A DNA stretch of 64,000 nucleotides from Antedon mediterranea (taxonomy: Eukaryota; Echinodermata; Crinoidea; Comatulida; Antedonidae): NCBI RefSeq assembly GCF_964355755.1, contig NC_092677.1, positions 26,940,101-27,004,100 on the forward strand. The letters are read 5' to 3'. Shown in pieces: positions 1-64,000 of the stretch. Numbering within the stretch: position 1 is the stretch's first letter; the number at the start of each line of letters is the position of its first letter. The translations under genes were made by a program, and so were the position numbers. The notes under the pieces are model-generated. The model was not told where the DNA came from. It saw only the letters and a list, made by a program, of their open reading frames with translations, and made no database searches.

Positions 1-3000
1 CAATGGTCAATGTATTCCAAGTTTATGGAAATGCGATCGTGACGACGATTGTGGAGATATGTCAGATGAAAGAGATTGTCGTAAGTGTTTCAACATATTT
101 TAATATAGTCTATTACTTGGCTATAATAGTGGTCTGGCGAAATCATCATTCATTTGTTTTTTACTTATTTGACCTCCTTAATGTTACAGCATGGAATGCA
201 TGCCACTCGGATGAGTTCACGTGCGGAGATGGTACTTGTATTCCCGCTCGCTGGATCTGTGACTACGAAGAGGATTGTGCTGATGGAAGCGACGAAATAG
301 AATGTGGTGAGTTTAAAGACAAAACCTTCAGCTCTGTCTGGAGAAATACGTTCTCCATGGTCTACACTATCAAACTTTATGTGACAAAAAAGTGTGATGG
401 GCCCATATATGGACATGGTGACATAATACTACCATATATGGGCACATCACACTTTTTTCTTCACATAAAGTTTGATTGGGCAGACAGTGCTTTAGACCTC
501 CAATACAGTAGATTAATATTTTATCAAACTATGCACATTTTGTCGTTTCAAAGCAAATATATTTTACCAAATGGAAGAAATCCTGGAACTTTCATTTCTG
601 AACTTGTTGTGGTCTACAGGTTGCTCAGTTTAATCAGACCAAGTAACTAAATGTAAATTAGGCCCATTTATTCAGTGCAAATTAGGCCCATTTATTTAGT
701 GCGAATTAGGCCCATTTATTCAGTGCGATGGGCCTAATTCGCACATTTATGTAAACCAAATGTAACATTTTATATGTATATTTTGTTAGAATCGGTAACG
801 TGTGAAGATAACAAGTTTCTATGCAACAACGGGAAGTGCATTCCAGAGATTTGGGTTTGTGATTTTGATAACGATTGTGGCGACTATTCAGACGAGGACG
901 ACGAGCAGTGCAGACATAGTAATATCATCCTTTATTTTTGTATAGTATATTTTTGCATATTCAATGCAGTATTATATCCAAAAACCGTTGTCTGACAGAT
1001 AATTTGAATATATTTTGCTTTAAATTACATTTTTTTCAGGTAAATGATTTTTTTTTCATTTCAGTTTTTGGTCAAAGTGAATAACTATATTGTGTGAAAT
1101 TAAAATGGCATATTGAAAATATATTTTTTTAGGGGACAATGTATCTTTAATTAGAAATACAAAACAATAAAATGAGAATTGATTTTGTTTTTAGCCACGA
1201 CAGTGTATCCCGGTAGTTGCTCACCCACTCAATTTCAGTGTGATAACGGTCGGTGTATTCGGTTGAGCTGGGAATGTGACGGGGATAACGATTGCCTAGA
1301 TTACTCTGATGAGCGATTCTGTACTGGTTAGTCACATTTTATTTTAATTGGTTTCATTCACATTTATTTGAAACAGTCCCAAGAAAAAAAAAAAACATTT
1401 TAAACAAAAAGTTAAATGGTAACAATAAATAGGAGTTGTTTTTAGGGGTTGGAAATAGAAGTAAAAGAACTTGTCTTATACCAACCGCTAAACAGAAAAA
1501 GACAAAGAAACAAAGCTCTACATGTCATATCATTTGCTAATTTTAGACAATAATTAATAATTATAAAATATTCAAAAATCAAATTTTACTACGACACATT
1601 ATGATTGTATTTGGAAACAGATTGATTAAATATTTTAGTTTTTAGTTGTTTCTGTAGACAGTTCATTCCATAACGAAAACAAAAAAGAAGCTGATGCTAT
1701 TATTGGTGTGATGTCAAAATAGCTACTAGCAATCTCAATGCCATGCTTATGATGAAAGTCAGGATTGAACCTCTTTCTCTATGTTGGACCCTCACAATTA
1801 GAGCTTTTCTATAAGTTATTATTATTATTATAGAAGAAAATGTCACTGTGTTTTTAGGAATAAATTAATTTTTAATTGAATGTGAAACTACAGACTAATT
1901 GAATCCAATGTCTTTATCCGATACAGTTGAGCCATCATGTTTAGGCTACCAGTTCACGTGCGACAGCGGACAGTGTATTTACGGAATCTACAAGTGTGAC
2001 GGAGAGTTTGATTGCTTCGATGGTAGCGATGAAGATGATTGCCGTAAGTGTTTGCTTAAGTAGAAAACTATACTTACTTTCTTTTTAATTTAATACTCTA
2101 TCAAGCAAGAAAAACTTTTCTAATTTTTGTGATCATTTAGTAAATAACATGTTGGTACAATATTTGTAATATTACAATACCAACCCTTTGGGTTCAGGGC
2201 TAATATATACAGAAATACACACTATTCAAATGTTCTTTAAATGTAGAACATATACCATGTATTATTTGTTTTCTTTACCTTTATGTATAGCAACAATGAT
2301 GTGGACGACATTCGAGCCACACTGGAATATCACCAGCAGTTGTGCTAGTAATCAGTTTACCTGTTTGAGTGGTGGCTGTATTCAGTATGATTGGAAATGT
2401 GATGGAATTTATGATTGCGACGACTATTCAGATGAATATGATTGTAGTAAGTAACCTGCTGAATTAAAGCTCTGTCTACACTATCAAACTAGTGTGATGT
2501 GCCTAAATATGGTAGTGATATGCCCAAATATGGTAGTAATATGACATCACCATGTCCATATATGGACACATCACATTTCTAAAAAGTTTGATATTATAGA
2601 CAGAGTTTAATATGATACATTGAGACCGCAGATATGTCTTTCCTAGTGCCAGGCCTCTCCTGGTGCCACACCTCATGGGAATATACTAGTCTAATATGAT
2701 ACATTGATACCACAGGTACGTCGTTCCCATGGACCTCTCCAAGTTACAGCTGCGATTCACAAGAGTTTACATGCAATGGTGGACGTTGCATACCATTAAC
2801 ATGGCAATGCGACGGTGACAATGACTGTGGAGACATGTCTGATGAAAGACATTGTTACAGTAAGTCAGTTTAATACAGGATACATACAAACTAGGCCATG
2901 CTTATCGGTCTGCTGTGGACAAGTGTACATGCACTCATTATATATTTATTCACAGTTTTCGATTGACAAGATCAGAGAATTATTGTTTATGAATGAACAT

Positions 3001-6000
3001 GGTCAAAAACTATTCCATAACCTTTAAAACGAATCAAGTATTGAGACTATTGTACCCTGTGATAGGCCCACCAATAGATACTGTTTATGGAGTATTAGTA
3101 ATAATAAATATAAACACATTAGGCAATGAACATTAATTCATAAATATATATATGAATATTATATTGCGTCGGTTTCCATCACAAATTAGATGCTCTTGGC
3201 GCATTGACATAATGCAATGAATGAAATCATGTAGTAAAGTCAAAGTCAAGCTGATGATAAAGGTCTTGCAGATTTAACATGTTCGAGAAGTTGGTTCCAA
3301 AGAAATGGAGCTGCAATAGTGTTAACTATTGTGCTCAGTCAATGTATAACACTAAGTATTTCACTAACAAATTAGACCATATGATAATGTTCAGCAGCCA
3401 TCTCTTTTATTAGTCTCCAATCCAGTTGTTACATTGCTAATATGAATATATGACAATGATTACTGATGTTTTTACTGTTCTTTCCTTTGTTCTGTTTAGG
3501 ACCCACTTCTTATCCTTCTACTACTGAACCTTACACCTGCGGTTTTTACCGGACATGGTGCGGGCCAGGAGCGCTTACTCGCTGCGTCTGGAATTGGTAT
3601 TTGTGTGATGGATCCGATGATTGTGGAAATGGGTATGATGAGCAAAACTGCCAACCTACAACGCCAATGCCTACGTGGTATTGGTGGACTACTCCGTCTG
3701 GGCCCTGCAATCGTAACCAATTCAGATGTAAAAATGGACAATGCATTCCTTCCGGTTATAAATGTGATGGTTACAGTGATTGTATAGATAATAGTGATGA
3801 AAAAGATTGCCGTAAGTAGTAGAAATTGAGGGGGTCGAGTGGTAGACCACTCGACTATCATACAGAAAGACCCGGGTTCAATTCTTTAAAAGAACAACTC
3901 CCAGTCCACTCAGCTGTAAATGAGTTCCTGGTTGTTGAAACATATTACGGTTAACCTGTTTATTAAGTAAATGTTGCTCTTGTCTATTTTGTGAGATCCC
4001 TACCTGTATAGACTCTACATATGCCATTATTCCCAATATGGACACCCCTCGAAAGGAAAATGAAATATTCAAGCCGCCGTAGCCTCTATGTGTATGGTAT
4101 TAATGGACATAATTCATCATTTTCAGATATACATGGAACAACCCAGGCCCCATGCTCTGAAAATCAATTTCAATGTAGGGATGGAGAGCTGTGTATTCCA
4201 GTTGACCAAGTCTGCAATGGCATAACGAATTGCGCTGATAATTCGGATGAACACGGTTGTTGTAAGTATCTACAAGTAAGATGTCATGATACAGATGTTC
4301 AATGACATTGTAAAGCTCTGTCTACACTATCAAACTTGTGATGTGCCCATATATGAACATGATGATGTCATATCACTACCATATTTTGGCATATCACTAC
4401 CGTATTTGGGCACATCAAACTAGTTTAATAGTGTAGACAGAGCTTAACGTTGCCATATGGCTTAATATCCATGGTGTTATGGCAAATGTTTGTTTTTGTT
4501 CTTCTCAATAGTATTTGGTTATGTTGTGAGAAACCTGAAAGTATTACCTCAATCAAGTACATCTATTAAAATACTTTGGAATGCTCCACAACCACCGCCA
4601 AATCAATTATATACATATGAACTACAAAAGAGGTATGTGTAAAGAGTATAATTATTGAAGACAACTAAGTTTGTATAGACAAATTAGTGAAGACAACAAA
4701 GTTTATATAGACAAATGAATGAAGACAACAAAGTTTATATAGACAAATGAATAAAGACAACAAGGTTTATATAGACAAATTAGTGAAGACAAAAAAATTT
4801 ATATAGACAAATGAATAAAGACAACAAGGTTTATATAGACAAATTAGTGAAGACAACAAAGTGTATATAGACAAATGAATAAAGACAACAAGGTTTATAT
4901 AGACAAATTAGTGAAGACAACAAAGTGTATATAGACAAATGAATAAAGACAACAAGGTTTATATAGACAAATTAGTGAAGACAACCAAGTGTATATAGAC
5001 AAATGAATAAAGACAACAAGGTTTATATAAACAACTTAGTGAAGACAACAAAGTGTATATAGACAAATGAATAAAGACAACAAGGTTTATATAGACAACT
5101 TAGTGAAGACAACAAAGTTTATATAGACAAATGAATGAAGACAACAAAGTTTATATAGACAAATTAGTGAAGACAGCAAAGTTTATATAGATAAATGAAT
5201 AAAGACAACAAAGTTTATATAGACAAATTAGTGAAGACAACAAAGTATATATAGACAAATTAGTGAAGACAACAAAGTTTATATAGATAAATTAGTGAAG
5301 ATAACAAAGTTTATATAGACTACAACCAAAACATTTATTTAATTTTTTATAGAGAATCATCCTCGCATCAATGGCCTACTGAATCAAAATCAGTTAGTCA
5401 GTATATTTCTGCATACATATGGGGCGACTTGAAACCTTTTACCAAGTACGAATTCAGTGTCAAGGTCAAAACTAATGTGACATATGAACGAGTAACAAGT
5501 TTGTCTGTCTCCACGGACGAAGGGGGTAAGCTTAAGTTTCAATTTCTTCTTTAAGCAATTCATAGATGTAATTTTTCTGTTCAGGCTTCATATCCTATGT
5601 AAACCTATTATTCTGTATTAACAATCAATTAGTGTTGTGTTTTGGTGCACAGCCTTCTGCAATTATTATTTAATTATATTATAATTTTTGTTTATTGATA
5701 TTAAAATGGGGTTCTTTCTTTTGTAAGCATATACCTGAAGAAGTTTCACCTTTTCTTTGTTTAAATCACATTTTTTATTATTGTCGTTTTAAAATGTGTT
5801 ATGTACAAAGAAAATTAAATAAATTGTCAATGTCACCATGACCTAACCAAATTAGTCATAATCTTTTATTTCTAAAGTTCCTGGTGCGCCAAGGAACTTG
5901 GAGGTTGTAAACATTGCAGATCAAAAAGCTAGAGCTACTGTAAATTTAACTTGGATAGCACCATTAAATATTAATGGAAACCTTTTGAGTTATCAGGTAA

Positions 6001-9000
6001 ATACAGCTAAAGAATCATGACATTATTTTACTGCAGTTGTAACTACATTTTTTTAATGATTTTGTTTTCTCCATTTATCACCACAGTTTTTTTAATTCTA
6101 ACAGCGGGGAAACTCGCCACTTACATAGAAATAGAGTAAATATATGTAGATTACTTGAAATCTTTCTCATCTTAATGCAAAACATTTATAACTATCAAAC
6201 ACTATCAGAATCAATAGTAATATGTTTTTCAACATGATTAATAAGTAATCTGATACTAATTATTTATGTATTCATTATTATAATTTAAATTATGAATATT
6301 CATTTTTCATTCAGGTTGAGTACATTTATAATCCTTTTATTGGTGTCTCTCACAAAACTGTTCCTGCTAATTCTTTATCAACTTTAATATCTGATTTGGA
6401 ATTCAATAACCAATACATGTTCAAAGTGAGTATTGAAAAACATATTGAAAATAATATATTTTGTACAACCAATGTTATTATTGTGTTTATTGGTATTGGT
6501 ATGTGTTGTTATTGAGGGTTGCCTCTGTAGTACTATATTGGTACCATTATAGATAAGGACATTTGTTGGAAGCCTAATAAAATATACCTTACTAAGAAAG
6601 CTAATCAGCACCTGTATTTTCTCAGAAATTTGAAAAACTTCAGGGTTAGTGAGGATATTCTTTATTTATTTTTCTCTAGTGTTATTGTAAGTGTTCTTTT
6701 TACAACTGCATTGTCTGGTTTGCCAGTCTATCAGGAATAAACAAGGATAAATTTAAGAAAGTTATGAAACGAGCTGGCAGAGTAATTGTAAAACGTGTAA
6801 ATGTAAAACACGTCGATGATATACATACTGACTATTTATATAAGCATTTTGAAAAGATCATAAACAATACAAAACACCCTCTAAATCAGTATATTGTGTA
6901 TCAAAGGTCAGGTAGGATTAGGCCTCTTAAGGGTCATACTAATCGACACAGAAACTCCTTCCTAGTAAATGCAATCCATGAGTTCAACTGTAGATTTTTA
7001 AGATAATGTTTCAGTTTAGTATTTATTTATGTTGTAGTGTGGTGAGTTCTTGCAGCAAGCATGTTTGGCCTTTGAAAATAAAGTTTTCTTGTATCTTGTA
7101 TCTTGTATGTAGTTTCAGTGAAGGAACTGATCGTTTAGTGTGACCTCAATTTAAAATTTTACTTAAGTTAAAGTGACATTTGATATTAACTGAACAAGAA
7201 ATACAGAAAAAGTGAAATATAGAAAGAGTATAATATTTTGTTTGGAAATAATAATTGAACTACAACTAGCCTCGTCTTAAGTTCTGTCTACACTATCAAA
7301 CTAAATAAAGTTTGATAGTGTAGACTGAGCTTTACCTGGATCCTTAACTAAATAAAATGAGAAACAAGTAGATGGATGAATGAATAAATGAGTTGCAAAG
7401 TTTTAGAGTGAACCTGAGTTTCAATGTACTGTCTCTGTTTCATTGTACCTAACTTTGTCTTCTGATCTCTGTGTCTAAAGCTCTGTTTACACTATCAAAC
7501 TTTATGTGACAGCAAAATGTGATGTGCCCATATATGGACATGATGACATCATATCACTACCATATTTGAGCACATCACACTTTTTTGTCAAACTAGTTTG
7601 ATAGTGTAGACAAAGCTTTACTCTTGTTTTTATTCTGTTATTTCAATTTGTTTGCAGGTTCGGGCACAAACAAATGGTGGGTTTGGTCCATTTGTCAATG
7701 CAAGTATAACAACAACAAATGATGGTGACCGTGGTAAGTAACATTTTTCGTAGTACACCTTTGAAGATGGGTAGGGGGTTTGCTCTGGTGTAAGAGTCTA
7801 CACACGACCTAAAATGGCACTGATATGCTGTCACCTGGTGGAAGCCTCTAGTTGAAAGCTCTGTCTACACTATCAAACAACAAAATATGATGTGCCCATA
7901 TATGGACATGATGATGTCATATTACTACCATATTTGGGCATATCACTACCATATTTGGGAACATCACACTTTTTTGACAAAAACAAACAATAGAACAATT
8001 CATTGAAATTACAAATCAATTTATTCAATCATTCAATAAAAACTTTATTATTCCATAGTGAAACTCTGTTGGCCTTATCAACTGTACATACAGAAGATAA
8101 ATAAGAAACATAAAAGTTAGAGGAACGATAATATAAAATGATTCTCAAAAGTAAATAAAGTTGGGATTGTGATTTTTGTTGATGATAATTGTCTTGTTTT
8201 CTAGTGATCAGTACTAGCCCAACATCCTTCAAGATCGACAACCCGGTTGATAATAGTCTTCATCTGTCGTGGGAAGCACCAGATACCAGTGCTGATATTG
8301 AGGTACTTACATTCTCTGCATTTTTGTGTTTTATGTTTATTCCCATTTCTAATTTATTCACTACCACTAGAGTATTGTAGATTTTACTAGCCCTGTCGGG
8401 GACATTTGTCTTTGAATTGGAATTCAAATATTTAATAATACAGCTATCTGTACCAGATGGATGTAACAAACTTGCTTACAATTACAGTTACTATTATTAT
8501 TATGTGACATTAAAATGACATATTCAACAAGAAAAAATGTTTTTTTCAGGGGGAAAATACATCTTTAACTAAAAGTTTATATTTTAAACACTTATTATAA
8601 TATGTCTTTATTATGCATTCAAGATTCAAGAAATTTTATTTGTCCATAAAAATGGAAATTCACTTTGCTTGGTAGATTAAAACAACAATAAAAAACAAAC
8701 ATAAAAATGTTGCAACAATTTAAAACATGCAGTATTATAACAGATTAAAATACAAGATAAAAAGTTGAAAATAGAAAAAACTGTTAAAAATGTAAAACTA
8801 TTTAAAAATTGCATTATCGTCTTTCATTAGAATTAAAAATATGAATGCTATTTACAACGAAGGATTTTGCATATACTTATATTCAGTTGGTCTATGTATG
8901 TTTTTGTGCAGAACTACGTCTTGCTTATCTCATCAGCATTGTGGGAAGGTAAGGTTCGATATCAAGACCGCTATAATGAGGCTATTAAGACAACAGAGGT

Positions 9001-12000
9001 CACAGGTCAGTACACTTGTCAAAGTTCAATATTATTGATCATCAGTGTTTTACTTTTTACTTATAGAAGGTCTCCGTATTTTTTTATATTTTTTTCAAGC
9101 TTTACCATTTGCAGTTTTAGTTTGTCTCTCTAACCTGTTAAGAATGTGTTAAAATGCATGAAGATCAACTTTTTTATCAAACTAACTAAAGTGAAATCAC
9201 AAGTATCTGTGTATGTAGCAGAAGGGTCAACTTTTTCCAATCGCAAAACTGTTTCACAGTTGGCACATTTTGATATATTTATCTTGTAGTGAATAAGCTT
9301 TGTTCAGGTACATATTACTCGTTTGAGGTTGCTGCCGCAAATGCTTACTCTGTTGGACCTCATTCATTTGCTGATGGTAATACAACTGGAAAGTTTCCAC
9401 AGGCACCTCTCAATTTAACGGGTGAAGTCCTAAAGGACACTGAGGTGACCCTGCGATGGCATGCCCCAACAAATGCCACTAAAGATGTAAGTGTATTGTC
9501 CATTCATTCAAAAGTGTGTTCATTCTAGGCCTAACCTTAGCTATAGGATTTACATGTTGAGTCAATTTAAGCTCAACCTAGATTATATGGGTTTTGCCCA
9601 TACCATTCATAAAATGTAGGTCATGCTGTAGTCATTTATTTTTTAAGCAACTACCTTGCAATTGAACTGTAGCAAATTGTCACAAGCCCTTTGGGTATGA
9701 AAAAATATTCTTTCAAAATCAATTAATCAAATTGAGCACTGCTTAAAGTAGAGTAGATTTGTTAGGTTATACTATAGTTGATTTTGATAAATATTAGCCT
9801 AGTTTTAAAGTCCCAATACAAACTTTTTTCATCATATCTAGACGACCTATAAAATATTTTGGACCGAGAGTGGCGAAGTTATGAAAAAGACGACATCGGC
9901 AAATGAAGTCACCATAAAGACGACCTATACAATAACTAACCTGAGGTCAGGGGTCGAATATTACTTTGCAGTGAGTGTACAAGATCAGAATTGTGAATAC
10001 ACTCAAAAGTCAAACATCATTGCGCTGAGAACAAATTTTAGTAAGTAAAGATTAACATTAACTAGTTTGACAAAATAAGTGTGATATACCCAAATATGGT
10101 AGTGATATGACATCATGTCCATATATGGGCACATCACATTTTGTTGTCACATAAAGTGAGCTTTGTGAGTTAGGTTATGTTAATTTGTCGTACACATGCT
10201 GGGAAGTTGGGGGGTGCTTCTTAACGCTATTCTTTGACACGTTTGTCATGGTTACCAGGCAACGGTCATAGGTCAATAAAAAGCCTCCTAATATCAACCA
10301 TGCATACTGTTTGAAAGATTCTGACTGATGTACAGTACCCCACACTGAGTGACCACAATATATAATTATTGTTTTTCTTTTTTGTATGTTCAGATTATAC
10401 TCTTCCACCACGCGAATTAAAATGTTTTGGTAACAGCTTCTTTTCCATCTCTTTAAATTGGGAATCTCCTAGAGATGAAGTACTTGAGCCACTGGTAAGG
10501 ATTTTTTTTATTGTTCTTCTCAATCAGTAATATTCTGAGTATAATCAATTTTATTTTAATTATTTCATTGAGATAAAACAAATGTATAAACCAGAATTTG
10601 GATAAAAAAACTGCAGGAGACTATGAAAGTGGGACCCAAACAATAGTGGCGCAATAATTTAATAATGAGAAATGTTACAAACTGGACAATTATTACAATT
10701 TGTTAAACCTTAAAACAGACACAAATAATATAAATACCTTTAGTGGTGTTTTGTTTGACATACTGTCAGCTTTTGATTTGTCTGTACAATCTTGGAGACG
10801 CTGTGTAGCCACACCGTTTGCATTGTATTTCGGAACCAGATGAATTTATTTAATACCATGAGAAATGTTGTTTTATTTGCAGGATTACCAAATACATTAC
10901 AATACTAGATATCCAAATAAAACTGATGGACCACCGCAGAATGCAACAACCAATAAGATGTACAAATCTAATGTAGACTACAACTTGACAGGCCTAGTGC
11001 CATCAGCCAACTACGTGATTGATGTTTCTCTTAATGCTCAAAAGGCAACACGAACTCAGAGGGTGCAGTGTAGCACAGGTAAACATCTCTTTATATTGTC
11101 TAAATAGCTCAGCTATACATTTTACTAGCTCAAATCACATAACAATAGTCAGGGCAAACATACGGATGTGCTTGCCCAGATAGGCGAGCAAACGGATGTG
11201 CTTGCCCAAATGGATGAGCAGACAGATTTGCTTGCCCTGAGTGGTGAGCAAACAGATTTGCTTGCCCAGAGTAGCGAGCAAACGATTTGCTTGCCCAAAT
11301 GGATGAGCAAACAGATTTGCTTGCCCAGAGTAGCGAGCAAACGATTTGCTTGCCCAAATGGATGAGCAAACAGATTTGCTTGCCCAGAGTATCTCTGGCT
11401 TGTAAAAAATTCAGCATATGTTTAATTGTCCATGAATCCATGTTTTTAAATTTCACAACCTAAAATTTTTTATTTTCCAAACAATTTATTTCCTATTTGA
11501 TGACATTATTCTTGTGTCCCAATGACAGAAACACAAGAACCACCAGACCTGTTTGTTCAAGTTTTAATTGAGGGCATCCTTCTTAACTGGCACGCACCAG
11601 AGAAATCATTCTACAAAGAATTGGACACACCTATCCCAGAGGTTAGTACATTATGAATGTATTTTTGTACAGTTTGTATAGCCTAACACATGCGCCTGTG
11701 CTTGTTAATCTAAGTTAAAAGCCGTAGACAAAGAGACGTTTTCAGCTTGTGACGTTTCGGACCACAGGGTAAACAAAAAATAAAAAAGAACCAATTTATT
11801 TCAAGATATAGATATTGATTTTACTACTACAGTAGTAATGACTATAATTTTTATGTTTTTAAATTTTAAATGTAAATATGTATAATTATGTTTGTATGAT
11901 GATGTATGTTTAAGCGGATATTAACCCTTGATGGCATTTGCAGCAATAAAGAAATTGAATTGAATTGAATTGAATTGAATTTTAATAATCAGTTGTTGTA

Positions 12001-13162
12001 TATAATGCATAGCACACTCTCTACTGTTGATATTTATTTTTAATGTGAAAAGCATTTAAATAACATTTAGAAAACAAACGGTAGTCAACCTCTGTAAGGA
12101 CTAAAACTTGATAACTTTCACAGGGGCCAAAACAACCCAGGGGTCAAAACATCCCAGGGGTCAAAACATCCCAGGGGTCAAAACATCCCAGGGGTCTAAA
12201 CATCCCAGGGGTCTAAACATCCCAGACTTAAACATTTCAGGGGCCGAAGAGTCCAATACCAACATTTAGTTACGTTTGATGTTTACATAGAACCTGCATT
12301 TAAAAATTATGTTATGATTGGTACTTGAATTAAATGAAATTTAATATTTTGTAGACATACACTCTGTATAGAGGACTAACAAAATACAACGCAACTATTA
12401 TTTGGAATACCACAGACGCGTACTACCTGGATAAAAACATTGATCCAAATACCACCTACTATTATTATATTACAACTGGTTACTATCAAGGGTTTTATGG
12501 AAAAAAATCAAACATTGAGAAAGTGGACAGTTCACTGGATACTGCTGTTGGTGAGTGTCATACATTTTTTTTTTTTTATTTTGAAGGTGGAAAACATTTG
12601 AACATAAATTAAATTCAAAAGCTCTTTATTTTTGTTGTACATACCTTGTTTCACACAGATCCTCCAGCTTCAAAAGCTCTTTATTTTTTTTGTACATACC
12701 TTGTTTCACACAAATCCTCCAGCTTCAAAAGCTCTTTATTTTTGTTGTACATACCTTGTTTCACACAGATCCTCCAGCTACACACAATGGCAAGAAAAAC
12801 AGCTTGTTACTTGAAACGGCTGTTCCCGTTGTCGTCATCCTTATTCTCATTCTCGTGGTCACGCTTGGCTACTTTGTTGTTCGACATCAGCGTCTGCAGA
12901 GGAGCTTCATGTCGTTTGCCAACAGTCACTACGACCCCGCTGCTGGAACTGCCACTTTCACAGGTCCAGACGGCGATGACCTTGGTAAATTTATTTGTTT
13001 TATAAAAAAGGGTTTTTTTTTCATTTTATGCGAATTTGTTTTTTACATAAATCATGACTAAATATTTTTACCGTTTTTTCTTTTTAATATTTTTTAGGAG
13101 AAGATGAAGACTCGCCAATGATCCGTGGATTTTCCGACGACGAGCCGTTAATTGTTGCCTAG
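1..13162 (+). CDS. SORL1: SORL1 (sortilin-related receptor, LR11/SorLA), 3' half, partial at the window start
   Basis: Twenty-four exons with consensus splice sites join in one frame and encode about 1131 residues ending at the TAG at 13160-13162. Order: ten LDL-receptor class A modules (first one truncated by the window edge), six fibronectin III domains, one transmembrane helix, and a cytoplasmic tail of about 50 residues. This order and number match the C-terminal half of SORL1. The VPS10 domain, YWTD propeller, EGF module and the first class A module must lie upstream of base 1. In the known family the protein is a type I endosome/trans-Golgi sorting receptor that carries cargo with retromer, AP-1 and GGA adaptors. 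The tail keeps FANSHY, the acidic [11 protein letters not shown] stretch and a C-terminal DDEPLIVA, close to human DDVPMVIA. Introns are crowded with MITEs, a SINE, LINE fragments and minisatellites. LRP-type receptors were considered, but none has this tail or six FN3 domains. Confidence 0.95.
330..505. mobile_element. Palindromic MITE family 1, degenerate copy in a SORL1 intron
   Basis: Family description, used for the other copies below: ends resemble TAAAGCTCTGTCTACACTAT followed by CAAACT, present as an inverted pair. The centre holds GTGATGTGCCCATATATGG and CATATTTGGGCACATCACA, themselves an inverted pair. Copies are usually 110-175 bp and have no coding capacity. The TA at the outer ends suggests a TA target duplication, as in Tc1/mariner-type MITEs. 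This copy has an extra GGAGAAATACGTTCTCCATGG insertion inside its left end and a decayed right end. Confidence 0.7.
2466..2610. mobile_element. MITE family 1 copy in a SORL1 intron
   Basis: Left end AAAGCTCTGTCTACACTAT at 2466, right end ATAGACAGAGTTT finishing near 2610. The TATGGTAGTGATATGCCCAAA motif is present twice in tandem in the centre. Confidence 0.85.
3829..4060 (+). mobile_element. tRNA-derived SINE in a SORL1 intron
   Basis: The segment just after the donor at 3812 has a tRNA-like head: an A-box-like TCGAGTGGTAG near 3835 and a B-box-like GGGTTCAATTC near 3873. A body follows with CAGTCCACTCAGCTGTAAATG, resembling the tRNA-unrelated part of many invertebrate SINEs. Boundaries are approximate; no target duplication was identified. 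Confidence 0.6.
4312..4447. mobile_element. MITE family 1 copy in a SORL1 intron
   Basis: Well-kept inverted ends (TAAAGCTCTGTCTACACTAT at 4312; GTAGACAGAGCTTA ending near 4447), inserted about 50 bp after the last class A exon. Confidence 0.88.
4657..5325. repeat. Minisatellite, ~32-bp unit, in a SORL1 intron
   Basis: About 20 tandem units of the type GAAGACAACAAAGTTTATAT followed by AGACAAATTAGT. Two variants (TTAGTGAAG and TGAATAAAG at the junction) alternate over much of the array, giving a partial 64-bp dimer periodicity. It fills nearly the whole intron between the two exons of the first FN3 domain and ends some 25 bp before the next acceptor. Confidence 0.93.
6740..7110 (+). mobile_element. 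3' end of a non-LTR retrotransposon (CR1/L2-like) in a SORL1 intron
   Basis: An open stretch at 6764-7006 encodes the last residues of a reverse-transcriptase polyprotein. Motifs include a Lys/Arg-rich RAGRVIVKR, then [17 protein letters not shown] and [12 protein letters not shown], which resemble the HPLH...SGRR...KTNRYKNSFIP ending of L2/CR1-group elements. It is followed by a short 3' UTR and a terminal microsatellite (TTGTATC repeats at about 7088-7110), the usual end of this clade. The 5' part of the element is missing. Confidence 0.75.
7278..7334. mobile_element. MITE family 1, minimal copy with almost only terminal repeats
   Basis: Only about 56 bp: AAGTTCTGTCTACACTATCA runs almost directly into the matching inverted end TTTGATAGTGTAGACTGAGC. 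The whole centre has been lost. It lies in the same SORL1 intron as the full copy at 7476. Confidence 0.85.
7476..7620. mobile_element. MITE family 1 copy in a SORL1 intron
   Basis: Complete copy bounded by TAAAGCTCTGTTTACACTAT and GATAGTGTAGACAAAGCTTTA. It ends about 37 bp before the acceptor of exon 7658-7733. Confidence 0.9.
7855..7985. mobile_element. MITE family 1 copy, right end missing
   Basis: The left end AAAGCTCTGTCTACACTAT is intact at 7855. The element stops after ACATCACACTTTTTTGAC, so the right terminal repeat is absent. Confidence 0.8.
8625..8760 (-). mobile_element. 3' tail of a non-LTR element, reverse orientation
   Basis: Read on the minus strand, the segment ends in an AATAAAATTTCTTGAATCTTG-type tail with a repeated TTGAATC, preceded by GTGAATTTCCATTTTTATGG. 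This is the 3' end style of CR1/L2-like LINEs. No coding part is left. It is inside a SORL1 intron. Confidence 0.5.
10061..10172. mobile_element. MITE family 1 fragment in a SORL1 intron
   Basis: The central palindrome is present, with CTAGTTTGACAAAATAAGTG on the left and ATAAAGTGAGCTTTG on the right, but both outer ends are decayed. It begins about 20 bp after a donor site. Confidence 0.7.
11155..11395. repeat. Minisatellite, ~29-30-bp unit, in a SORL1 intron
   Basis: About eight units containing GCAAACAGATTTGCTTGCCC, each ending in AGAGTAGCGA or AAATGGATGA. Frames stay open on both strands across the array because the unit length is near a multiple of three. These frames are not genes. Confidence 0.9.
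11860..11985 (+). mobile_element. 3' tail of a LINE or SINE with an AATTG microsatellite
   Basis: A GCATTTGCAGCAATAAAG stretch runs into repeated AATTG units at about 11947-11981. This resembles the terminal microsatellite of a retroposon. A related minus-strand tail is at 45838-45890. Confidence 0.5.
12125..12245. repeat. Short minisatellite, ~18-bp unit
   Basis: Six or seven tandem units of the type CAGGGGTCAAAACATCC, in the intron between the two exons of the last SORL1 FN3 domain. Confidence 0.88.
12614..12778 (+). repeat. SORL1: 55-bp triplication that includes the acceptor of the SORL1 transmembrane exon
   Basis: Three tandem 55-bp units begin at 12614, 12669 and 12724. Each carries TTCAAAAGCTCTTTATTTTT, a pyrimidine-rich stretch and TTTCACACA[G/A]ATCCTCCAGC. 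Units 1 and 3 end in CACACAG (12658 and 12768). Unit 2 has CACACAA at 12713, so its acceptor is destroyed. The third acceptor joins the preceding exon in frame. Use of the first would add 110 bp and shift the frame before the transmembrane helix. Confidence 0.92.
12769..13162 (+). other. SORL1: SORL1 transmembrane helix and sorting tail exons
   Basis: Exon 12769-12984 encodes a short stalk, the transmembrane helix ([20 protein letters not shown]), a basic stop-transfer stretch RHQRLQRSF and the FANSHY motif, which in the known family binds retromer VPS26. Exon 13098-13162 encodes [21 protein letters not shown]'s second half and the stop. The acidic cluster and the terminal DDEPLIVA correspond to the AP-1 and GGA binding elements of the vertebrate protein. 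The acceptor at 12766-12768 is the third member of a 55-bp triplication described separately. Confidence 0.93.
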
Positions 13163-14928
13163 CGCCCTCTGTCTCGTCCACCTTCATTGACAAACTGTGT
13201 TTAAGTAAGTTTTGTTGTTGAAGTATACAATACTAGATTTATATTATACACACAGATCATTTTATGTTATATACAAATTAGTAGTTGCAATATTCTTGTC
13301 TTTGGTGGAATTGGCTTTTGTTCATTACCGTAATTATTCAAATAAACGCCCTGCTTTGTAACTGCAGCCCTCAAATAATCTCTCTCCCCACTTGCAAATA
13401 CCCCACCCTCATGGAACATTGTTTGGAATAAAAGGCCATCTAGAAATCATATACGCACAATACAATAATATAACACATTTCTATTTGTAGTAGAATTTTA
13501 TATTATAATTTGTTACCATATATGACACCTCTAAATGTAAAGCCCTCCTAAAAGCTCTCCTTGGCGTTTATTGAAATAAATACGGTACTTGTTAGAAGTA
13601 AAATGCCTTCATCTGCTGGATTTGGTGTTTGAAGCTTACATTTTGTAACTCTAATCAAACACTTGAGGTGTAGATTCCAAAGATATTATGATTCCAAAAT
13701 GATTTTATATACATTATTATGAATGAGTGAGCATAACAAAGAAATGAATTTAATATTTAGTCAAACTATTATAAGAAAAATAATATTAATGTTATATTTT
13801 ACCCAGATTATGAATTTATATCCATACTTGTATCATTCCGATAACGCTGTACATATATTATATACAGAAAAAGTTTGTAGTTTTTTTAAGACTTTTTTTA
13901 TGAATCAAGAAATCTGTTTTTCAATCTGTACTCTGCCAACTTTCGTACCCCGCAAAAGTCATGTTCAGTCAGAGGAAAATGGCTGTGGTCATGTTACAAA
14001 GTGAGATAAGAGTTGTCAAAACAATATAGACTATCTGATAGTATATGGAATATTTATTCTGAAGTAAAGTTATCAATTCAATTCAATAACTTAACCACAT
14101 AAAACTCCTAGAAAGTAGGAAGCCTTTTGCCATTTTTCCTCTGTCTGTATTTTGTAACTATGCATTAGCTTGGCTTGATCACATGGATAATTTAAACATC
14201 TTAACGAGAGTACAGTTGGCGATGCAGTGATTGCAAGACAGACTACTTGACAGAGTGGAATATGGCGTATTTTGAGTACATTTTTTATACTATAAGCTTT
14301 TGAGCGTCGTCGTAGGGAATTTTGGTTTTGTTAATACACAGATTTTTCAATATTATGTACAATTTAATTTTGCTTTAAATATTTTGTTTGCAAACTATAT
14401 GAAATATTTAACCTTTATAGTATGAAATACTTAATTATTTTGGATCAGTTTGAGTTTTATATGATGCCTAAGCCCCTGTACACATGGACTAAGTATGACA
14501 TTTCTCACCTTTCAAGGATACTTAACCAGGGGTGATTCCAGGATTTTGTACACAGGGGAGGCCTAACAAACCCAACCCTCCACCACCCCCCAACCCCCAA
14601 ATCCCCCAATCCCCAAATCCCCCAAATCCCTGGATCAAGATAAACAATAATTATCACAATTCTTTGCATAGGTGTGAAAAGTTACATTAATTGAATTAAT
14701 AATATTTGAGGACATTACAAAATAATTTTTATGTAAGGACATTAAATTTATGTTAAAACCTTGACATTTAATGTTGTACCAATGTTACTTAACTTTTACT
14801 ATTTCATTTTCGTTATTGTTTTTGTCAATCTTTGTTTAAATGTTGTTGTTCCAGAGTTGTTCACCATACAATGGTCCAACTCGTACACTGTGGCCTTTTT
14901 TAAATTCAGTAATGTGATTATCATGTGA
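13163..14928. other. SORL1 3' untranslated and downstream region
   Basis: AT-rich DNA after the SORL1 stop. Possible poly(A) signals (AATAAA) occur near 13343 and 13576, but the true 3' end cannot be set. A short C-rich patch (CCCCCAAATCCCCCAATCCCC type) lies at about 14575-14630. No splice-supported coding sequence was seen, and the open frame around 13723-14004 looks random. Confidence 0.5.
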
Positions 14929-15370
14929 TCTGAATGCCATGTGATTATTGAGTGAATTTCATGTGAACTTATTGCTCTATCATGTGAATATCATGTGAAA
15001 GTCTTGCTCTATCATGTGAATATCATGTGAACCTATTGCTCTATCATGTGAATTTCATGTGAAATTCTTGCTCTGTCATGTGAATATCATGTGAACTTAT
15101 TGCTCTATCATGTGAATATCATGTGAACCTATTGCTCTATCATGTGAATATCATGTGAACCTATTGCTCTATCATGTGAATATCATGTGAACCTATTGCT
15201 CTATCATGTGAATTTCATGTGAAATTCTTGCTCTGTCATGTGAATATCATGTGAACTTATTGCTCTATCATGTGAATTTCATGTGAAATTCTTGCTCTAT
15301 CATGTGAATATCATGTGAACCTATTGCTCTATCATGTAAATATCATGTGAAATTCTTACTCTGTCATGTG
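14929..15370. repeat. 32-bp minisatellite
   Basis: Around 14 tandem units built from CATGTGAATATCATGTGAAC plus CTATTGCTCTAT. Variant units replace the second half with ATTCTTGCTCT. The unit is itself a near-dimer of CATGTGAAT, so a roughly 11-bp sub-repeat is visible. Confidence 0.93.
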
Positions 15371-15557
15371 ATCACAATCCTCAACATCTGATGACCACAT
15401 GTAATTAGCAATGTTTATCATCGTCATGTCACATGATAATCACATGCACGTTTAAAAATTGTACTTTGTAATATAAAATTATTTTGATACTAAATAATAC
15501 TGATTCTAGTGAAGTATGAGTTAAATGTTGGGGTTTGTGAATATTTTAGACAACCAT

Positions 15558-16054
15558 GTTGTAAGATAAGATAAGATAAGATTTTATTGATCCTCAAAAA
15601 GGAAATTCATTGCTCGTCATAATAACAAAGAAAACACTATAAAAACAAATATAGCATAAAACCATTCATATAAAAACATCTAAAAAATTACAATATAAAA
15701 TTATCTTCTTGACTTCCTGTTGTACTGGATGATACCGGAGGGAATAAAGGATTTAGCAAATCGATTTGTTTTCACACTGAGGAGCCTCAATCTACCACTT
15801 GAATTAAGTTGGTCTATGATCACTTTGTGGAGAGGATGAGAGGCATCCGACTCAATGCGTTCGAAATCTTTCTGGAGGTTTTCTAGGTGCACATCGGTAA
15901 AGGAAGGCAGTTCCAGACCAATCATTTTACCAGCCCGACGGATGAAAGTTTCAAGGCGTCCTTTATTCCCTCCGGTAACATTACCAGCCCAACAGGAGAG
16001 GCAATACGTCCAAACACTACATATAACGGATCTATAGAACGAAAGTAACATCAA
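15558..16054 (-). mobile_element. 3' end of a non-LTR retrotransposon (CR1/L2-like), minus strand
   Basis: On the minus strand a 117-codon frame (16054 to 15701) encodes SVWTYCLSCWAGNV, a GRLETFIRRAGKMIG stretch, SHPLHKVIIDQLNSSGRLR and KTNRFAKSFIPSGI. This is the C-terminal part of an L2/CR1-group polyprotein. It is followed by a 3' UTR ending in GAGGATCAATAAAATCTTA and a TCTTA terminal microsatellite (about 15563-15582). The element is 5' truncated. It is far better preserved than the copy at 6740, so it is probably younger. Confidence 0.85.
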
Positions 16055-16430
16055 ATCAAATCAAATACATTGCACAGGAGACTGTATGCTAATGGTATTA
16101 GTAAAAACATTTAATATTGGTATGTGACAGCTTACATTATTACTCTGATAAATTTATGTAATTCCGGTAAATGGGTTTTGATGTCTGTCTTCTCACTATA
16201 TAGTGATGATAGGTTTTTGCACTCAGATGAATAAAATTGTACTCACTAGTTAGACTTGTGTTGTATAGAACATTAGTATTTGGTATTGTCGGGTGTCATA
16301 TAACAAAGTTTGGATGAATGTCGGCCCTCTTTTTCATATAGATTTGATCCTATGACACAGTAATATAATATATAAACAAAATATTTACTGCATTGAGGTA
16401 ACATGTGCTGAACAAATTTTTAAATAGAAA
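16055..16430. other. Intergenic segment without recognised features
   Basis: AT-rich sequence between the LINE remnant and the palindromic array. No gene or repeat structure was recognised. Confidence 0.4.
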
Positions 16431-18030
16431 GGTCGAAATTTCGCAAGTTTTCGAAAAATGGCCAAATTTCGAAAAATTCTACTATAATTATAGATTACTA
16501 TGGCTCTATGAAATGATGATAAAACAATATATGTGCATATATGGCAATATTATCGTATAATTATCAATTATTGAAATTTTCGAAAAATAGGCAATTTTCG
16601 ACCCTTTTATTTTTTTACATAAAGGGTTACTATAGCATAATAAACATGCGCAGAGACGAATAATGGGCTCTGCGCATGTCAATTATGCTATAGTAACCAG
16701 TCCTTTTATTTTTGAACATAAATGGTTACTATAGCATAATAAACATGCGCAGAGTCGTCTAATGGACTCTGCGCATGTCAATTATGCTATAGTAACCAGT
16801 TTTATCGAAAAATAAAAAGGTCGAAATTTGGCAATTTTTAGAAAAAATCCCTGTACTATAGTACAGGAAAATTTTCGAAAAATAGGCAATTTTCGACCCT
16901 TTTATTTTTTGACATAAATGGTTACTATAGCATAATAAACGTGCGCAGAGTCGAATAATTGCCTCTGCGCATGTCAATTATGCTATAGTAATAAGTTTTA
17001 TCGAAAAATAAAAAGGTCGAAATTTTGCTATTTTTTTAAAAAATCCCTGTACAGGGAAATTTTCGAAAAATAGCCAATTTTCGACCCTTTTATTTTTTGA
17101 CATAAATGGTTACTATAGCTTAATAAACATGCGCAGAGTCGTCTAATGGGCTCTGCGCATGTCAATTATGCTATAGTAACCAGTCCTTTTATTTTTTAAC
17201 ATAAATGGTTACTATAGCATAATAAACATGCGCAGGGTCGTCTAATTGACTCTGCGCATGTCAATTATGCTATAGTAAAAAGTTTTATAGAAAAATAAAA
17301 AGGTCGAAAATTTGCGATTTTTTGAAAATTTCCTTGTACTATAGTACAGGGATTTTTTCAAAAAATCGCCAATTTCGACCCTTTTATTTTTTGACATAAA
17401 TGGTTACTATAGCATAATAAACATGCGCAAAGTAGAATAATGGGCTCTGCGCATGTCAATTAAGCTATAGTAACCAGTTTTATCGAAAAATAAAAAAAAA
17501 AAGGTCGAAATTTGGCTATTTTGTGAAAAAATCCCTGTACTATAGTACAAGGAAATTTTCAAAAAATCGCAAATTTTCGACCTTTTTATTTGTTGACATA
17601 AATGGTTACTATAGCATAATAAACATGCGCAAAGTCGAATAATGCGTTCTGCGCATGTCAATTGTGCTATAGTAACCACTTTTGACATAAATGGTTACTA
17701 TAGCATAATAAACATGCGCAGAGCCGAATAATGGGTTCTCCGCATGCCAATTGTGCTATAGTAACCAGTTTTATCGAAAAATAAAAAGGTCGAAAATTTG
17801 TCTTTTTTGAAAAAATCCCTGTACTATAAGTACAGGGAAATTTTGAAAAATCACCAATTTTCGACTTTTTTATTTGTTGACATAAATGGTTACTAAAGCA
17901 TAATAAACATGCGCAGAGTCGAATAATGCGTTCTGCGCATGTCAATTATGCTATAGTAGCCACTTTTGACATAAATGGTTACTATAGCATAATAAACATG
18001 CGCAGAGTCAAATAATGGCTTCTGCGCATG
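16430..18030. repeat. Left array of interleaved palindromic repeats
   Basis: Two palindromes alternate. The first has GGTTACTATAGCATAATAAA plus CATGCGCAGAG as the left arm and the matching inverted right arm ending GCTATAGTAACC. The second is built on AAAAGGTCGAAA...TTTCGACCTTTT around a centre like CCCTGTACTATAGTACAGGG, a perfect 20-bp palindrome. About six or seven units of the first type occur at 16.6-18.0 kb. Minus-strand frames of 70-93 codons run through the units only because their stop-poor spacing repeats. The same units recur at 24.4-25.4 kb. Confidence 0.9.
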
Positions 18031-18034
18031 CCAA

Positions 18035-21000
18035 TCAGTTTTTATAATGATATAAGCAGTGAGTTAGGCAGATCATAAGTCAGCTCTCCTTAAGTCAGCT
18101 GTGTGACTTAGGCAGAAACACAAAAAATATAGTATATTGATATAAGCAGTGAGTTAGGCAGAAAAAAAAATATGACTTAGAAACTTTTGTTATGAGGCTG
18201 TCGATATCATCTATATACAAATACAAAAAAATGCTACCTTTAAGTAACAAAATTTAATAGCATCAGCTCTTCAGATTAAAATTAACACTGATGATTTTAG
18301 AAAAGGAAAGTAGCAATAAAAGAGAAAGAATTTGTAACAAATGGGTTAAAAAATCAATCAAAATGTATTTCTTATTTTATTTAAAAAATCATGAGTCTCC
18401 TCTCCTTAATTGCCTAAGTCACACAGATGACTTAGGCAGAAACACAAACAATATAGTATATTGATATAAGCAGTGAGTTAGGCAGATCATAAGTCAGCTC
18501 TCCTTAATTGCCTAAGTCACAAAGCTGACTTGGGCAGAAACACAACAAATATAGTATATTGATATAAGCAGTGAGTTAGGCAGAAAAAAAAAATTATGAC
18601 TTAGACGCTTTTGTTATGAGGCTGTCGATATCATCTATATACAAAAAATGCTACCTTTAAGTAACAAAATTTAATAGCATTAGCTCTTCAGATTAGAATT
18701 AACACTGATGATTTTAGAAAAGGAAAGTAGCAATAAAAGAGAAAGAATTTGTAACAAATGGGTTAAAAAATATACTATAAAAATGTATTTCTTTTTGTAT
18801 TTAAAAAATCATGATTCTCCTCTCCTTAATTGCCTAATTCACACAGCTGACTTAGGCAGAAACACAAAAAACGATCTGAGCATGTGCAAATGAATATAAA
18901 AGCACTCAGATAATGTACAAAGGGCAGTATAATGATATAAGCTGTGAGTTAGGCAGATCATAAGTCAGCTCTCCTTAATTGCCTAAGTCACACAGCTGAC
19001 TTAGGCAGAAACACAAAAAAATATAGTATATTGATATAAGCAGTGAGTTAGGCAGAAAAACAAAAAACAAATTATGACTTAGACACTTTTGTTATGAGGC
19101 TGTCGATATCATCTATATACAAAAAATGCTACCTTTAAGTAACAAAATTTAATAGCATCAGCTCTTCAGATTAAAATTAACACTGATGATTTTAGAAAAG
19201 GAAAGTAGCAATAAAAGAGAAAGAATTTGTAACAAATGGGTTAAAAAATATACTATAAAAATGTATTTCTTATTTTATTTAAAAAAATCATGAGTCTCCT
19301 CTGCTTAATTGCCTAAGTCACACAGCTGACTTAGGCAGAAACACAAAAAAACGATCTGAGCATGTGCAAATGTATATAAAAGCACTCAAATAATATGCAG
19401 ACGGCAGTATAAAGATATAAGCAGTGAGTTAGGCAGATCATAAGTCAGCTCTCCTTAATTGCCTAAGTCACACAGCTGACTTAGGCAGAAACACAAAAAA
19501 TATAGTATATTGATATAAGCAGTGAGTTAGCCAGAAAAAAACAATTATGACTTAGACACTTTTGTTTATGAGGCTGTCGATATCATCTATATACAAAAAA
19601 TGCTACCCTTAAGTAACAAAATTTAATAGCATCAGCTCTTCAGATTAAAATTAACACTGATGAATTTTAGAAAAGGAAAGTAGCAATAAAAGAGAAAGAA
19701 TTTGTAACAAATGGGTTAAAAAATATACTATAAAAATGTATTTCTTATTTTATTTAAAAAAATCATGAGTCTCCTCTGCTTAATTGCCTAAGTCACACAG
19801 CTGACTTAGGCAGAAACACAAAAAAACGATCTGAGCATGTGCAAATGTATATAAAAGCACTCAGATAATATACAGACGGCAGTATAAAGATATAAGCAGT
19901 GAGTTAGGCAGATCATAAGTCAGCTCTCCTTAATTGCCTAAGTCACACAGCTGACTTAGGCAGAAACACAAAAAATATAGTATATTGATATAAGCAGTGA
20001 GTTAGCCAGAAAAAAACAATTATGACTTAGACACTTTTGTTTATGAGGCTGTCGATATCATCTATATACAAAAAATGCTACCTTTAAGTAACAAAATTTA
20101 ATAGCATCAGCTCTTCAGATTAAAATTAACACTGATGAATTTTAGAAAAGGAAAGTAGCAATAAAAGAGAAAGAATTTGTAACAAATGGGTTAAAAATTA
20201 TACTATAAAAATGTATTTCTTATTTTATTAAAAACATTATGAGTCTCCTCTCCTTAATTGCCTAAGTCACACAGCTGACTTAGGCAGAATCTAAAAAATA
20301 TAGTATATTGATATAAGCAGTGAGTTAGGCAGATCATAAGTCAGCTCTCCTTAATTGCCTAAGTCACACAGCTGACTTAGGCAGAAACACAAAAAATATA
20401 GTATATTGATATAAGCAGTGAGTTAGGCAGATCATAAGTCAGCTCTCTTTAATTGCCTAAGTCACACAGCTGACTTAGGCAGAAACACAAAAAATATAGT
20501 ATATTGATATAAGCAGTGAGTTAGGCAGAAAAAAAATTAATGACTTAGACACTTTTGTTATGAGGCAGTCGATATCATCTATATACAAAAAATGCTACCT
20601 TTAAGTAACAAAATTTAATAGCATCAGCTCTTCAGATTAAAATTAACACGGATGATTTTAGAAAAGGAAAGTAGCAATAAAAGAGAAAGAATTTGTAACA
20701 AATGGGTTAAAAAATATACTATAAAAATGTATTTCTTATTTTATTTAAAAAATCATGAGTCTCCTCTGCTTAATTGCCTAAGTCACACAGCTGACTTAGG
20801 CAGAAACACAAAAACACGATCTGAGCATGTGCAAATGTATATAAAAGCACTCAGATAATGTACAGAGGGCAGTATAAAGATATAAGCAGTGAGTTAGGCA
20901 GATCATAAGTCAGCTCTCCTTAATTGCCTAAGTCACACAGCTGACTTAGGCAGAAACACAAACAATATAGTATATTGATATAAGCAGTGAGTTAGGCAGA

Positions 21001-23706
21001 TCATAAGTCAGCTCTCATTAATTGCCTAAGTCACAACTGACTTGGGCAGAAACCCAACAAATATAGTATATTGATATAAGCAGTGAGTTAGGCAGAAAAA
21101 AAAATAATGACTTAGACACTTTTGTTATGAGGCTGTCGATATCATCTATATACAAAAAATGCTACCTTTAAGTAACAAAATTTAATAGCATTAGCTCTTC
21201 AGATTAAAATTAACACTGATGATTTTAGAAAAGGAAAGTAGCAATAAAAGAGAAAGAATTTGTAACAAATGGGTTAAAAAATATACTATAAAAATGTATT
21301 TCTTTTTGTATTTAAAAATCATGATTCTCCTCTCCTTAATTGCCTAAGTCACACAGCTGACTTAGGCAGAAACACAAAAAACGATCTGAGCATGTGCAAA
21401 TGAATATAAAAGCACTCAGATAATGTACAAAGGGCAGTATAATGATATAAGCTGTGAGTTAGGCAGATCATAAGTCAGCTCTCCTTAATTGCCTAAGTCA
21501 CACAGCTGACTTAGGCAGAAACACAAAAAAATATAGTATATTGATATAAGCAGTGAGTTAGGCAGAAAAACAAAAAACAAATTATGACTTAGACACTTTT
21601 GTTATGAGGCTGTCGATATCATCTATATACAAAAAATGCTACCTTTAAGTAACAAAATTTAATAGCATCAGCTCTTCAGATTAAAATTAACACTGATGAT
21701 TTTAGAAAAGGAAAGTAGCAATAAAAGAGAAAGAATTTGTAACAAATGGGTTAAAAAATATACTATAAAAATGTATTTCTTATTTTATTCAAAAAATCAT
21801 GAGTCTCCTCTGCTTAATTGCCTAAGTCACACAGCTGACTTAGGCAGAAACACAAAAAAACGATCTGAGCATGTGCAAATGTATATAAAAGCACTCAGAT
21901 AATATACAGACGGCAGTATAAAGATATAAGCAGTGAGTTAGGCAGATCATAAGTCAGCTCTCCTTAATTGCCTAAGTCACACAGCTGACTTAGGCAGAAA
22001 CACAAAAAATATAGTATATTGATATAAGCAGTGAGTTAGCCAGAAAAAAACAATTATGACTTAGACACTTTTGTTTATGAGGCTGTCGATATCATCTATA
22101 TACAAAAAATGCTACCTTTAAGTAACAAAATTTAATAGCATCAGCTCTTCAGATTAAAATTAACACTGATGAATTTTAGAAAAGGAAAGTAGCAATAAAA
22201 GAGAAAGAATTTGTAACAAATGGGTTAAAAAATATACTATAAAAATGTATTTCTTATTTTATTAAAAACATTATGAGTCTCCTCTCCTTAATTGCCTAAG
22301 TCACACAGCTGACTTAGGCAGAATCTAAAAAAATATAGTATATTGATATAAGCAGTGAGTTAGGCAGATCATAAGTCAGCTCTCCTTAATTGCCTAAGTC
22401 ACACAGCTGACTTAGGCAGAAACACAAAAAATATAGTATATTGATATAAGCAGTGAGTTAGGCAGATCATAAGTCAGCTCTCTTTAATTGCCTAAGTCAC
22501 ACAGCTGACTTAGGCAGAAACACAAAAAATATAGTATATTGATATAAGCAGTGAGTTAGGCAGAAAAAAAATTAATGACTTAGACACTTTTGTTATGAGG
22601 CTGTCGATATCATCTATATACAAAAAATGCTACCTTTAAGTAACAAAATTTAATAGCATCAGCTCTTCAGATTAAAATTAACACGGATGATTTTAGAAAA
22701 GGAAAGTAGCAATAAAAGAGAAAGAATTTGTAACAAATGGGTTAAAAAATATACTATAAAAATGTATTTCTTATTTTATTTAAAAAATCATGAGTCTCCT
22801 CTGCTTAATTGCCTAAGTCACACAGCTGACTTAGGCAGAAACACAAAAACACGATCTGAGCATGTGCAAATGTATATAAAGGCACTCAGATAATGTACAG
22901 AGGGCAGTATAAAGATATAAGCAGTGAGTTAGGCAGATCATAAGTCAGCTCTCCTTAATTGCCTAAGTCACACAGCTGACTTAGGCAGAAACACAAACAA
23001 TATAGTATATTGATATAAGCAGTGAGTTAGGCAGATCATAAGTCAGCTCTCATTAATTGCCTAAGTCACACAGCTGACTTGGGCAGAAACACAACAAATA
23101 TAGTATATTGATATAAGCAGTGAGTTAGGCAGAAAAACAAAAACAAAATTATGACTTAGACACTTTTGTTATGAGGTTGTCGATATCATCTATATACAAA
23201 AAATGCTACCTTTAAGTAACAAAATTTAATAGCATTAGCTCTTCAGATTAAAATTAACACTGATGATTTTAGAAAAGGAAAGTAGCAATAAAAGAGAAAG
23301 AATTTGTAACAAATGGGATAAAAAATATACTATAAAAATGTATTTCTTATTTTATTTAAAAAATCATGAGTCTCCTCTCCTTAATTGCCTAAGTCACACA
23401 GCTGACTTAGGCAGAAACACAAAAAACGATCTGAGCATGTGCAAATGTATATAAAAGCACTCAGATAATGTACAGAGGGCAGTATAATGATATAAGCAGC
23501 AGAGCCATATATATAAATATATATGGCTCTGATAAGCAGTGAGTTAGGCAGATCATAAGTCAGCCCCCCTTAATTGCCTAAGTCACACAGCTGACTTGGG
23601 CAGAAACACAAAAAATATAGTATATTGATATAAGCAGTGAGTTAGGCAGAAAAAAAAATTATGTCTTAGACACTTTTGTTATGAGGCTGTCGATATCATC
23701 TATATA
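18035..23706. repeat. Satellite array with higher-order structure
   Basis: About eleven long units of roughly 475-575 bp. Each contains a conserved body (GAGGCTGTCGATATCATCTA to AGAAAGAATTTGTAACAAAT) and one or more ~97-bp subunits with GCCTAAGTCACACAGCTGAC plus TTAGGC. That subunit has a perfect 10-bp inverted arm (GCCTAAGTCA / TGACTTAGGC) around a 6-bp loop. A marker in the body (ATGATTTTAG or ATGAATTTTAG) occurs near 18291, 18708, 19186, 19661, 20136, 20652, 21218, 21696, 22170, 22687 and 23263. The spacing pattern 478-475-475-516-566 then recurs as 478-474-517-576, so a block of about 2.5 kb was duplicated with one ~475-bp unit missing from the second block. Confidence 0.92.
23492..23539. 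mobile_element. 32-bp hAT-like micro-insertion with an 8-bp target duplication
   Basis: Bases 23500-23531 form a 32-bp insert absent from the sister satellite units. It has a 15-bp perfect inverted arm CAGAGCCATATATAT on each side of a 2-bp centre. It is flanked on both sides by ATAAGCAG (23492-23499 and 23532-23539), which is single-copy in sister units (TGATATAAGCAGTGAG). An 8-bp target duplication with CAG...CTG ends is the hAT superfamily signature. Confidence 0.8.
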
Positions 23707-24413
23707 CAAACAAGGCCATATAGATGGCTGCATTCGCGTGCTCATTAGTGTTTACCGACCGACCGACCAACCTACCAACTGACCGAAATTACTGAACATG
23801 TTTAAAAATGTTGAAATGTTTAAAAACATTTATATTTTTTTAATTTACACGTGCGTAGCCTGTCACTTTTGACGTGCTCGTATAACGTAATTTCGAGTTG
23901 AAAAGTAAGTCAAGAAAACAGAAATCGGGCAAAAAGAGTGCGCAATAACATTTAACGCGCAGTGCGCGCGCAAAAATCTGCGCACTCATGGAATTTTTGT
24001 AAACGCTTAAACTTGCCTGAAACGTACTCTTATTTCATCGAAAATAAATTTTGAAAATTTTAAGCGCGCGTACGCATGCGTTACATGCGCTACGCACGTA
24101 ATTGTATTGCCATATGATGATTTATGCCCTGAAATTTATGAGTACCAAATTTTATTTAATAGTGATTCATGGTTGTGAAGATATGATTACAGACGTGATT
24201 TCGTAAAATCGTGCGTAGACCGCGTAATTTTTTATTGCGCACCGTTAAAACATAACCACATCGATTCCTGGCCATAAGGAATATACTGTGAAAAATTGAC
24301 TTAGCTAGATTAAACTGATATTGAGACAAGGTCAGAAAGCGATAAAACGCATAGTGATACCGGACCGACAGACAAACCGACAGGCAGACCGACCGACCGA
24401 CATAGTGAACTAT
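23707..24413. mobile_element. Element with GACC microsatellites at both ends and a CpG-rich core
   Basis: The left side has CCGACCGACCGACC near 23737 and the right side has GACCGACCGACCGAC near 24385. The core contains GACGTGCTCGTATAACGTAA, runs of CGCGCGTACGCATGCG type and TAAAATCGTGCGTAGACCGC. The same ordered motifs occur in the Helentron-like copies (GCTCGTATGACGTGATTTTA, AAACGCGCGTGCGCGCGTAA, AAATCGTGCGTAACTTACG), so this is a diverged relative of their interior. It separates the satellite from the right palindromic array. Confidence 0.6.
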
Positions 24414-25395
24414 AGATCCCTGTACCTATAGTACAGGGAAATTTTCGAAAAATCGCCAATTTTCGACCGTTTTATTTGTTGACATAAATGGTTACTATAG
24501 CATAATAAACATGCGCAGAGTCGAATAATGCGTTCTGCGCATGTCTATTGTGCTATAGTAACCACTTTTGACATAAATGGTTACTAGAGCATAATTAACA
24601 TGCGCAAAGTCGAATAATGCGTTCTGTGCATGTCAATTGTGCTATAGTAACCACTTTTGACATAAATGGTTACTATAGCATAATAAATATGCGCAGAGTC
24701 GAATAATGGGTTCTGCGCATGCCAATTGTGCTATAGTAATCAGTTTTATCGAAAAATAAAAAGGTCGAAAATTTGTCCTTTTTGAAAAAATCCCTGTACT
24801 ATAGTACAGGGAAATTTTCGAAAAATCGCCAATTTTCGACCTTTTTATTTGTTGACATAAATGGTTACTATAGCATAATAAACATGCGCAGAGTCGAATA
24901 ATGCGTTCTGTGCATGTCAATTGTGCTATAGTAACCACTTTTGACATAAATGGTTACTATAGCATAATAAACATGCGCAGAGTAGAATAATGGGCTCTGG
25001 GCATGTCAATTATGCTATAGTAACCACTTTTGACATAAATGGTTACTATAGCATAATAAATATGCGCAGAGTCGAATAATGGGTTCTGCGCATGCCAATT
25101 GTGCTATAGTAATCAGTTTTATCGAAAAATAAAAAGGTCGAAAACTTGTCCTTTTTGAAAAAATCCCTGTACTATAGTACAGGGAAATTTTCGAAAAATC
25201 GCCAATTTTCGACCTTTTTATTTGTTGACATAAATGGTTACTATAGCATAATAAACATGCGCAGAGTCGAATAATGCGTTCTGTGCATGTCAATTGTGCT
25301 ATAGTAACCACTTTTGACATAAATGGTTACTATAGCATAATAAACATGCGCAGAGTAGAATAATGGGCTCTGGGCATGTCAATTATGCTATAGTA
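24414..25395. repeat. Right array of interleaved palindromic repeats, with a recent 373-bp tandem duplication
   Basis: It uses the same palindromic units as the left array. Segments starting near 24642 and 25015 are nearly identical, 373 bp apart, and carry the same 101-codon minus-strand frame, which shows a recent duplication. After the array (25418-25530) a stretch with ATATATGCGCATATATGGCA and GGCAATATTATCG matches 16478-16590 just inside the left array, in the same orientation. The array ends about 270 bp from the gene A stop codon. Confidence 0.9.
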
Positions 25396-25666
25396 AATTT
25401 CCCTGTACTATAGTACCATAAATAGTTCGTATGGCTCTATAAGATAATAATAACACAATATATGCGCATATATGGCAATATTATCGCATAATTATTGAAT
25501 TTAAAAAAGTGGATTTTTATGGCAATATTTTCGGATAATTGTTGTTACTATAGCTATATTATAGTTACTATGGCTCTAAAACGCGATGAAACCTGTTATG
25601 TTTTAAAAATGATTAATAAAAATATTATATTTTATCTACATTATTTGTGATGTTGTATTATATATA

Positions 25667-28600
25667 TCAGTCATTCTTTTCTTCTTCAGTTGTTGGTATG
25701 ACTTCTAGTAGTAGCTGTACATATTTTGTGACAGTTTCTAGAATAATATAAACATAAAATGCTAGTAAGTTCGAAGGAACCAAGGAGTATTTATACAGCA
25801 ACACCCTTAAAGCTAGCTTCTCAATTGAACGCAACGCAGCGACGTACGTACGCGCAACACAAGCAATTTGACCAACCACTACGCGATAAATCACCTGAAC
25901 ACTGAGACGATTGTGATTGGTCAACTCACTTGTGTTACGCCTACTTCGTCACCCCAAGTGGGAAGTAACATTAAGGCAATAGTGATCGTGAATTGAAAAC
26001 ACTTACTCATAATTTTCGGGTGATAGCCTCGGTAAACGAACGGGTAATAGAACAAAAGTCCTGAGAGTATGAATAATGCGGCATACAGGTACTCCAAGGC
26101 GGGGTTGTCGATTATCGGTGCAAACACAAAATATACTGAACAGCAAATAACGAAAATAGGAACTCCAATTGGTACCTGGAATTCACAAAAAGAAGTTTCA
26201 TCACAAGTTAGACCATCTTGCCAATCAGAAGTTAAAATGGCGTTAATTCTCACTTCTTGAATGCATAACAACGAAACGGCGCGCAATTGAGTTAACCAAT
26301 CTCAAGCGACAATTTCGGTATCCATCGCTTCGTGATTGGTAAAATAACTTGCGGTGCGCTTACGTCATTGCGGTGCGCTTACGTCATTGCGTTGCGTAGG
26401 ATCAGGAAGCAAGCTTTATAATTTACCTTAACAGGCCTTTCTGTGTCCTTTTCTGTGACTCTGAGCACAATAAGAGCAGTCGCTGTGGCCCCGTACCAGA
26501 TCCAGGCCGAGAAGCTGAAGTAGTTGACTAACGTATCGAACTCACTCGGTATCAACATTATCATAATTATTGCTGTCTAAAAAACAAATAATAATCACAT
26601 TTTCAGACATTAGCGATTGGTTCTTACTAGAACACATCGCGAGGATGTAAGCGCAAGTGAGTTGACCAATCACGTCGCGATGCGGCGATACTAAATATTT
26701 TATCGCGTCGTGATTGATCAATTGCGTTATATCCTAGTTAGCTTTATTAATAACTATTAGCTTTAAAATAATTGTTACAAAACTATGTTAACATTTGGAA
26801 TGGAGGAAAGCAAGCTAGGCACTATGCTACATAAACGTGAATTTACGTTTACTTACTAAAAACACTAAGGCTGGAATGGGTGTTATTTTCTTAACGTGTA
26901 CCATTGACATTGCTTTCACCATGTGACCTCCTCTTGCTGTTGCAAATACAATCCTAAGAAATATTAACTCGTGAAAATAAACGGAACGTATAAAGTTCTG
27001 TCTACATTATCAAACTAGTTTGATGACCTCAAATATGGTAGTGATATACCCAAATATGGTAGGGATATGACATCATTATGTCCATATATGGGCACATCAT
27101 ATTTTGGTCACATAAAATTTGATAGTGTAGACAGATCTTAACACTGCAATGTCGAAATTCGGATCTCATAGGAAACTACTGGTTATAACAAGATCGGGAC
27201 GAAACTAAATTGCTCTATGGACATCGTTTTCCATGAATGTATTGGAGGTTAAACAAATATGGTAGTGATATACCCAAATATGGTAGTGATATACCCAAAT
27301 ATGGTAGGGATATGACATCATTATTGCAGGTTAAACAAAGTATTTTTTTTAATCGTTTTCTTCTTATGTGCAAGAAAATACCAGTTTTTCAAAATTCAAA
27401 ATACGGTATTAGAATAAGCACAGTGGGGTTACATTCGAGGTTTTGAAAGCTTGTACCTTGATGTTGAGAAGCAGTTCCCATTCGCAGCACCAAAGGTAGA
27501 CATTATAACGGACAATGGCATAATCCATGCCCACCAACCAAGAGTTCGTTCACCGAAAGTCTGTAAAATATCAATACAAATATAATATATAGGTGTGCAT
27601 ATAATGGTATTGTTTCAACAAATGATAGCTTAACGCATGCCAGACGTACTATGGGCTTGTTTTTATGAGGTGAAGTATTAAAAGCGAAGTACTTACAAAA
27701 GCGACTGCACTTGAGGCTATGAGTTCGTCAGGAGATATTACAGTTAAATAAGACAGGTTTGTCATCACATACAACAACGTGACCATTGGAATACCAATTA
27801 TTATAGATAATGGTAGATTCCTAATAAATAATATAATTTATACATTAATATAGATGACAAATGTGACAGAGTGGTGACGGGACAGTCAGGAAAGGGCTCA
27901 GAATGTTGCTCAGGGAAAATGATGATACAAGCCCCGCCTCTTTCTTTTGGTGCCCGGTTGTAAAATTGTTAATTTGTGTCAATAAATGTTGGAAAAAAAA
28001 AGTTAAATACAGAAGTCATGTCCGATAGCATGGAACTTAGTCATAGTGAGTATGAATAGGCGTGGCTTAACTTAATGATCCGAACTTTAAAGTTAGTTCA
28101 AAGTCCACATAAATGTCGACAACAACAACATGCTAATCATCAATGCTTGGGCTACAAACAACAGCAAAATAAACAATGAACAATGATTAGTTTACCTTTC
28201 GGGTCTTTGAAGTTCCTCTGTTACAAAATTAAGCTGGTTCCTAAAAGAAGAAATATATACGGTTATAAACACACTCTTTGGCGTGAAGGTGGTGGTCTAA
28301 ATCCTGCTGGATATTTCCAGGTGGGGTGGACTAATTCCTCTTGGCTATTTTCAGCGGACTGGTTTCCTATAAGGACTGGAGAATATTTCACATAATAACT
28401 TCATTAGTTTGGCCTATCCCCTTATCCCACACTTCACACATAATGGCTTTTCTTTGTCAAATTTATTCTTACCATCCCTCGTATGCCCAGAGGCCCTGAT
28501 AAAATGCTATTCCGTAGGCGAATGGACTCGTCTCAGATCCTTTAAAAGACACCGACGGATCGAGATATTCTGTGTTTCCTGAAAAATTAATAACCAACAT

Positions 28601-30900
28601 CATTATTTTTACAAATTAATATTCATCAGCATTTATACTTTGTCGCAGACTATGTCACCATATTTTAAACGTCGCGGTATTCGAAAGTTTTTAAGCCTTT
28701 AATAATAATAGTCAATTCTTATATAGCGCTCTACAAGCAAGCTTCTCTAAGCGTTGAACATTATTACCCTAGTTATTTTTTGATCAAACACGTGTGGAAA
28801 CATACTCCCATAAAGTTGTGTCTTGATCTAACCAGGTACCCATTTATACACTTGGGTGGAGAGAGAGGCAAACGTAAGTAAAGTATCTTGATTCTTGCTT
28901 AAGGATACAAGCAATGCGGCGAAAGTTGGATTCGAACCTCGGTTTCACGATCAGTCGTCCAACGTCTAACACCCTGCGCCACATGCCCTCACATCATTAT
29001 GCAAATGATGAAAGAAGAAGGCCTAGTGCCCGATACAATGCGATTCTTTCCATAATGTTTACAGAATAGAGACAATTTGTTCAAAAATTGAAACGCCAAA
29101 TTGGCGAACTTACCTTTTATCATGTTTATTAGACCGATTAGTATGATGAGAAAAAGAGCAAATAACTTGGCAGCCGTGAAAATAATCTGAATTGATGTCG
29201 CCAGTCTAGCGCTGTATCCGTTAATTATCATCAAAGTTACTGTAACACAAAAACAATAAAAAGTAATCAATTAGTTACCGGTGACGGCATGTACCCATTC
29301 ACATCGCCTAGCAAAACCCTGGAGTTTACACACATTACGGGTGAAAGGGCGTCAATTCTGGTGTGTTGATATAGCAATGTGAAGGAGTTATGTTCGTCAA
29401 CTGTGTAAGTGAGGTTCTAGACGATAATTATAAAAAACTGATGTGATGCTGATGGTATATGATGATGATAATGAAGACAATGATGATGATGATGATGATA
29501 ATGAAGACAATGATGATGATGATGATGATGATACTGAAGACAATGATGATGATGATGATGATGATGATGATACTGATGATGATGACAATGATGATGATAA
29601 TGAAGACAATGATGATGATAATGAAGACAATGATGATGATACTGATGATGATGATAATGAAGACAATGGTGATGATGATGATAATGAAGACAATGATGAT
29701 GATGATGATGATAATGAAGACAATGATGATGATGACAATGATGATGATAATGAAGACAATGATGATGATGATACTGATGATGATGATGACAATGATGATG
29801 ATAATGAAGACAATGATGATGATGATACTGATGATGATGATGACAATGATGATGATAATGAAGACAATGATGATGATGATGATACTGATGATGATGATGA
29901 CAATGATGATGATAATGAAGACAATGATGATGATACTGATGATGATGATAATAAAGACAATGATGATGATGATGATGATGACAAATGATGATGATGAAGA
30001 CAATGATGATGAAGATGATGACAATGATGATGATGACGATATACTTCATAGAAACAGTAGTATAATTGTCTTACAAACACAAGCTGCTGCCAGCAGTTTA
30101 GTTGCCAGGGCGGGCGCTGGGCAATTTTCGAAAAACGGTACAGCTACGTAGTCGGCAAATGCCAGGCTTATGAGAGCGATACTAGATGTACGAAGCACAA
30201 ATATTGCCGTCCATGAAAACAGATAAGCCCACACGTTACCATAGGTGTGCTTTAAGTAAGCGTATTCGCCTCCAGATTTAGGTATCATTGTACCCAGTTC
30301 GGCATAACAAAGAGCACCTACGGTAAAATAATTAATTCAGCAAAATTGAATTATGAATTGTTATTATTATTACTTTTTTTGTACAAAACTTTATTCTCAA
30401 GGGTTAAGTTCTGTCTACACTATCAAACTTTATGTTTAAAAAATGTGTTATGTGCCCATATATGGACACGATGATGTCATATCACTAACATTATTTGGGT
30501 ACATCAAACTTTTTTTGTCAAACTAGTTTGGTAGTGTAGACAGAGCTTTATATACAAATTATTTTTAAAGTAAACAATTTAACAATTATTTAAAAGATAT
30601 GTAATAATAATATATTATAATTATTAATATTAATATTATATTATATTATAATCCAATTAACATACCACATGTAGATATTATACCACACACGGTCCAAACA
30701 ATTATACTAGCTCCGACACTTCCCGAAGCCATCAATACACCTTTCGGAGATACGAAGATTCCCGAACCTATCATACTGCCGACGATCAAAGAGATACCGC
30801 CGATCAAAGGAATGCTTCTTTCAAGCGACACGGTTTCTTTTTGTTTTTCATCCTCAACTTTTTCCCCTTCGTTTTGACGTTTCCTTACTTCTGTCTCCAT
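25667..30900 (-). CDS. SLC7A9-like amino-acid transporter light chain (gene A), complete
   Basis: Eleven coding exons, minus strand: 30900-30666, 30317-30075, 29239-29114, 28578-28473, 28240-28196, 27820-27697, 27560-27457, 26953-26857, 26576-26427, 26175-26007 and 25737-25667 (stop at 25669-25667). All phases match, giving about 489 residues, close to the 487 of human b(0,+)AT. This is a 12-TM APC-superfamily exchanger: TM1 motif GSMIGSGIF, the [13 protein letters not shown] loop, [10 protein letters not shown] with the cysteine that in the family forms a disulfide to an SLC3 heavy chain, TM6 [19 protein letters not shown]8 FGAANGNCF, and [10 protein letters not shown]. It is closest by eye to SLC7A9, although TM6 has Glu where human SLC7A9 and gene B have Asp. 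The start METEV was chosen for its better context (G at -3 and +4) and a likely acceptor CTTTCATAG just upstream; an in-frame ATG lies at 30921. A tandem paralogue (gene B) lies upstream. Confidence 0.92.
25775..25945. mobile_element. Palindromic MITE family 2, copy in the last intron of gene A
   Basis: CpG-rich segment with GTGATTGGTCAACTCACTTG and inverted partners. Copies of the same GAGTTGACCAATCAC-type motif sit in the next two introns (26270-26405 and 26605-26735), one per intron. Boundaries are approximate. Confidence 0.55.
26270..26405. mobile_element. MITE family 2 copy in the penultimate intron of gene A
   Basis: It contains GCAATTGAGTTAACCAATCT on the left and GTGATTGGTAAAATAACTTG on the right, an inverted pair. 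A 19-bp tandem duplicate of GCGGTGCGCTTACGTCATT lies next to it at about 26351-26390. Confidence 0.55.
26605..26735. mobile_element. MITE family 2 copy in intron 8 of gene A
   Basis: It contains GCAAGTGAGTTGACCAATCA and an inverted GTGATTGATCAATTGCGTTA, with a CpG-rich centre (GTCGCGATGCGGCGAT). Confidence 0.55.
26992..27141. mobile_element. MITE family 1 copy in a gene A intron
   Basis: TAAAGTTCTGTCTACATTAT to GATAGTGTAGACAGATCTTA. A further internal fragment of the family, with the TATGGTAGTGATATACCCAA motif in three tandem repeats, lies at about 27250-27325 in the same intron. Confidence 0.85.
28697..28992 (-). mobile_element. tRNA-derived SINE, minus strand, in a gene A intron
   Basis: Read on the minus strand, the head has an A box TGGCGCAGGG (plus 28981-28972) and a perfect B box GGTTCGAATCC (28938-28928), the RNA polymerase III promoter of tRNA genes. 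The body includes GGTACCTGGTTAGATC. The tail has AGCGCTATATAAGAATTG ending in TATTATTATTA near 28697. It is a SINE and not a working tRNA, since it is about 300 bp and the cloverleaf is degenerate. A second, 5'-truncated member is at 43245-43463. Confidence 0.8.
29443..30040. repeat. Complex GAT trinucleotide microsatellite in intron 2 of gene A
   Basis: Nearly 600 bp of GAT repeats interrupted in an ordered way by GATAATGAAGACAAT and GATACTGAT blocks. This gives a higher-order period of roughly 48-60 bp. All six frames stay mostly open, giving Asp-, Met-, Ser- or His-rich pseudo-proteins. The array starts about 35 bp inside the intron from the 5' splice site of exon 2 (30074). Confidence 0.95.
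30404..30551. mobile_element. MITE family 1 copy in intron 1 of gene A
   Basis: TTAAGTTCTGTCTACACTAT to GGTAGTGTAGACAGAGCTTTA, complete, between coding exons 1 and 2. Confidence 0.88.
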
Positions 30901-30927
30901 TTCTATATCTATGAAAGACATAAATTG

Positions 30928-32133
30928 AACTAGATTTGAACTCGTCACTACGGACGAGTTAGGTTATCCGCAGCGCAAAGGCCACGTGCACGTCATACAT
31001 ATTGCGCGCAGAAAAACGATTAAGTCATTGAAAACAATTTCAGTTTGCTCTCTATTTTTCGTCACGTCTGAGTATATACGGTATACACTATATACTGTAT
31101 ACGTACTACATACAGTGCAGAATAGGTGAAAATAAGTGACCAAAGTTATTGACGCTTTTGAACATGATGACGTCATCACAATTTTGAAATGGTGAATCGT
31201 GCGAAAGATAATTGATAGACCTAGACAACATAAAAAAATGGGGGGAAATGGAATACAAATAAGTGGAGATGCGCTATATTAAATGTGACGAGCTACAAGG
31301 AAAGAGACAAAAATCCTATATTTTATATTCGAGTGGCCATACGATGACGTCACAATGTCCGGTTAGCCATATTGATGCATGATTTGATATCTGCAACTCA
31401 TCTATTACCAGAATATGTAATTATAAAAAAGTTCACCACGTAGTTTAGAATCTATGACTGTTTAAAAAAAGGCATAATTTTGACAAATTTTTGAACTTTT
31501 TCATCAAAAATGCGCGTAAATTGTTTAATTCTACGTGCTCGTATGACGTGATTTTAAGTCGAAATTGTTTGAAAGTTGGTAAATTTTCTAAAAAAGACAG
31601 GAAAAACAAAAATCAAGCAAAAAAATGATGTTTTTGCGCTACGTGCGCACGTGCGCGTAAAAAAATTGCGCACGCGTGGGAATTTTTGAAATGCTCAAAA
31701 TGACATGAAACGCGTAGAAAGTTGATTAGATATTGATTTTTCGCATTTTGAAATTTTAAACGCGCGTGCGCGCGTAAGTTTTTGTGAAACTTGCCATTTT
31801 TAATCCATAGAAAGTTTGCGCATTATATGACTTAAATGTTCACCAAGTTTCAATACAAAACGACTTTTAGTTTTTATTCTATGATCAATAATTGAAATTC
31901 ATAAAATCGTGCGTAACTTACGCTGCGCAACTCGGACGTGACCGAAAACCTTATTACGACATCTTCAGATAGAGATCAATCTTCTAATAAAGTTATACAA
32001 TGTTATGTTAAGAAGATTTAGAGATACACTAGCAACAAAATTCGTGGAAAGAAAGAAGAAAATAGAAAAAAAAGAAAAAAAAAAAAAAAGATCCTGACAA
32101 TAACAAGAGGTTATCCGCCAAGAGCGGATAACC
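30928..32133 (-). mobile_element. Helentron-like non-autonomous element, copy 1
   Basis: About 1.2 kb and nearly identical to copy 2 at 33103-34317. On the minus strand it starts with GGTTATCCGC inside a 10-bp-stem hairpin (32133-32109) and ends with an inverted GCGGATAACC (about 30971-30962). An 8-bp-stem hairpin (AACTCGTC/GACGAGTT) follows, then CAAATCTAG. One-sided inverted repeats, a hairpin just before the 3' end, a CTAG end and no target duplication fit Helitron2/Helentron derivatives. The interior has CpG-rich stretches (CGCGCGTGCGCGCGTAA) and no open frame. It lies in the 5' untranslated intron of gene A, with one end only a few bases from the acceptor of coding exon 1. Confidence 0.65.
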
Positions 32134-33055
32134 AATTTAACGATTATTTCATGAAGTATAGCCTATGAATATTAATCACGTCTTGTCAGGATATCAGTTT
32201 GTTATTAAAGTTATCTGTAATTCTGATAGTATTACGGGCGGTGTTCGTCCAAAGTCCAATAGCATTATGATGAAATGTATATTATTCTTAAGTAATCAAT
32301 CAAACAAAAAGAATGAATTAATTTATTTCGTTATGATTATAAATTATAAAAATAAAAAAAATTATTTCGTATTGCTAAACGATTATAAATGAATACATTT
32401 ATCAGTTGTACACACTAGATTATTCAGGCGATATTCAGAAAACATTTGTTTGTTAAGGCGATGATTTTTTAAAACGCTATCGGACCATATAAATTACAAT
32501 AAAACACTGTATTATATATATAAAACGGGACATAAGAACCATTTGAATAAAAGAAAAATTTAAAAATATAAAACAAAATACTATAAATGTTTAATAAATA
32601 TGTAAAAACAATTAACTTACCTTGTAATTTAGACGCAGCTTACACTATGCAACACCTGGTAGACTGAGTACATAATGACAGTAGAGATACTTATCGTTTG
32701 ACAGATATTGCATTGGGGTCGCTGTCTTTTGTAGGCAGTCTCAAAGTCTAATTGTTGGTATCACTGGGGCCCGTTTGCCAAAACAATTTAGAATATTTTA
32801 TAATAAAAATAGGCTACAATAAATAAATTAATAAATATTATATTTGAAATAATAATTATTATTTATAAAATATGTTTATTATTTTTTAAAGTTTTTTTAA
32901 TTAGTGATAATAATGTGTCCCTTAATAGAGGTGTCCCCTGAATAGGGGTTGGCTGTAGACAAACATTATTTTACACCTAATTTGTTTCAAAGAAAAATGT
33001 TAGTATGGATGTCTTCTGAATATTCTAGTCCCAAATGAGGAGGTGTTCTACTGTA
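32134..33055. other. Spacer with a likely 5' untranslated exon of gene A
   Basis: AT-rich spacer between the two Helentron-like copies. On the minus strand a donor of consensus quality (ACAAG then GTAAGT) has its exon end at 32621, preceded by non-AT-rich sequence up to about 32790. It is the best candidate for the noncoding first exon of gene A, since the first coding exon carries an acceptor just before its ATG. No coding frame is supported; the 75-codon frame at 32165-32392 looks random. Confidence 0.45.
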
Positions 33056-33102
33056 CAATCCTCCTCCCTCTGGTAGGCATTACATAGAAGGAAAACAAGA
33101 TT

Positions 33103-34317
33103 AACTAGATTTGAACTCGTCACTACGGACGAGTTAGGTTATCCGCAGCGCAAAAGCCACGTGCACGTCATACGTTAGAATATTGCGTGCAGAAAAACGA
33201 TTATGCCACTGAAAAAAAATGTTAGTGCGCCCTCTATTTTGTGTCACGTCTGAGTATATACGGTATACACTATATACTGTATACGTACTACATACAGTGC
33301 AGAATAGTTGAAAATAAGTGACCAAAGTTATTGACGCTTTTGCAAATGATGACGTCATAACAATTTTAAAAATGGTGAATCAATCGAAAGATAATTGATT
33401 GACCTAGACAATATATAAAAATGGGGGAAAATGGAATACGGATAATTGGAGATGCGCTCTATTAAATGTGATGAGCTATATACGAAAGAGACAAAAATCC
33501 TATATTTGATATTCGTGTGGCCATACGATGACGTCACAATGTCCGGTTAGCCAAATCGATGCATGATTCGATATCTCCAACTCATCTACATTCAGAATAT
33601 GTAATTTAAAAAAAGTTCACCACGTAGTTTAGAATCTATGACGTTTTAAAAAAAGGCATAATTTTGACAAATTTTTGAACTTTTTCATCAAAAATGCGCG
33701 TAAATTGTTTAATTCTACGTGCTCGTATGACGTGATTTTAAGTTGAAATTGTTTGAAAGTTGGTTAATTTACTAAAAAAGACAGGAAAAACAAAAATCAA
33801 GCAAAAAAATGATGTTTTTGCGCTACGTGCGCACGCGCGCGTAAAAAAATTGCGCACGCGTGGGAATTTTTGAAATGCTCAAAATGACATGAAACGCGTA
33901 GAAAGTTGATTAGAAATTGATTTTTCGCATTTTGAAATTTTAAACGCGCGTGCGCGCGTAACTTTTTGTGAAACATGCAATTTTTAATCCATAGAAAGTT
34001 TGCGCATTTTATGACTTAAATTTTCACCAAGTTTCAATACAAAAAAACTTTTAGTTTTTATTCTATGATCAATCATTGAAATTCATAAAATTGCGCGTAA
34101 CTTACGCTGCGCAACTCGGATGCGACTGAAAACCTTATTACGACATCTTCAGATAGAGGTCAATCTTCTGATAAAGTTATACAATGTTATGTTAAGAAGA
34201 TTTAGAGATACACTAGCAACAAAATTCGTGGAAAGAAAGAAGAAAATAGAAAAAAAAGAAAAAAAAAAAAAAAGATCCTGACAATAACAAGGGGTTATCC
34301 GCCAAGTGCGGATAACC
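33103..34317 (-). mobile_element. Helentron-like non-autonomous element, copy 2, with a paralogous empty site beside it
   Basis: Same structure as copy 1: hairpin GGTTATCCGC-x5-GCGGATAACC at 34293-34317, inverted partner at 33137-33146, second hairpin at 33114-33135, CTAG at 33105-33108. The 47 bp before the element (33056-33102) and the 14 bp after it (34318-34331) recur directly joined at 34332-34392. This gives a 61-bp uninterrupted version of the target. Comparison of filled and empty sites (GATT/AATAAAG) sets the ends to within 2 bp and shows no target duplication longer than TT. Confidence 0.7.
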
Positions 34318-34537
34318 AATAAAGACATAAGCAATCCTCCTCCCTCTGGTAGGCATTACATAGAAGGAAAACAAGATTAATAAAGACATAAGAAGTCAGT
34401 TTCATTTTCAGTTGCATATTGTTCATTTATATTCAATTTGTTCTCATCATTATTTATCTATGGTTTACAACATTCAGTCAATTCATTATATTATGTAATT
34501 CACAGCAAATATACACAACTCGTGACAATAATATATG

Positions 34538-34893
34538 ATATGGGATAGTATGACCTGGGATAATACGACCTGGGATAGTATGACCTGGGATAGTATGACC
34601 TGGGACAATATGACCTGGGATAGTATGACCTAGGATAATATGACCTGGGATAGTATAACCTGGGATAGTATAACCTGGGATAATATGACCTGGGACAATA
34701 TGACCTGGGACAATATGACCTGGAATAGTATGACCTGGGACAATATGACTTGGGACAATATGACTTGGGACAATATGACCTGGGACAATATGACCTGGGA
34801 TAGTATGACCTGGGATAATATGACCTGGGACAATATGACTTGGGACAATATGACCTTTGATAATATGACCTGGGACAATATGACCTGGGACGA
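34538..34893. repeat. 15-bp minisatellite
   Basis: About 24 units of ATATGACCTGGGATA with T/C and A/G variants. Because the unit is divisible by three, several frames stay open on both strands (MTWDN, ILSQV and RSYCP repeats). They are by-products of the repeat and not genes. It lies about 1.1 kb downstream of the gene B stop. Confidence 0.95.
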
Positions 34894-34920
34894 TAACGTT
34901 CAATCATTAGCTGCATGAAA

Positions 34921-35974
34921 ACATGCGTCTGAAAGTTGTCATTATGATCAGTATTTAAACGTGTTTGTTAAAAAAAGTTTGCTTTCTTCATGATTTCATT
35001 CACAATATCTGTATTACAAAAACATGACAATTGCAAAAACAAAACCTAATGTACTGCCTCAGCCCCCATGGTGTATAATGCCAATCCGCATATCACTTGA
35101 TTTTATTGTTCATTTCAGTTCATTTCTATTTCAAAGAATATTTAAAATACCTTATAACATTTTACCTTTACTTAAAATTGTATAATAGATTTAAAAATTA
35201 CAGTACTTAAATATTTTAAGTACTTTAGTTTTAGCAGATTGTCTAAGTTACTTTAAGGTGATGTCTGTTAAAAAACCAAAAATAAAAATTTCTAGTTATT
35301 TCAGTCATAATTAAAATTTCATACAAAAGTTTGGGTTAAAAAAATATAAAAATTAAAACACTTGTATACCATTCTGGTATTTAATATAATTATTTTTAAT
35401 TTGAGATTTCTGTATTGAAATGTTTAATATATTTAATTATCACAGTTTGCTTAACTTATAGCAAAAAAAATCATTTCATGAGAACAAACAAGCCACAACA
35501 AAACCACAAAAAAAAAATGCATAATTAAAAAAAATTTACATTAAAATATTTTGTACAATTTCAAACTTAAAAAAGACTGTGCATATTTGTGTTTATGTAT
35601 TTTGAATCTATAAGTGACTTTTGACTTTAAGCTTATTGACTAACGATTCTTTAAAATACTATTTTTGAAATAGTGACATTAAAATATTTACTCATTATAT
35701 AACAATTAAAACACCAAATACTTTTAACCTAAAGGCTACTCTAAAATGCGTCGCTTCCAGCCAATCAAAACAACACGTCCTCGTCATGACCTCTGACATG
35801 GTACTCTCCGTTAACATAGAAAATTGATTCATAAAATCTGTTGACAGCCTTATACACCTGTAAGCAACGCGGAAATGAGTGGCATTTAGCCAGTCCAGAG
35901 CGCAAGAGCTCAACGAATCATGCAAATTACCAAATGCTAGCGGCAGAATAAAAACGGATGTGAGGTACGTCATG
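34921..35974. other. 3' region of gene B
   Basis: Very AT-rich sequence that should contain the gene B 3' UTR (minus strand). A possible minus-strand AATAAA lies near 35101-35106. Two 39-bp segments (35857-35895 and 35728-35766) encode similar peptides DWLNATHFRVAYR and DWLEATHFRVAFR in one minus-strand frame; they are discussed as a finding. No other feature was recognised. Confidence 0.4.
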
Positions 35975-38900
35975 TTACATTTTGCCATCTTCGCCAATTT
36001 CTGGGACTTCATATGCAGACGGTGCGACTTCAAATAAGAGTTGAAAAAAGTGAGTAACTTTTCCTGCAATTAGAAAAGCAAGTAAGAATTAAAAGAGAAC
36101 TGTTTAGTAACAATGCATTCAATGTATTTATATGATCTAGCTACTAAACCATCACAAAATCTTCCTCCAAAGAAATTGCCTTAAGCTCTGTTTACACTAT
36201 TAAACTAATTTGACAAAAAAAGTGTGATGTGCCCAAATATAATAGTGATATGATGTCCATATATGGGCACATCACATGTTTTTGTCACATAGTTTTAACT
36301 GTAATAATTAATAAATCAACCAGTTGATGGTACTAAACTCAGAACCATCCAAAAGTTAACATTTTCTTTTTCTATACTCACCCATAAACTTTGGATGGTA
36401 ACGAAAATGCACAAAGGGAAAATAAAATATAAGTCCTGCGATGATGAACAGAAAAGCGTAAAGGTACGCCATCGCTGGCTCATCGATGATTGGAGCAATG
36501 ATCAAGTATACGGAACATATCAAGATGACGATAGGGATAAACAGCGGAACCTGCAAGCAAAGCAACCCAAGTGAAGTTACATACTGCTGTACAATAATGT
36601 TATTACAATGCTTTTCTATAAATGGCACTTGTCCAAGTATAACGCTCTGTCTTCACTATAAAACTAGAGTGACTAAAAAAGTGTGATGTGCCTAAATATG
36701 GTAGTGATATACCCAAATATGGTATTGATATGACATCGTCATGTCCATGGGCACATCACTTTTTTTTTGGTCACATAAAGTTTGATAGTGTAGACAGAGC
36801 TTACAGTGTTTTAAAGGTAAAGTATTTATTCTGGTCCTCAAGCTAGAAACTGAGTAAATTCAAATTTAAGCCCTCCTGGGACTCACGGCAACCAGCAGTG
36901 CAGCACCTACCAGATCAGCACACAGGGAGACAATCCCCTTCTCTTAATACTTTCTACAATACTTAATTACACTATTTACCTGTGGCGTAGTATACAGAAA
37001 ATAATGCAAGCTTTATAAGGCACTTCAACTTACTTTGATAGGACGATAAATGTCAGGTTCTCTATATCGTAGAACTAGCAGAGCAGACACGGTTCCTCCG
37101 TAGAATAACCAAGCTGAGAAACTGAAGTAGTTGACAAGCGACTCAAAGTCCCCTGGAATCAACATGATGATGGCTACCAAAGACTGTTGGCAGCAACAAT
37201 TGAGAAAGCAGTTTAAAATCACATTATAAATGATCCGTATTATTAATATTATTAATATATAAAATATCAGGAACAAAATAAAAATTCTAAACCGCCCGGT
37301 GATGTACTGAATTTATTCAATTAATTTGAAATGATAAAGATGAGTAAATCCGTGAGAATGCGAAAAAGTCGCCCCAACCAAGATTCGAAACCCGGAACCT
37401 TCTGCTTGATGTGCATATGTTATAACCATGAGACCACTGGGGCTTTCATGGTATTGTTCAAACTTGATTGGATAGCGACTCTTTTAACATTCTCAGCGTG
37501 GTACAGTGGAACAGCATTAGCACGTTCATTGTACGCACGCGCACCAGAGATCAAATTGACATGCCCTTATCTTTTCAGTATTATTACTATTAATATATAT
37601 TTTGTATGCCTATACTGATACAATTGCGCTCTAATCTTACCGTAAATACGAGAGCAGGGAAAGGTGTGTATCGTTTGACATGTACCATGGAGATGACCTC
37701 AACCATGTGACCTTCACGTGCTGCTACGTATGCCAATCTATAGCAACCAATTAGAAACATTGTTAATATTGAACATAAAGGGTCTCTCACCCAGGATCTC
37801 ATTTTGTAAAAACATCTTAGGTGAGTTTTTGATTTTCAGGAGAAATATTTTTACAATGCCAGTAAAGAGATAAAAGAAGAACAAATGTGAATGTAAAAGG
37901 TGAAGATTGTGAACAAATTAAAAATTAGTAATAAATTTGTCAGAATAAATATGTGAAATATACTGTATATAAAGAAAACGAAATATATACATATATAGTT
38001 ATCATATAATTATTACATCAAGTTAAAAAAAAACACAACATAAGAGCAAAAAAAGTGAAAATGTGTTACTTGTATTAACAAACAGCACAGTGATGTGATA
38101 ATGTTAGTTTTGTTTGAATCAAGGAAAAAAAAAAGTTCTACACAAAAGAAGTATGAATGTCTCCCTCTTGTGACCAGTTAGTGCAACAAACTTTTTTAAG
38201 GTCTGTCTACACTATCAAACTATTTTGACAAAACAAATGATGTGCCCAAATATAGTAGTGTTATGCTTAAATATGGTAGTGATATAGTAGATAGTGTAGA
38301 CAAGGCTTTATACATGTTTTAAATGACTTCGTTTCTACAGTAAATTTTAAACTACTATTAATATAAATTTTAAAGAATATTGTTAGCTTGCTTCTGTCAA
38401 AAGAAAGAAAGAGTAAAGATAATAATTATAATAATTAATAAATAAATGTTGAAACTAGAATATTCAGAAATCTAAAAATAGATCATGACAAAAGCTATAG
38501 AATACACAAAAAGTATGTTAAAATTTACAACTATATCTATCACAGGTCAAGGGTCAACCACAAATGACGGAATGCAGTTTTTGTTTACCTTCCTGATGTG
38601 AACAACGAACCATTTGTTGCACCAAAAGTGGAACAACAAACAAAAAATGGGATGATCCAAGCCATAGGGCCCAGCGTGCGGTCCGCAAACGTCTGTGGGT
38701 GATATGATGTATGTAAACGTATAAATGGTAGCGTTATTTTCATTCACATATAGCAGTATAACAAACTATTATGAAACATGCAAATAAGGTTCATTTGTCC
38801 TCATGCTAATGTCACACCAATTTTGGTTCTAATACTCACCAGCTAACATACATGTAATTGTGCATTTCACTGAAATTTTTTCCACAAAAAGTAAGATTTA

Positions 38901-41900
38901 TGAAATTTAAAATAATTTAAAATTGAATGGCGCCACCAACTGTGTTGCTTGGTTTGGTAAACTTTCTGAAATTTCCCCAAAATTCTACAAATTTGAATGT
39001 TTTTTTAAAGTTGGCAGGTCAGGTATTATATATACCAATTTTGGTGAGACATTAGTGAATAAAGTTGCCTAAATTAGTTCAGCTCTCAGCGAACACAAAA
39101 ATGAAAGAGCTGTTGCATTTTCCTTGTAACTAAAAATGCTAACTTAAAATTGCTAAATGTTATGGTACAGTACAAACATAAATCGCAATAAGTTTAAATG
39201 GAAAAAAAAAGCTGAAAAAAATAATAAAAATAACTGAAAACAAAATATACAAAATGTAAATGTCATTACTGCAGCTACTGAGGTACTGAAAGGATGGTTT
39301 CCACAATCCTGAAATATGCGTATGTAAACGTAAAACTGAATATCAATGATTTCAAAATAATGATAATTATATGTTCAAAGCACTAAATGTTTTATTATAT
39401 TAATGTATTTCTGTTGCTATGGTAAACAGCATGGTTGCTAAGAGACACAAGTAAACTATAAACGTGATGCGATATATTCTCATTGATGTATTGGTAATAT
39501 AGATCTTTTTCAGAAATGAATTGAACCCAGTTGGTATGTACTGTAGGATGGGGGACTTACTGATGTGCCACACTCCAACTGAATGTGCAAACACAAACCG
39601 TGCATTAAGCAGTGAACTATGTATGCTATGAAGATAAAATAGCATGTATGTTAGTATGAAAGGCAAGGTGAAGAAAATAATGAAAGAACAAAAGAAATGC
39701 TTTTAAGCAAAATGACAAAGCCTACACTTTCTACTGGATGGTGGTAAGTTATTTAAATTATTATAATCACTTCATAGAATGAGGTCGTTTATTCACCTCA
39801 ATACAGATGGGAATTGGACCTATCCCCTATGACCTATACCTCCCTATCAAACTAGTTTGACACAAAAAATGTGATGTGCCCAAATATGGTAGTGATATGA
39901 CATCATCATGTTTATATAATGGTCACATCACATTTTGTTGTCACATAAAGTTTGAGAGTGTAGACTTCATTAGGCCTGGATTCAGAAGAAGTAAACTTCA
40001 AAGCAAGGAGCAACAAAGTGATTTGATCAATCACAAGCGATAGATTATTTGAAGCATTATGGTTGACACTAAAATTATTAGGATTTTAAAACAGTCGAAG
40101 ATGTCAACCAATTACAGTGGGACTTAAGGTCAATGTTCATGAGAAAAACCAATGTCCCAACCTGCGTAAACGCAATTATTTATGACTTACTTTATCTATC
40201 ATGGGACAGATGATCTTTTATTTATTTATTACCATATTTAATGAGGGTGGCCTATACAGTTCCAGTGAAGGAATTAATAATTAAAGGCCCTTGATAAAAC
40301 ATACAAACATATAAAATATTAAAACCACCAAAGATTGTGTAGGCATTGTCTTTTGTTAATATGCAGTGAATTATTATACCTTCCAGATGTAAATAGAGAA
40401 CCATTACAGGCACCAAAGGTAGAACAGCATACAAATATTGGCATTATCCAGGCCATTGGCCCTAGCGTACGTTGACTGAACGTCTACAAATAGCGCATAG
40501 ATAATAATAAAGCAGTGAAGATGTATTGTCTTTATGTTGATAAGTTGTTGTTAAGTCATAATAAAGTTTGGCCAACTTGTTTATGGCTATTGAGGATTGA
40601 AAAGAGTGGCAAGTCCCAAGACAGTTGGCCATTTTGTAGAAGTGGTCAAGTCCATCCTTAAGACAGTTGACCATTCTGTAGAATGGTCAAGTACCAGCAT
40701 TAAGACAGTTGGCCATTTTGTAGAAAGTGGTCAAGCCCTAAGCCATCCTGTAGTAAGCAGACACATTGGTCAAGTCCCATCCTTTGTGAATTAAAAATAA
40801 CAATTGTTTATAAATTATCGGCTCTTATTAGGATCAAAGAAATCAAATGAAACAATTAAATCTTATTCTTAATTTATATTTATAATATTTTTGAATGATT
40901 AATAGATAATTTTAAAATAAAGACAATACATCTTTTAAATTAGAAAAGAACATGAAGTGTATACTACAAGCAGCATTCTAATAAAATTGTTAAAAACCTG
41001 ACAATCTATCATTTAAAGAAATCTATTTATAGAAAACTTGGTAACATTGATTTCACAGCTGCTGGATAAACCGGACACTACATAATTATCCAAATTTCTA
41101 TTCATAACATTTTTTTAACATCTTCAACAAACTCGTATGCATTCTTCATATGTTGGAAAATCATTTTTTTATGTACAGAATTTCAACATCTATTTTTGTA
41201 GAAACAAGGCCGACTTCACACTTTTACAGGAAATCAAGTAAGGCGGTAAGTCCACAACGACCTTCACAACTAAGTTTTTGACATTAAAAGTTTTTAATGA
41301 TAAAGCATAAATCTATGTACGTGCTATTTAAAATTAAATTCAATACCATGATAATTACTTCACATACATGCAATATAACTTTATATGTATAAGGAAAACA
41401 TGCAGTATTTAAGTATGTAAATAGGACATTAAGTATATCAGATTTGTCCTGTATGTGCTATATGTTCTCTATGGGTTTTTTATAGTCACAATTTGGATAA
41501 GATTTTACTAAAATGCTTATAGTCTGTCTGAGTTGTGGTGCGCTTAAATCCTTTATCTTTTATATCGAATTGAGTATCATTACAATTTTTTCTATCATGG
41601 TTGTACTCTAATTACTGTATTTGGATTGTAAAGGCTTTGCTAAACGGGCATGGAAAAAGAGACGGGAAAGCAACCATTGAAATGATGAAAACTTATACGC
41701 ACGTCGCTAATCATATACTGTAATCGTAAATGTCTATCGTATACTTCGCCAAAAAAAAAAAAAAAAAAAATATGGACACCACGATTATGTATATTTAAAA
41801 TGTAAAGTACAGTACAAGTGTTTATGTGTAGAAAATCAGTCATGCATATAAAAAAAACAATTGACAGGTAATTGATACAATTGAAGAAGGATGAAAGGAA

Positions 41901-44900
41901 ATCAATTTAAATTAATACACCACAAAATAAGTCAAATTATTATTTTAAATGGTAAGATAAGCTGGTGCTTTACTAAAATGTTATTACCTCTGCCAGAATG
42001 GTGACGGTTATGTGGTTGATTGCATGTTTTTGTTTCTATATTTGAATAGCAGGATTACTCAAAAAGTAATTGCCCAATTCTCATAAGATTATTTCATAGC
42101 TGTATGGCAACACATCATTTTCATATGCATAGACAGAGGTTTGCACTCTCTGAGTGCCCTTCTAGTTTATACTTGGCTAGTGCTGGCCCATTAGACCAGT
42201 ACCTCGAGAGATGGCCTAATTAACTTAATTAATTTGACAAAAAAGTGTGATGCGCCCAAATATGGTAGTGATATAACCAAATATGGTAGTGCCATGTCCA
42301 TATATGGGCACATCACAATTTGTTGTCACATAAAGTTTGATAGTGTAGCTTAACAGTGACCTGAAAGACTGCTATTGGCAGACACCCAGCAGTCATCCAT
42401 TCATAGAGAAAGTCTACATAAGGTCCACAAGACCAACTGATTTGGTATAGTGACTTTCAACATGTTTTTCTATTGGGTAATTTTTTATATTAACAAGCTG
42501 TCATTGGTAACCTAAAAACGGTGTATATAAATGCAGTCATGCATTTACAAAAACATGTCCTATATGTAATTATTCCAATCGGAACCAAGACTAATAGGAA
42601 ATTAAAGAAAATGAATAAAGTAAAAATAACGGTCAATAAATTGCAAAAACATTAATAAATAATTCAAACCATATTTGGACTTCTACTTTGACAAATCACA
42701 TATGATTGAATTTAGTGATGTGTTTAAATTTAATTTATTTTAAAAAAAAGATTTGAATTATATTATGATGATACGACGATATTGCTACTATAGGGTTAAA
42801 AGATAAGTGTTATTGGATCTTTAAAAATTCATTTGTGATAAATATTAATACTATACGTATAAAATTAATAAAATATGAAATTAATGATCAGTAAATGTAA
42901 TAAAAATATTATTTAAATTAATTATTAGTCATATAACTAACAATAAAGACTTTCACAAAAATTATAAAAAAATAGAATATTAAATATATTAAACAAAATA
43001 CTATAAATAATATAGTATTAATAAAAATATTACGTACCACAGCGACTGCTCCAGAGGCCAAGAGCTCATCAGGTGACATCACTGTGAAGTACGATATATT
43101 GACCAATAGGTATAGAATGGTCACTAACGGTATACCAATCATGATGGCCCGAGGAAGATTTCTAAAAAAAAAGAGGAGTTTCATAGGAAAACCAAAACAT
43201 GAATCAATGTTAAACAATAACATCTCACAGGTATATATTCCTTAGAATATTGATCGTGGGTTCGAAGCCAATGCTTGTCGCATTGCTTGCATCCGTAGGC
43301 CAGTGTACAAATGGGTACCTTGTAATTTTGCGCTGATTACTAGCTGCATTATGGGAGTATGTTTTCATACTGGTTTGACAAAAAAATGAACGTGGTATTA
43401 AATGTACAGCGCTTGGAAGTTCACAGCTTAGGCGCTTTATAAATCCAGGATATTATTATTAGGGTATTGCTATGCACTAATAGCAGTGCAATGCTATCGT
43501 GCATGAAATTAGTAAACTTACGTATGAGGTTTAATAAGCTCTTCAGTGATGTAGTTCAGTTGATTCCTATACAAAATTACAACAAAATTGTTAAATTATT
43601 TATTATTACTTAATAACTTTAAAACACACAGGATTTTGAATAGGGCATAAGCACACTTGATCAATCATATTTAGAGAAGTTTAAGGAGAAAGGGATGGGG
43701 AAGAAGATAGCCATACAATATCACATTGAGTGAGGTTTAGGGGGAGTGGGGAAGATTGTAATACAATACATTATACCAAACGTCAACATTTAGGTGTTTG
43801 ACCTAAATAAGTGAACAACTGAATTTGTTAAGGACCAACTTCTTCTAATACAATTAGCAATTTGAATATGGAGTAGATATGGCTTTAGCAAGGGTAAACA
43901 TCTAGTTTGTTCATATCCAAGTGAACTGTTTGAATTTGTTAGATTAGGAGATACTATTTACTTAGTTTACTATTATCAGTCTTAATCAATTTATGATTTA
44001 CCAGCCATCATATGCCCAAAGTCCTTGATAAAACGCCACACCGTAGGCAAACAGATCTGTTGCAGAGCCATCGAATGACACTGACAATTTTAAGTACTGT
44101 GTATTTCCTGAAATAAAAAAAAAATTAATTGTAATACTGTAATTTATTTATTTAAAAACAGGATAAAACCATATGAGATATAGATGTAGCACCTGTTTTA
44201 CATATGGTCCTGTTTTTAGCAAATAAAATGTGAAAAACATGCATAAAAACTGTTTAAAACTTGCTAAAAATAGTAACAATAGACAAAAAAATATAATTTA
44301 TTAAATAACAATGATAAGTATACTGAAGTGTATTGAACTTGATGATCTGCTAGTTAACTTAGTGATTTGCTAGTTAACTTAGTGATCTGCTAGTTAACTT
44401 TGTGATCTGCTAGTTAACTTAGTGATCTGCTAGTTAACTTGATGATCTGCTAGTTAACTTAGTGATTTGCTAGTTAACTTAGTGATCTGCTAGTTAACTT
44501 TGTGATCTGCTAGTTAACTTAGTGATCTGCTAGTTAACTTAGTGATCTGCTAGTTAACTTAGTGATCTGCTAGTTAACTTTGTGATCTGCTAGTTAACTT
44601 AGTGATCTGCTAGTTAACTTAGTGATCTGCTAGTTAACTTAGTGATCTGCTAGTTAACTTAGTGATCTACTAGTTAACTTAGTGATCTGCTAGTTAATAA
44701 AATAAGGTTAGTTACAAAATAAGTTACCAAAGGCTACAATCAGTATTCCTAGGTTTTGCAAAAGTTTATCAATTATTTAATCATTTTCAATTATATCCGT
44801 ATTCCGTTTAAAAAACAAAATTGTTCTACCCTTTTCTTTACCCTGGACATATGCCATACATTTCAAATTAAATTCTATAATCGGTATTGTATTCACAATC

Positions 44901-47900
44901 TTTATAAATAGTAAAGCAAGCAGAAACCACAATATCAATAAATGGTTCAATTCCAGGGACCTTTTTAATTGTCAAACTTCTGTCATGGAAGGTAACATAT
45001 TATATTTTGTCACCAAGAACCAGACATTTCCGTTGTTCAACTCCTTGGGGACAAATATTGTAATCAAATCTGGCTACTAATAAGCTAACTTTTTGGGAGT
45101 GTGATATAAAGTGGAGCACAACAATAATAATAATCCATAACAGTTTAGGCTTATATCGAACATTATATGTAAATATCTTTCCATTGGTGGACTGACAGAA
45201 GTTACTTTCTTATAAGATATAAAGTAAAATGAAATTATAAAAAATAAAAAAAAACAAATTTACCTTGACATATTTTAACAAATCCTACCAAGATGATGAT
45301 AACTAATGCCAATAGCTTGGCAGCCGTAAAGAAGTTTTGAACAGATGTTGCCCATTTCACACTGGCGCAGTTCACAAACACTATCATTACTGAAAATAAA
45401 GAAGTAAAGTTTATGGTTAGAATATTATAAGTTTGAATTGTCGATTAAACATCATAGCTAACTGTTAATGTCAATGCACTGCATTAGCATTTAGCTAAGT
45501 CACATGTTCATTAGGTTCAATCTCTCTAATCATTATTAACATTTCAATCATCTTTTTTCCTTCTGTTTCTCCTAACTTTTCATGCAGTTATCTTTATCAT
45601 TAGGTCATTTATGTGGCCCAAGACTGACCAACAATTTTATCAATATCTTAGTTCTGATTTTTTTTTGGTCATTTAAATCAACTAAAGTAAAATTTCCTCC
45701 AGGTAGACTTTGATTTTTTAATTGAAGTATGTGCGCAACATAACAATTTATTGTATGGCCTCATCACAATCTTCAATGTAAAAATCATCATCTTTAGCTG
45801 AATTTAACATTCTTACCATGATTGTCATCATAGTCATAATTCAATTCAATTCTGGTTTATTAAGAATCTAAGTGGCATTGCAGAAAAATATGAATTGCGC
45901 CAAAATTAACATTATAATATAAAAAGTATAACAAAATATAAAATCAAATTCAAATTCCATAATAAAATAATGTTTTTATTTTTGAAAAATGCAATGTGGT
46001 GAAAAAATGATGCATACTTACGTATACAGAGGGCGGCAAACAACTTAACCGCCAAAGTTGGGGGTTCACAATCGTCAGGAAAAAATGGGTCGGCAATGTA
46101 CGCGCCGAAGCTGAGAGCGATGGCAGCGACGGATGAAGGTTTCAATACCATGATTGATGTCCATGAAAACAAGTAAGCAGGGATCGGTCCAAGTGTCTCG
46201 TATAGGTATACATACTCGCCACCCGACTTTGTTATGATAGTGCCCAGTTCGGCGTAACATAACGCACCTAATTATAAATGGATGAATGGTATGAAAATGA
46301 AATATATGAGTATAAAATGTTGCTGAAATTGTTGATTTTACTCAATCTCTACAGTGAAAAATAATGGTTAATGGTTTTAAATTTGTAAGCACACAAAAGT
46401 GATTCACAGTCAACTTTAAAAAATCTACACCACCTTCGTTCCCATCCACAATTATTGCAATTTGACAAGTCAGGTTTTTTAACCGACAATTTCTAAAAGT
46501 AGACGCTGGCTCCTTTGCCAAAAATCTAGGTTAGAGTATTTTGAAGAATTCACTGTTTAAAACCAACTGAAGACAATGAAAGAATGTGTTGGCTGACACA
46601 TTGATAGTTTGATAGTGAGTATGTGGAAAATGGTATTTAACATGGGTAAGATGCAGTATAAGATGATACTACCACATAAACCCTTTAACTCACTGATACA
46701 AACAGACCCCATTAGTTTAATACAGAGAGCTGGTGGTGGACATTCATCAGAGAAGAAAGGCTGCGCCACGTAACTAGCAAAGGACAGACTGATGATGGCG
46801 ACAGACGAGGGTTTAAGGATGAGCATTGACACCCATCCGAATAAGAAAGCCCACACATCGTGGAATGTGTATCTAAGGTATGTGTATTCGCCGCCTGACT
46901 TGGGGATCATTGTTCCAAGTTCTGCGTAACAGAGTGCTCCTAATGTTAGAGAAAAAGAGTAAATATCTAAAGCCTCTCTACATAGCAAGGAAAAAAATTA
47001 TTTTTAATTATACAGTAATATTATATATTGGAAGTGTGTATTGTATTGTAGGTGAAAATATAAAAAAAATTAAAATTAATAATTAAACATTACACTGTTA
47101 CATTACATGATGATGTGTTGTTCTCCAAAACATGAAAACTAATAAAATGATTACATTTATACAAATGTTTACATTTAACAAGTAATCCAGCATCTCCCAG
47201 CCAACCAGCTTCCGGTTGAATGATTTTTCTTTTAGATTAAAATTTTATGAGGTAAATATTTGTTTGCCGATTCATTTTTTGCTGTCAAAGTGAATCTATA
47301 TGTGACAAAACCTTTTCCTGTTCCTACCTTCAGATAAATCTAATTTGTTTGCAACATATACAATACTTTAACTGAATGGACACACTTTTCTACTTTAGGC
47401 ATCTCAGAAGATCATGCCGCATCAGAACTGGTATATACCAGTTTTGATTATAGCCATTTCCACCATTATTTCCCCCAGTAAATTAATGTTGTCATAAAAT
47501 CAAATGATTGATTATGTTTTTTTTTCTTCTAAATATAAAATGCATAAAGTATTAAATTCTTAAGCCTGTCAGTCTTATATTATTATCGATATATTACAAA
47601 TCGATTGAAAATAATTATTGCCCTAAAAAACGGAAATTCTTCGTATAAAATGATTTATACTAGACATTGTAGTGAGCCGAAATATCGAGGAAACAATAAA
47701 ATTCTGTGTGAAGATGTTATAATACAGTTTTGTATAGAAACAAAACAACTGATCTAATTATGAATTTCTACCTACACACTATACACCTGGTGGTAGTGAA
47801 TTAGGCCTACACCATGCTGCCATTAATGATAGCTGTCTGTGACATTCCAATCACGTAGTCTAGCTATGTTTTGCTATGCTATTTGTAACTTGTTCAATTT

Positions 47901-48582
47901 CATTTAATTAAAAATGTATTGTCCTCCAAAAACATAAAAAATGAAGATTAATTAAATCAGACTTTGAATTATTTTTGTAGTTTTAATAAAGTTAATCACT
48001 TCCATAGGAAAAATGTTTTCACTTATAAAATGACAAAATAAATGGTAAAATTCAACGAAAAATCCATTGGATTGCCAGCCAATTTGACTATTTTTTGCTT
48101 TAAATTACAGTTGTTTCAGGTAAATACAGTTTTTTTCGATCCAATTTTTGGTCAAAATGGATAACTATTAAGTAACATTAAAATGGCATATTTCAAGGGG
48201 AAAATACATCTTTAATTTACAGCTTCAGTCTTTAAATAAAACTAAAAAGACAGAGAACCTAAGAGGTACATGCTGAATTAAATGTCATACATGGAAATGA
48301 TGTTTTTATAATGCATAGCTTACCAAACATTGATATTATACCACATAACAACCAGATGATCAAACTCATTCCAACACTCTCCGTCTGTCTTAGTACGCCC
48401 TTTGGTGAAACAAAGATCCCAGACCCGATCATGGTACCGACGATGAGAGCAATACCGCTCACAAGGCTTACTTGACGTTTAAGTCCGACCTTTTCACCGG
48501 GGTCATCTTCTAATGCCAATTTACTCTTGTCTATTCCATTTTCTTCTTTGTGCGGAACTTCTCGTTCTCGTAATTCCGCCAT
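35975..48582 (-). CDS. SLC7A9-like amino-acid transporter light chain (gene B), complete, with duplicated exons 2 and 7
   Basis: Minus-strand coding exons: 1, 48582-48324; 2a, 46939-46694; 2b, 46267-46022; 3, 45389-45264; 4, 44107-44002; 5, 43566-43522; 6, 43161-43038; 7a, 40483-40380; 7b, 38692-38589; 8, 37737-37641; 9, 37183-37034; 10, 36550-36382; 11, 36063-35975 (stop 35977-35975). With one exon 2 and one exon 7 the product has about 504 residues. Internal exon lengths and phases equal those of gene A (126, 106, 45, 124, 104, 97, 150, 169); only exon 2 differs slightly, 246 against 243. Motifs: GTMIGSGIF in TM1, extracellular cysteine in FF-x3-[18 protein letters not shown] in TM6 (identical to human SLC7A9 as remembered), [10 protein letters not shown]. 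In the known family this is a Na-independent exchanger that needs an SLC3 partner. An in-frame TGA directly precedes the ATG, and an acceptor (TTTTCCTCAG, exon edge 48608) shows that a 5' untranslated exon lies upstream. Confidence 0.92.
36181..36302. mobile_element. MITE family 1 copy in the last intron of gene B
   Basis: Left end TTAAGCTCTGTTTACACTAT is present. The right terminal repeat has decayed after GGTCACATAG-like sequence near 36295. Confidence 0.75.
36642..36803. mobile_element. MITE family 1 copy in intron 9 of gene B
   Basis: AACGCTCTGTCTTCACTATA to GATAGTGTAGACAGAGCTTA; complete but with several substitutions in the left end. Confidence 0.85.
37365..37445 (-). mobile_element. 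tRNA-like head of a SINE or a tRNA pseudogene, minus strand
   Basis: On the minus strand CAGTGGTCTCATGGTTATAA is followed about 30 nt later by CCGGGTTTCGAATCTTGG, which resembles an A box and a B box. The arms do not form a convincing cloverleaf, so a working tRNA gene is unlikely. Confidence 0.45.
38197..38310. mobile_element. MITE family 1 copy in a gene B intron
   Basis: Short copy, AAGGTCTGTCTACACTATCA to GATAGTGTAGACAAGGCTTTA, with only the left half of the usual centre. It lies between exon 7b and exon 8. Confidence 0.82.
38589..38692 (-). CDS. Gene B alternative exon 7b
   Basis: 104 bp with the same phases. It encodes [18 protein letters not shown] followed by [16 protein letters not shown]. 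It differs from 7a at five of 34 residues, while most third codon positions differ, so both copies have been kept under protein-level selection. Including both copies, or neither, would shift the frame. Confidence 0.88.
39836..39972. mobile_element. MITE family 1 copy between exons 7a and 7b of gene B
   Basis: The centre is intact (ATGTGATGTGCCCAAATATG, GGTCACATCACATTTTG). The left outer end is reduced to CCTATCAAACTAGTTTGAC. Confidence 0.75.
40380..40483 (-). CDS. Gene B alternative exon 7a
   Basis: 104 bp, phase 0 to phase 2, with TTTGTAG acceptor and GTATAA donor. It encodes TM8: [18 protein letters not shown] followed by [16 protein letters not shown]. Its donor (GTATAA) is weaker than that of 7b (GTAAAC). 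It joins exon 6 and exon 8 in frame. Confidence 0.88.
40600..40775. repeat. Short tandem repeat, ~40-bp unit, in a gene B intron
   Basis: About four imperfect units containing AAGACAGTTGGCCATTTTGT and GTGGTCAAGTCC, starting about 120 bp upstream of exon 7a on the minus strand. Confidence 0.75.
42228..42353. mobile_element. MITE family 1 copy in intron 6 of gene B
   Basis: The left outer end is lost (begins AATTTGACAAAAAAGTGTG). The right side ends AAAGTTTGATAGTGTAGCTT with the AGACAG part deleted. Confidence 0.75.
43245..43463 (+). mobile_element. tRNA-derived SINE, 5' truncated
   Basis: It shares CGCATTGCTTGCATCC and the GTTCGAAGCC B-box region with the SINE at 28697-28992. It ends AGGCGCTTTATAAATCC followed by an ATTATTATT tail. 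It is plus strand, in gene B intron 5, and the A box is missing. Confidence 0.65.
44345..44697. repeat. 20-bp minisatellite in intron 3 of gene B
   Basis: About 17-18 tandem units of GATCTGCTAGTTAACTTAGT with few variants (TTTGTGATC, GATGATC). The first and second runs of variants repeat in the same order, so larger blocks were duplicated. Confidence 0.95.
45838..45890 (-). mobile_element. 3' tail of a retroposon, minus strand
   Basis: On the minus strand GCAATGCCACTTAGATTCTT is followed by AATAAACCAGAATTGAATTG, the same tail type as at 11860-11985. Only the end is recognisable. Confidence 0.4.
46022..46267 (-). CDS. Gene B alternative exon 2b
   Basis: Also exactly 246 bp and phase 1 at both sides, with a GTAAGT donor. 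It encodes [18 protein letters not shown], then [10 protein letters not shown], which matches human SLC7A9 at this place, and the cysteine loop [11 protein letters not shown]. By hand count it shares about 49 of 81 residues with exon 2a. The intron between the two copies is 426 bp. Confidence 0.88.
46694..46939 (-). CDS. Gene B alternative exon 2a
   Basis: 246 bp, starts after an AG and ends before GTGAGT, phase 1 at both sides. It encodes [18 protein letters not shown], then a TM3 with [11 protein letters not shown], and the heavy-chain cysteine loop [11 protein letters not shown]. It resembles gene A exon 2 ([10 protein letters not shown]) more than exon 2b does. It joins exon 1 (Gly codon) and exon 3 (Ile codon) in frame. 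Confidence 0.88.
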
Positions 48583-48903
48583 TCATAAACAAAACCGTCC
48601 TAACAATTCTGAGGAAAACAAACGTATAATTTACATGTGTACCGACAACTAAGCTCACTTTAGTGTTTAATTCGCCATGGAAACCTTTAAACCTAAACAG
48701 ACTCATTGTAAGGATACAATAATCAACACCTATTAATCATTAATTAATAACATTATATTAGTTGTCCAGCAGTCAGCAACTCCTGTACAGTTCTTCAACT
48801 CATACTATTATACCAATAATTTACGCTGATAATTTTATAGTTATATATGGTATACTGTAGGTTATTATCAATGTTTTTCAAAGTTTTATATTTTATACAC
48901 ATA

Positions 48904-49282
48904 AAGCCTATTTTCCACTAGGCGAATTTGTTCGCGCGAATCGAAAGCGTCATGCTATGCGCATGCGTATTCAAGTTTCTGTCTGTCATACTCCCTTCTT
49001 CGACGAATTCTAGTTCCTTTGATTTTTCGCTTCAGCGAAATTTACTAGTTCGAATTGTTTCTACTTTTTGCGAAACGAAATATTGCGCAACCAATCGGAG
49101 CTCAGGAAATGAACTATGACGCTTTCATGAGCACTCATGCGAATCGAAATGCTCAGCAACCACGCGAGGAACATGAACGTCGCAGCTATTCGCTCATGTA
49201 GTGGAAAAAGAGTAGGCGATTTTTTTTATCTTCGAAACGTTGGATTCGCGCGAACAAATTTGCCTAGTGGAAAATCGGCTTA
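48904..49282. mobile_element. MITE with long inverted ends (family 3) upstream of gene B
   Basis: Left end AAGCCTATTTTCCACTAGGC then GAATTTGTTCGCGCGAATC. The right end is its inverted match (GATTCGCGCGAACAAATTTG then CCTAGTGGAAAATCGGCTT). Length is about 380 bp with an arm of about 38 bp. The CpG-rich interior has a 63-codon open frame that is not a gene. It lies 0.3 kb upstream of the first coding exon of gene B. Confidence 0.88.
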
Positions 49283-51965
49283 ATAGAAACTTCGCACCCG
49301 GCACTACCCGTCAATAACATTGATAGCAGTAGTGAATAATCATGATCATATAAGTGATTTGATGATACACAGTAAACCAAGTGTAACCTTATCTAAAGTT
49401 AATCAACTATTAAATGAATATTAATCATTACTGGGTTTTATGAGAATAGTCAGTAAAGTGTGGATTACATATGTTAAGTATGCCAATCTGGAGCTAAACA
49501 ATTAAAAGTACTAAGTGCGAGATATATTCATAGTATGAATGAATTTTATACTTATATGAATATATTAATAGATAATTAAGAAAAAAGAGGATTTAACATA
49601 TGGGTCTGTAAAGAAATCTATGAGGCTTTGAATTCATAATAGCATCCCTGAATGAATTTTATACTGGGTATAGGAATACATTAATAAATAAATTAAGAAA
49701 CAAGGAAACAGTGTATGATTTAACATGTTACGGACATAGTTGCGTGGGTCTAAAAACAAATGTAAAAGGCTTTGAATCTGTGCAATTCCTCGTCTCTGTT
49801 TAAAGCTCCTTCTACACTATCAATCTTTATGTGAAAAAAAAATTAATATGCCCATATGGACATGATGATGTCATATCTACCATATTTAGGCATATCAATA
49901 CCGTATTTGGGCACACACTATTTTTGTCAAACTAGTTTTAGTGTAGACAGAGCTTAAACACAGACGAGGAATTTTAAATTTCATGTTTTTTATATTTTTT
50001 TCAAATAATGGAGATACTGTACAAACATGCCTTCATGATATTGAACAATAATACTTTTGTTGTAACACCAATAGGACAACATGTACCCCAAACAAGAACC
50101 ACACACTGTACTAAAAACTACCTGTTATTCAACATGAAACATAAAAGTTGAAAAGTAATATACCACCACGAGAAGAACATCTCTTTGTAAGTAAGCTGAA
50201 ACCAGTTTATAAATGGATATTATCATTAGCATATTGTTGTAAACGCAATAGCCTGGAGCAAACATCACATGTGAATCACAAAAAATATAACCACGAAAAA
50301 GAACAACATGTTTTGTGGCAACCAACCTGAATAGTTACAAATAACAAGTTGGTGTACTGACCTTAAAATGAAGTAGCACGAAAGTAGCAATTCCTCGCAA
50401 TCTAGTGTGCGGCGGTAGGAGAATAAAAAACTGACTACTAACTTTACAAGTAAATTTAAATTATCAGAACATAGGTCTGTATAAGTCAATATTTGCACAG
50501 GTCAGTGATGTCAAACAATACAAACAGTTTTATGAAAAAGATACCAAAAGAAAGTTTACCATTACAAAGACTTGAAAAGTAACTGACCAATCAAAACGTC
50601 TGCCTCTAATCCTGAGACACTTGAGCGCCTGTAAGAGCCATTGAACACAACAATGATTGTTCCACTGTTTCCCTGCTACCATTGTAAAAAGACTTGTTAT
50701 GTCTAGGTCTCTTTAAAAATTCTTTAAGCCTGGTAGCAATGTTTGCATACGGTTCTTAAGTTTATATAAGAGAGAATTGAATGTGAACCAAAAAACTACA
50801 GGGTTGGAGAAGCTTGTTATAATGCCATAAGTGTTTTAGCTTTAGTGCAGGGCCTCGATTCATCCTAAATTTTGTTAAATTGCATACTTTTTCTAAACAC
50901 TTTAAAGGCAACTGTAAACACTCAACCTTTTGAATAAATACAACATGTTATGTTATTTTAAACTCTTGATATTTTTAGTGATTTTGTGGTAACATTTTTG
51001 TAAAAACTACAAATACACAATTTTGATTTTAAAATGTATTAAGGAGTCACGTCAAAATGATTCTACTGCCTTTACTGCAGTATTACATTCTCATTAAACC
51101 TGTTTACAATTATTATTATTCAATTTAATTATTAATTATTGCTTAGTCATATGTTTTTGCAGTAAAAAAATGTAATTACTGCAGTAATCACCATGTCTGA
51201 ACTGGTAACTACCCAGTGGGCACAGAACATAATTTCAACGTTGAATCAACGTTGAAATATAGTTGATTGATATTATTTGTAGTTAGTGTCCATATTATCA
51301 TTTTATTAGTCAATTCCAGGTCAATAAATAGATTATTTCTATTGAAACTCAAAATTAGAATGGGTTGTACCCTACTTTAAAGTGCAAAGGTTGATAGATA
51401 GCACCGGAGTAACTAAATTTTGACAACTGCAACATCCACAAAATAAAAAATATACAAGCATGGAGTAAAGAATAATTATAATAATATTTCTTTATTCCAT
51501 GCTGAAAGTAACAATATTAAGTTGAGACCAATTAGAAAAAAATTATTTTTAAAAATCAACATTTGTCACAAAGATAAAACCTTTTGTAGGAATTGAACCA
51601 AAGACCGTACAATTACAAGCAAACAATTAAAAACCAGGCTACAGTGCCATTTTAATTACACAATTACCATTGAATTAAAAAATATCTATATGAAAATATG
51701 AAGTTGAACACAATCTGTCACACTTACTTTTATATTAATGCTTCCTATAATATTCCCTGGATAGTAATAATTTGGCAGATAGATAGCTACAATACAACCA
51801 AACCTGTCAATACAGCAGCACTGCTAATACACATGCAAAAAATGCTAACTATGTACAGTCTAGTACTGAATGAACGCTATCTACGGACGGACGAGGGCAG
51901 CAAACAAAACTTGACTCTAAAGTGCAAAGGTGAATAGTAGTGCTCAGTTTGAAAAGTAAATTATT
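49283..51965. other. Intergenic region upstream of gene B
   Basis: AT-rich sequence. A MITE family 1 copy sits at 49802-49956 (listed separately). At 51211-51263 CCCAGTGGGCACAGA is followed by a palindrome TTTCAACGTTGAATCAACGTTGAAA, a repeat-like motif whose other end was not found. TTTAAAGTGCAAAGGTTGAT at about 51375 recurs in diverged form near 51916. No coding exon is supported. Confidence 0.4.
49802..49956. mobile_element. MITE family 1 copy upstream of gene B
   Basis: AAAGCTCCTTCTACACTATC to TAGTGTAGACAGAGCTTAAA; complete, with a small deletion in the right arm. Confidence 0.83.
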
Positions 51966-52400
51966 TTATCAATCAATCAATCAATCAATCAAGAGTTTAT
52001 TTATTTCAATCGTTAAAAACTGAATTATAACAAACAATCGTTACAATTTATAAAAATAGCAAAAATTGGATAAATAATTTAACATGAATATTAACATCAC
52101 TATCAATTATATACAACAAACATAAAACATTTACTTTTACATACAGAAATTGAAATGGGAAAAAAAATTCCCAAATGTAAAGTGACACCATCTCCTCACC
52201 TACATTTGTACATTAATAATATAATGGTGAACTACCGTATTGATTATGCGATTATTAGGGACAGCAGCCTGATTTAATATTAGATCTCCTAGGCTTCTAA
52301 TAATAGTCTGTGAAGACGACTCCCTAGGCAGAATAGCAATGACGTCTTCATTAGCCTCCATCCTTCTTTGATTTCTTGTCCATGCCAAATACACCCCAGG
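51966..52400 (-). mobile_element. Retroposon 3' end with a CAAT microsatellite tail, minus strand
   Basis: On the minus strand AACGATTGAAATAAATAAAC runs into TTGA repeats (plus-strand CAAT repeats at about 51969-51990), a LINE/SINE-type terminal microsatellite. An upstream 64-codon frame (52394-52200) may be a decayed coding remnant, but its family was not recognised. Confidence 0.5.
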
Positions 52401-52764
52401 CTACAGGGACTTAATCTAAAGCCTTAAAACTCAACTAATCGAACTATACTCAATGGTTCTATCTCTTACCTATCAAGATATAACTGTTGAATTCAGGTCT
52501 AGTTGAAATAATCAACAGAAGCGAGAAAAAGGGCGATTATTGACCAGTACTAAAATGACAGCGTGATAATTACCAATAAATGACTTAATGAGCAGTGAGT
52601 GAATTAAGAGTCATTAAACACATTGTTAAATGTTATTGCTGAATGTAAGCCATTTAACATTTAAAACAACATTGATTTATGTTTAAAATGATATTGATTT
52701 GTGATTCTTTCTGAAAGTCCTTAAAGTGGCATACAGTATTTTATTTACTTTGAAAAATAAAAGC

Positions 52765-53105
52765 ACTTAACCAAATGTTTCTTGGGTAAGCTTAAGCCAA
52801 ATGTTTCTTGGGTAAGCTTAAGCCAAATGTTTCTTGGGTAAGCTTAAACCAAATGTTTCTTGGGTAAGCTTAAACCAAATGTTTCTTGGGTAAGCTTAAA
52901 CCAAATGTTTCTTGGGTAAGCTTAAACCAAATGTTTCTTGGGTAAGCTTAAACCAAATGTTTCTTGGGTAAGCTTAAACCAAATGTTTCTTGGGTAAGCT
53001 TAAACAAAATGTTTCTTGGGTAAAGCTTAAACCAAATGTTTCTTGGGTAAGCTTAAACCAAATGTTTCTTGGGTAAGCTTAAACCAAATGTTTCTTGGGT
53101 AAGCT
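52765..53105. repeat. 26-bp minisatellite
   Basis: About 13 nearly identical units of AACCAAATGTTTCTTGGGTA plus AGCTTA. The array ends exactly where a MITE family 1 copy begins (the unit ends in AAGCTTA, the MITE starts AAGCTCTG). Confidence 0.95.
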
Positions 53106-53264
53106 TAAGCTCTGTCTACACTATCAAACTTTATGTGACAACAAATTGTGATATGCCCATATATGGATGATGTCATATCACTACCATATTTGGGCATACC
53201 ACTACAGTGCCATTATTATTATTTTTTGTCAAACTACGGTAGTTTGATTGTAGACAGAGCTTTA
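53106..53264. mobile_element. MITE family 1 copy next to the 26-bp minisatellite
   Basis: AAGCTCTGTCTACACTATCA to GATTGTAGACAGAGCTTTA. The centre is disrupted by a short ATTATTATTATTTT stretch. Confidence 0.83.
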
Positions 53265-55076
53265 GTTAGATGGAGTAAAAAAACAAATAATTGCTGGCAA
53301 AAAGAGGCTTTGGGTGTACTGTACATTGAAAAACAACTTTTAAAAAGTGTTCATAAAATTTAGACCACCTATCTATCTATCTATCTAGAGAGTGTACAAA
53401 ATAACTACACAGTATCAATGGCTATGAATAGGCCAGGATATATCAAATCAAGTGTCACCTGGTTAGAAGCCTTGCTGTGCATTGGTATCTATCACTGACG
53501 TATTCATTTATGAGTACAGCATCATCAAACATTCAAATGGTATTGTGTTGAAATGCCTACCACATTATTAACTGTGTTCATTATCATTTTTCTTTCAGTT
53601 TTTTTTATAGATACTTGGATACCACAGTATGTATAGACTGTAGTTGTAATGATTTTTTTTCACAAGAAAAAAGTATTATGGTGTGTTTTTAATGCTAAAA
53701 TTAAGTCCTCAAGAAAAGTCTGCTTTGGGAGAATGCTGGTTTTGGTTTTCAGAGAGTTCGTCCGGTATTAGGATAGCTGACTGTACAAGATTGGTACAAC
53801 ATTGTTTATTGGTATGACTGTTACATATTATGGATCCTGTCGACTTAGCAGGGGATTAAATGGGGACTCAAATAGGAGTACACTTTACAGCAAGGGGTAG
53901 AATAGGGACCCTCAGGGATACATTTTTAAGGAACCTATCCACTTTGCAGGCAATATAATTGAGACCATAATAGGGTACACTGCCTCCCCTGTCTACTTTG
54001 CAGGGGGTAAAATAGGGACTATTAGGGATACACTGCCTCCCTGTTTAAAGTACTTTGCAGGGGGTAAAATAGGGACTATTAGGGATACACTGCCTCCCTG
54101 TTTAAAGTACTTTGCAGGGGGGAGAATGGGGATTCCTTTATATGTACACCCACCATGGTATTGCTTTAACTTGTTTCATAACCTTCATTTTATAGTCATC
54201 CATGACGGCAATCCGCAACTCATTGATCGATAACATCAGCAGGATATTAGAATCAGAGCATGGTATAAATTAACGACCAATTCCAAACTCGCATCAAAAG
54301 AGCAATTTAGTGAACCATGAGTAAATATCCCAATTACAATTCCCTTGCTATCCTCATTGTCTTCAAATGTGGGAATATCGACAGTTTAGTAAGATTTCAC
54401 TATACCATCATAAGTTGTATTGATCAGGCAGGTTAGTTGTTTAAAGATGAATGGATCCTATATACTACGCTGTCATCACAAAATTGACGAGTCGCCATAA
54501 TCAATAACATCAAAAAGGTGACAATTGGGTTTTAAGTGAAATTGTTTGTGAGATAATACTACAGTATATATATTAATAAATATTTTTTTATAATTAAAAA
54601 ATGATTACTTTGGTCTCCAAGTGCAGCATGTGACTCAAGGTCAGTATCCAGCTGACCCAATAGTATTTATCATTTGATAAGAAGCCAATATCAGTAACTT
54701 TTGGCTACATGCCAAATCATGTGTCTTGTTGATGTCACACTTCCAAAGCAACGTAAATAAAATAGTAAACATTATACGCGATTAACTAATTTATTTGGGG
54801 CTGGGCCAAAATAATTGTGTAATTAAGCTTCAAATCAACATAAATAAATAGTAATTAAATTATTTGGTCCTGGGCCAAAATGTGTAATTAGTCTTCAAAT
54901 CAACATAAATAAATAGTAAACATGATTTCATTTCATCACATACATAATACAAAATTAATATACAGTATAAAGGCAACGTAACTATTAAAACGATATAATA
55001 CTCTCTCAAAAATAAGAGAGTAATGAAATTAAAGAAAAAAAAAAATAATGTATCGCAAAAAAACACTTAATAATAA
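53265..55076. other. Intergenic region with small tandem duplications
   Basis: A ~57-bp duplicate containing GGGACTATTAGGGATACACT lies at about 53995-54120. A ~66-bp duplicate with TTCAAATCAACATAAATAAA lies at about 54790-54925. No exon with paired splice sites and a recognisable protein was found. Confidence 0.4.
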
Positions 55077-55553
55077 TCATTTTGCTAATAATATGGTTGC
55101 CTTGTATTTTTGGTAAATGTGAAATAAATGATTATAATTAAGTAATTGTTTTTTGATTTTGCAACTAAATATGTACCACTTTGTAATTAAAATTAAAATG
55201 TTTGCATCACTGTGTGTTTTTCCAAAACCAAAACATATACTTTCTTTGGTGATAATTAAGTTATTGTTGATATTTCGATACATATATTGTTTTACATTTT
55301 CCCAAATGTTCTTTACCAGATCACATTCAAAGAACATATGTAGCAGTGTTTCCTGCTTTTCCTTGCAAAAACTACACATTGGTGAATCGACCTTTGACAT
55401 CTTAAAGAGCATTGTATTTGTATAAATTATACGATGAATAAATTTAAATTGAACATTTTTTAGCTTAGTGTCATTTGTACAGGCGTGTAAATTTGAGAAA
55501 AGGTTTTTCCAATTAAGTTTGTTGTCAAACTCCTTTTCCCATTTGGTAAACAT
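55077..55553 (-). mobile_element. LINE fragment coding for an RT-associated zinc-binding C-terminus (zf-RVT type)
   Basis: A 158-codon minus-strand frame is the best preserved transposon coding piece in the window. It has KNVQFKFIHRIIYTNTMLFK, then CSFCKEKQETLLHMFFECDL, the C-x2-C...H-x4-C pattern of the domain that follows reverse transcriptase in L1/Tx1-like LINEs. No reverse-transcriptase core is found upstream (higher coordinates), so it is a truncated copy. Confidence 0.8.
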
Positions 55554-57146
55554 GACATTGCCAGTGCTGAGTAAGTATAAATATTTAAATATAAAGCTAG
55601 CATATTATCTATTTTTGTAGAGAATATTGTAATTTATAATATTAATAATGAACGTTTAATATGAAAGTAGATGTTATTAAATCAATAGCACTTTCTTGCA
55701 GTAACCACACACCTTAGTGATTAAAGGTTCTAATGAAATCTCTAGGCTTTGAAAAAGCAATACCACACAGACCAGTCGATTATAGATATCATCACAATTT
55801 GATTTAAACACGATGAAAGTTTTAAAATAGGGACCATCACAAATTACTCTAATGCAGTAAAGCTCTGTGTATACAATCAAACTAGTTGTGATAAGCCCAT
55901 ATATGGTAGTGACATGCCCAAATATGGTAGTAATATGACATCATCATGTCCATATATGAACACATCACATCTCATTTTTACTCCAATAAATGTATGACTA
56001 TCTAGTTTTAATGTAAAGTTTATGAGGCAGACACTGCTATAAATATTTGACATGGTCCAAGTTAATGTATCAGTTCAACTGGTTCTTTTTAAATACTCAC
56101 CATTAATCGGCGACTGAGTTGTCTGCCGTCATCCACGTATTGCGACACACCTAGATTGCTTGTCCTTGTCGCCTGAAAACGAGAAAAAATCAGTCAAACG
56201 AAAAGCTAACAAGATTACTAATACTCATCCGAACCCATCACTTGACAACTACAGTTTGATAATCTTTTGAATCTGAGCAAGAAAGCTTTTAATTAGTACA
56301 AATGCAGAGCAATTATTTGTTGTTAAAGTTGGCGAAAACAACAATTTGCAATCCACGGTGGTACTTGGAAATTATTTAACCAAATGGGATGTGTCAATTG
56401 TAACATATCACAAGATTCACATACAGTATCTATGTAAAACAACGGTGGATGAGTTTATAGGGGAGCATGTGAGTTTATAAGGGAACATGTCATGTCATAT
56501 ACTGCAGTAATATTGCAAGTAAATTTGGTTTATTTTTATACATTTTTATGCATTAATATTTAGCTTTCTTTAGAAAACTATACACAAGGTTTATTGCAGT
56601 GACTTCCTCATAAACTTCTACAAACTAAAATGTTATCGCAGTAAATAATGAATTATTGCATTAGATTTAAATGTGATTGTATGTTGCTATGGTAATTTGG
56701 TTTTTTTTTGAAAATGTAAAAAAAATAATTTCCTGAATTTTTTTATTAAAAATATGAGACAAAGCGGTAACCTTCACTTGTAGTTTTGAGATTATTTACT
56801 TAATAAAGTTGCTCACTTTGGTTGTGGTCGGACATGTTACATATTGGGTTCTAAAAAGAAGTAATAACAAGGTCATTGATAATAGCATGACAAATTACAC
56901 ATCAATATTTCTATTTAGACAGATCAGTCTGATCATGGCTCAAGCCGATTTTTTAAGCGTATTTACATCGAATTAAACACTTAATGGTCAAGGATAAAAC
57001 ATTCAGCATTAAACTCTCAGGTTACAAAGTCTTACTAAAAGCTAATTGATATTAGATGGTCTTAATTTAGCATCTATTAATAAGAACTTATTTAAATAAT
57101 CAATATTAATCATGACCACTGGACAATAATTTAAGCTTTAAAAGCT
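55554..57146. other. Intergenic region with a MITE fragment and one exon-like segment
   Basis: Mostly AT-rich DNA. A MITE family 1 copy with a decayed right end lies at about 55859-56035, and a 72-bp exon-like segment lies at 56101-56172 (listed separately). Nothing else was recognised. Confidence 0.4.
56101..56172 (-). other. Unassigned 72-bp exon-like segment, minus strand
   Basis: It is flanked by a good acceptor (TTTTCAG) and a good donor (GTGAGT). It is relatively CpG-rich against AT-rich surroundings and exactly 24 codons long in one open frame (ATRTSNLGVSQYVDD, then GRQLSRRLM); the other two frames have stops. No family was recognised and no neighbouring exon was found. It may be a noncoding 5' exon of gene B spliced to 48608, or an exon of another gene. 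Confidence 0.4.
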
Positions 57147-57342
57147 CTCGTCTTAATATTAGGAGGGACACGTTCTCCAGGAGAGTTATTCACTTATGGA
57201 ATGCTCTGCTTGCGGATGTAGTTTCATGTGCTACGGTGAACTTGTTCAAAGCAAAACTTAACGTTGCATGGTCTAACCACCAGCTGAAGTTTTCACCCTA
57301 TATAGAATATGATTTTATTGCTAAGAGGGGCTTTTTTTAAGC
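57147..57342 (+). mobile_element. C-terminal fragment of a non-LTR retrotransposon
   Basis: One plus-strand frame, ending in TAA at 57338-57340, encodes SRLNIRRDTFSRRVIHLWNA and then LFKAKLNVAW. This is the FSxRVVxxWNxLP...SVNxFKxRLDxxW ending typical of CR1/Jockey-like elements. A short non-coding tail follows. No 5' part remains. Confidence 0.75.
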
Positions 57343-58686
57343 ACTGAGTGCTTTGCCTCAATCCCGTAGACGAAAGTGTAGGGGAAACAAGTAAACAATT
57401 ACTGCAGATCTAAGCGCCCTCACAAGAAGTAGACAAAACGCTACAGCACAAAAAGAAGGCAAAACCTAACCTTGCATAAACATAAAAAGAGTGTTTGTAA
57501 AGCACAGCTTATTATTACAACCTCAATGTAAGTCACATGAATGTAAACATTAGCATAGTAACCGTTGTTATGCATGAGCAATACATGGTTACAATATCAT
57601 AAAAAACATTTAGTCAAGTCAAGTATACCTGCCAACTGTTTCAGTGGCCAATAAGAGAGACAAAATAAATTGAAAATGTATACCACACTGTTTTAATAAC
57701 TTAATATAGCATGCCCTCTGTGTAATTATTGCAAAATAAAGTGCCCTATGTGTATAGTCTGTTTTAGAAAGAAAATATTCTTTAGATGAATGGAGATTCA
57801 CACGTACACATACATTTGTATTATCTATTTTTGGAAAGATAGAACATGGATAGAAAGTGAAAATAAAACATTAGTGTGAATGTGCTACTCATACACCGTT
57901 GATATATTTTTCTCATTGCGGAGGTACAGATATTCGGGATTGTGTTTAAGCTACAGCAGTTCACCACTGGTGGCACACCGTTTCTATTCAATTATTATTA
58001 GAAAATTCTATTTATACTATAGTCTCTATTTTAAAGATTAAAAATAATTTAGTTAAAATAAAATTATCCGTTTATCCTAAATGAAAGCAAAAAAAAACAT
58101 CTACTTTGACAAAGGAAAGTTGGGTGCGAGTGCTTTGCGGTGTTACTGTGCGAATAGCAAAGGTTTTTCTGGTTGGTTATTCTCTTAATATAGTATTTTA
58201 TTCTTACATCTGAAATTGAAAAATTTCCCCCATCATCAACTTACCGGTACCCCTCACACTCACTGACTGAGCACACCAATCAGGCCTAGCCAAGCTAGCC
58301 AGGGAGGGGGAATCCCTAGACAGGATATTCATTTGTAATTATTGTAATAATTATTAAATTAAAATACAATAAAAATGCCGACCTACATATTTAAAACCTG
58401 TAACTCCTGCACGCTTAATACGTTTTTTGTAGAACTTAAATTAAGCGGTTTTCGATCGCATCCTGATGATATAATTTAAAGATCTTTTTAGAGAAAGTAC
58501 GTCCAAATAATAGATGGCGCTATAACGTTTGGAAATACTTATCAAACCATAGAGGTCGTTGTTGTAAACATTCACACGTTTTTGTTGTGTAACCTCTCTC
58601 CGCGGCCGAGCGAGTAGAATCCATATTATGCAATTTTATGAAATAAAATATTTATTAGTGTATTGTATAGTTTCTTCTGTATCAAC
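57343..58686. other. Upstream flank of CTU2
   Basis: AT-rich intergenic DNA becoming CpG-containing near 58590-58615 (CTCTCCGCGGCCGAGCGAG). This is probably the core promoter or 5' UTR of CTU2, within 100 bp of its start codon. No TATA box in a convincing position was seen. Confidence 0.4.
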
Positions 58687-61600
58687 ATGTGTGAGGCTCC
58701 AGATGAAACACAGTTTATGACCAAAAAGCCATCAATAATGTGAGTTACATGTACTCTCTGTAGGCGCAAATTTTAGCTAGGCCTAGCCTAGCACTAGGCC
58801 TACTTTAGGCTAGTTAGGCGCGCTAGGTAGGCGAAGGCAGTAAGTAAGTTGGTAGACATGGGTCGGCTCGTGCTGTATGTAGGCGAGATTTGCGTAGTCC
58901 TACCTAGGCCTACTAATGTCAAATGCGTCCAGTAGTCGTGAAGTGTAAACTGATAGGCCTGTAGTAGGCCTATCAAGTTTAATATTTATTCTTGAAAAAA
59001 AATTAATTCAGTACAAATTTTGTTTTTTCTTTTGAATCTTTTAGAACAACTGAAAGAAAATGTATGAAATGTGAAGAAAATGCTGTTTTGGTAATCAGGA
59101 TTGATGATGCTTTTTGTAGGTGAGAAACAATTGATATTGAGAAATCAGACATAAGAGGACCTTATCTTGTTTTGTCATACTTGTTCCCAGTTTTTATCTT
59201 TTTTTTATGCAAAATCACTAACTCACAAAATAATGATCATAGTTGAGTATTAATTGATTTACTTTTTTTTCATAGGAATTGTTTTGTACACTACATGACC
59301 CACAAGTTCCGTTCAGCTATTGGTAAAGGAAGGTTAATCCTGTATGACGAGAAGGTGCTCTTGGCGTATTCAGGTGGACACAGCTCTTGTGCTATGCTTC
59401 ACCTCGTACAACAGGTTTGATATTTTATATGAATATTTTTTCTGTAAATGTTATTGGTTTTTGTAAAAAGGTTGTGTGAAAAGCTTACTTTTATTGTAGT
59501 ATGTCTTTTTACTCTTCCATCAAATGTAACAATTTTGTTTCTGCTCTTAATTCTAGGGTTTTCTAGAACATGTTCACAAGAAATTGCGTTTCTTTCCTCA
59601 CCTAGTTCACATTGATGGTAATTTCAAGTATAATTTAACCAAGATTTTCTAAAATAAATTGATATAATCAGATAATTCTTAAGCTCTGTCTACCACTAAC
59701 ACTATCGAACTTCATGTGACAAAAAAAATGTGACGTGCCCAAATATGGACATTATGACATCATATCACTACCATATTTGGGCACATTTTTTGGTCAAACT
59801 AGTTTGATAGTGTAGACAGAGCTTTATAAGTCAAAATTATTCAAATATATTGAATTTTAATTAATCATATTGAGGTGAACTTCATCAACTGCCAATAACC
59901 TAAAGTTTTTTTGTAATTTTTGACAATAGAGGGGGCTGTTACTAATCAAGATTTGGAAGAAAGATTATGCGATTATAAGGAAATTACATCTAAACTACAA
60001 AGCACTGGTATTCCTTATGATGTAGTCTATTTGGAAAGGGTAAGTATTGCCATTCAGTGTCAATTATGTGAAGGTAAAAGAAAAAAGAATGTATCATAGC
60101 CTAGAAATAAATATATACAATGTCTCATCTATTCACTGCCTTTTGTAGGTACCTATTCTTTTCCTTTACTACTTTATGAATTACATTGGCATTTTAAAAG
60201 GTGATGTCCCTTGATAGTGAACAACTAACAAAAAAGCCTGCAAATTCAACCATTGAAAATTGCTCTGGAACCAAGAAAGAAGGTGATGCTTCTGGCTCCT
60301 ATAAAGATGGTTCTGAAAACAAACTAGAAGGAGTTAGAAAAACCAGTGGTCCGGTATCTGACGACTCCAGTACAACAGAAGGATGTCCCTGTGACAGAGA
60401 TATGTCAAATGGAATGGAATCATTAGATATCAATGGGTTGGCAGGGAGTCTTAAGAAGCTTCTAGAATCTGCCAAAACACTTACTACCAAAGAAGATCTA
60501 CTGTGGCAATTAAGGTACATGCACATCATCTTTTCTATTTTTGTGCACAAATAGTTTTGAGGTAGAGAGGAAAGATGGTTGATTTTCCCTGTGTAGTTCC
60601 TCAGGTATACCCTTGGAAGTTTTTAATTCACCCCAGTTGTCTACATTTACATTTTAATGTGAAAAAGTAAAAATAGGCATTTTAAATATATGATATTGGT
60701 CTGGGTTTAAATCTGTCACATTTTATTTTAGTCATGATAAAATTAACTGTATTTAGCATGCTAGATATGATTTTTAATTGTCTTATTTTGTAGGCATCAG
60801 TTACTAATTGAGGTTGCCAGACAGCGAGGATGCACTAAGATCATGTTGGCAGACTCTGGTACGCTAGTGTCTATACGAATCCTCGCAAATATCGCTCAAG
60901 GTAGGGGAGCTGCGTTACCGTTAGATACAGGCTTTGTTGATGGACGTCATGGTGATATAAATTTTGTTAGGCCTTTGAAGTGAGTTACTCTATTTAATAA
61001 TATATTCACTTACTAAAATAAAACTGTATTAAAAAAGAGGATTTAATCATCATGAAAAACCTATGATTAAAGACTAACTCCCTGTCCTGACGAATATACA
61101 CTGATTTTTATAGGGAATTCACAAAAAAAGAAATAGTACTATACAATAAGTTTCATGATGTGAAGTCAACGTTCATTCCTTCACTTACGACAAAGGTGGG
61201 GTCTGGTGCAAGTATCAACCTTCTCACCGAAGAATTTGTCAACGCGCTACAGGAAGGCTTCCCATCAACCATCAGTACCATATGCAGGTAAGAATTTTTT
61301 CATTCATTGTATTAATAATTTATAATTACAATATACCTGCTACTTAGGTTACTGTGTGCAAAGCTGCACTACTGGAGTGACAGGTACTGCTGGTAAACCC
61401 CTGAAATGGAGTGAGTGTCAGTGGTGGTTGAAATTGTTTTAATGAAATAATGGGGTTTTTTTTAGGACTGGTGAAAAATTGGGAACAGAAGGAAATTCAT
61501 CACAGAATAAATGTTTAATATGTAAGGTAAGAAGCGTTTGCCAATAAACCAGGAAAAAAATCTAATACAAGCTAATACTGTACATGCTGCTTGTAATACA

Positions 61601-62458
61601 AGAAATGCTCATCTTCTAGGCCCCACTTGATACATCTGTTCCACAAGCGTCAGCCTTGAACGCAACCAACTTCTCCCTGTCATTGTCAAGTACTTGTAAG
61701 AGGACGATGTCAAGTAAGCAGCCTAGCTCAGATGATCAGTGTTGTGGTGAAGGAGATGGTGGTTGTCATGGTAATACAGTTAACAAGTAAGTCTTTTCGT
61801 TACATATTCTGCTGACCGGATAGTTCCCTTTCATGAATACCAGCTAAGTGTTTAACTGGGGCAACATGTAATAGTTCCATATATTCTTCTTAAGGATAGT
61901 CCCCTGTCATGAATGTGTTTAACTGCAACACTGTGTAACATGTAGTATAGTCCCATATAACACATTCATTCTGCTTATATGCACTATATAATTAACTATT
62001 ATTCATTGACATGATGCAACAGTAGGATTGCTTATATTGTTATTCTATTCTATTTTTATCAAGAATTGACATGAAAGATATAGAGGGCCTCCTTTGTTAT
62101 GGTTGCCGTGTCACAATACGAGACGTTACAGATCTGAATCTACTGCCATCACAGATTAAAGCAGAGGTTGAGAAAACGATAAGAAGGTAAGGAATTGTGG
62201 GTTCAAATATTACTCTTTTATTTTCATTATTAGGGGTCATGTGAACATATACAAAGATATAGCGGGTTCTCACTCGACAGTGATTTAGTACAGTATTTCA
62301 CTTTTGGGATGCCCTGTCTCAAGTTTCTGTATTTTTTATGCCCATACATTTATTATGAGATAAATAAATGAAACCTAATACCCCAGTTTGCCATTTTTAT
62401 TTTTTATAGGTCTAAAATGAAAGAAGAAATTGAGGACTTTCTTCTTCCAGATGATTGA
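58687..62458 (+). CDS. CTU2: CTU2/NCS2, cytosolic tRNA 2-thiolation protein 2, complete
   Basis: Twelve exons: 58687-58739, 59045-59119, 59276-59414, 59557-59617, 59930-60039, 60201-60514, 60794-60979, 61114-61287, 61466-61526, 61620-61786, 62064-62186 and 62410-62458. Phases agree throughout and give about 503 residues (human 515). In the known pathway CTU1-CTU2 adds the 2-thio group to wobble uridine 34 of Lys, Glu and Gln tRNAs, with sulfur delivered by URM1. Visible motifs: N-terminal KCMKC and DAFCRNCF cysteines, PP-loop-like YSGGHSSCAML, HIDEGAVTNQDLEER, ADSGTLVSIRILANIAQGRG, LDTGFVDGRHGDINFVRPL, CLICKAP and LLCYGCRV. Exon 6 is a long, Ser/Lys-rich, poorly conserved insert. The start is the only ATG giving MCEAPDE, like MCQVGED in human. 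AATAAA signals lie at 62545 and 62586. Intron 4 holds a MITE family 1 copy. Confidence 0.95.
59679..59826. mobile_element. MITE family 1 copy in CTU2 intron 4
   Basis: TAAGCTCTGTCTACCACTAA to GATAGTGTAGACAGAGCTTTA. The left arm carries a small internal duplication (CACTAACACTATC). Confidence 0.86.
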
Positions 62459-62708
62459 AGACTGTAATTAGGCAGTGCTAACTACAGAAAAACGAAAGTA
62501 TTATAATATCTATTAATATAAACAAAACCCTATGGAGTATGATGAATAAATTGTATATTAATTAACATTAATTAAAATTTTGCATAATAAATAAAAACTA
62601 AAAGAAACATGAATTTAGTCAGTAATTGGTTCATACAAAAAACGTTTGTTGAATGTTGTATGAAAAACTCATTTGTTAGTACTGTAATAAAACAATAACT
62701 GTTTAACT

Positions 62709-63915
62709 TCATCTCCAGTCATCAGCTGAAGCCATACTGGTTTTAAACTCTGACAAGGCCCATCGTTTGTTGTCTATCTCGGCCTGAAGTTGGTCATACT
62801 CCTGGACCATCTTATCAAAACCCATACCAAGTGATTGGTAAGACTGTAACGCTTGACTGACTTGGTTCAACTCTTTTTCATTTTCATGATATTCGTGACT
62901 CAGATGTTTTCTAGAAAATATAAACATTGATCAGTTATTGGAATGCTCTTCCAACTACAGTGGTCAACACAACAACTCTATTATTAGATTGGATAAGCAT
63001 TGGCATGAGGGGTTTAAAAGGCTCAGAAACCAGCCTTTCAACTGTAAGTGACGGGGGTTGGCATGTATGCTATACATGAATATGATTATACTATTATTAT
63101 TTAGGTTAATTTAGCCTTGCCAGCCTACTTACTTGATATGTTTGTGGGTTTCAACCACTTCTTTTGTGTATGTATCACATAAAAGCTGTGCCTTAAAAAA
63201 CCTAGAGTAAAAATCATCAAAATAATATCATTGACATACACAAACTCTAGGGAGCGAGGTCAAAGTTCACACTGGATGTGAAACTTGTTAACATGACCCT
63301 TCAGTAATACATATACAACACGGGTATTACTATTTAACTGGTCATCTTCCCATTTCGCACAAGAAGCACTTCTTCCATTGTTTTACCTTATCTTTAGGCA
63401 CATGGCCTGGCATCTGACACTCATCCAATCACTAGTGACGCTATCGCTGTCTGCTTGAAATTTCAAACGGTGTTTCTTTATCAACTTCTCTAATGTGGTT
63501 ATACAGTCCATCATGGCCTAGTATAAGTAAATCAGTTTGATATCTATGCTCAGTTTTATTTGTAAAAGCCTAATCTATTGTAACAAACTTTAGTTTGCAA
63601 ATACAAGCAAACTCGCAGTTTGCCAACAAAAATTAAAAGAAAATATGCATATATAAAGATGTATACAAATTACAATGTTAAAGAAATGTATATGGAAATA
63701 AAAGTGGGACAAACCCATTTAAGACAAAATAAAAGAAACCATTGAACTTTGGAAAGGTTTTAAATAACTTACCTGAAAATACTGCCAAAATTGCTTATCT
63801 CTTTTTGCTTGGGCAAACTTTAAATTTGTTTTTTCTTCTTCTAATTGTCTGCTTTCAGATTGTAGAATATCGGGTAACTTAGTTGCTTTGGCAAAAATTA
63901 GTTTGTCGCAACTTT
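62709..63915 (-). CDS. HAUS4: HAUS4, augmin complex subunit 4, 3' part (partial)
   Basis: Four minus-strand exons: 63915-63773, 63517-63387, 63201-63133 and 62910-62709 (stop 62711-62709). They join in frame and give the last 180 or so residues of a protein of about 360 in vertebrates. The predicted coiled coil includes LEKLIKKHRLKFQADSDS, LCDTYTKEVVETHKHI and the diagnostic end SYQSLGMGFDKMVQEYDQL then DNKRWALSEF, which matches human SYEVLGEEFDRLVKEY...ENKRWALQEF. The eight-subunit augmin complex recruits gamma-tubulin to spindle microtubules. The 5' exons lie beyond base 64000. The gene is convergent with CTU2, with only 250 bp between the two stop codons. No minus-strand AATAAA was found in that gap; TTTATT on the plus strand near 62397 and 62349, inside the last CTU2 intron, could serve. 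Confidence 0.92.
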
Positions 63916-64000
63916 CTATCAATAGTAAATTTTAAAATTACAATTTGTAGCTAGTTATTTTGATAAATAATGTAGCTCTTATTCTCAATGTTATAGAAAT

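Follow-up and report, generated by a model that had tools for sequence, protein, structure and literature searches.

Paired in-phase copies of exons 2 and 7 in a b0,+AT-like SLC7 gene of Antedon mediterranea, and a second exon 7 pair in an xCT-like paralog: candidate mutually exclusive exons

We analyzed a stretch of 64,000 nucleotides from contig NC_092677.1 of the crinoid Antedon mediterranea, hereafter called the window. An SLC7 light-chain gene, designated gene B, lies on its minus strand (48582-35975). The closest solved structure to gene B was b0,+AT (SLC7A9): the top PDB matches were b0,+AT chains (best E 4e-165), and the similarity spanned nearly the whole length, including the stretch around Asp233 and the loop-2 cysteine (Cys144). 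The region contains tandem paralogs, with genes A and B inside the window and gene C about 120 kb from gene B. In a 7-row tree whose comparison set included LAT2, consensus xCT, and a further paralog (gene D, described below), genes A, B, and C formed one clade (98/97), which joined human b0,+AT (100/100); the order of the A, B, and C splits was not settled by this tree. Judged by homology, gene B is a b0,+AT-like (SLC7A9-like) light chain of a heteromeric amino-acid transporter and belongs to the LAT branch. As such, it would be predicted to associate with a heavy chain of the rBAT type and to exchange cystine and cationic amino acids.

The features are summarized in Table 1. The 11-exon model of gene B was joined without a stop codon using either copy of exon 7, and all splice sites were GT-AG; inspected by eye, the donors looked U2-type. 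Four isoforms of 504 residues can be encoded, each combining 2a or 2b with 7a or 7b. Gene A has one exon 2 (30075-30317) and one exon 7 (27457-27560).

Table 1 Exons of gene B and the neighbouring gene A (positions in the window).
Feature	Position	Strand	Basis or remark
Gene B exon 1 (coding part from ATG)	48324..48582	-	aligns with the N-terminal part of b0,+AT
Gene B exon 2a, 246 bp, phase 1 to 1	46694..46939	-	gene model
Gene B exon 2b, 246 bp, phase 1 to 1	46022..46267	-	gene model and exon-2 tree
Gene B exon 3	45264..45389	-	gene model
Gene B exon 4	44002..44107	-	AYDGW stretch aligned to b0,+AT Asp233
Gene B exon 5	43522..43566	-	gene model
Gene B exon 6	43038..43161	-	gene model
Gene B exon 7a, 104 bp, phase 0 to 2	40380..40483	-	gene model, profile scan
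Gene B exon 7b, 104 bp, phase 0 to 2	38589..38692	-	gene model, profile scan
Gene B exon 8	37641..37737	-	gene model
Gene B exon 9	37034..37183	-	gene model
Gene B exon 10	36382..36550	-	gene model
Gene B exon 11 with stop codon	35975..36063	-	gene model
Gene A, neighbouring paralog	25667..30900	-	exon order as in gene B; exons 3-10 of equal lengths

An initial annotation of this DNA had described 7a and 7b as copies of equal length and phase with intact splice sites and five differences in 34 residues, and all of these properties were confirmed. Each copy starts on a codon boundary, leaves two bases (AG|) over at its end, and has the dinucleotides AG and GT at its acceptor and donor. Of the 104 nucleotides, 28 differ between the copies, 21 of them at third positions. 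About 19 of the 28 differences are synonymous, against about 7 expected (binomial P 1.4e-6). It had also been stated that most codons of the same meaning differ, which is right by a narrow margin (16 of 29 silently different, 13 of 29 identical). The proportion of differences was 0.76 at silent sites (pS), which are saturated, and 0.118 at replacement sites (pN). Because silent sites are saturated and replacement sites are not, both copies appear to be old and constrained, in line with the long coexistence under purifying selection that had been proposed. Comparison with exon 7 of gene C gave pN 0.19 and pS 0.68 for 7a, and pN 0.105 and pS 0.76 for 7b; by this measure, each copy is constrained against the gene C exon as well.

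The five residue differences between 7a and 7b are S/A, Q/D, M/I, I/F, and C/T, of which C/T is at exon position 26. Two of the five are located at exon positions 3-4, i.e., at the start of the exon, and the TM8 residues that face the pocket, at exon positions 22, 25, and 29, are the same in both. Exon 7 ends just past FGA[C/T]NGSLFTSG, and the following exon 8 is single. In the exon-7 tree, which had 34 columns, few for its 20 rows, 7a and 7b were not joined and 7b was nearer to gene C and human b0,+AT, while joining the two was not rejected (p-AU 0.196).

The reading frame was broken by both of the improper combinations of exon 7, as the initial annotation had argued. Inclusion of both copies led to a stop codon after 375 residues, and omission of both to one after 309 residues; these stops are 405 nt and 395 nt, respectively, upstream of the last junction. 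The claim that only one copy per transcript works thus holds for exon 7 on account of the frame, but it does not extend to exon 2, since the length of each copy there is divisible by three.

The exon 2 copies, 2a and 2b, form a second in-phase pair that the initial annotation did not contain. They share 49 of 81 residues and differ at 32, with pS 0.77 and pN 0.305. The loop-2 cysteine, the predicted site of the disulfide with the heavy chain, is present in both, and it was found at or beside the aligned place in 2a, 2b, and genes A and C. Since the frame survives both a 2a-2b join and the skipping of both copies, the frame alone cannot enforce exclusivity here. The best match of 2a outside gene B was exon 2 of gene A (60%), and in the exon-2 tree 2b grouped with exon 2 of gene C (91/86, not starred). 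Forcing 2a together with 2b cost 8.7 log units (p-AU 0.052); a grouping of 2a with exon 2 of gene A was absent from the best tree, at a cost of only 0.07. The exon 2 duplication may be older than the split of genes A, B, and C.

As the region does carry tandem paralogs, we asked whether the extra copies are what remains of a second, tandemly duplicated gene or arose as an artefact of assembly. A related proposal, that 7a and 7b come from separate genes with their own flanking exons, is contradicted by the absence of any repeat other than exon 7 between exons 6 and 8. The only duplicated parts of gene B were exons 2 and 7, each whole and in phase, and its other exons each matched only once within the gene (E up to 0.1). 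Neither a third exon 7 copy nor relics of other exons were found nearby, either in the window at E up to 0.1 or in a profile scan. The number of base differences between 7a and 7b indicates that they are not assembly duplicates, and a like arrangement is found in gene D. Leftovers or an artefact are thus highly improbable.

Splice-site scores were lower in the six duplicated exons of genes B and D than in 32 others (one-sided Mann-Whitney P 0.0036). The acceptor of 7b scored below all 34 comparison acceptors, and the donor of D7b, one of the exon 7 copies of gene D, below all 36 comparison donors. These weak sites could mark poorly used exons. Such a weak acceptor would also suit a poison or decoy role, in which one copy of exon 7 (or 2) down-regulates the gene through a premature stop while the other makes the protein; the stop ahead of the last junction in transcripts holding both 7a and 7b fits this as well. 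However, a poison exon needs no conserved amino-acid sequence, yet replacement change is far below silent change in both copies, and 7a or 7b alone restores the full frame. The idea is moreover inapplicable to the in-frame exon 2 pair, and we regard it as quite improbable.

Intronic inverted repeats were considered as a pairing switch but were not supported: among nine pairs, the top long pair belongs to a dispersed element that has inverted ends and whose end gave 22 matches in the window, and most of the others are A/T-rich. No regulatory element was found, the one strong intron-intron pair lying in a repeat dispersed across the window, as might be expected if both copies were functional but neither exclusive nor regulated, yielding fixed mixtures of no physiological meaning. 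That two genes have each kept both copies for long under constraint argues instead for a distinct role of each copy, and fixed mixtures are improbable.

Mutually exclusive exons are the best reading of the exon 7 pair, as this agrees with the phase and length of the copies, their splice sites, the constraint on both, and the argument from the frame; 7a and 7b of gene B are very probably real mutually exclusive exons. Both frame and steric rules have been described for such exons in PMC5740500. The barrier to joint inclusion would be given by the frame for exon 7, with a 57-nt intron in addition in gene D, and not by the frame for exon 2.

Gene D is an xCT-like paralog on the same contig, 15 Mb away, and has two 104-bp copies of exon 7 separated by this 57-nt intron (pS 0.83, pN 0.093). 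Its copies, D7a and D7b, show four differences. Two are at the start of the exon, and one (S/C, exon position 29) is at the site equivalent to Asc-1 Tyr333 and xCT Gly334. A profile scan detected 22 exon-7 copies at 20 LAT-type genes, and only B and D had two; 8 of 30 rows had been dropped, all with E above 1, under 8 bits, and no splice sites at the predicted ends. Except for exon 7 of gene D, no exon was found twice among 28 loci at E up to 1e-3, many of these loci holding part of a gene. A duplication of exon 7 ancestral to both genes was rejected on the 34-column exon-7 tree, as the clades B7a + D7a and B7b + D7b gave p-AU 5e-6 and 1e-8. Gene conversion could mimic independent duplications in B and D, but recent conversion is unlikely because the silent sites are saturated. 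The exon 7 duplication thus seems to have evolved independently in a second transporter gene.

We next considered what the choice of exons might do. Each transcript of gene B would contain one copy of exon 2 and one of exon 7, their use being presumably mutually exclusive. Exon 2 would supply a stretch of TM2-TM3 together with extracellular loop 2, whose cysteine aligns with that of the heavy-chain disulfide (b0,+AT Cys144), and exon 7 the last part of extracellular loop 4 as well as most of TM8, taking the helix limits from homology. The TM1/TM6 site and the TM6 aspartate would be left unchanged. Wrong combinations of exon 7 in gene B would be removed by frameshift and nonsense-mediated decay, and weak inner splice sites perhaps help to exclude them; in gene D, the 57-nt intron would sterically hinder joining of the two copies. 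In this fold, as described in PMC8399266, PMC8654953, PMC10998858, and PMC9110406, the lid and part of the heavy-chain interface are made by loops 2 and 4, and the side chain of the substrate faces TM3, TM6, TM8, and TM10. Because the exon-encoded segments would wall the pocket, lid, and interface, the choice most likely tunes substrate preference, affinity, or gating. Taken as a whole, we consider it probable that a gene B transcript carries one of 2a/2b and one of 7a/7b and that the choice acts in this manner. Since the pocket-facing positions of 7a and 7b are identical, a change of selectivity would be less direct in gene B than in gene D.

The same segments could instead serve mainly heavy-chain partnering or surface assembly rather than substrate choice. 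Extracellular loop 2 is held by exon 2 and exon 7 starts in extracellular loop 4, both at the interface with rBAT; according to PMC9110406, a disulfide bond links loop 2 to rBAT, and EL4a/EL4b, which touch the rBAT ectodomain, cover the gate as a lid. The differences at the start of exon 7 in both pairs (two of five in B, two of four in D) and the 32 differences between 2a and 2b would also agree with such a role. Against it, the loop-2 cysteine is kept in both 2a and 2b, and the exon 7 pair of gene D also alters the TM8 selectivity site inside the pocket. We therefore judge partnering as the main effect to be rather unlikely, and prefer an effect on transport itself.

A wider proposal is put forward tentatively, at somewhat less than even confidence. 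The TM8 exon may have been made an exchangeable selectivity cassette independently in B and D. Gene D would swap Ser and Cys at the position that determines substrate range in Asc-1, xCT, GkApcT, and AdiC. Gene B would add an exchangeable TM3/loop-2 cassette, giving four isoforms whose two pocket walls would be set by separate choices, and the choices at exon 2 and exon 7 would be paired in a coordinated and tissue-specific way.

Interest in heteromeric amino-acid transporters comes from work on cystinuria, cancer, and drug delivery, and the way in which their sequences determine substrate range is still unsettled. If TM8 and the TM3/loop-2 segment are exchanged naturally, under constraint and on a constant background, the isoforms would amount to ready-made chimeras. 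That two paralogs seem to have duplicated one exon independently would point to TM8 as a part worth varying, and the idea known from CAT-2A/2B would be carried to the other branch of SLC7. Vertebrate SLC7A9 is not known to have a second exon 2 or exon 7. A literature search limited to titles, the starts of abstracts, and open papers, hence weak evidence of absence, returned no choice of an exon encoding most of TM8, and no mutually exclusive exon of any kind, in a LAT-type (heteromeric) SLC7 gene.

Tandem homologous exons are known from another transporter, NKCC2 (SLC12A1), in which alternative exon 4 encodes TM2 and tunes ion affinity. NKCC2 is a cation-chloride cotransporter of a different family, the helix concerned is a different one, and it has one exon cluster, whereas gene B has two. 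Gene B resembles it in being a transporter gene with such exons. A third mutually exclusive exon of SLC12A1 is mentioned in PMC9741552, and the main text of that paper names no SLC7A gene.

The initial annotation knew of no described TM8 exon choice in SLC7 genes. This does not hold: according to PMC7584565, CAT-2A and CAT-2B of SLC7A2 differ in the second half of TM8 and on through the first half of TM9, the splicing yields a low- and a high-affinity form, and predicted isoforms of zebrafish slc7a1a (exons 6a/6b) vary in the same TM8-TM9 region. Gene B is like CAT-2A/2B, as described there, in that splicing would alter a short stretch beside the substrate path in an SLC7 protein of the APC fold. 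With helix limits taken from homology, however, gene B was not of the CAT-2A/2B type. The CAT-2 segment belongs to a CAT-branch transporter and spans mid TM8 to mid TM9, whereas in gene B it is the preceding exon, for the end of loop 4 and most of TM8, in the LAT branch. The CAT branch works without a heavy chain. Unlike CAT-2A/2B, gene B adds a second pair, at TM2-TM3 and loop 2.

Gene B, a minus-strand SLC7 light-chain gene in the window (C8:26940101-27004100; the genome comprises 354 Mb in 18 contigs), encodes a product of 504 residues with any choice of its alternative exons. The best solved-structure matches of isoform 2a/7a were b0,+AT chains (7nf6, E = 4e-165; 6li9; 6yup), which outranked consensus xCT, LAT2, y+LAT, LAT1 and Asc-1. 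In a seven-row tree built on exons except 2 and 7, gene B and its paralogs A and C formed one clade (98/97), which joined human b0,+AT (100/100) against LAT2, consensus xCT and gene D, an xCT-like paralog.

Positions of the genes and duplicated exons (window coordinates unless contig C8, NC_092677.1, is indicated)
Feature	Position	Strand	Description
Gene A	30900-25667		paralog of gene B, exon order identical
Gene B	48582 to 35975	minus	exons set by reading frame, splice sites and homology
Exon 2a	46939-46694	minus (gene B)	246 bp, phase 1 to 1
Exon 2b	46267-46022	minus (gene B)	246 bp, phase 1 to 1
Exon 7a	40483-40380	minus (gene B)	104 bp, phase 0 to 2, GT-AG
Exon 7b	38692-38589	minus (gene B)	104 bp, phase 0 to 2, GT-AG
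Gene C	L001, ~120 kb from gene B		paralog of gene B, exon order identical
Gene D	C8:11537970-11558057	minus	assembled around paired exon 7 matches

The initial annotation had proposed that 7a and 7b are mutually exclusive exons. Their equal length and phase, intact splice sites and five differing residues among 34 were borne out by reading of the sequence, as was the predominance of third-base changes (21 of 28 base differences). By the Nei-Gojobori method there were 18.9 differences at 24.8 synonymous sites and 9.1 at 77.2 replacement sites, a synonymous excess (binomial P = 1.4e-6) that would be unlikely without constraint. Each copy is separately constrained, since pN was well under pS in comparison with gene C exon 7 for both 7a (0.19 and 0.68) and 7b (0.105 and 0.76). 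The frame limits a working transcript to one copy, as had been proposed: it is open with either and meets an early stop with both (after residue 375, 405 nt ahead of the last exon junction) or neither (after residue 309, 395 nt ahead). Stops at such distances are expected targets of nonsense-mediated decay. If 7a and 7b belonged to separate genes, each would have its own flanking exons; within gene B, at E up to 0.1, neither the flanking exons nor any other exon except 2 and 7 had a second match. Mutually exclusive use of the gene B alternative exons is very probable on these sequence features, and the original exon 7 observation is correct but understated.

Exons 2a and 2b share 49 of 81 residues (pS 0.77, pN 0.305) and, by homology, encode the stretch from TM2 to TM3 together with extracellular loop 2. 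Both have LKPSSVA, which aligns to the b0,+AT TM3 stretch with Thr123, and both keep the loop-2 cysteine (b0,+AT Cys144); the copies differ in TM3 residues near LKPSSVA and in the loop. At 246 bp, a multiple of three, exon 2 can be included twice or left out without loss of frame, and exclusivity must therefore rest on splicing itself or on protein folding. In the exon 2 tree (15 rows), 2b grouped with gene C exon 2 (91/86) and weakly also with vertebrate b0,+AT (71/85). Exon 2a was nearest gene A exon 2 by path and identity, yet the best tree kept them un-united. Constraining 2a and 2b together cost 8.7 log-likelihood units (p-AU 0.052). This pattern is a hint, not proof, that the exon 2 duplication dates back to the gene duplications and that genes A and C each kept one form.

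Searched against the genome, exon 7b matched 16 places (E up to 1), two of them near each other at C8:11.543 Mb, in gene D. The gene D model has exons 1 and 2 fused and reaches exon 10, the last exon not being located; its open reading frame was most similar to xCT (consensus-mutated 7ccs, E = 2e-161; human 7p9u, E = 3e-147). Its exon 7 occurs twice (104 bp each, both GT-AG) with 4 of 34 residues differing (pS 0.83, pN 0.093), and the intron between the copies is 57 nt. Human clusters with a donor-to-branch-point distance <50 bp are classed as potential steric interference (PMC5740500), a class that this intron would fit.

We scanned 21 loci (L001-L021) and the window for exon 7. With 8 rows of E above 1 discarded, the scan yielded 22 copies at 20 genes, a subset of the LAT-type genes of the genome, among which only genes B and D had two copies. 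AG and GT were present at the predicted ends of 18 of the 22 copies and absent in four (L013, L015, L016, L017); one of the 18, L018, matches over the first 22 positions only and then runs into a stop. The profile scan found no exon 7 in L003, L020 and L021; judged by position, L003 and L020 hold additional parts of genes D and L013. Among 28 loci outside the window, many of them partial genes, no twice-present exon but gene D exon 7 was found at E up to 1e-3, a threshold at which exons 5 and 11 were undetected. At L015:8156-8280 (minus), exon 7 is longer with a different N-terminal stretch; this gene is probably the same as L024, whose exon 2 groups with gene D (99/93).

The exon 7 tree, built on 34 columns and 20 rows, recovered D7a and D7b as a supported pair (98/96). 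Trees uniting B7a with D7a or B7b with D7b were rejected (p-AU 5e-6 and 1e-8), and the duplications in genes B and D thus look independent. B7a and B7b were not united, B7b being nearer C7 and human b0,+AT; a tree uniting them was not rejected (p-AU 0.196).

Splice sites were scored with crude position weights, exons of genes A-D serving as the comparison. The summed scores of the six duplicated exons (6.7 to 15.1) were below those of 32 other internal exons (one-sided P = 0.0036), and comparably low scores (8.0 to 9.9) occurred for gene B exon 9 and for exon 8 in genes B, C and D. Gene B has its weaker sites on the inner side of each pair: the donors of 2a and 7a scored above 4/36 and 3/36, and the acceptors of 2b and 7b above 3/34 and 0/34. 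The inner sites of gene D are strong (above 31/36, donor; 26/34, acceptor) and its outer sites weak (above 4/34, acceptor; 0/36, donor). This suggests, as only a lead from six exons, different routes of exclusion: joining of the copies would be discouraged in gene B by weak inner sites and the frameshift, and exclusivity in gene D would arise from the short intron. Inverted-repeat and dispersed-element searches in gene B found no regulatory sequence for exon choice.

The substrate side chain in LAT-type transporters lies mainly towards TM3, TM6, TM8 and TM10, and LAT1 Cys335 and Ser342 are modelled as counterparts of AdiC Trp293 in TM8 (PMC8399266). In xCT, TM8 unwinds at Gly334 and Ser330 is used; b0,+AT likewise has an unwound TM8 segment, with a larger pocket (PMC8654953). 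Tyr333 in TM8 sets the Asc-1 substrate range (PMC10998858). Exon position 29 aligns with Asc-1 Tyr333 and xCT Gly334 (xCT numbering from PMC8654953); D7a and D7b differ there (Ser/Cys), and the gene B copies agree at positions 22, 25 and 29. Exons 7a and 7b differ at positions 3, 4, 14, 16 and 26. By inferred helix placement, position 26 (Cys/Thr) would lie one helical turn from position 29, positions 3 and 4 at the exon start ahead of TM8, and 14 and 16 in its outer half. Loop 2 of b0,+AT is disulfide-linked to rBAT, and loop 4 is a lid that touches rBAT (PMC9110406); by these roles, exons 2 and 7 of gene B would both reach the pocket, lid and partner interface. A functional effect of exon choice is a plausible and testable idea.

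Other features were observed in the window. Directly after the gene B stop (35973-35720, minus), one reading frame contains similar 13-residue stretches, DWLNATHFRVAYR and DWLEATHFRVAFR, with mostly third-position differences and a donor-like AG|GT after each in the same phase, possibly a further duplicated exon pair. This frame had no Pfam match and no credible PDB match (best E 0.19), and a 63-residue query had no match elsewhere in the genome (E up to 1). At 12614-12779 (plus), a 55-bp unit occurs three times, carrying a polypyrimidine tract, 3' splice site and exon start, the middle copy without AG; the repeats could act as alternative acceptors of an exon whose product looks like the C-terminal region of a SORL1-like receptor. 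A dispersed element of ~115-140 bp (e.g. 2471-2604, 4317-4441, 26997-27135 and 30410-30544) looks like a miniature inverted-repeat transposon; its inverted end TCTGTCTACACTATCAAACT had 22 matches in the window (up to 3 mismatches) against 0.01 expected, and the element also occurs in gene B introns and, by eye, paralog loci. Gene A intron 2 contains a 600-bp three-base (TGA type) repeat with several open frames (29439-30040), and a 15-bp repeat of ~24 copies with two open frames lies between genes A and B (34533-34890). Long tandem-repeat arrays have units of 89, 98 and ~475 bp (16573-25396), and, by eye, a 175-residue frame (55077-55604, minus) is similar to the zinc-binding end of a LINE reverse transcriptase.

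Duplication of exons in tandem is described as rare, with 236 events in human; most are ancient and many convergent, notably among ion transport genes (PMC9741552). In 60% of human clusters, exon length is not a multiple of three (PMC5740500). A literature search with partial coverage, over titles and abstract openings, found no mutually exclusive exon case in LAT-type SLC7 genes, which is weak evidence of absence. The initial annotation knew of no TM8 exon choice in SLC7 genes; alternative exons adjoining TM8 are, however, described for CAT-2A/CAT-2B and predicted zebrafish slc7a1a isoforms, where the alternative region spans the second half of TM8 to the first half of TM9, and the CAT-2 choice yields low and high affinity forms (PMC7584565). 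Unlike in CAT-2A/CAT-2B, the duplicated exon here is the preceding one and belongs to the LAT branch; gene B adds a second cassette, and a paralog shows an independent repeat.
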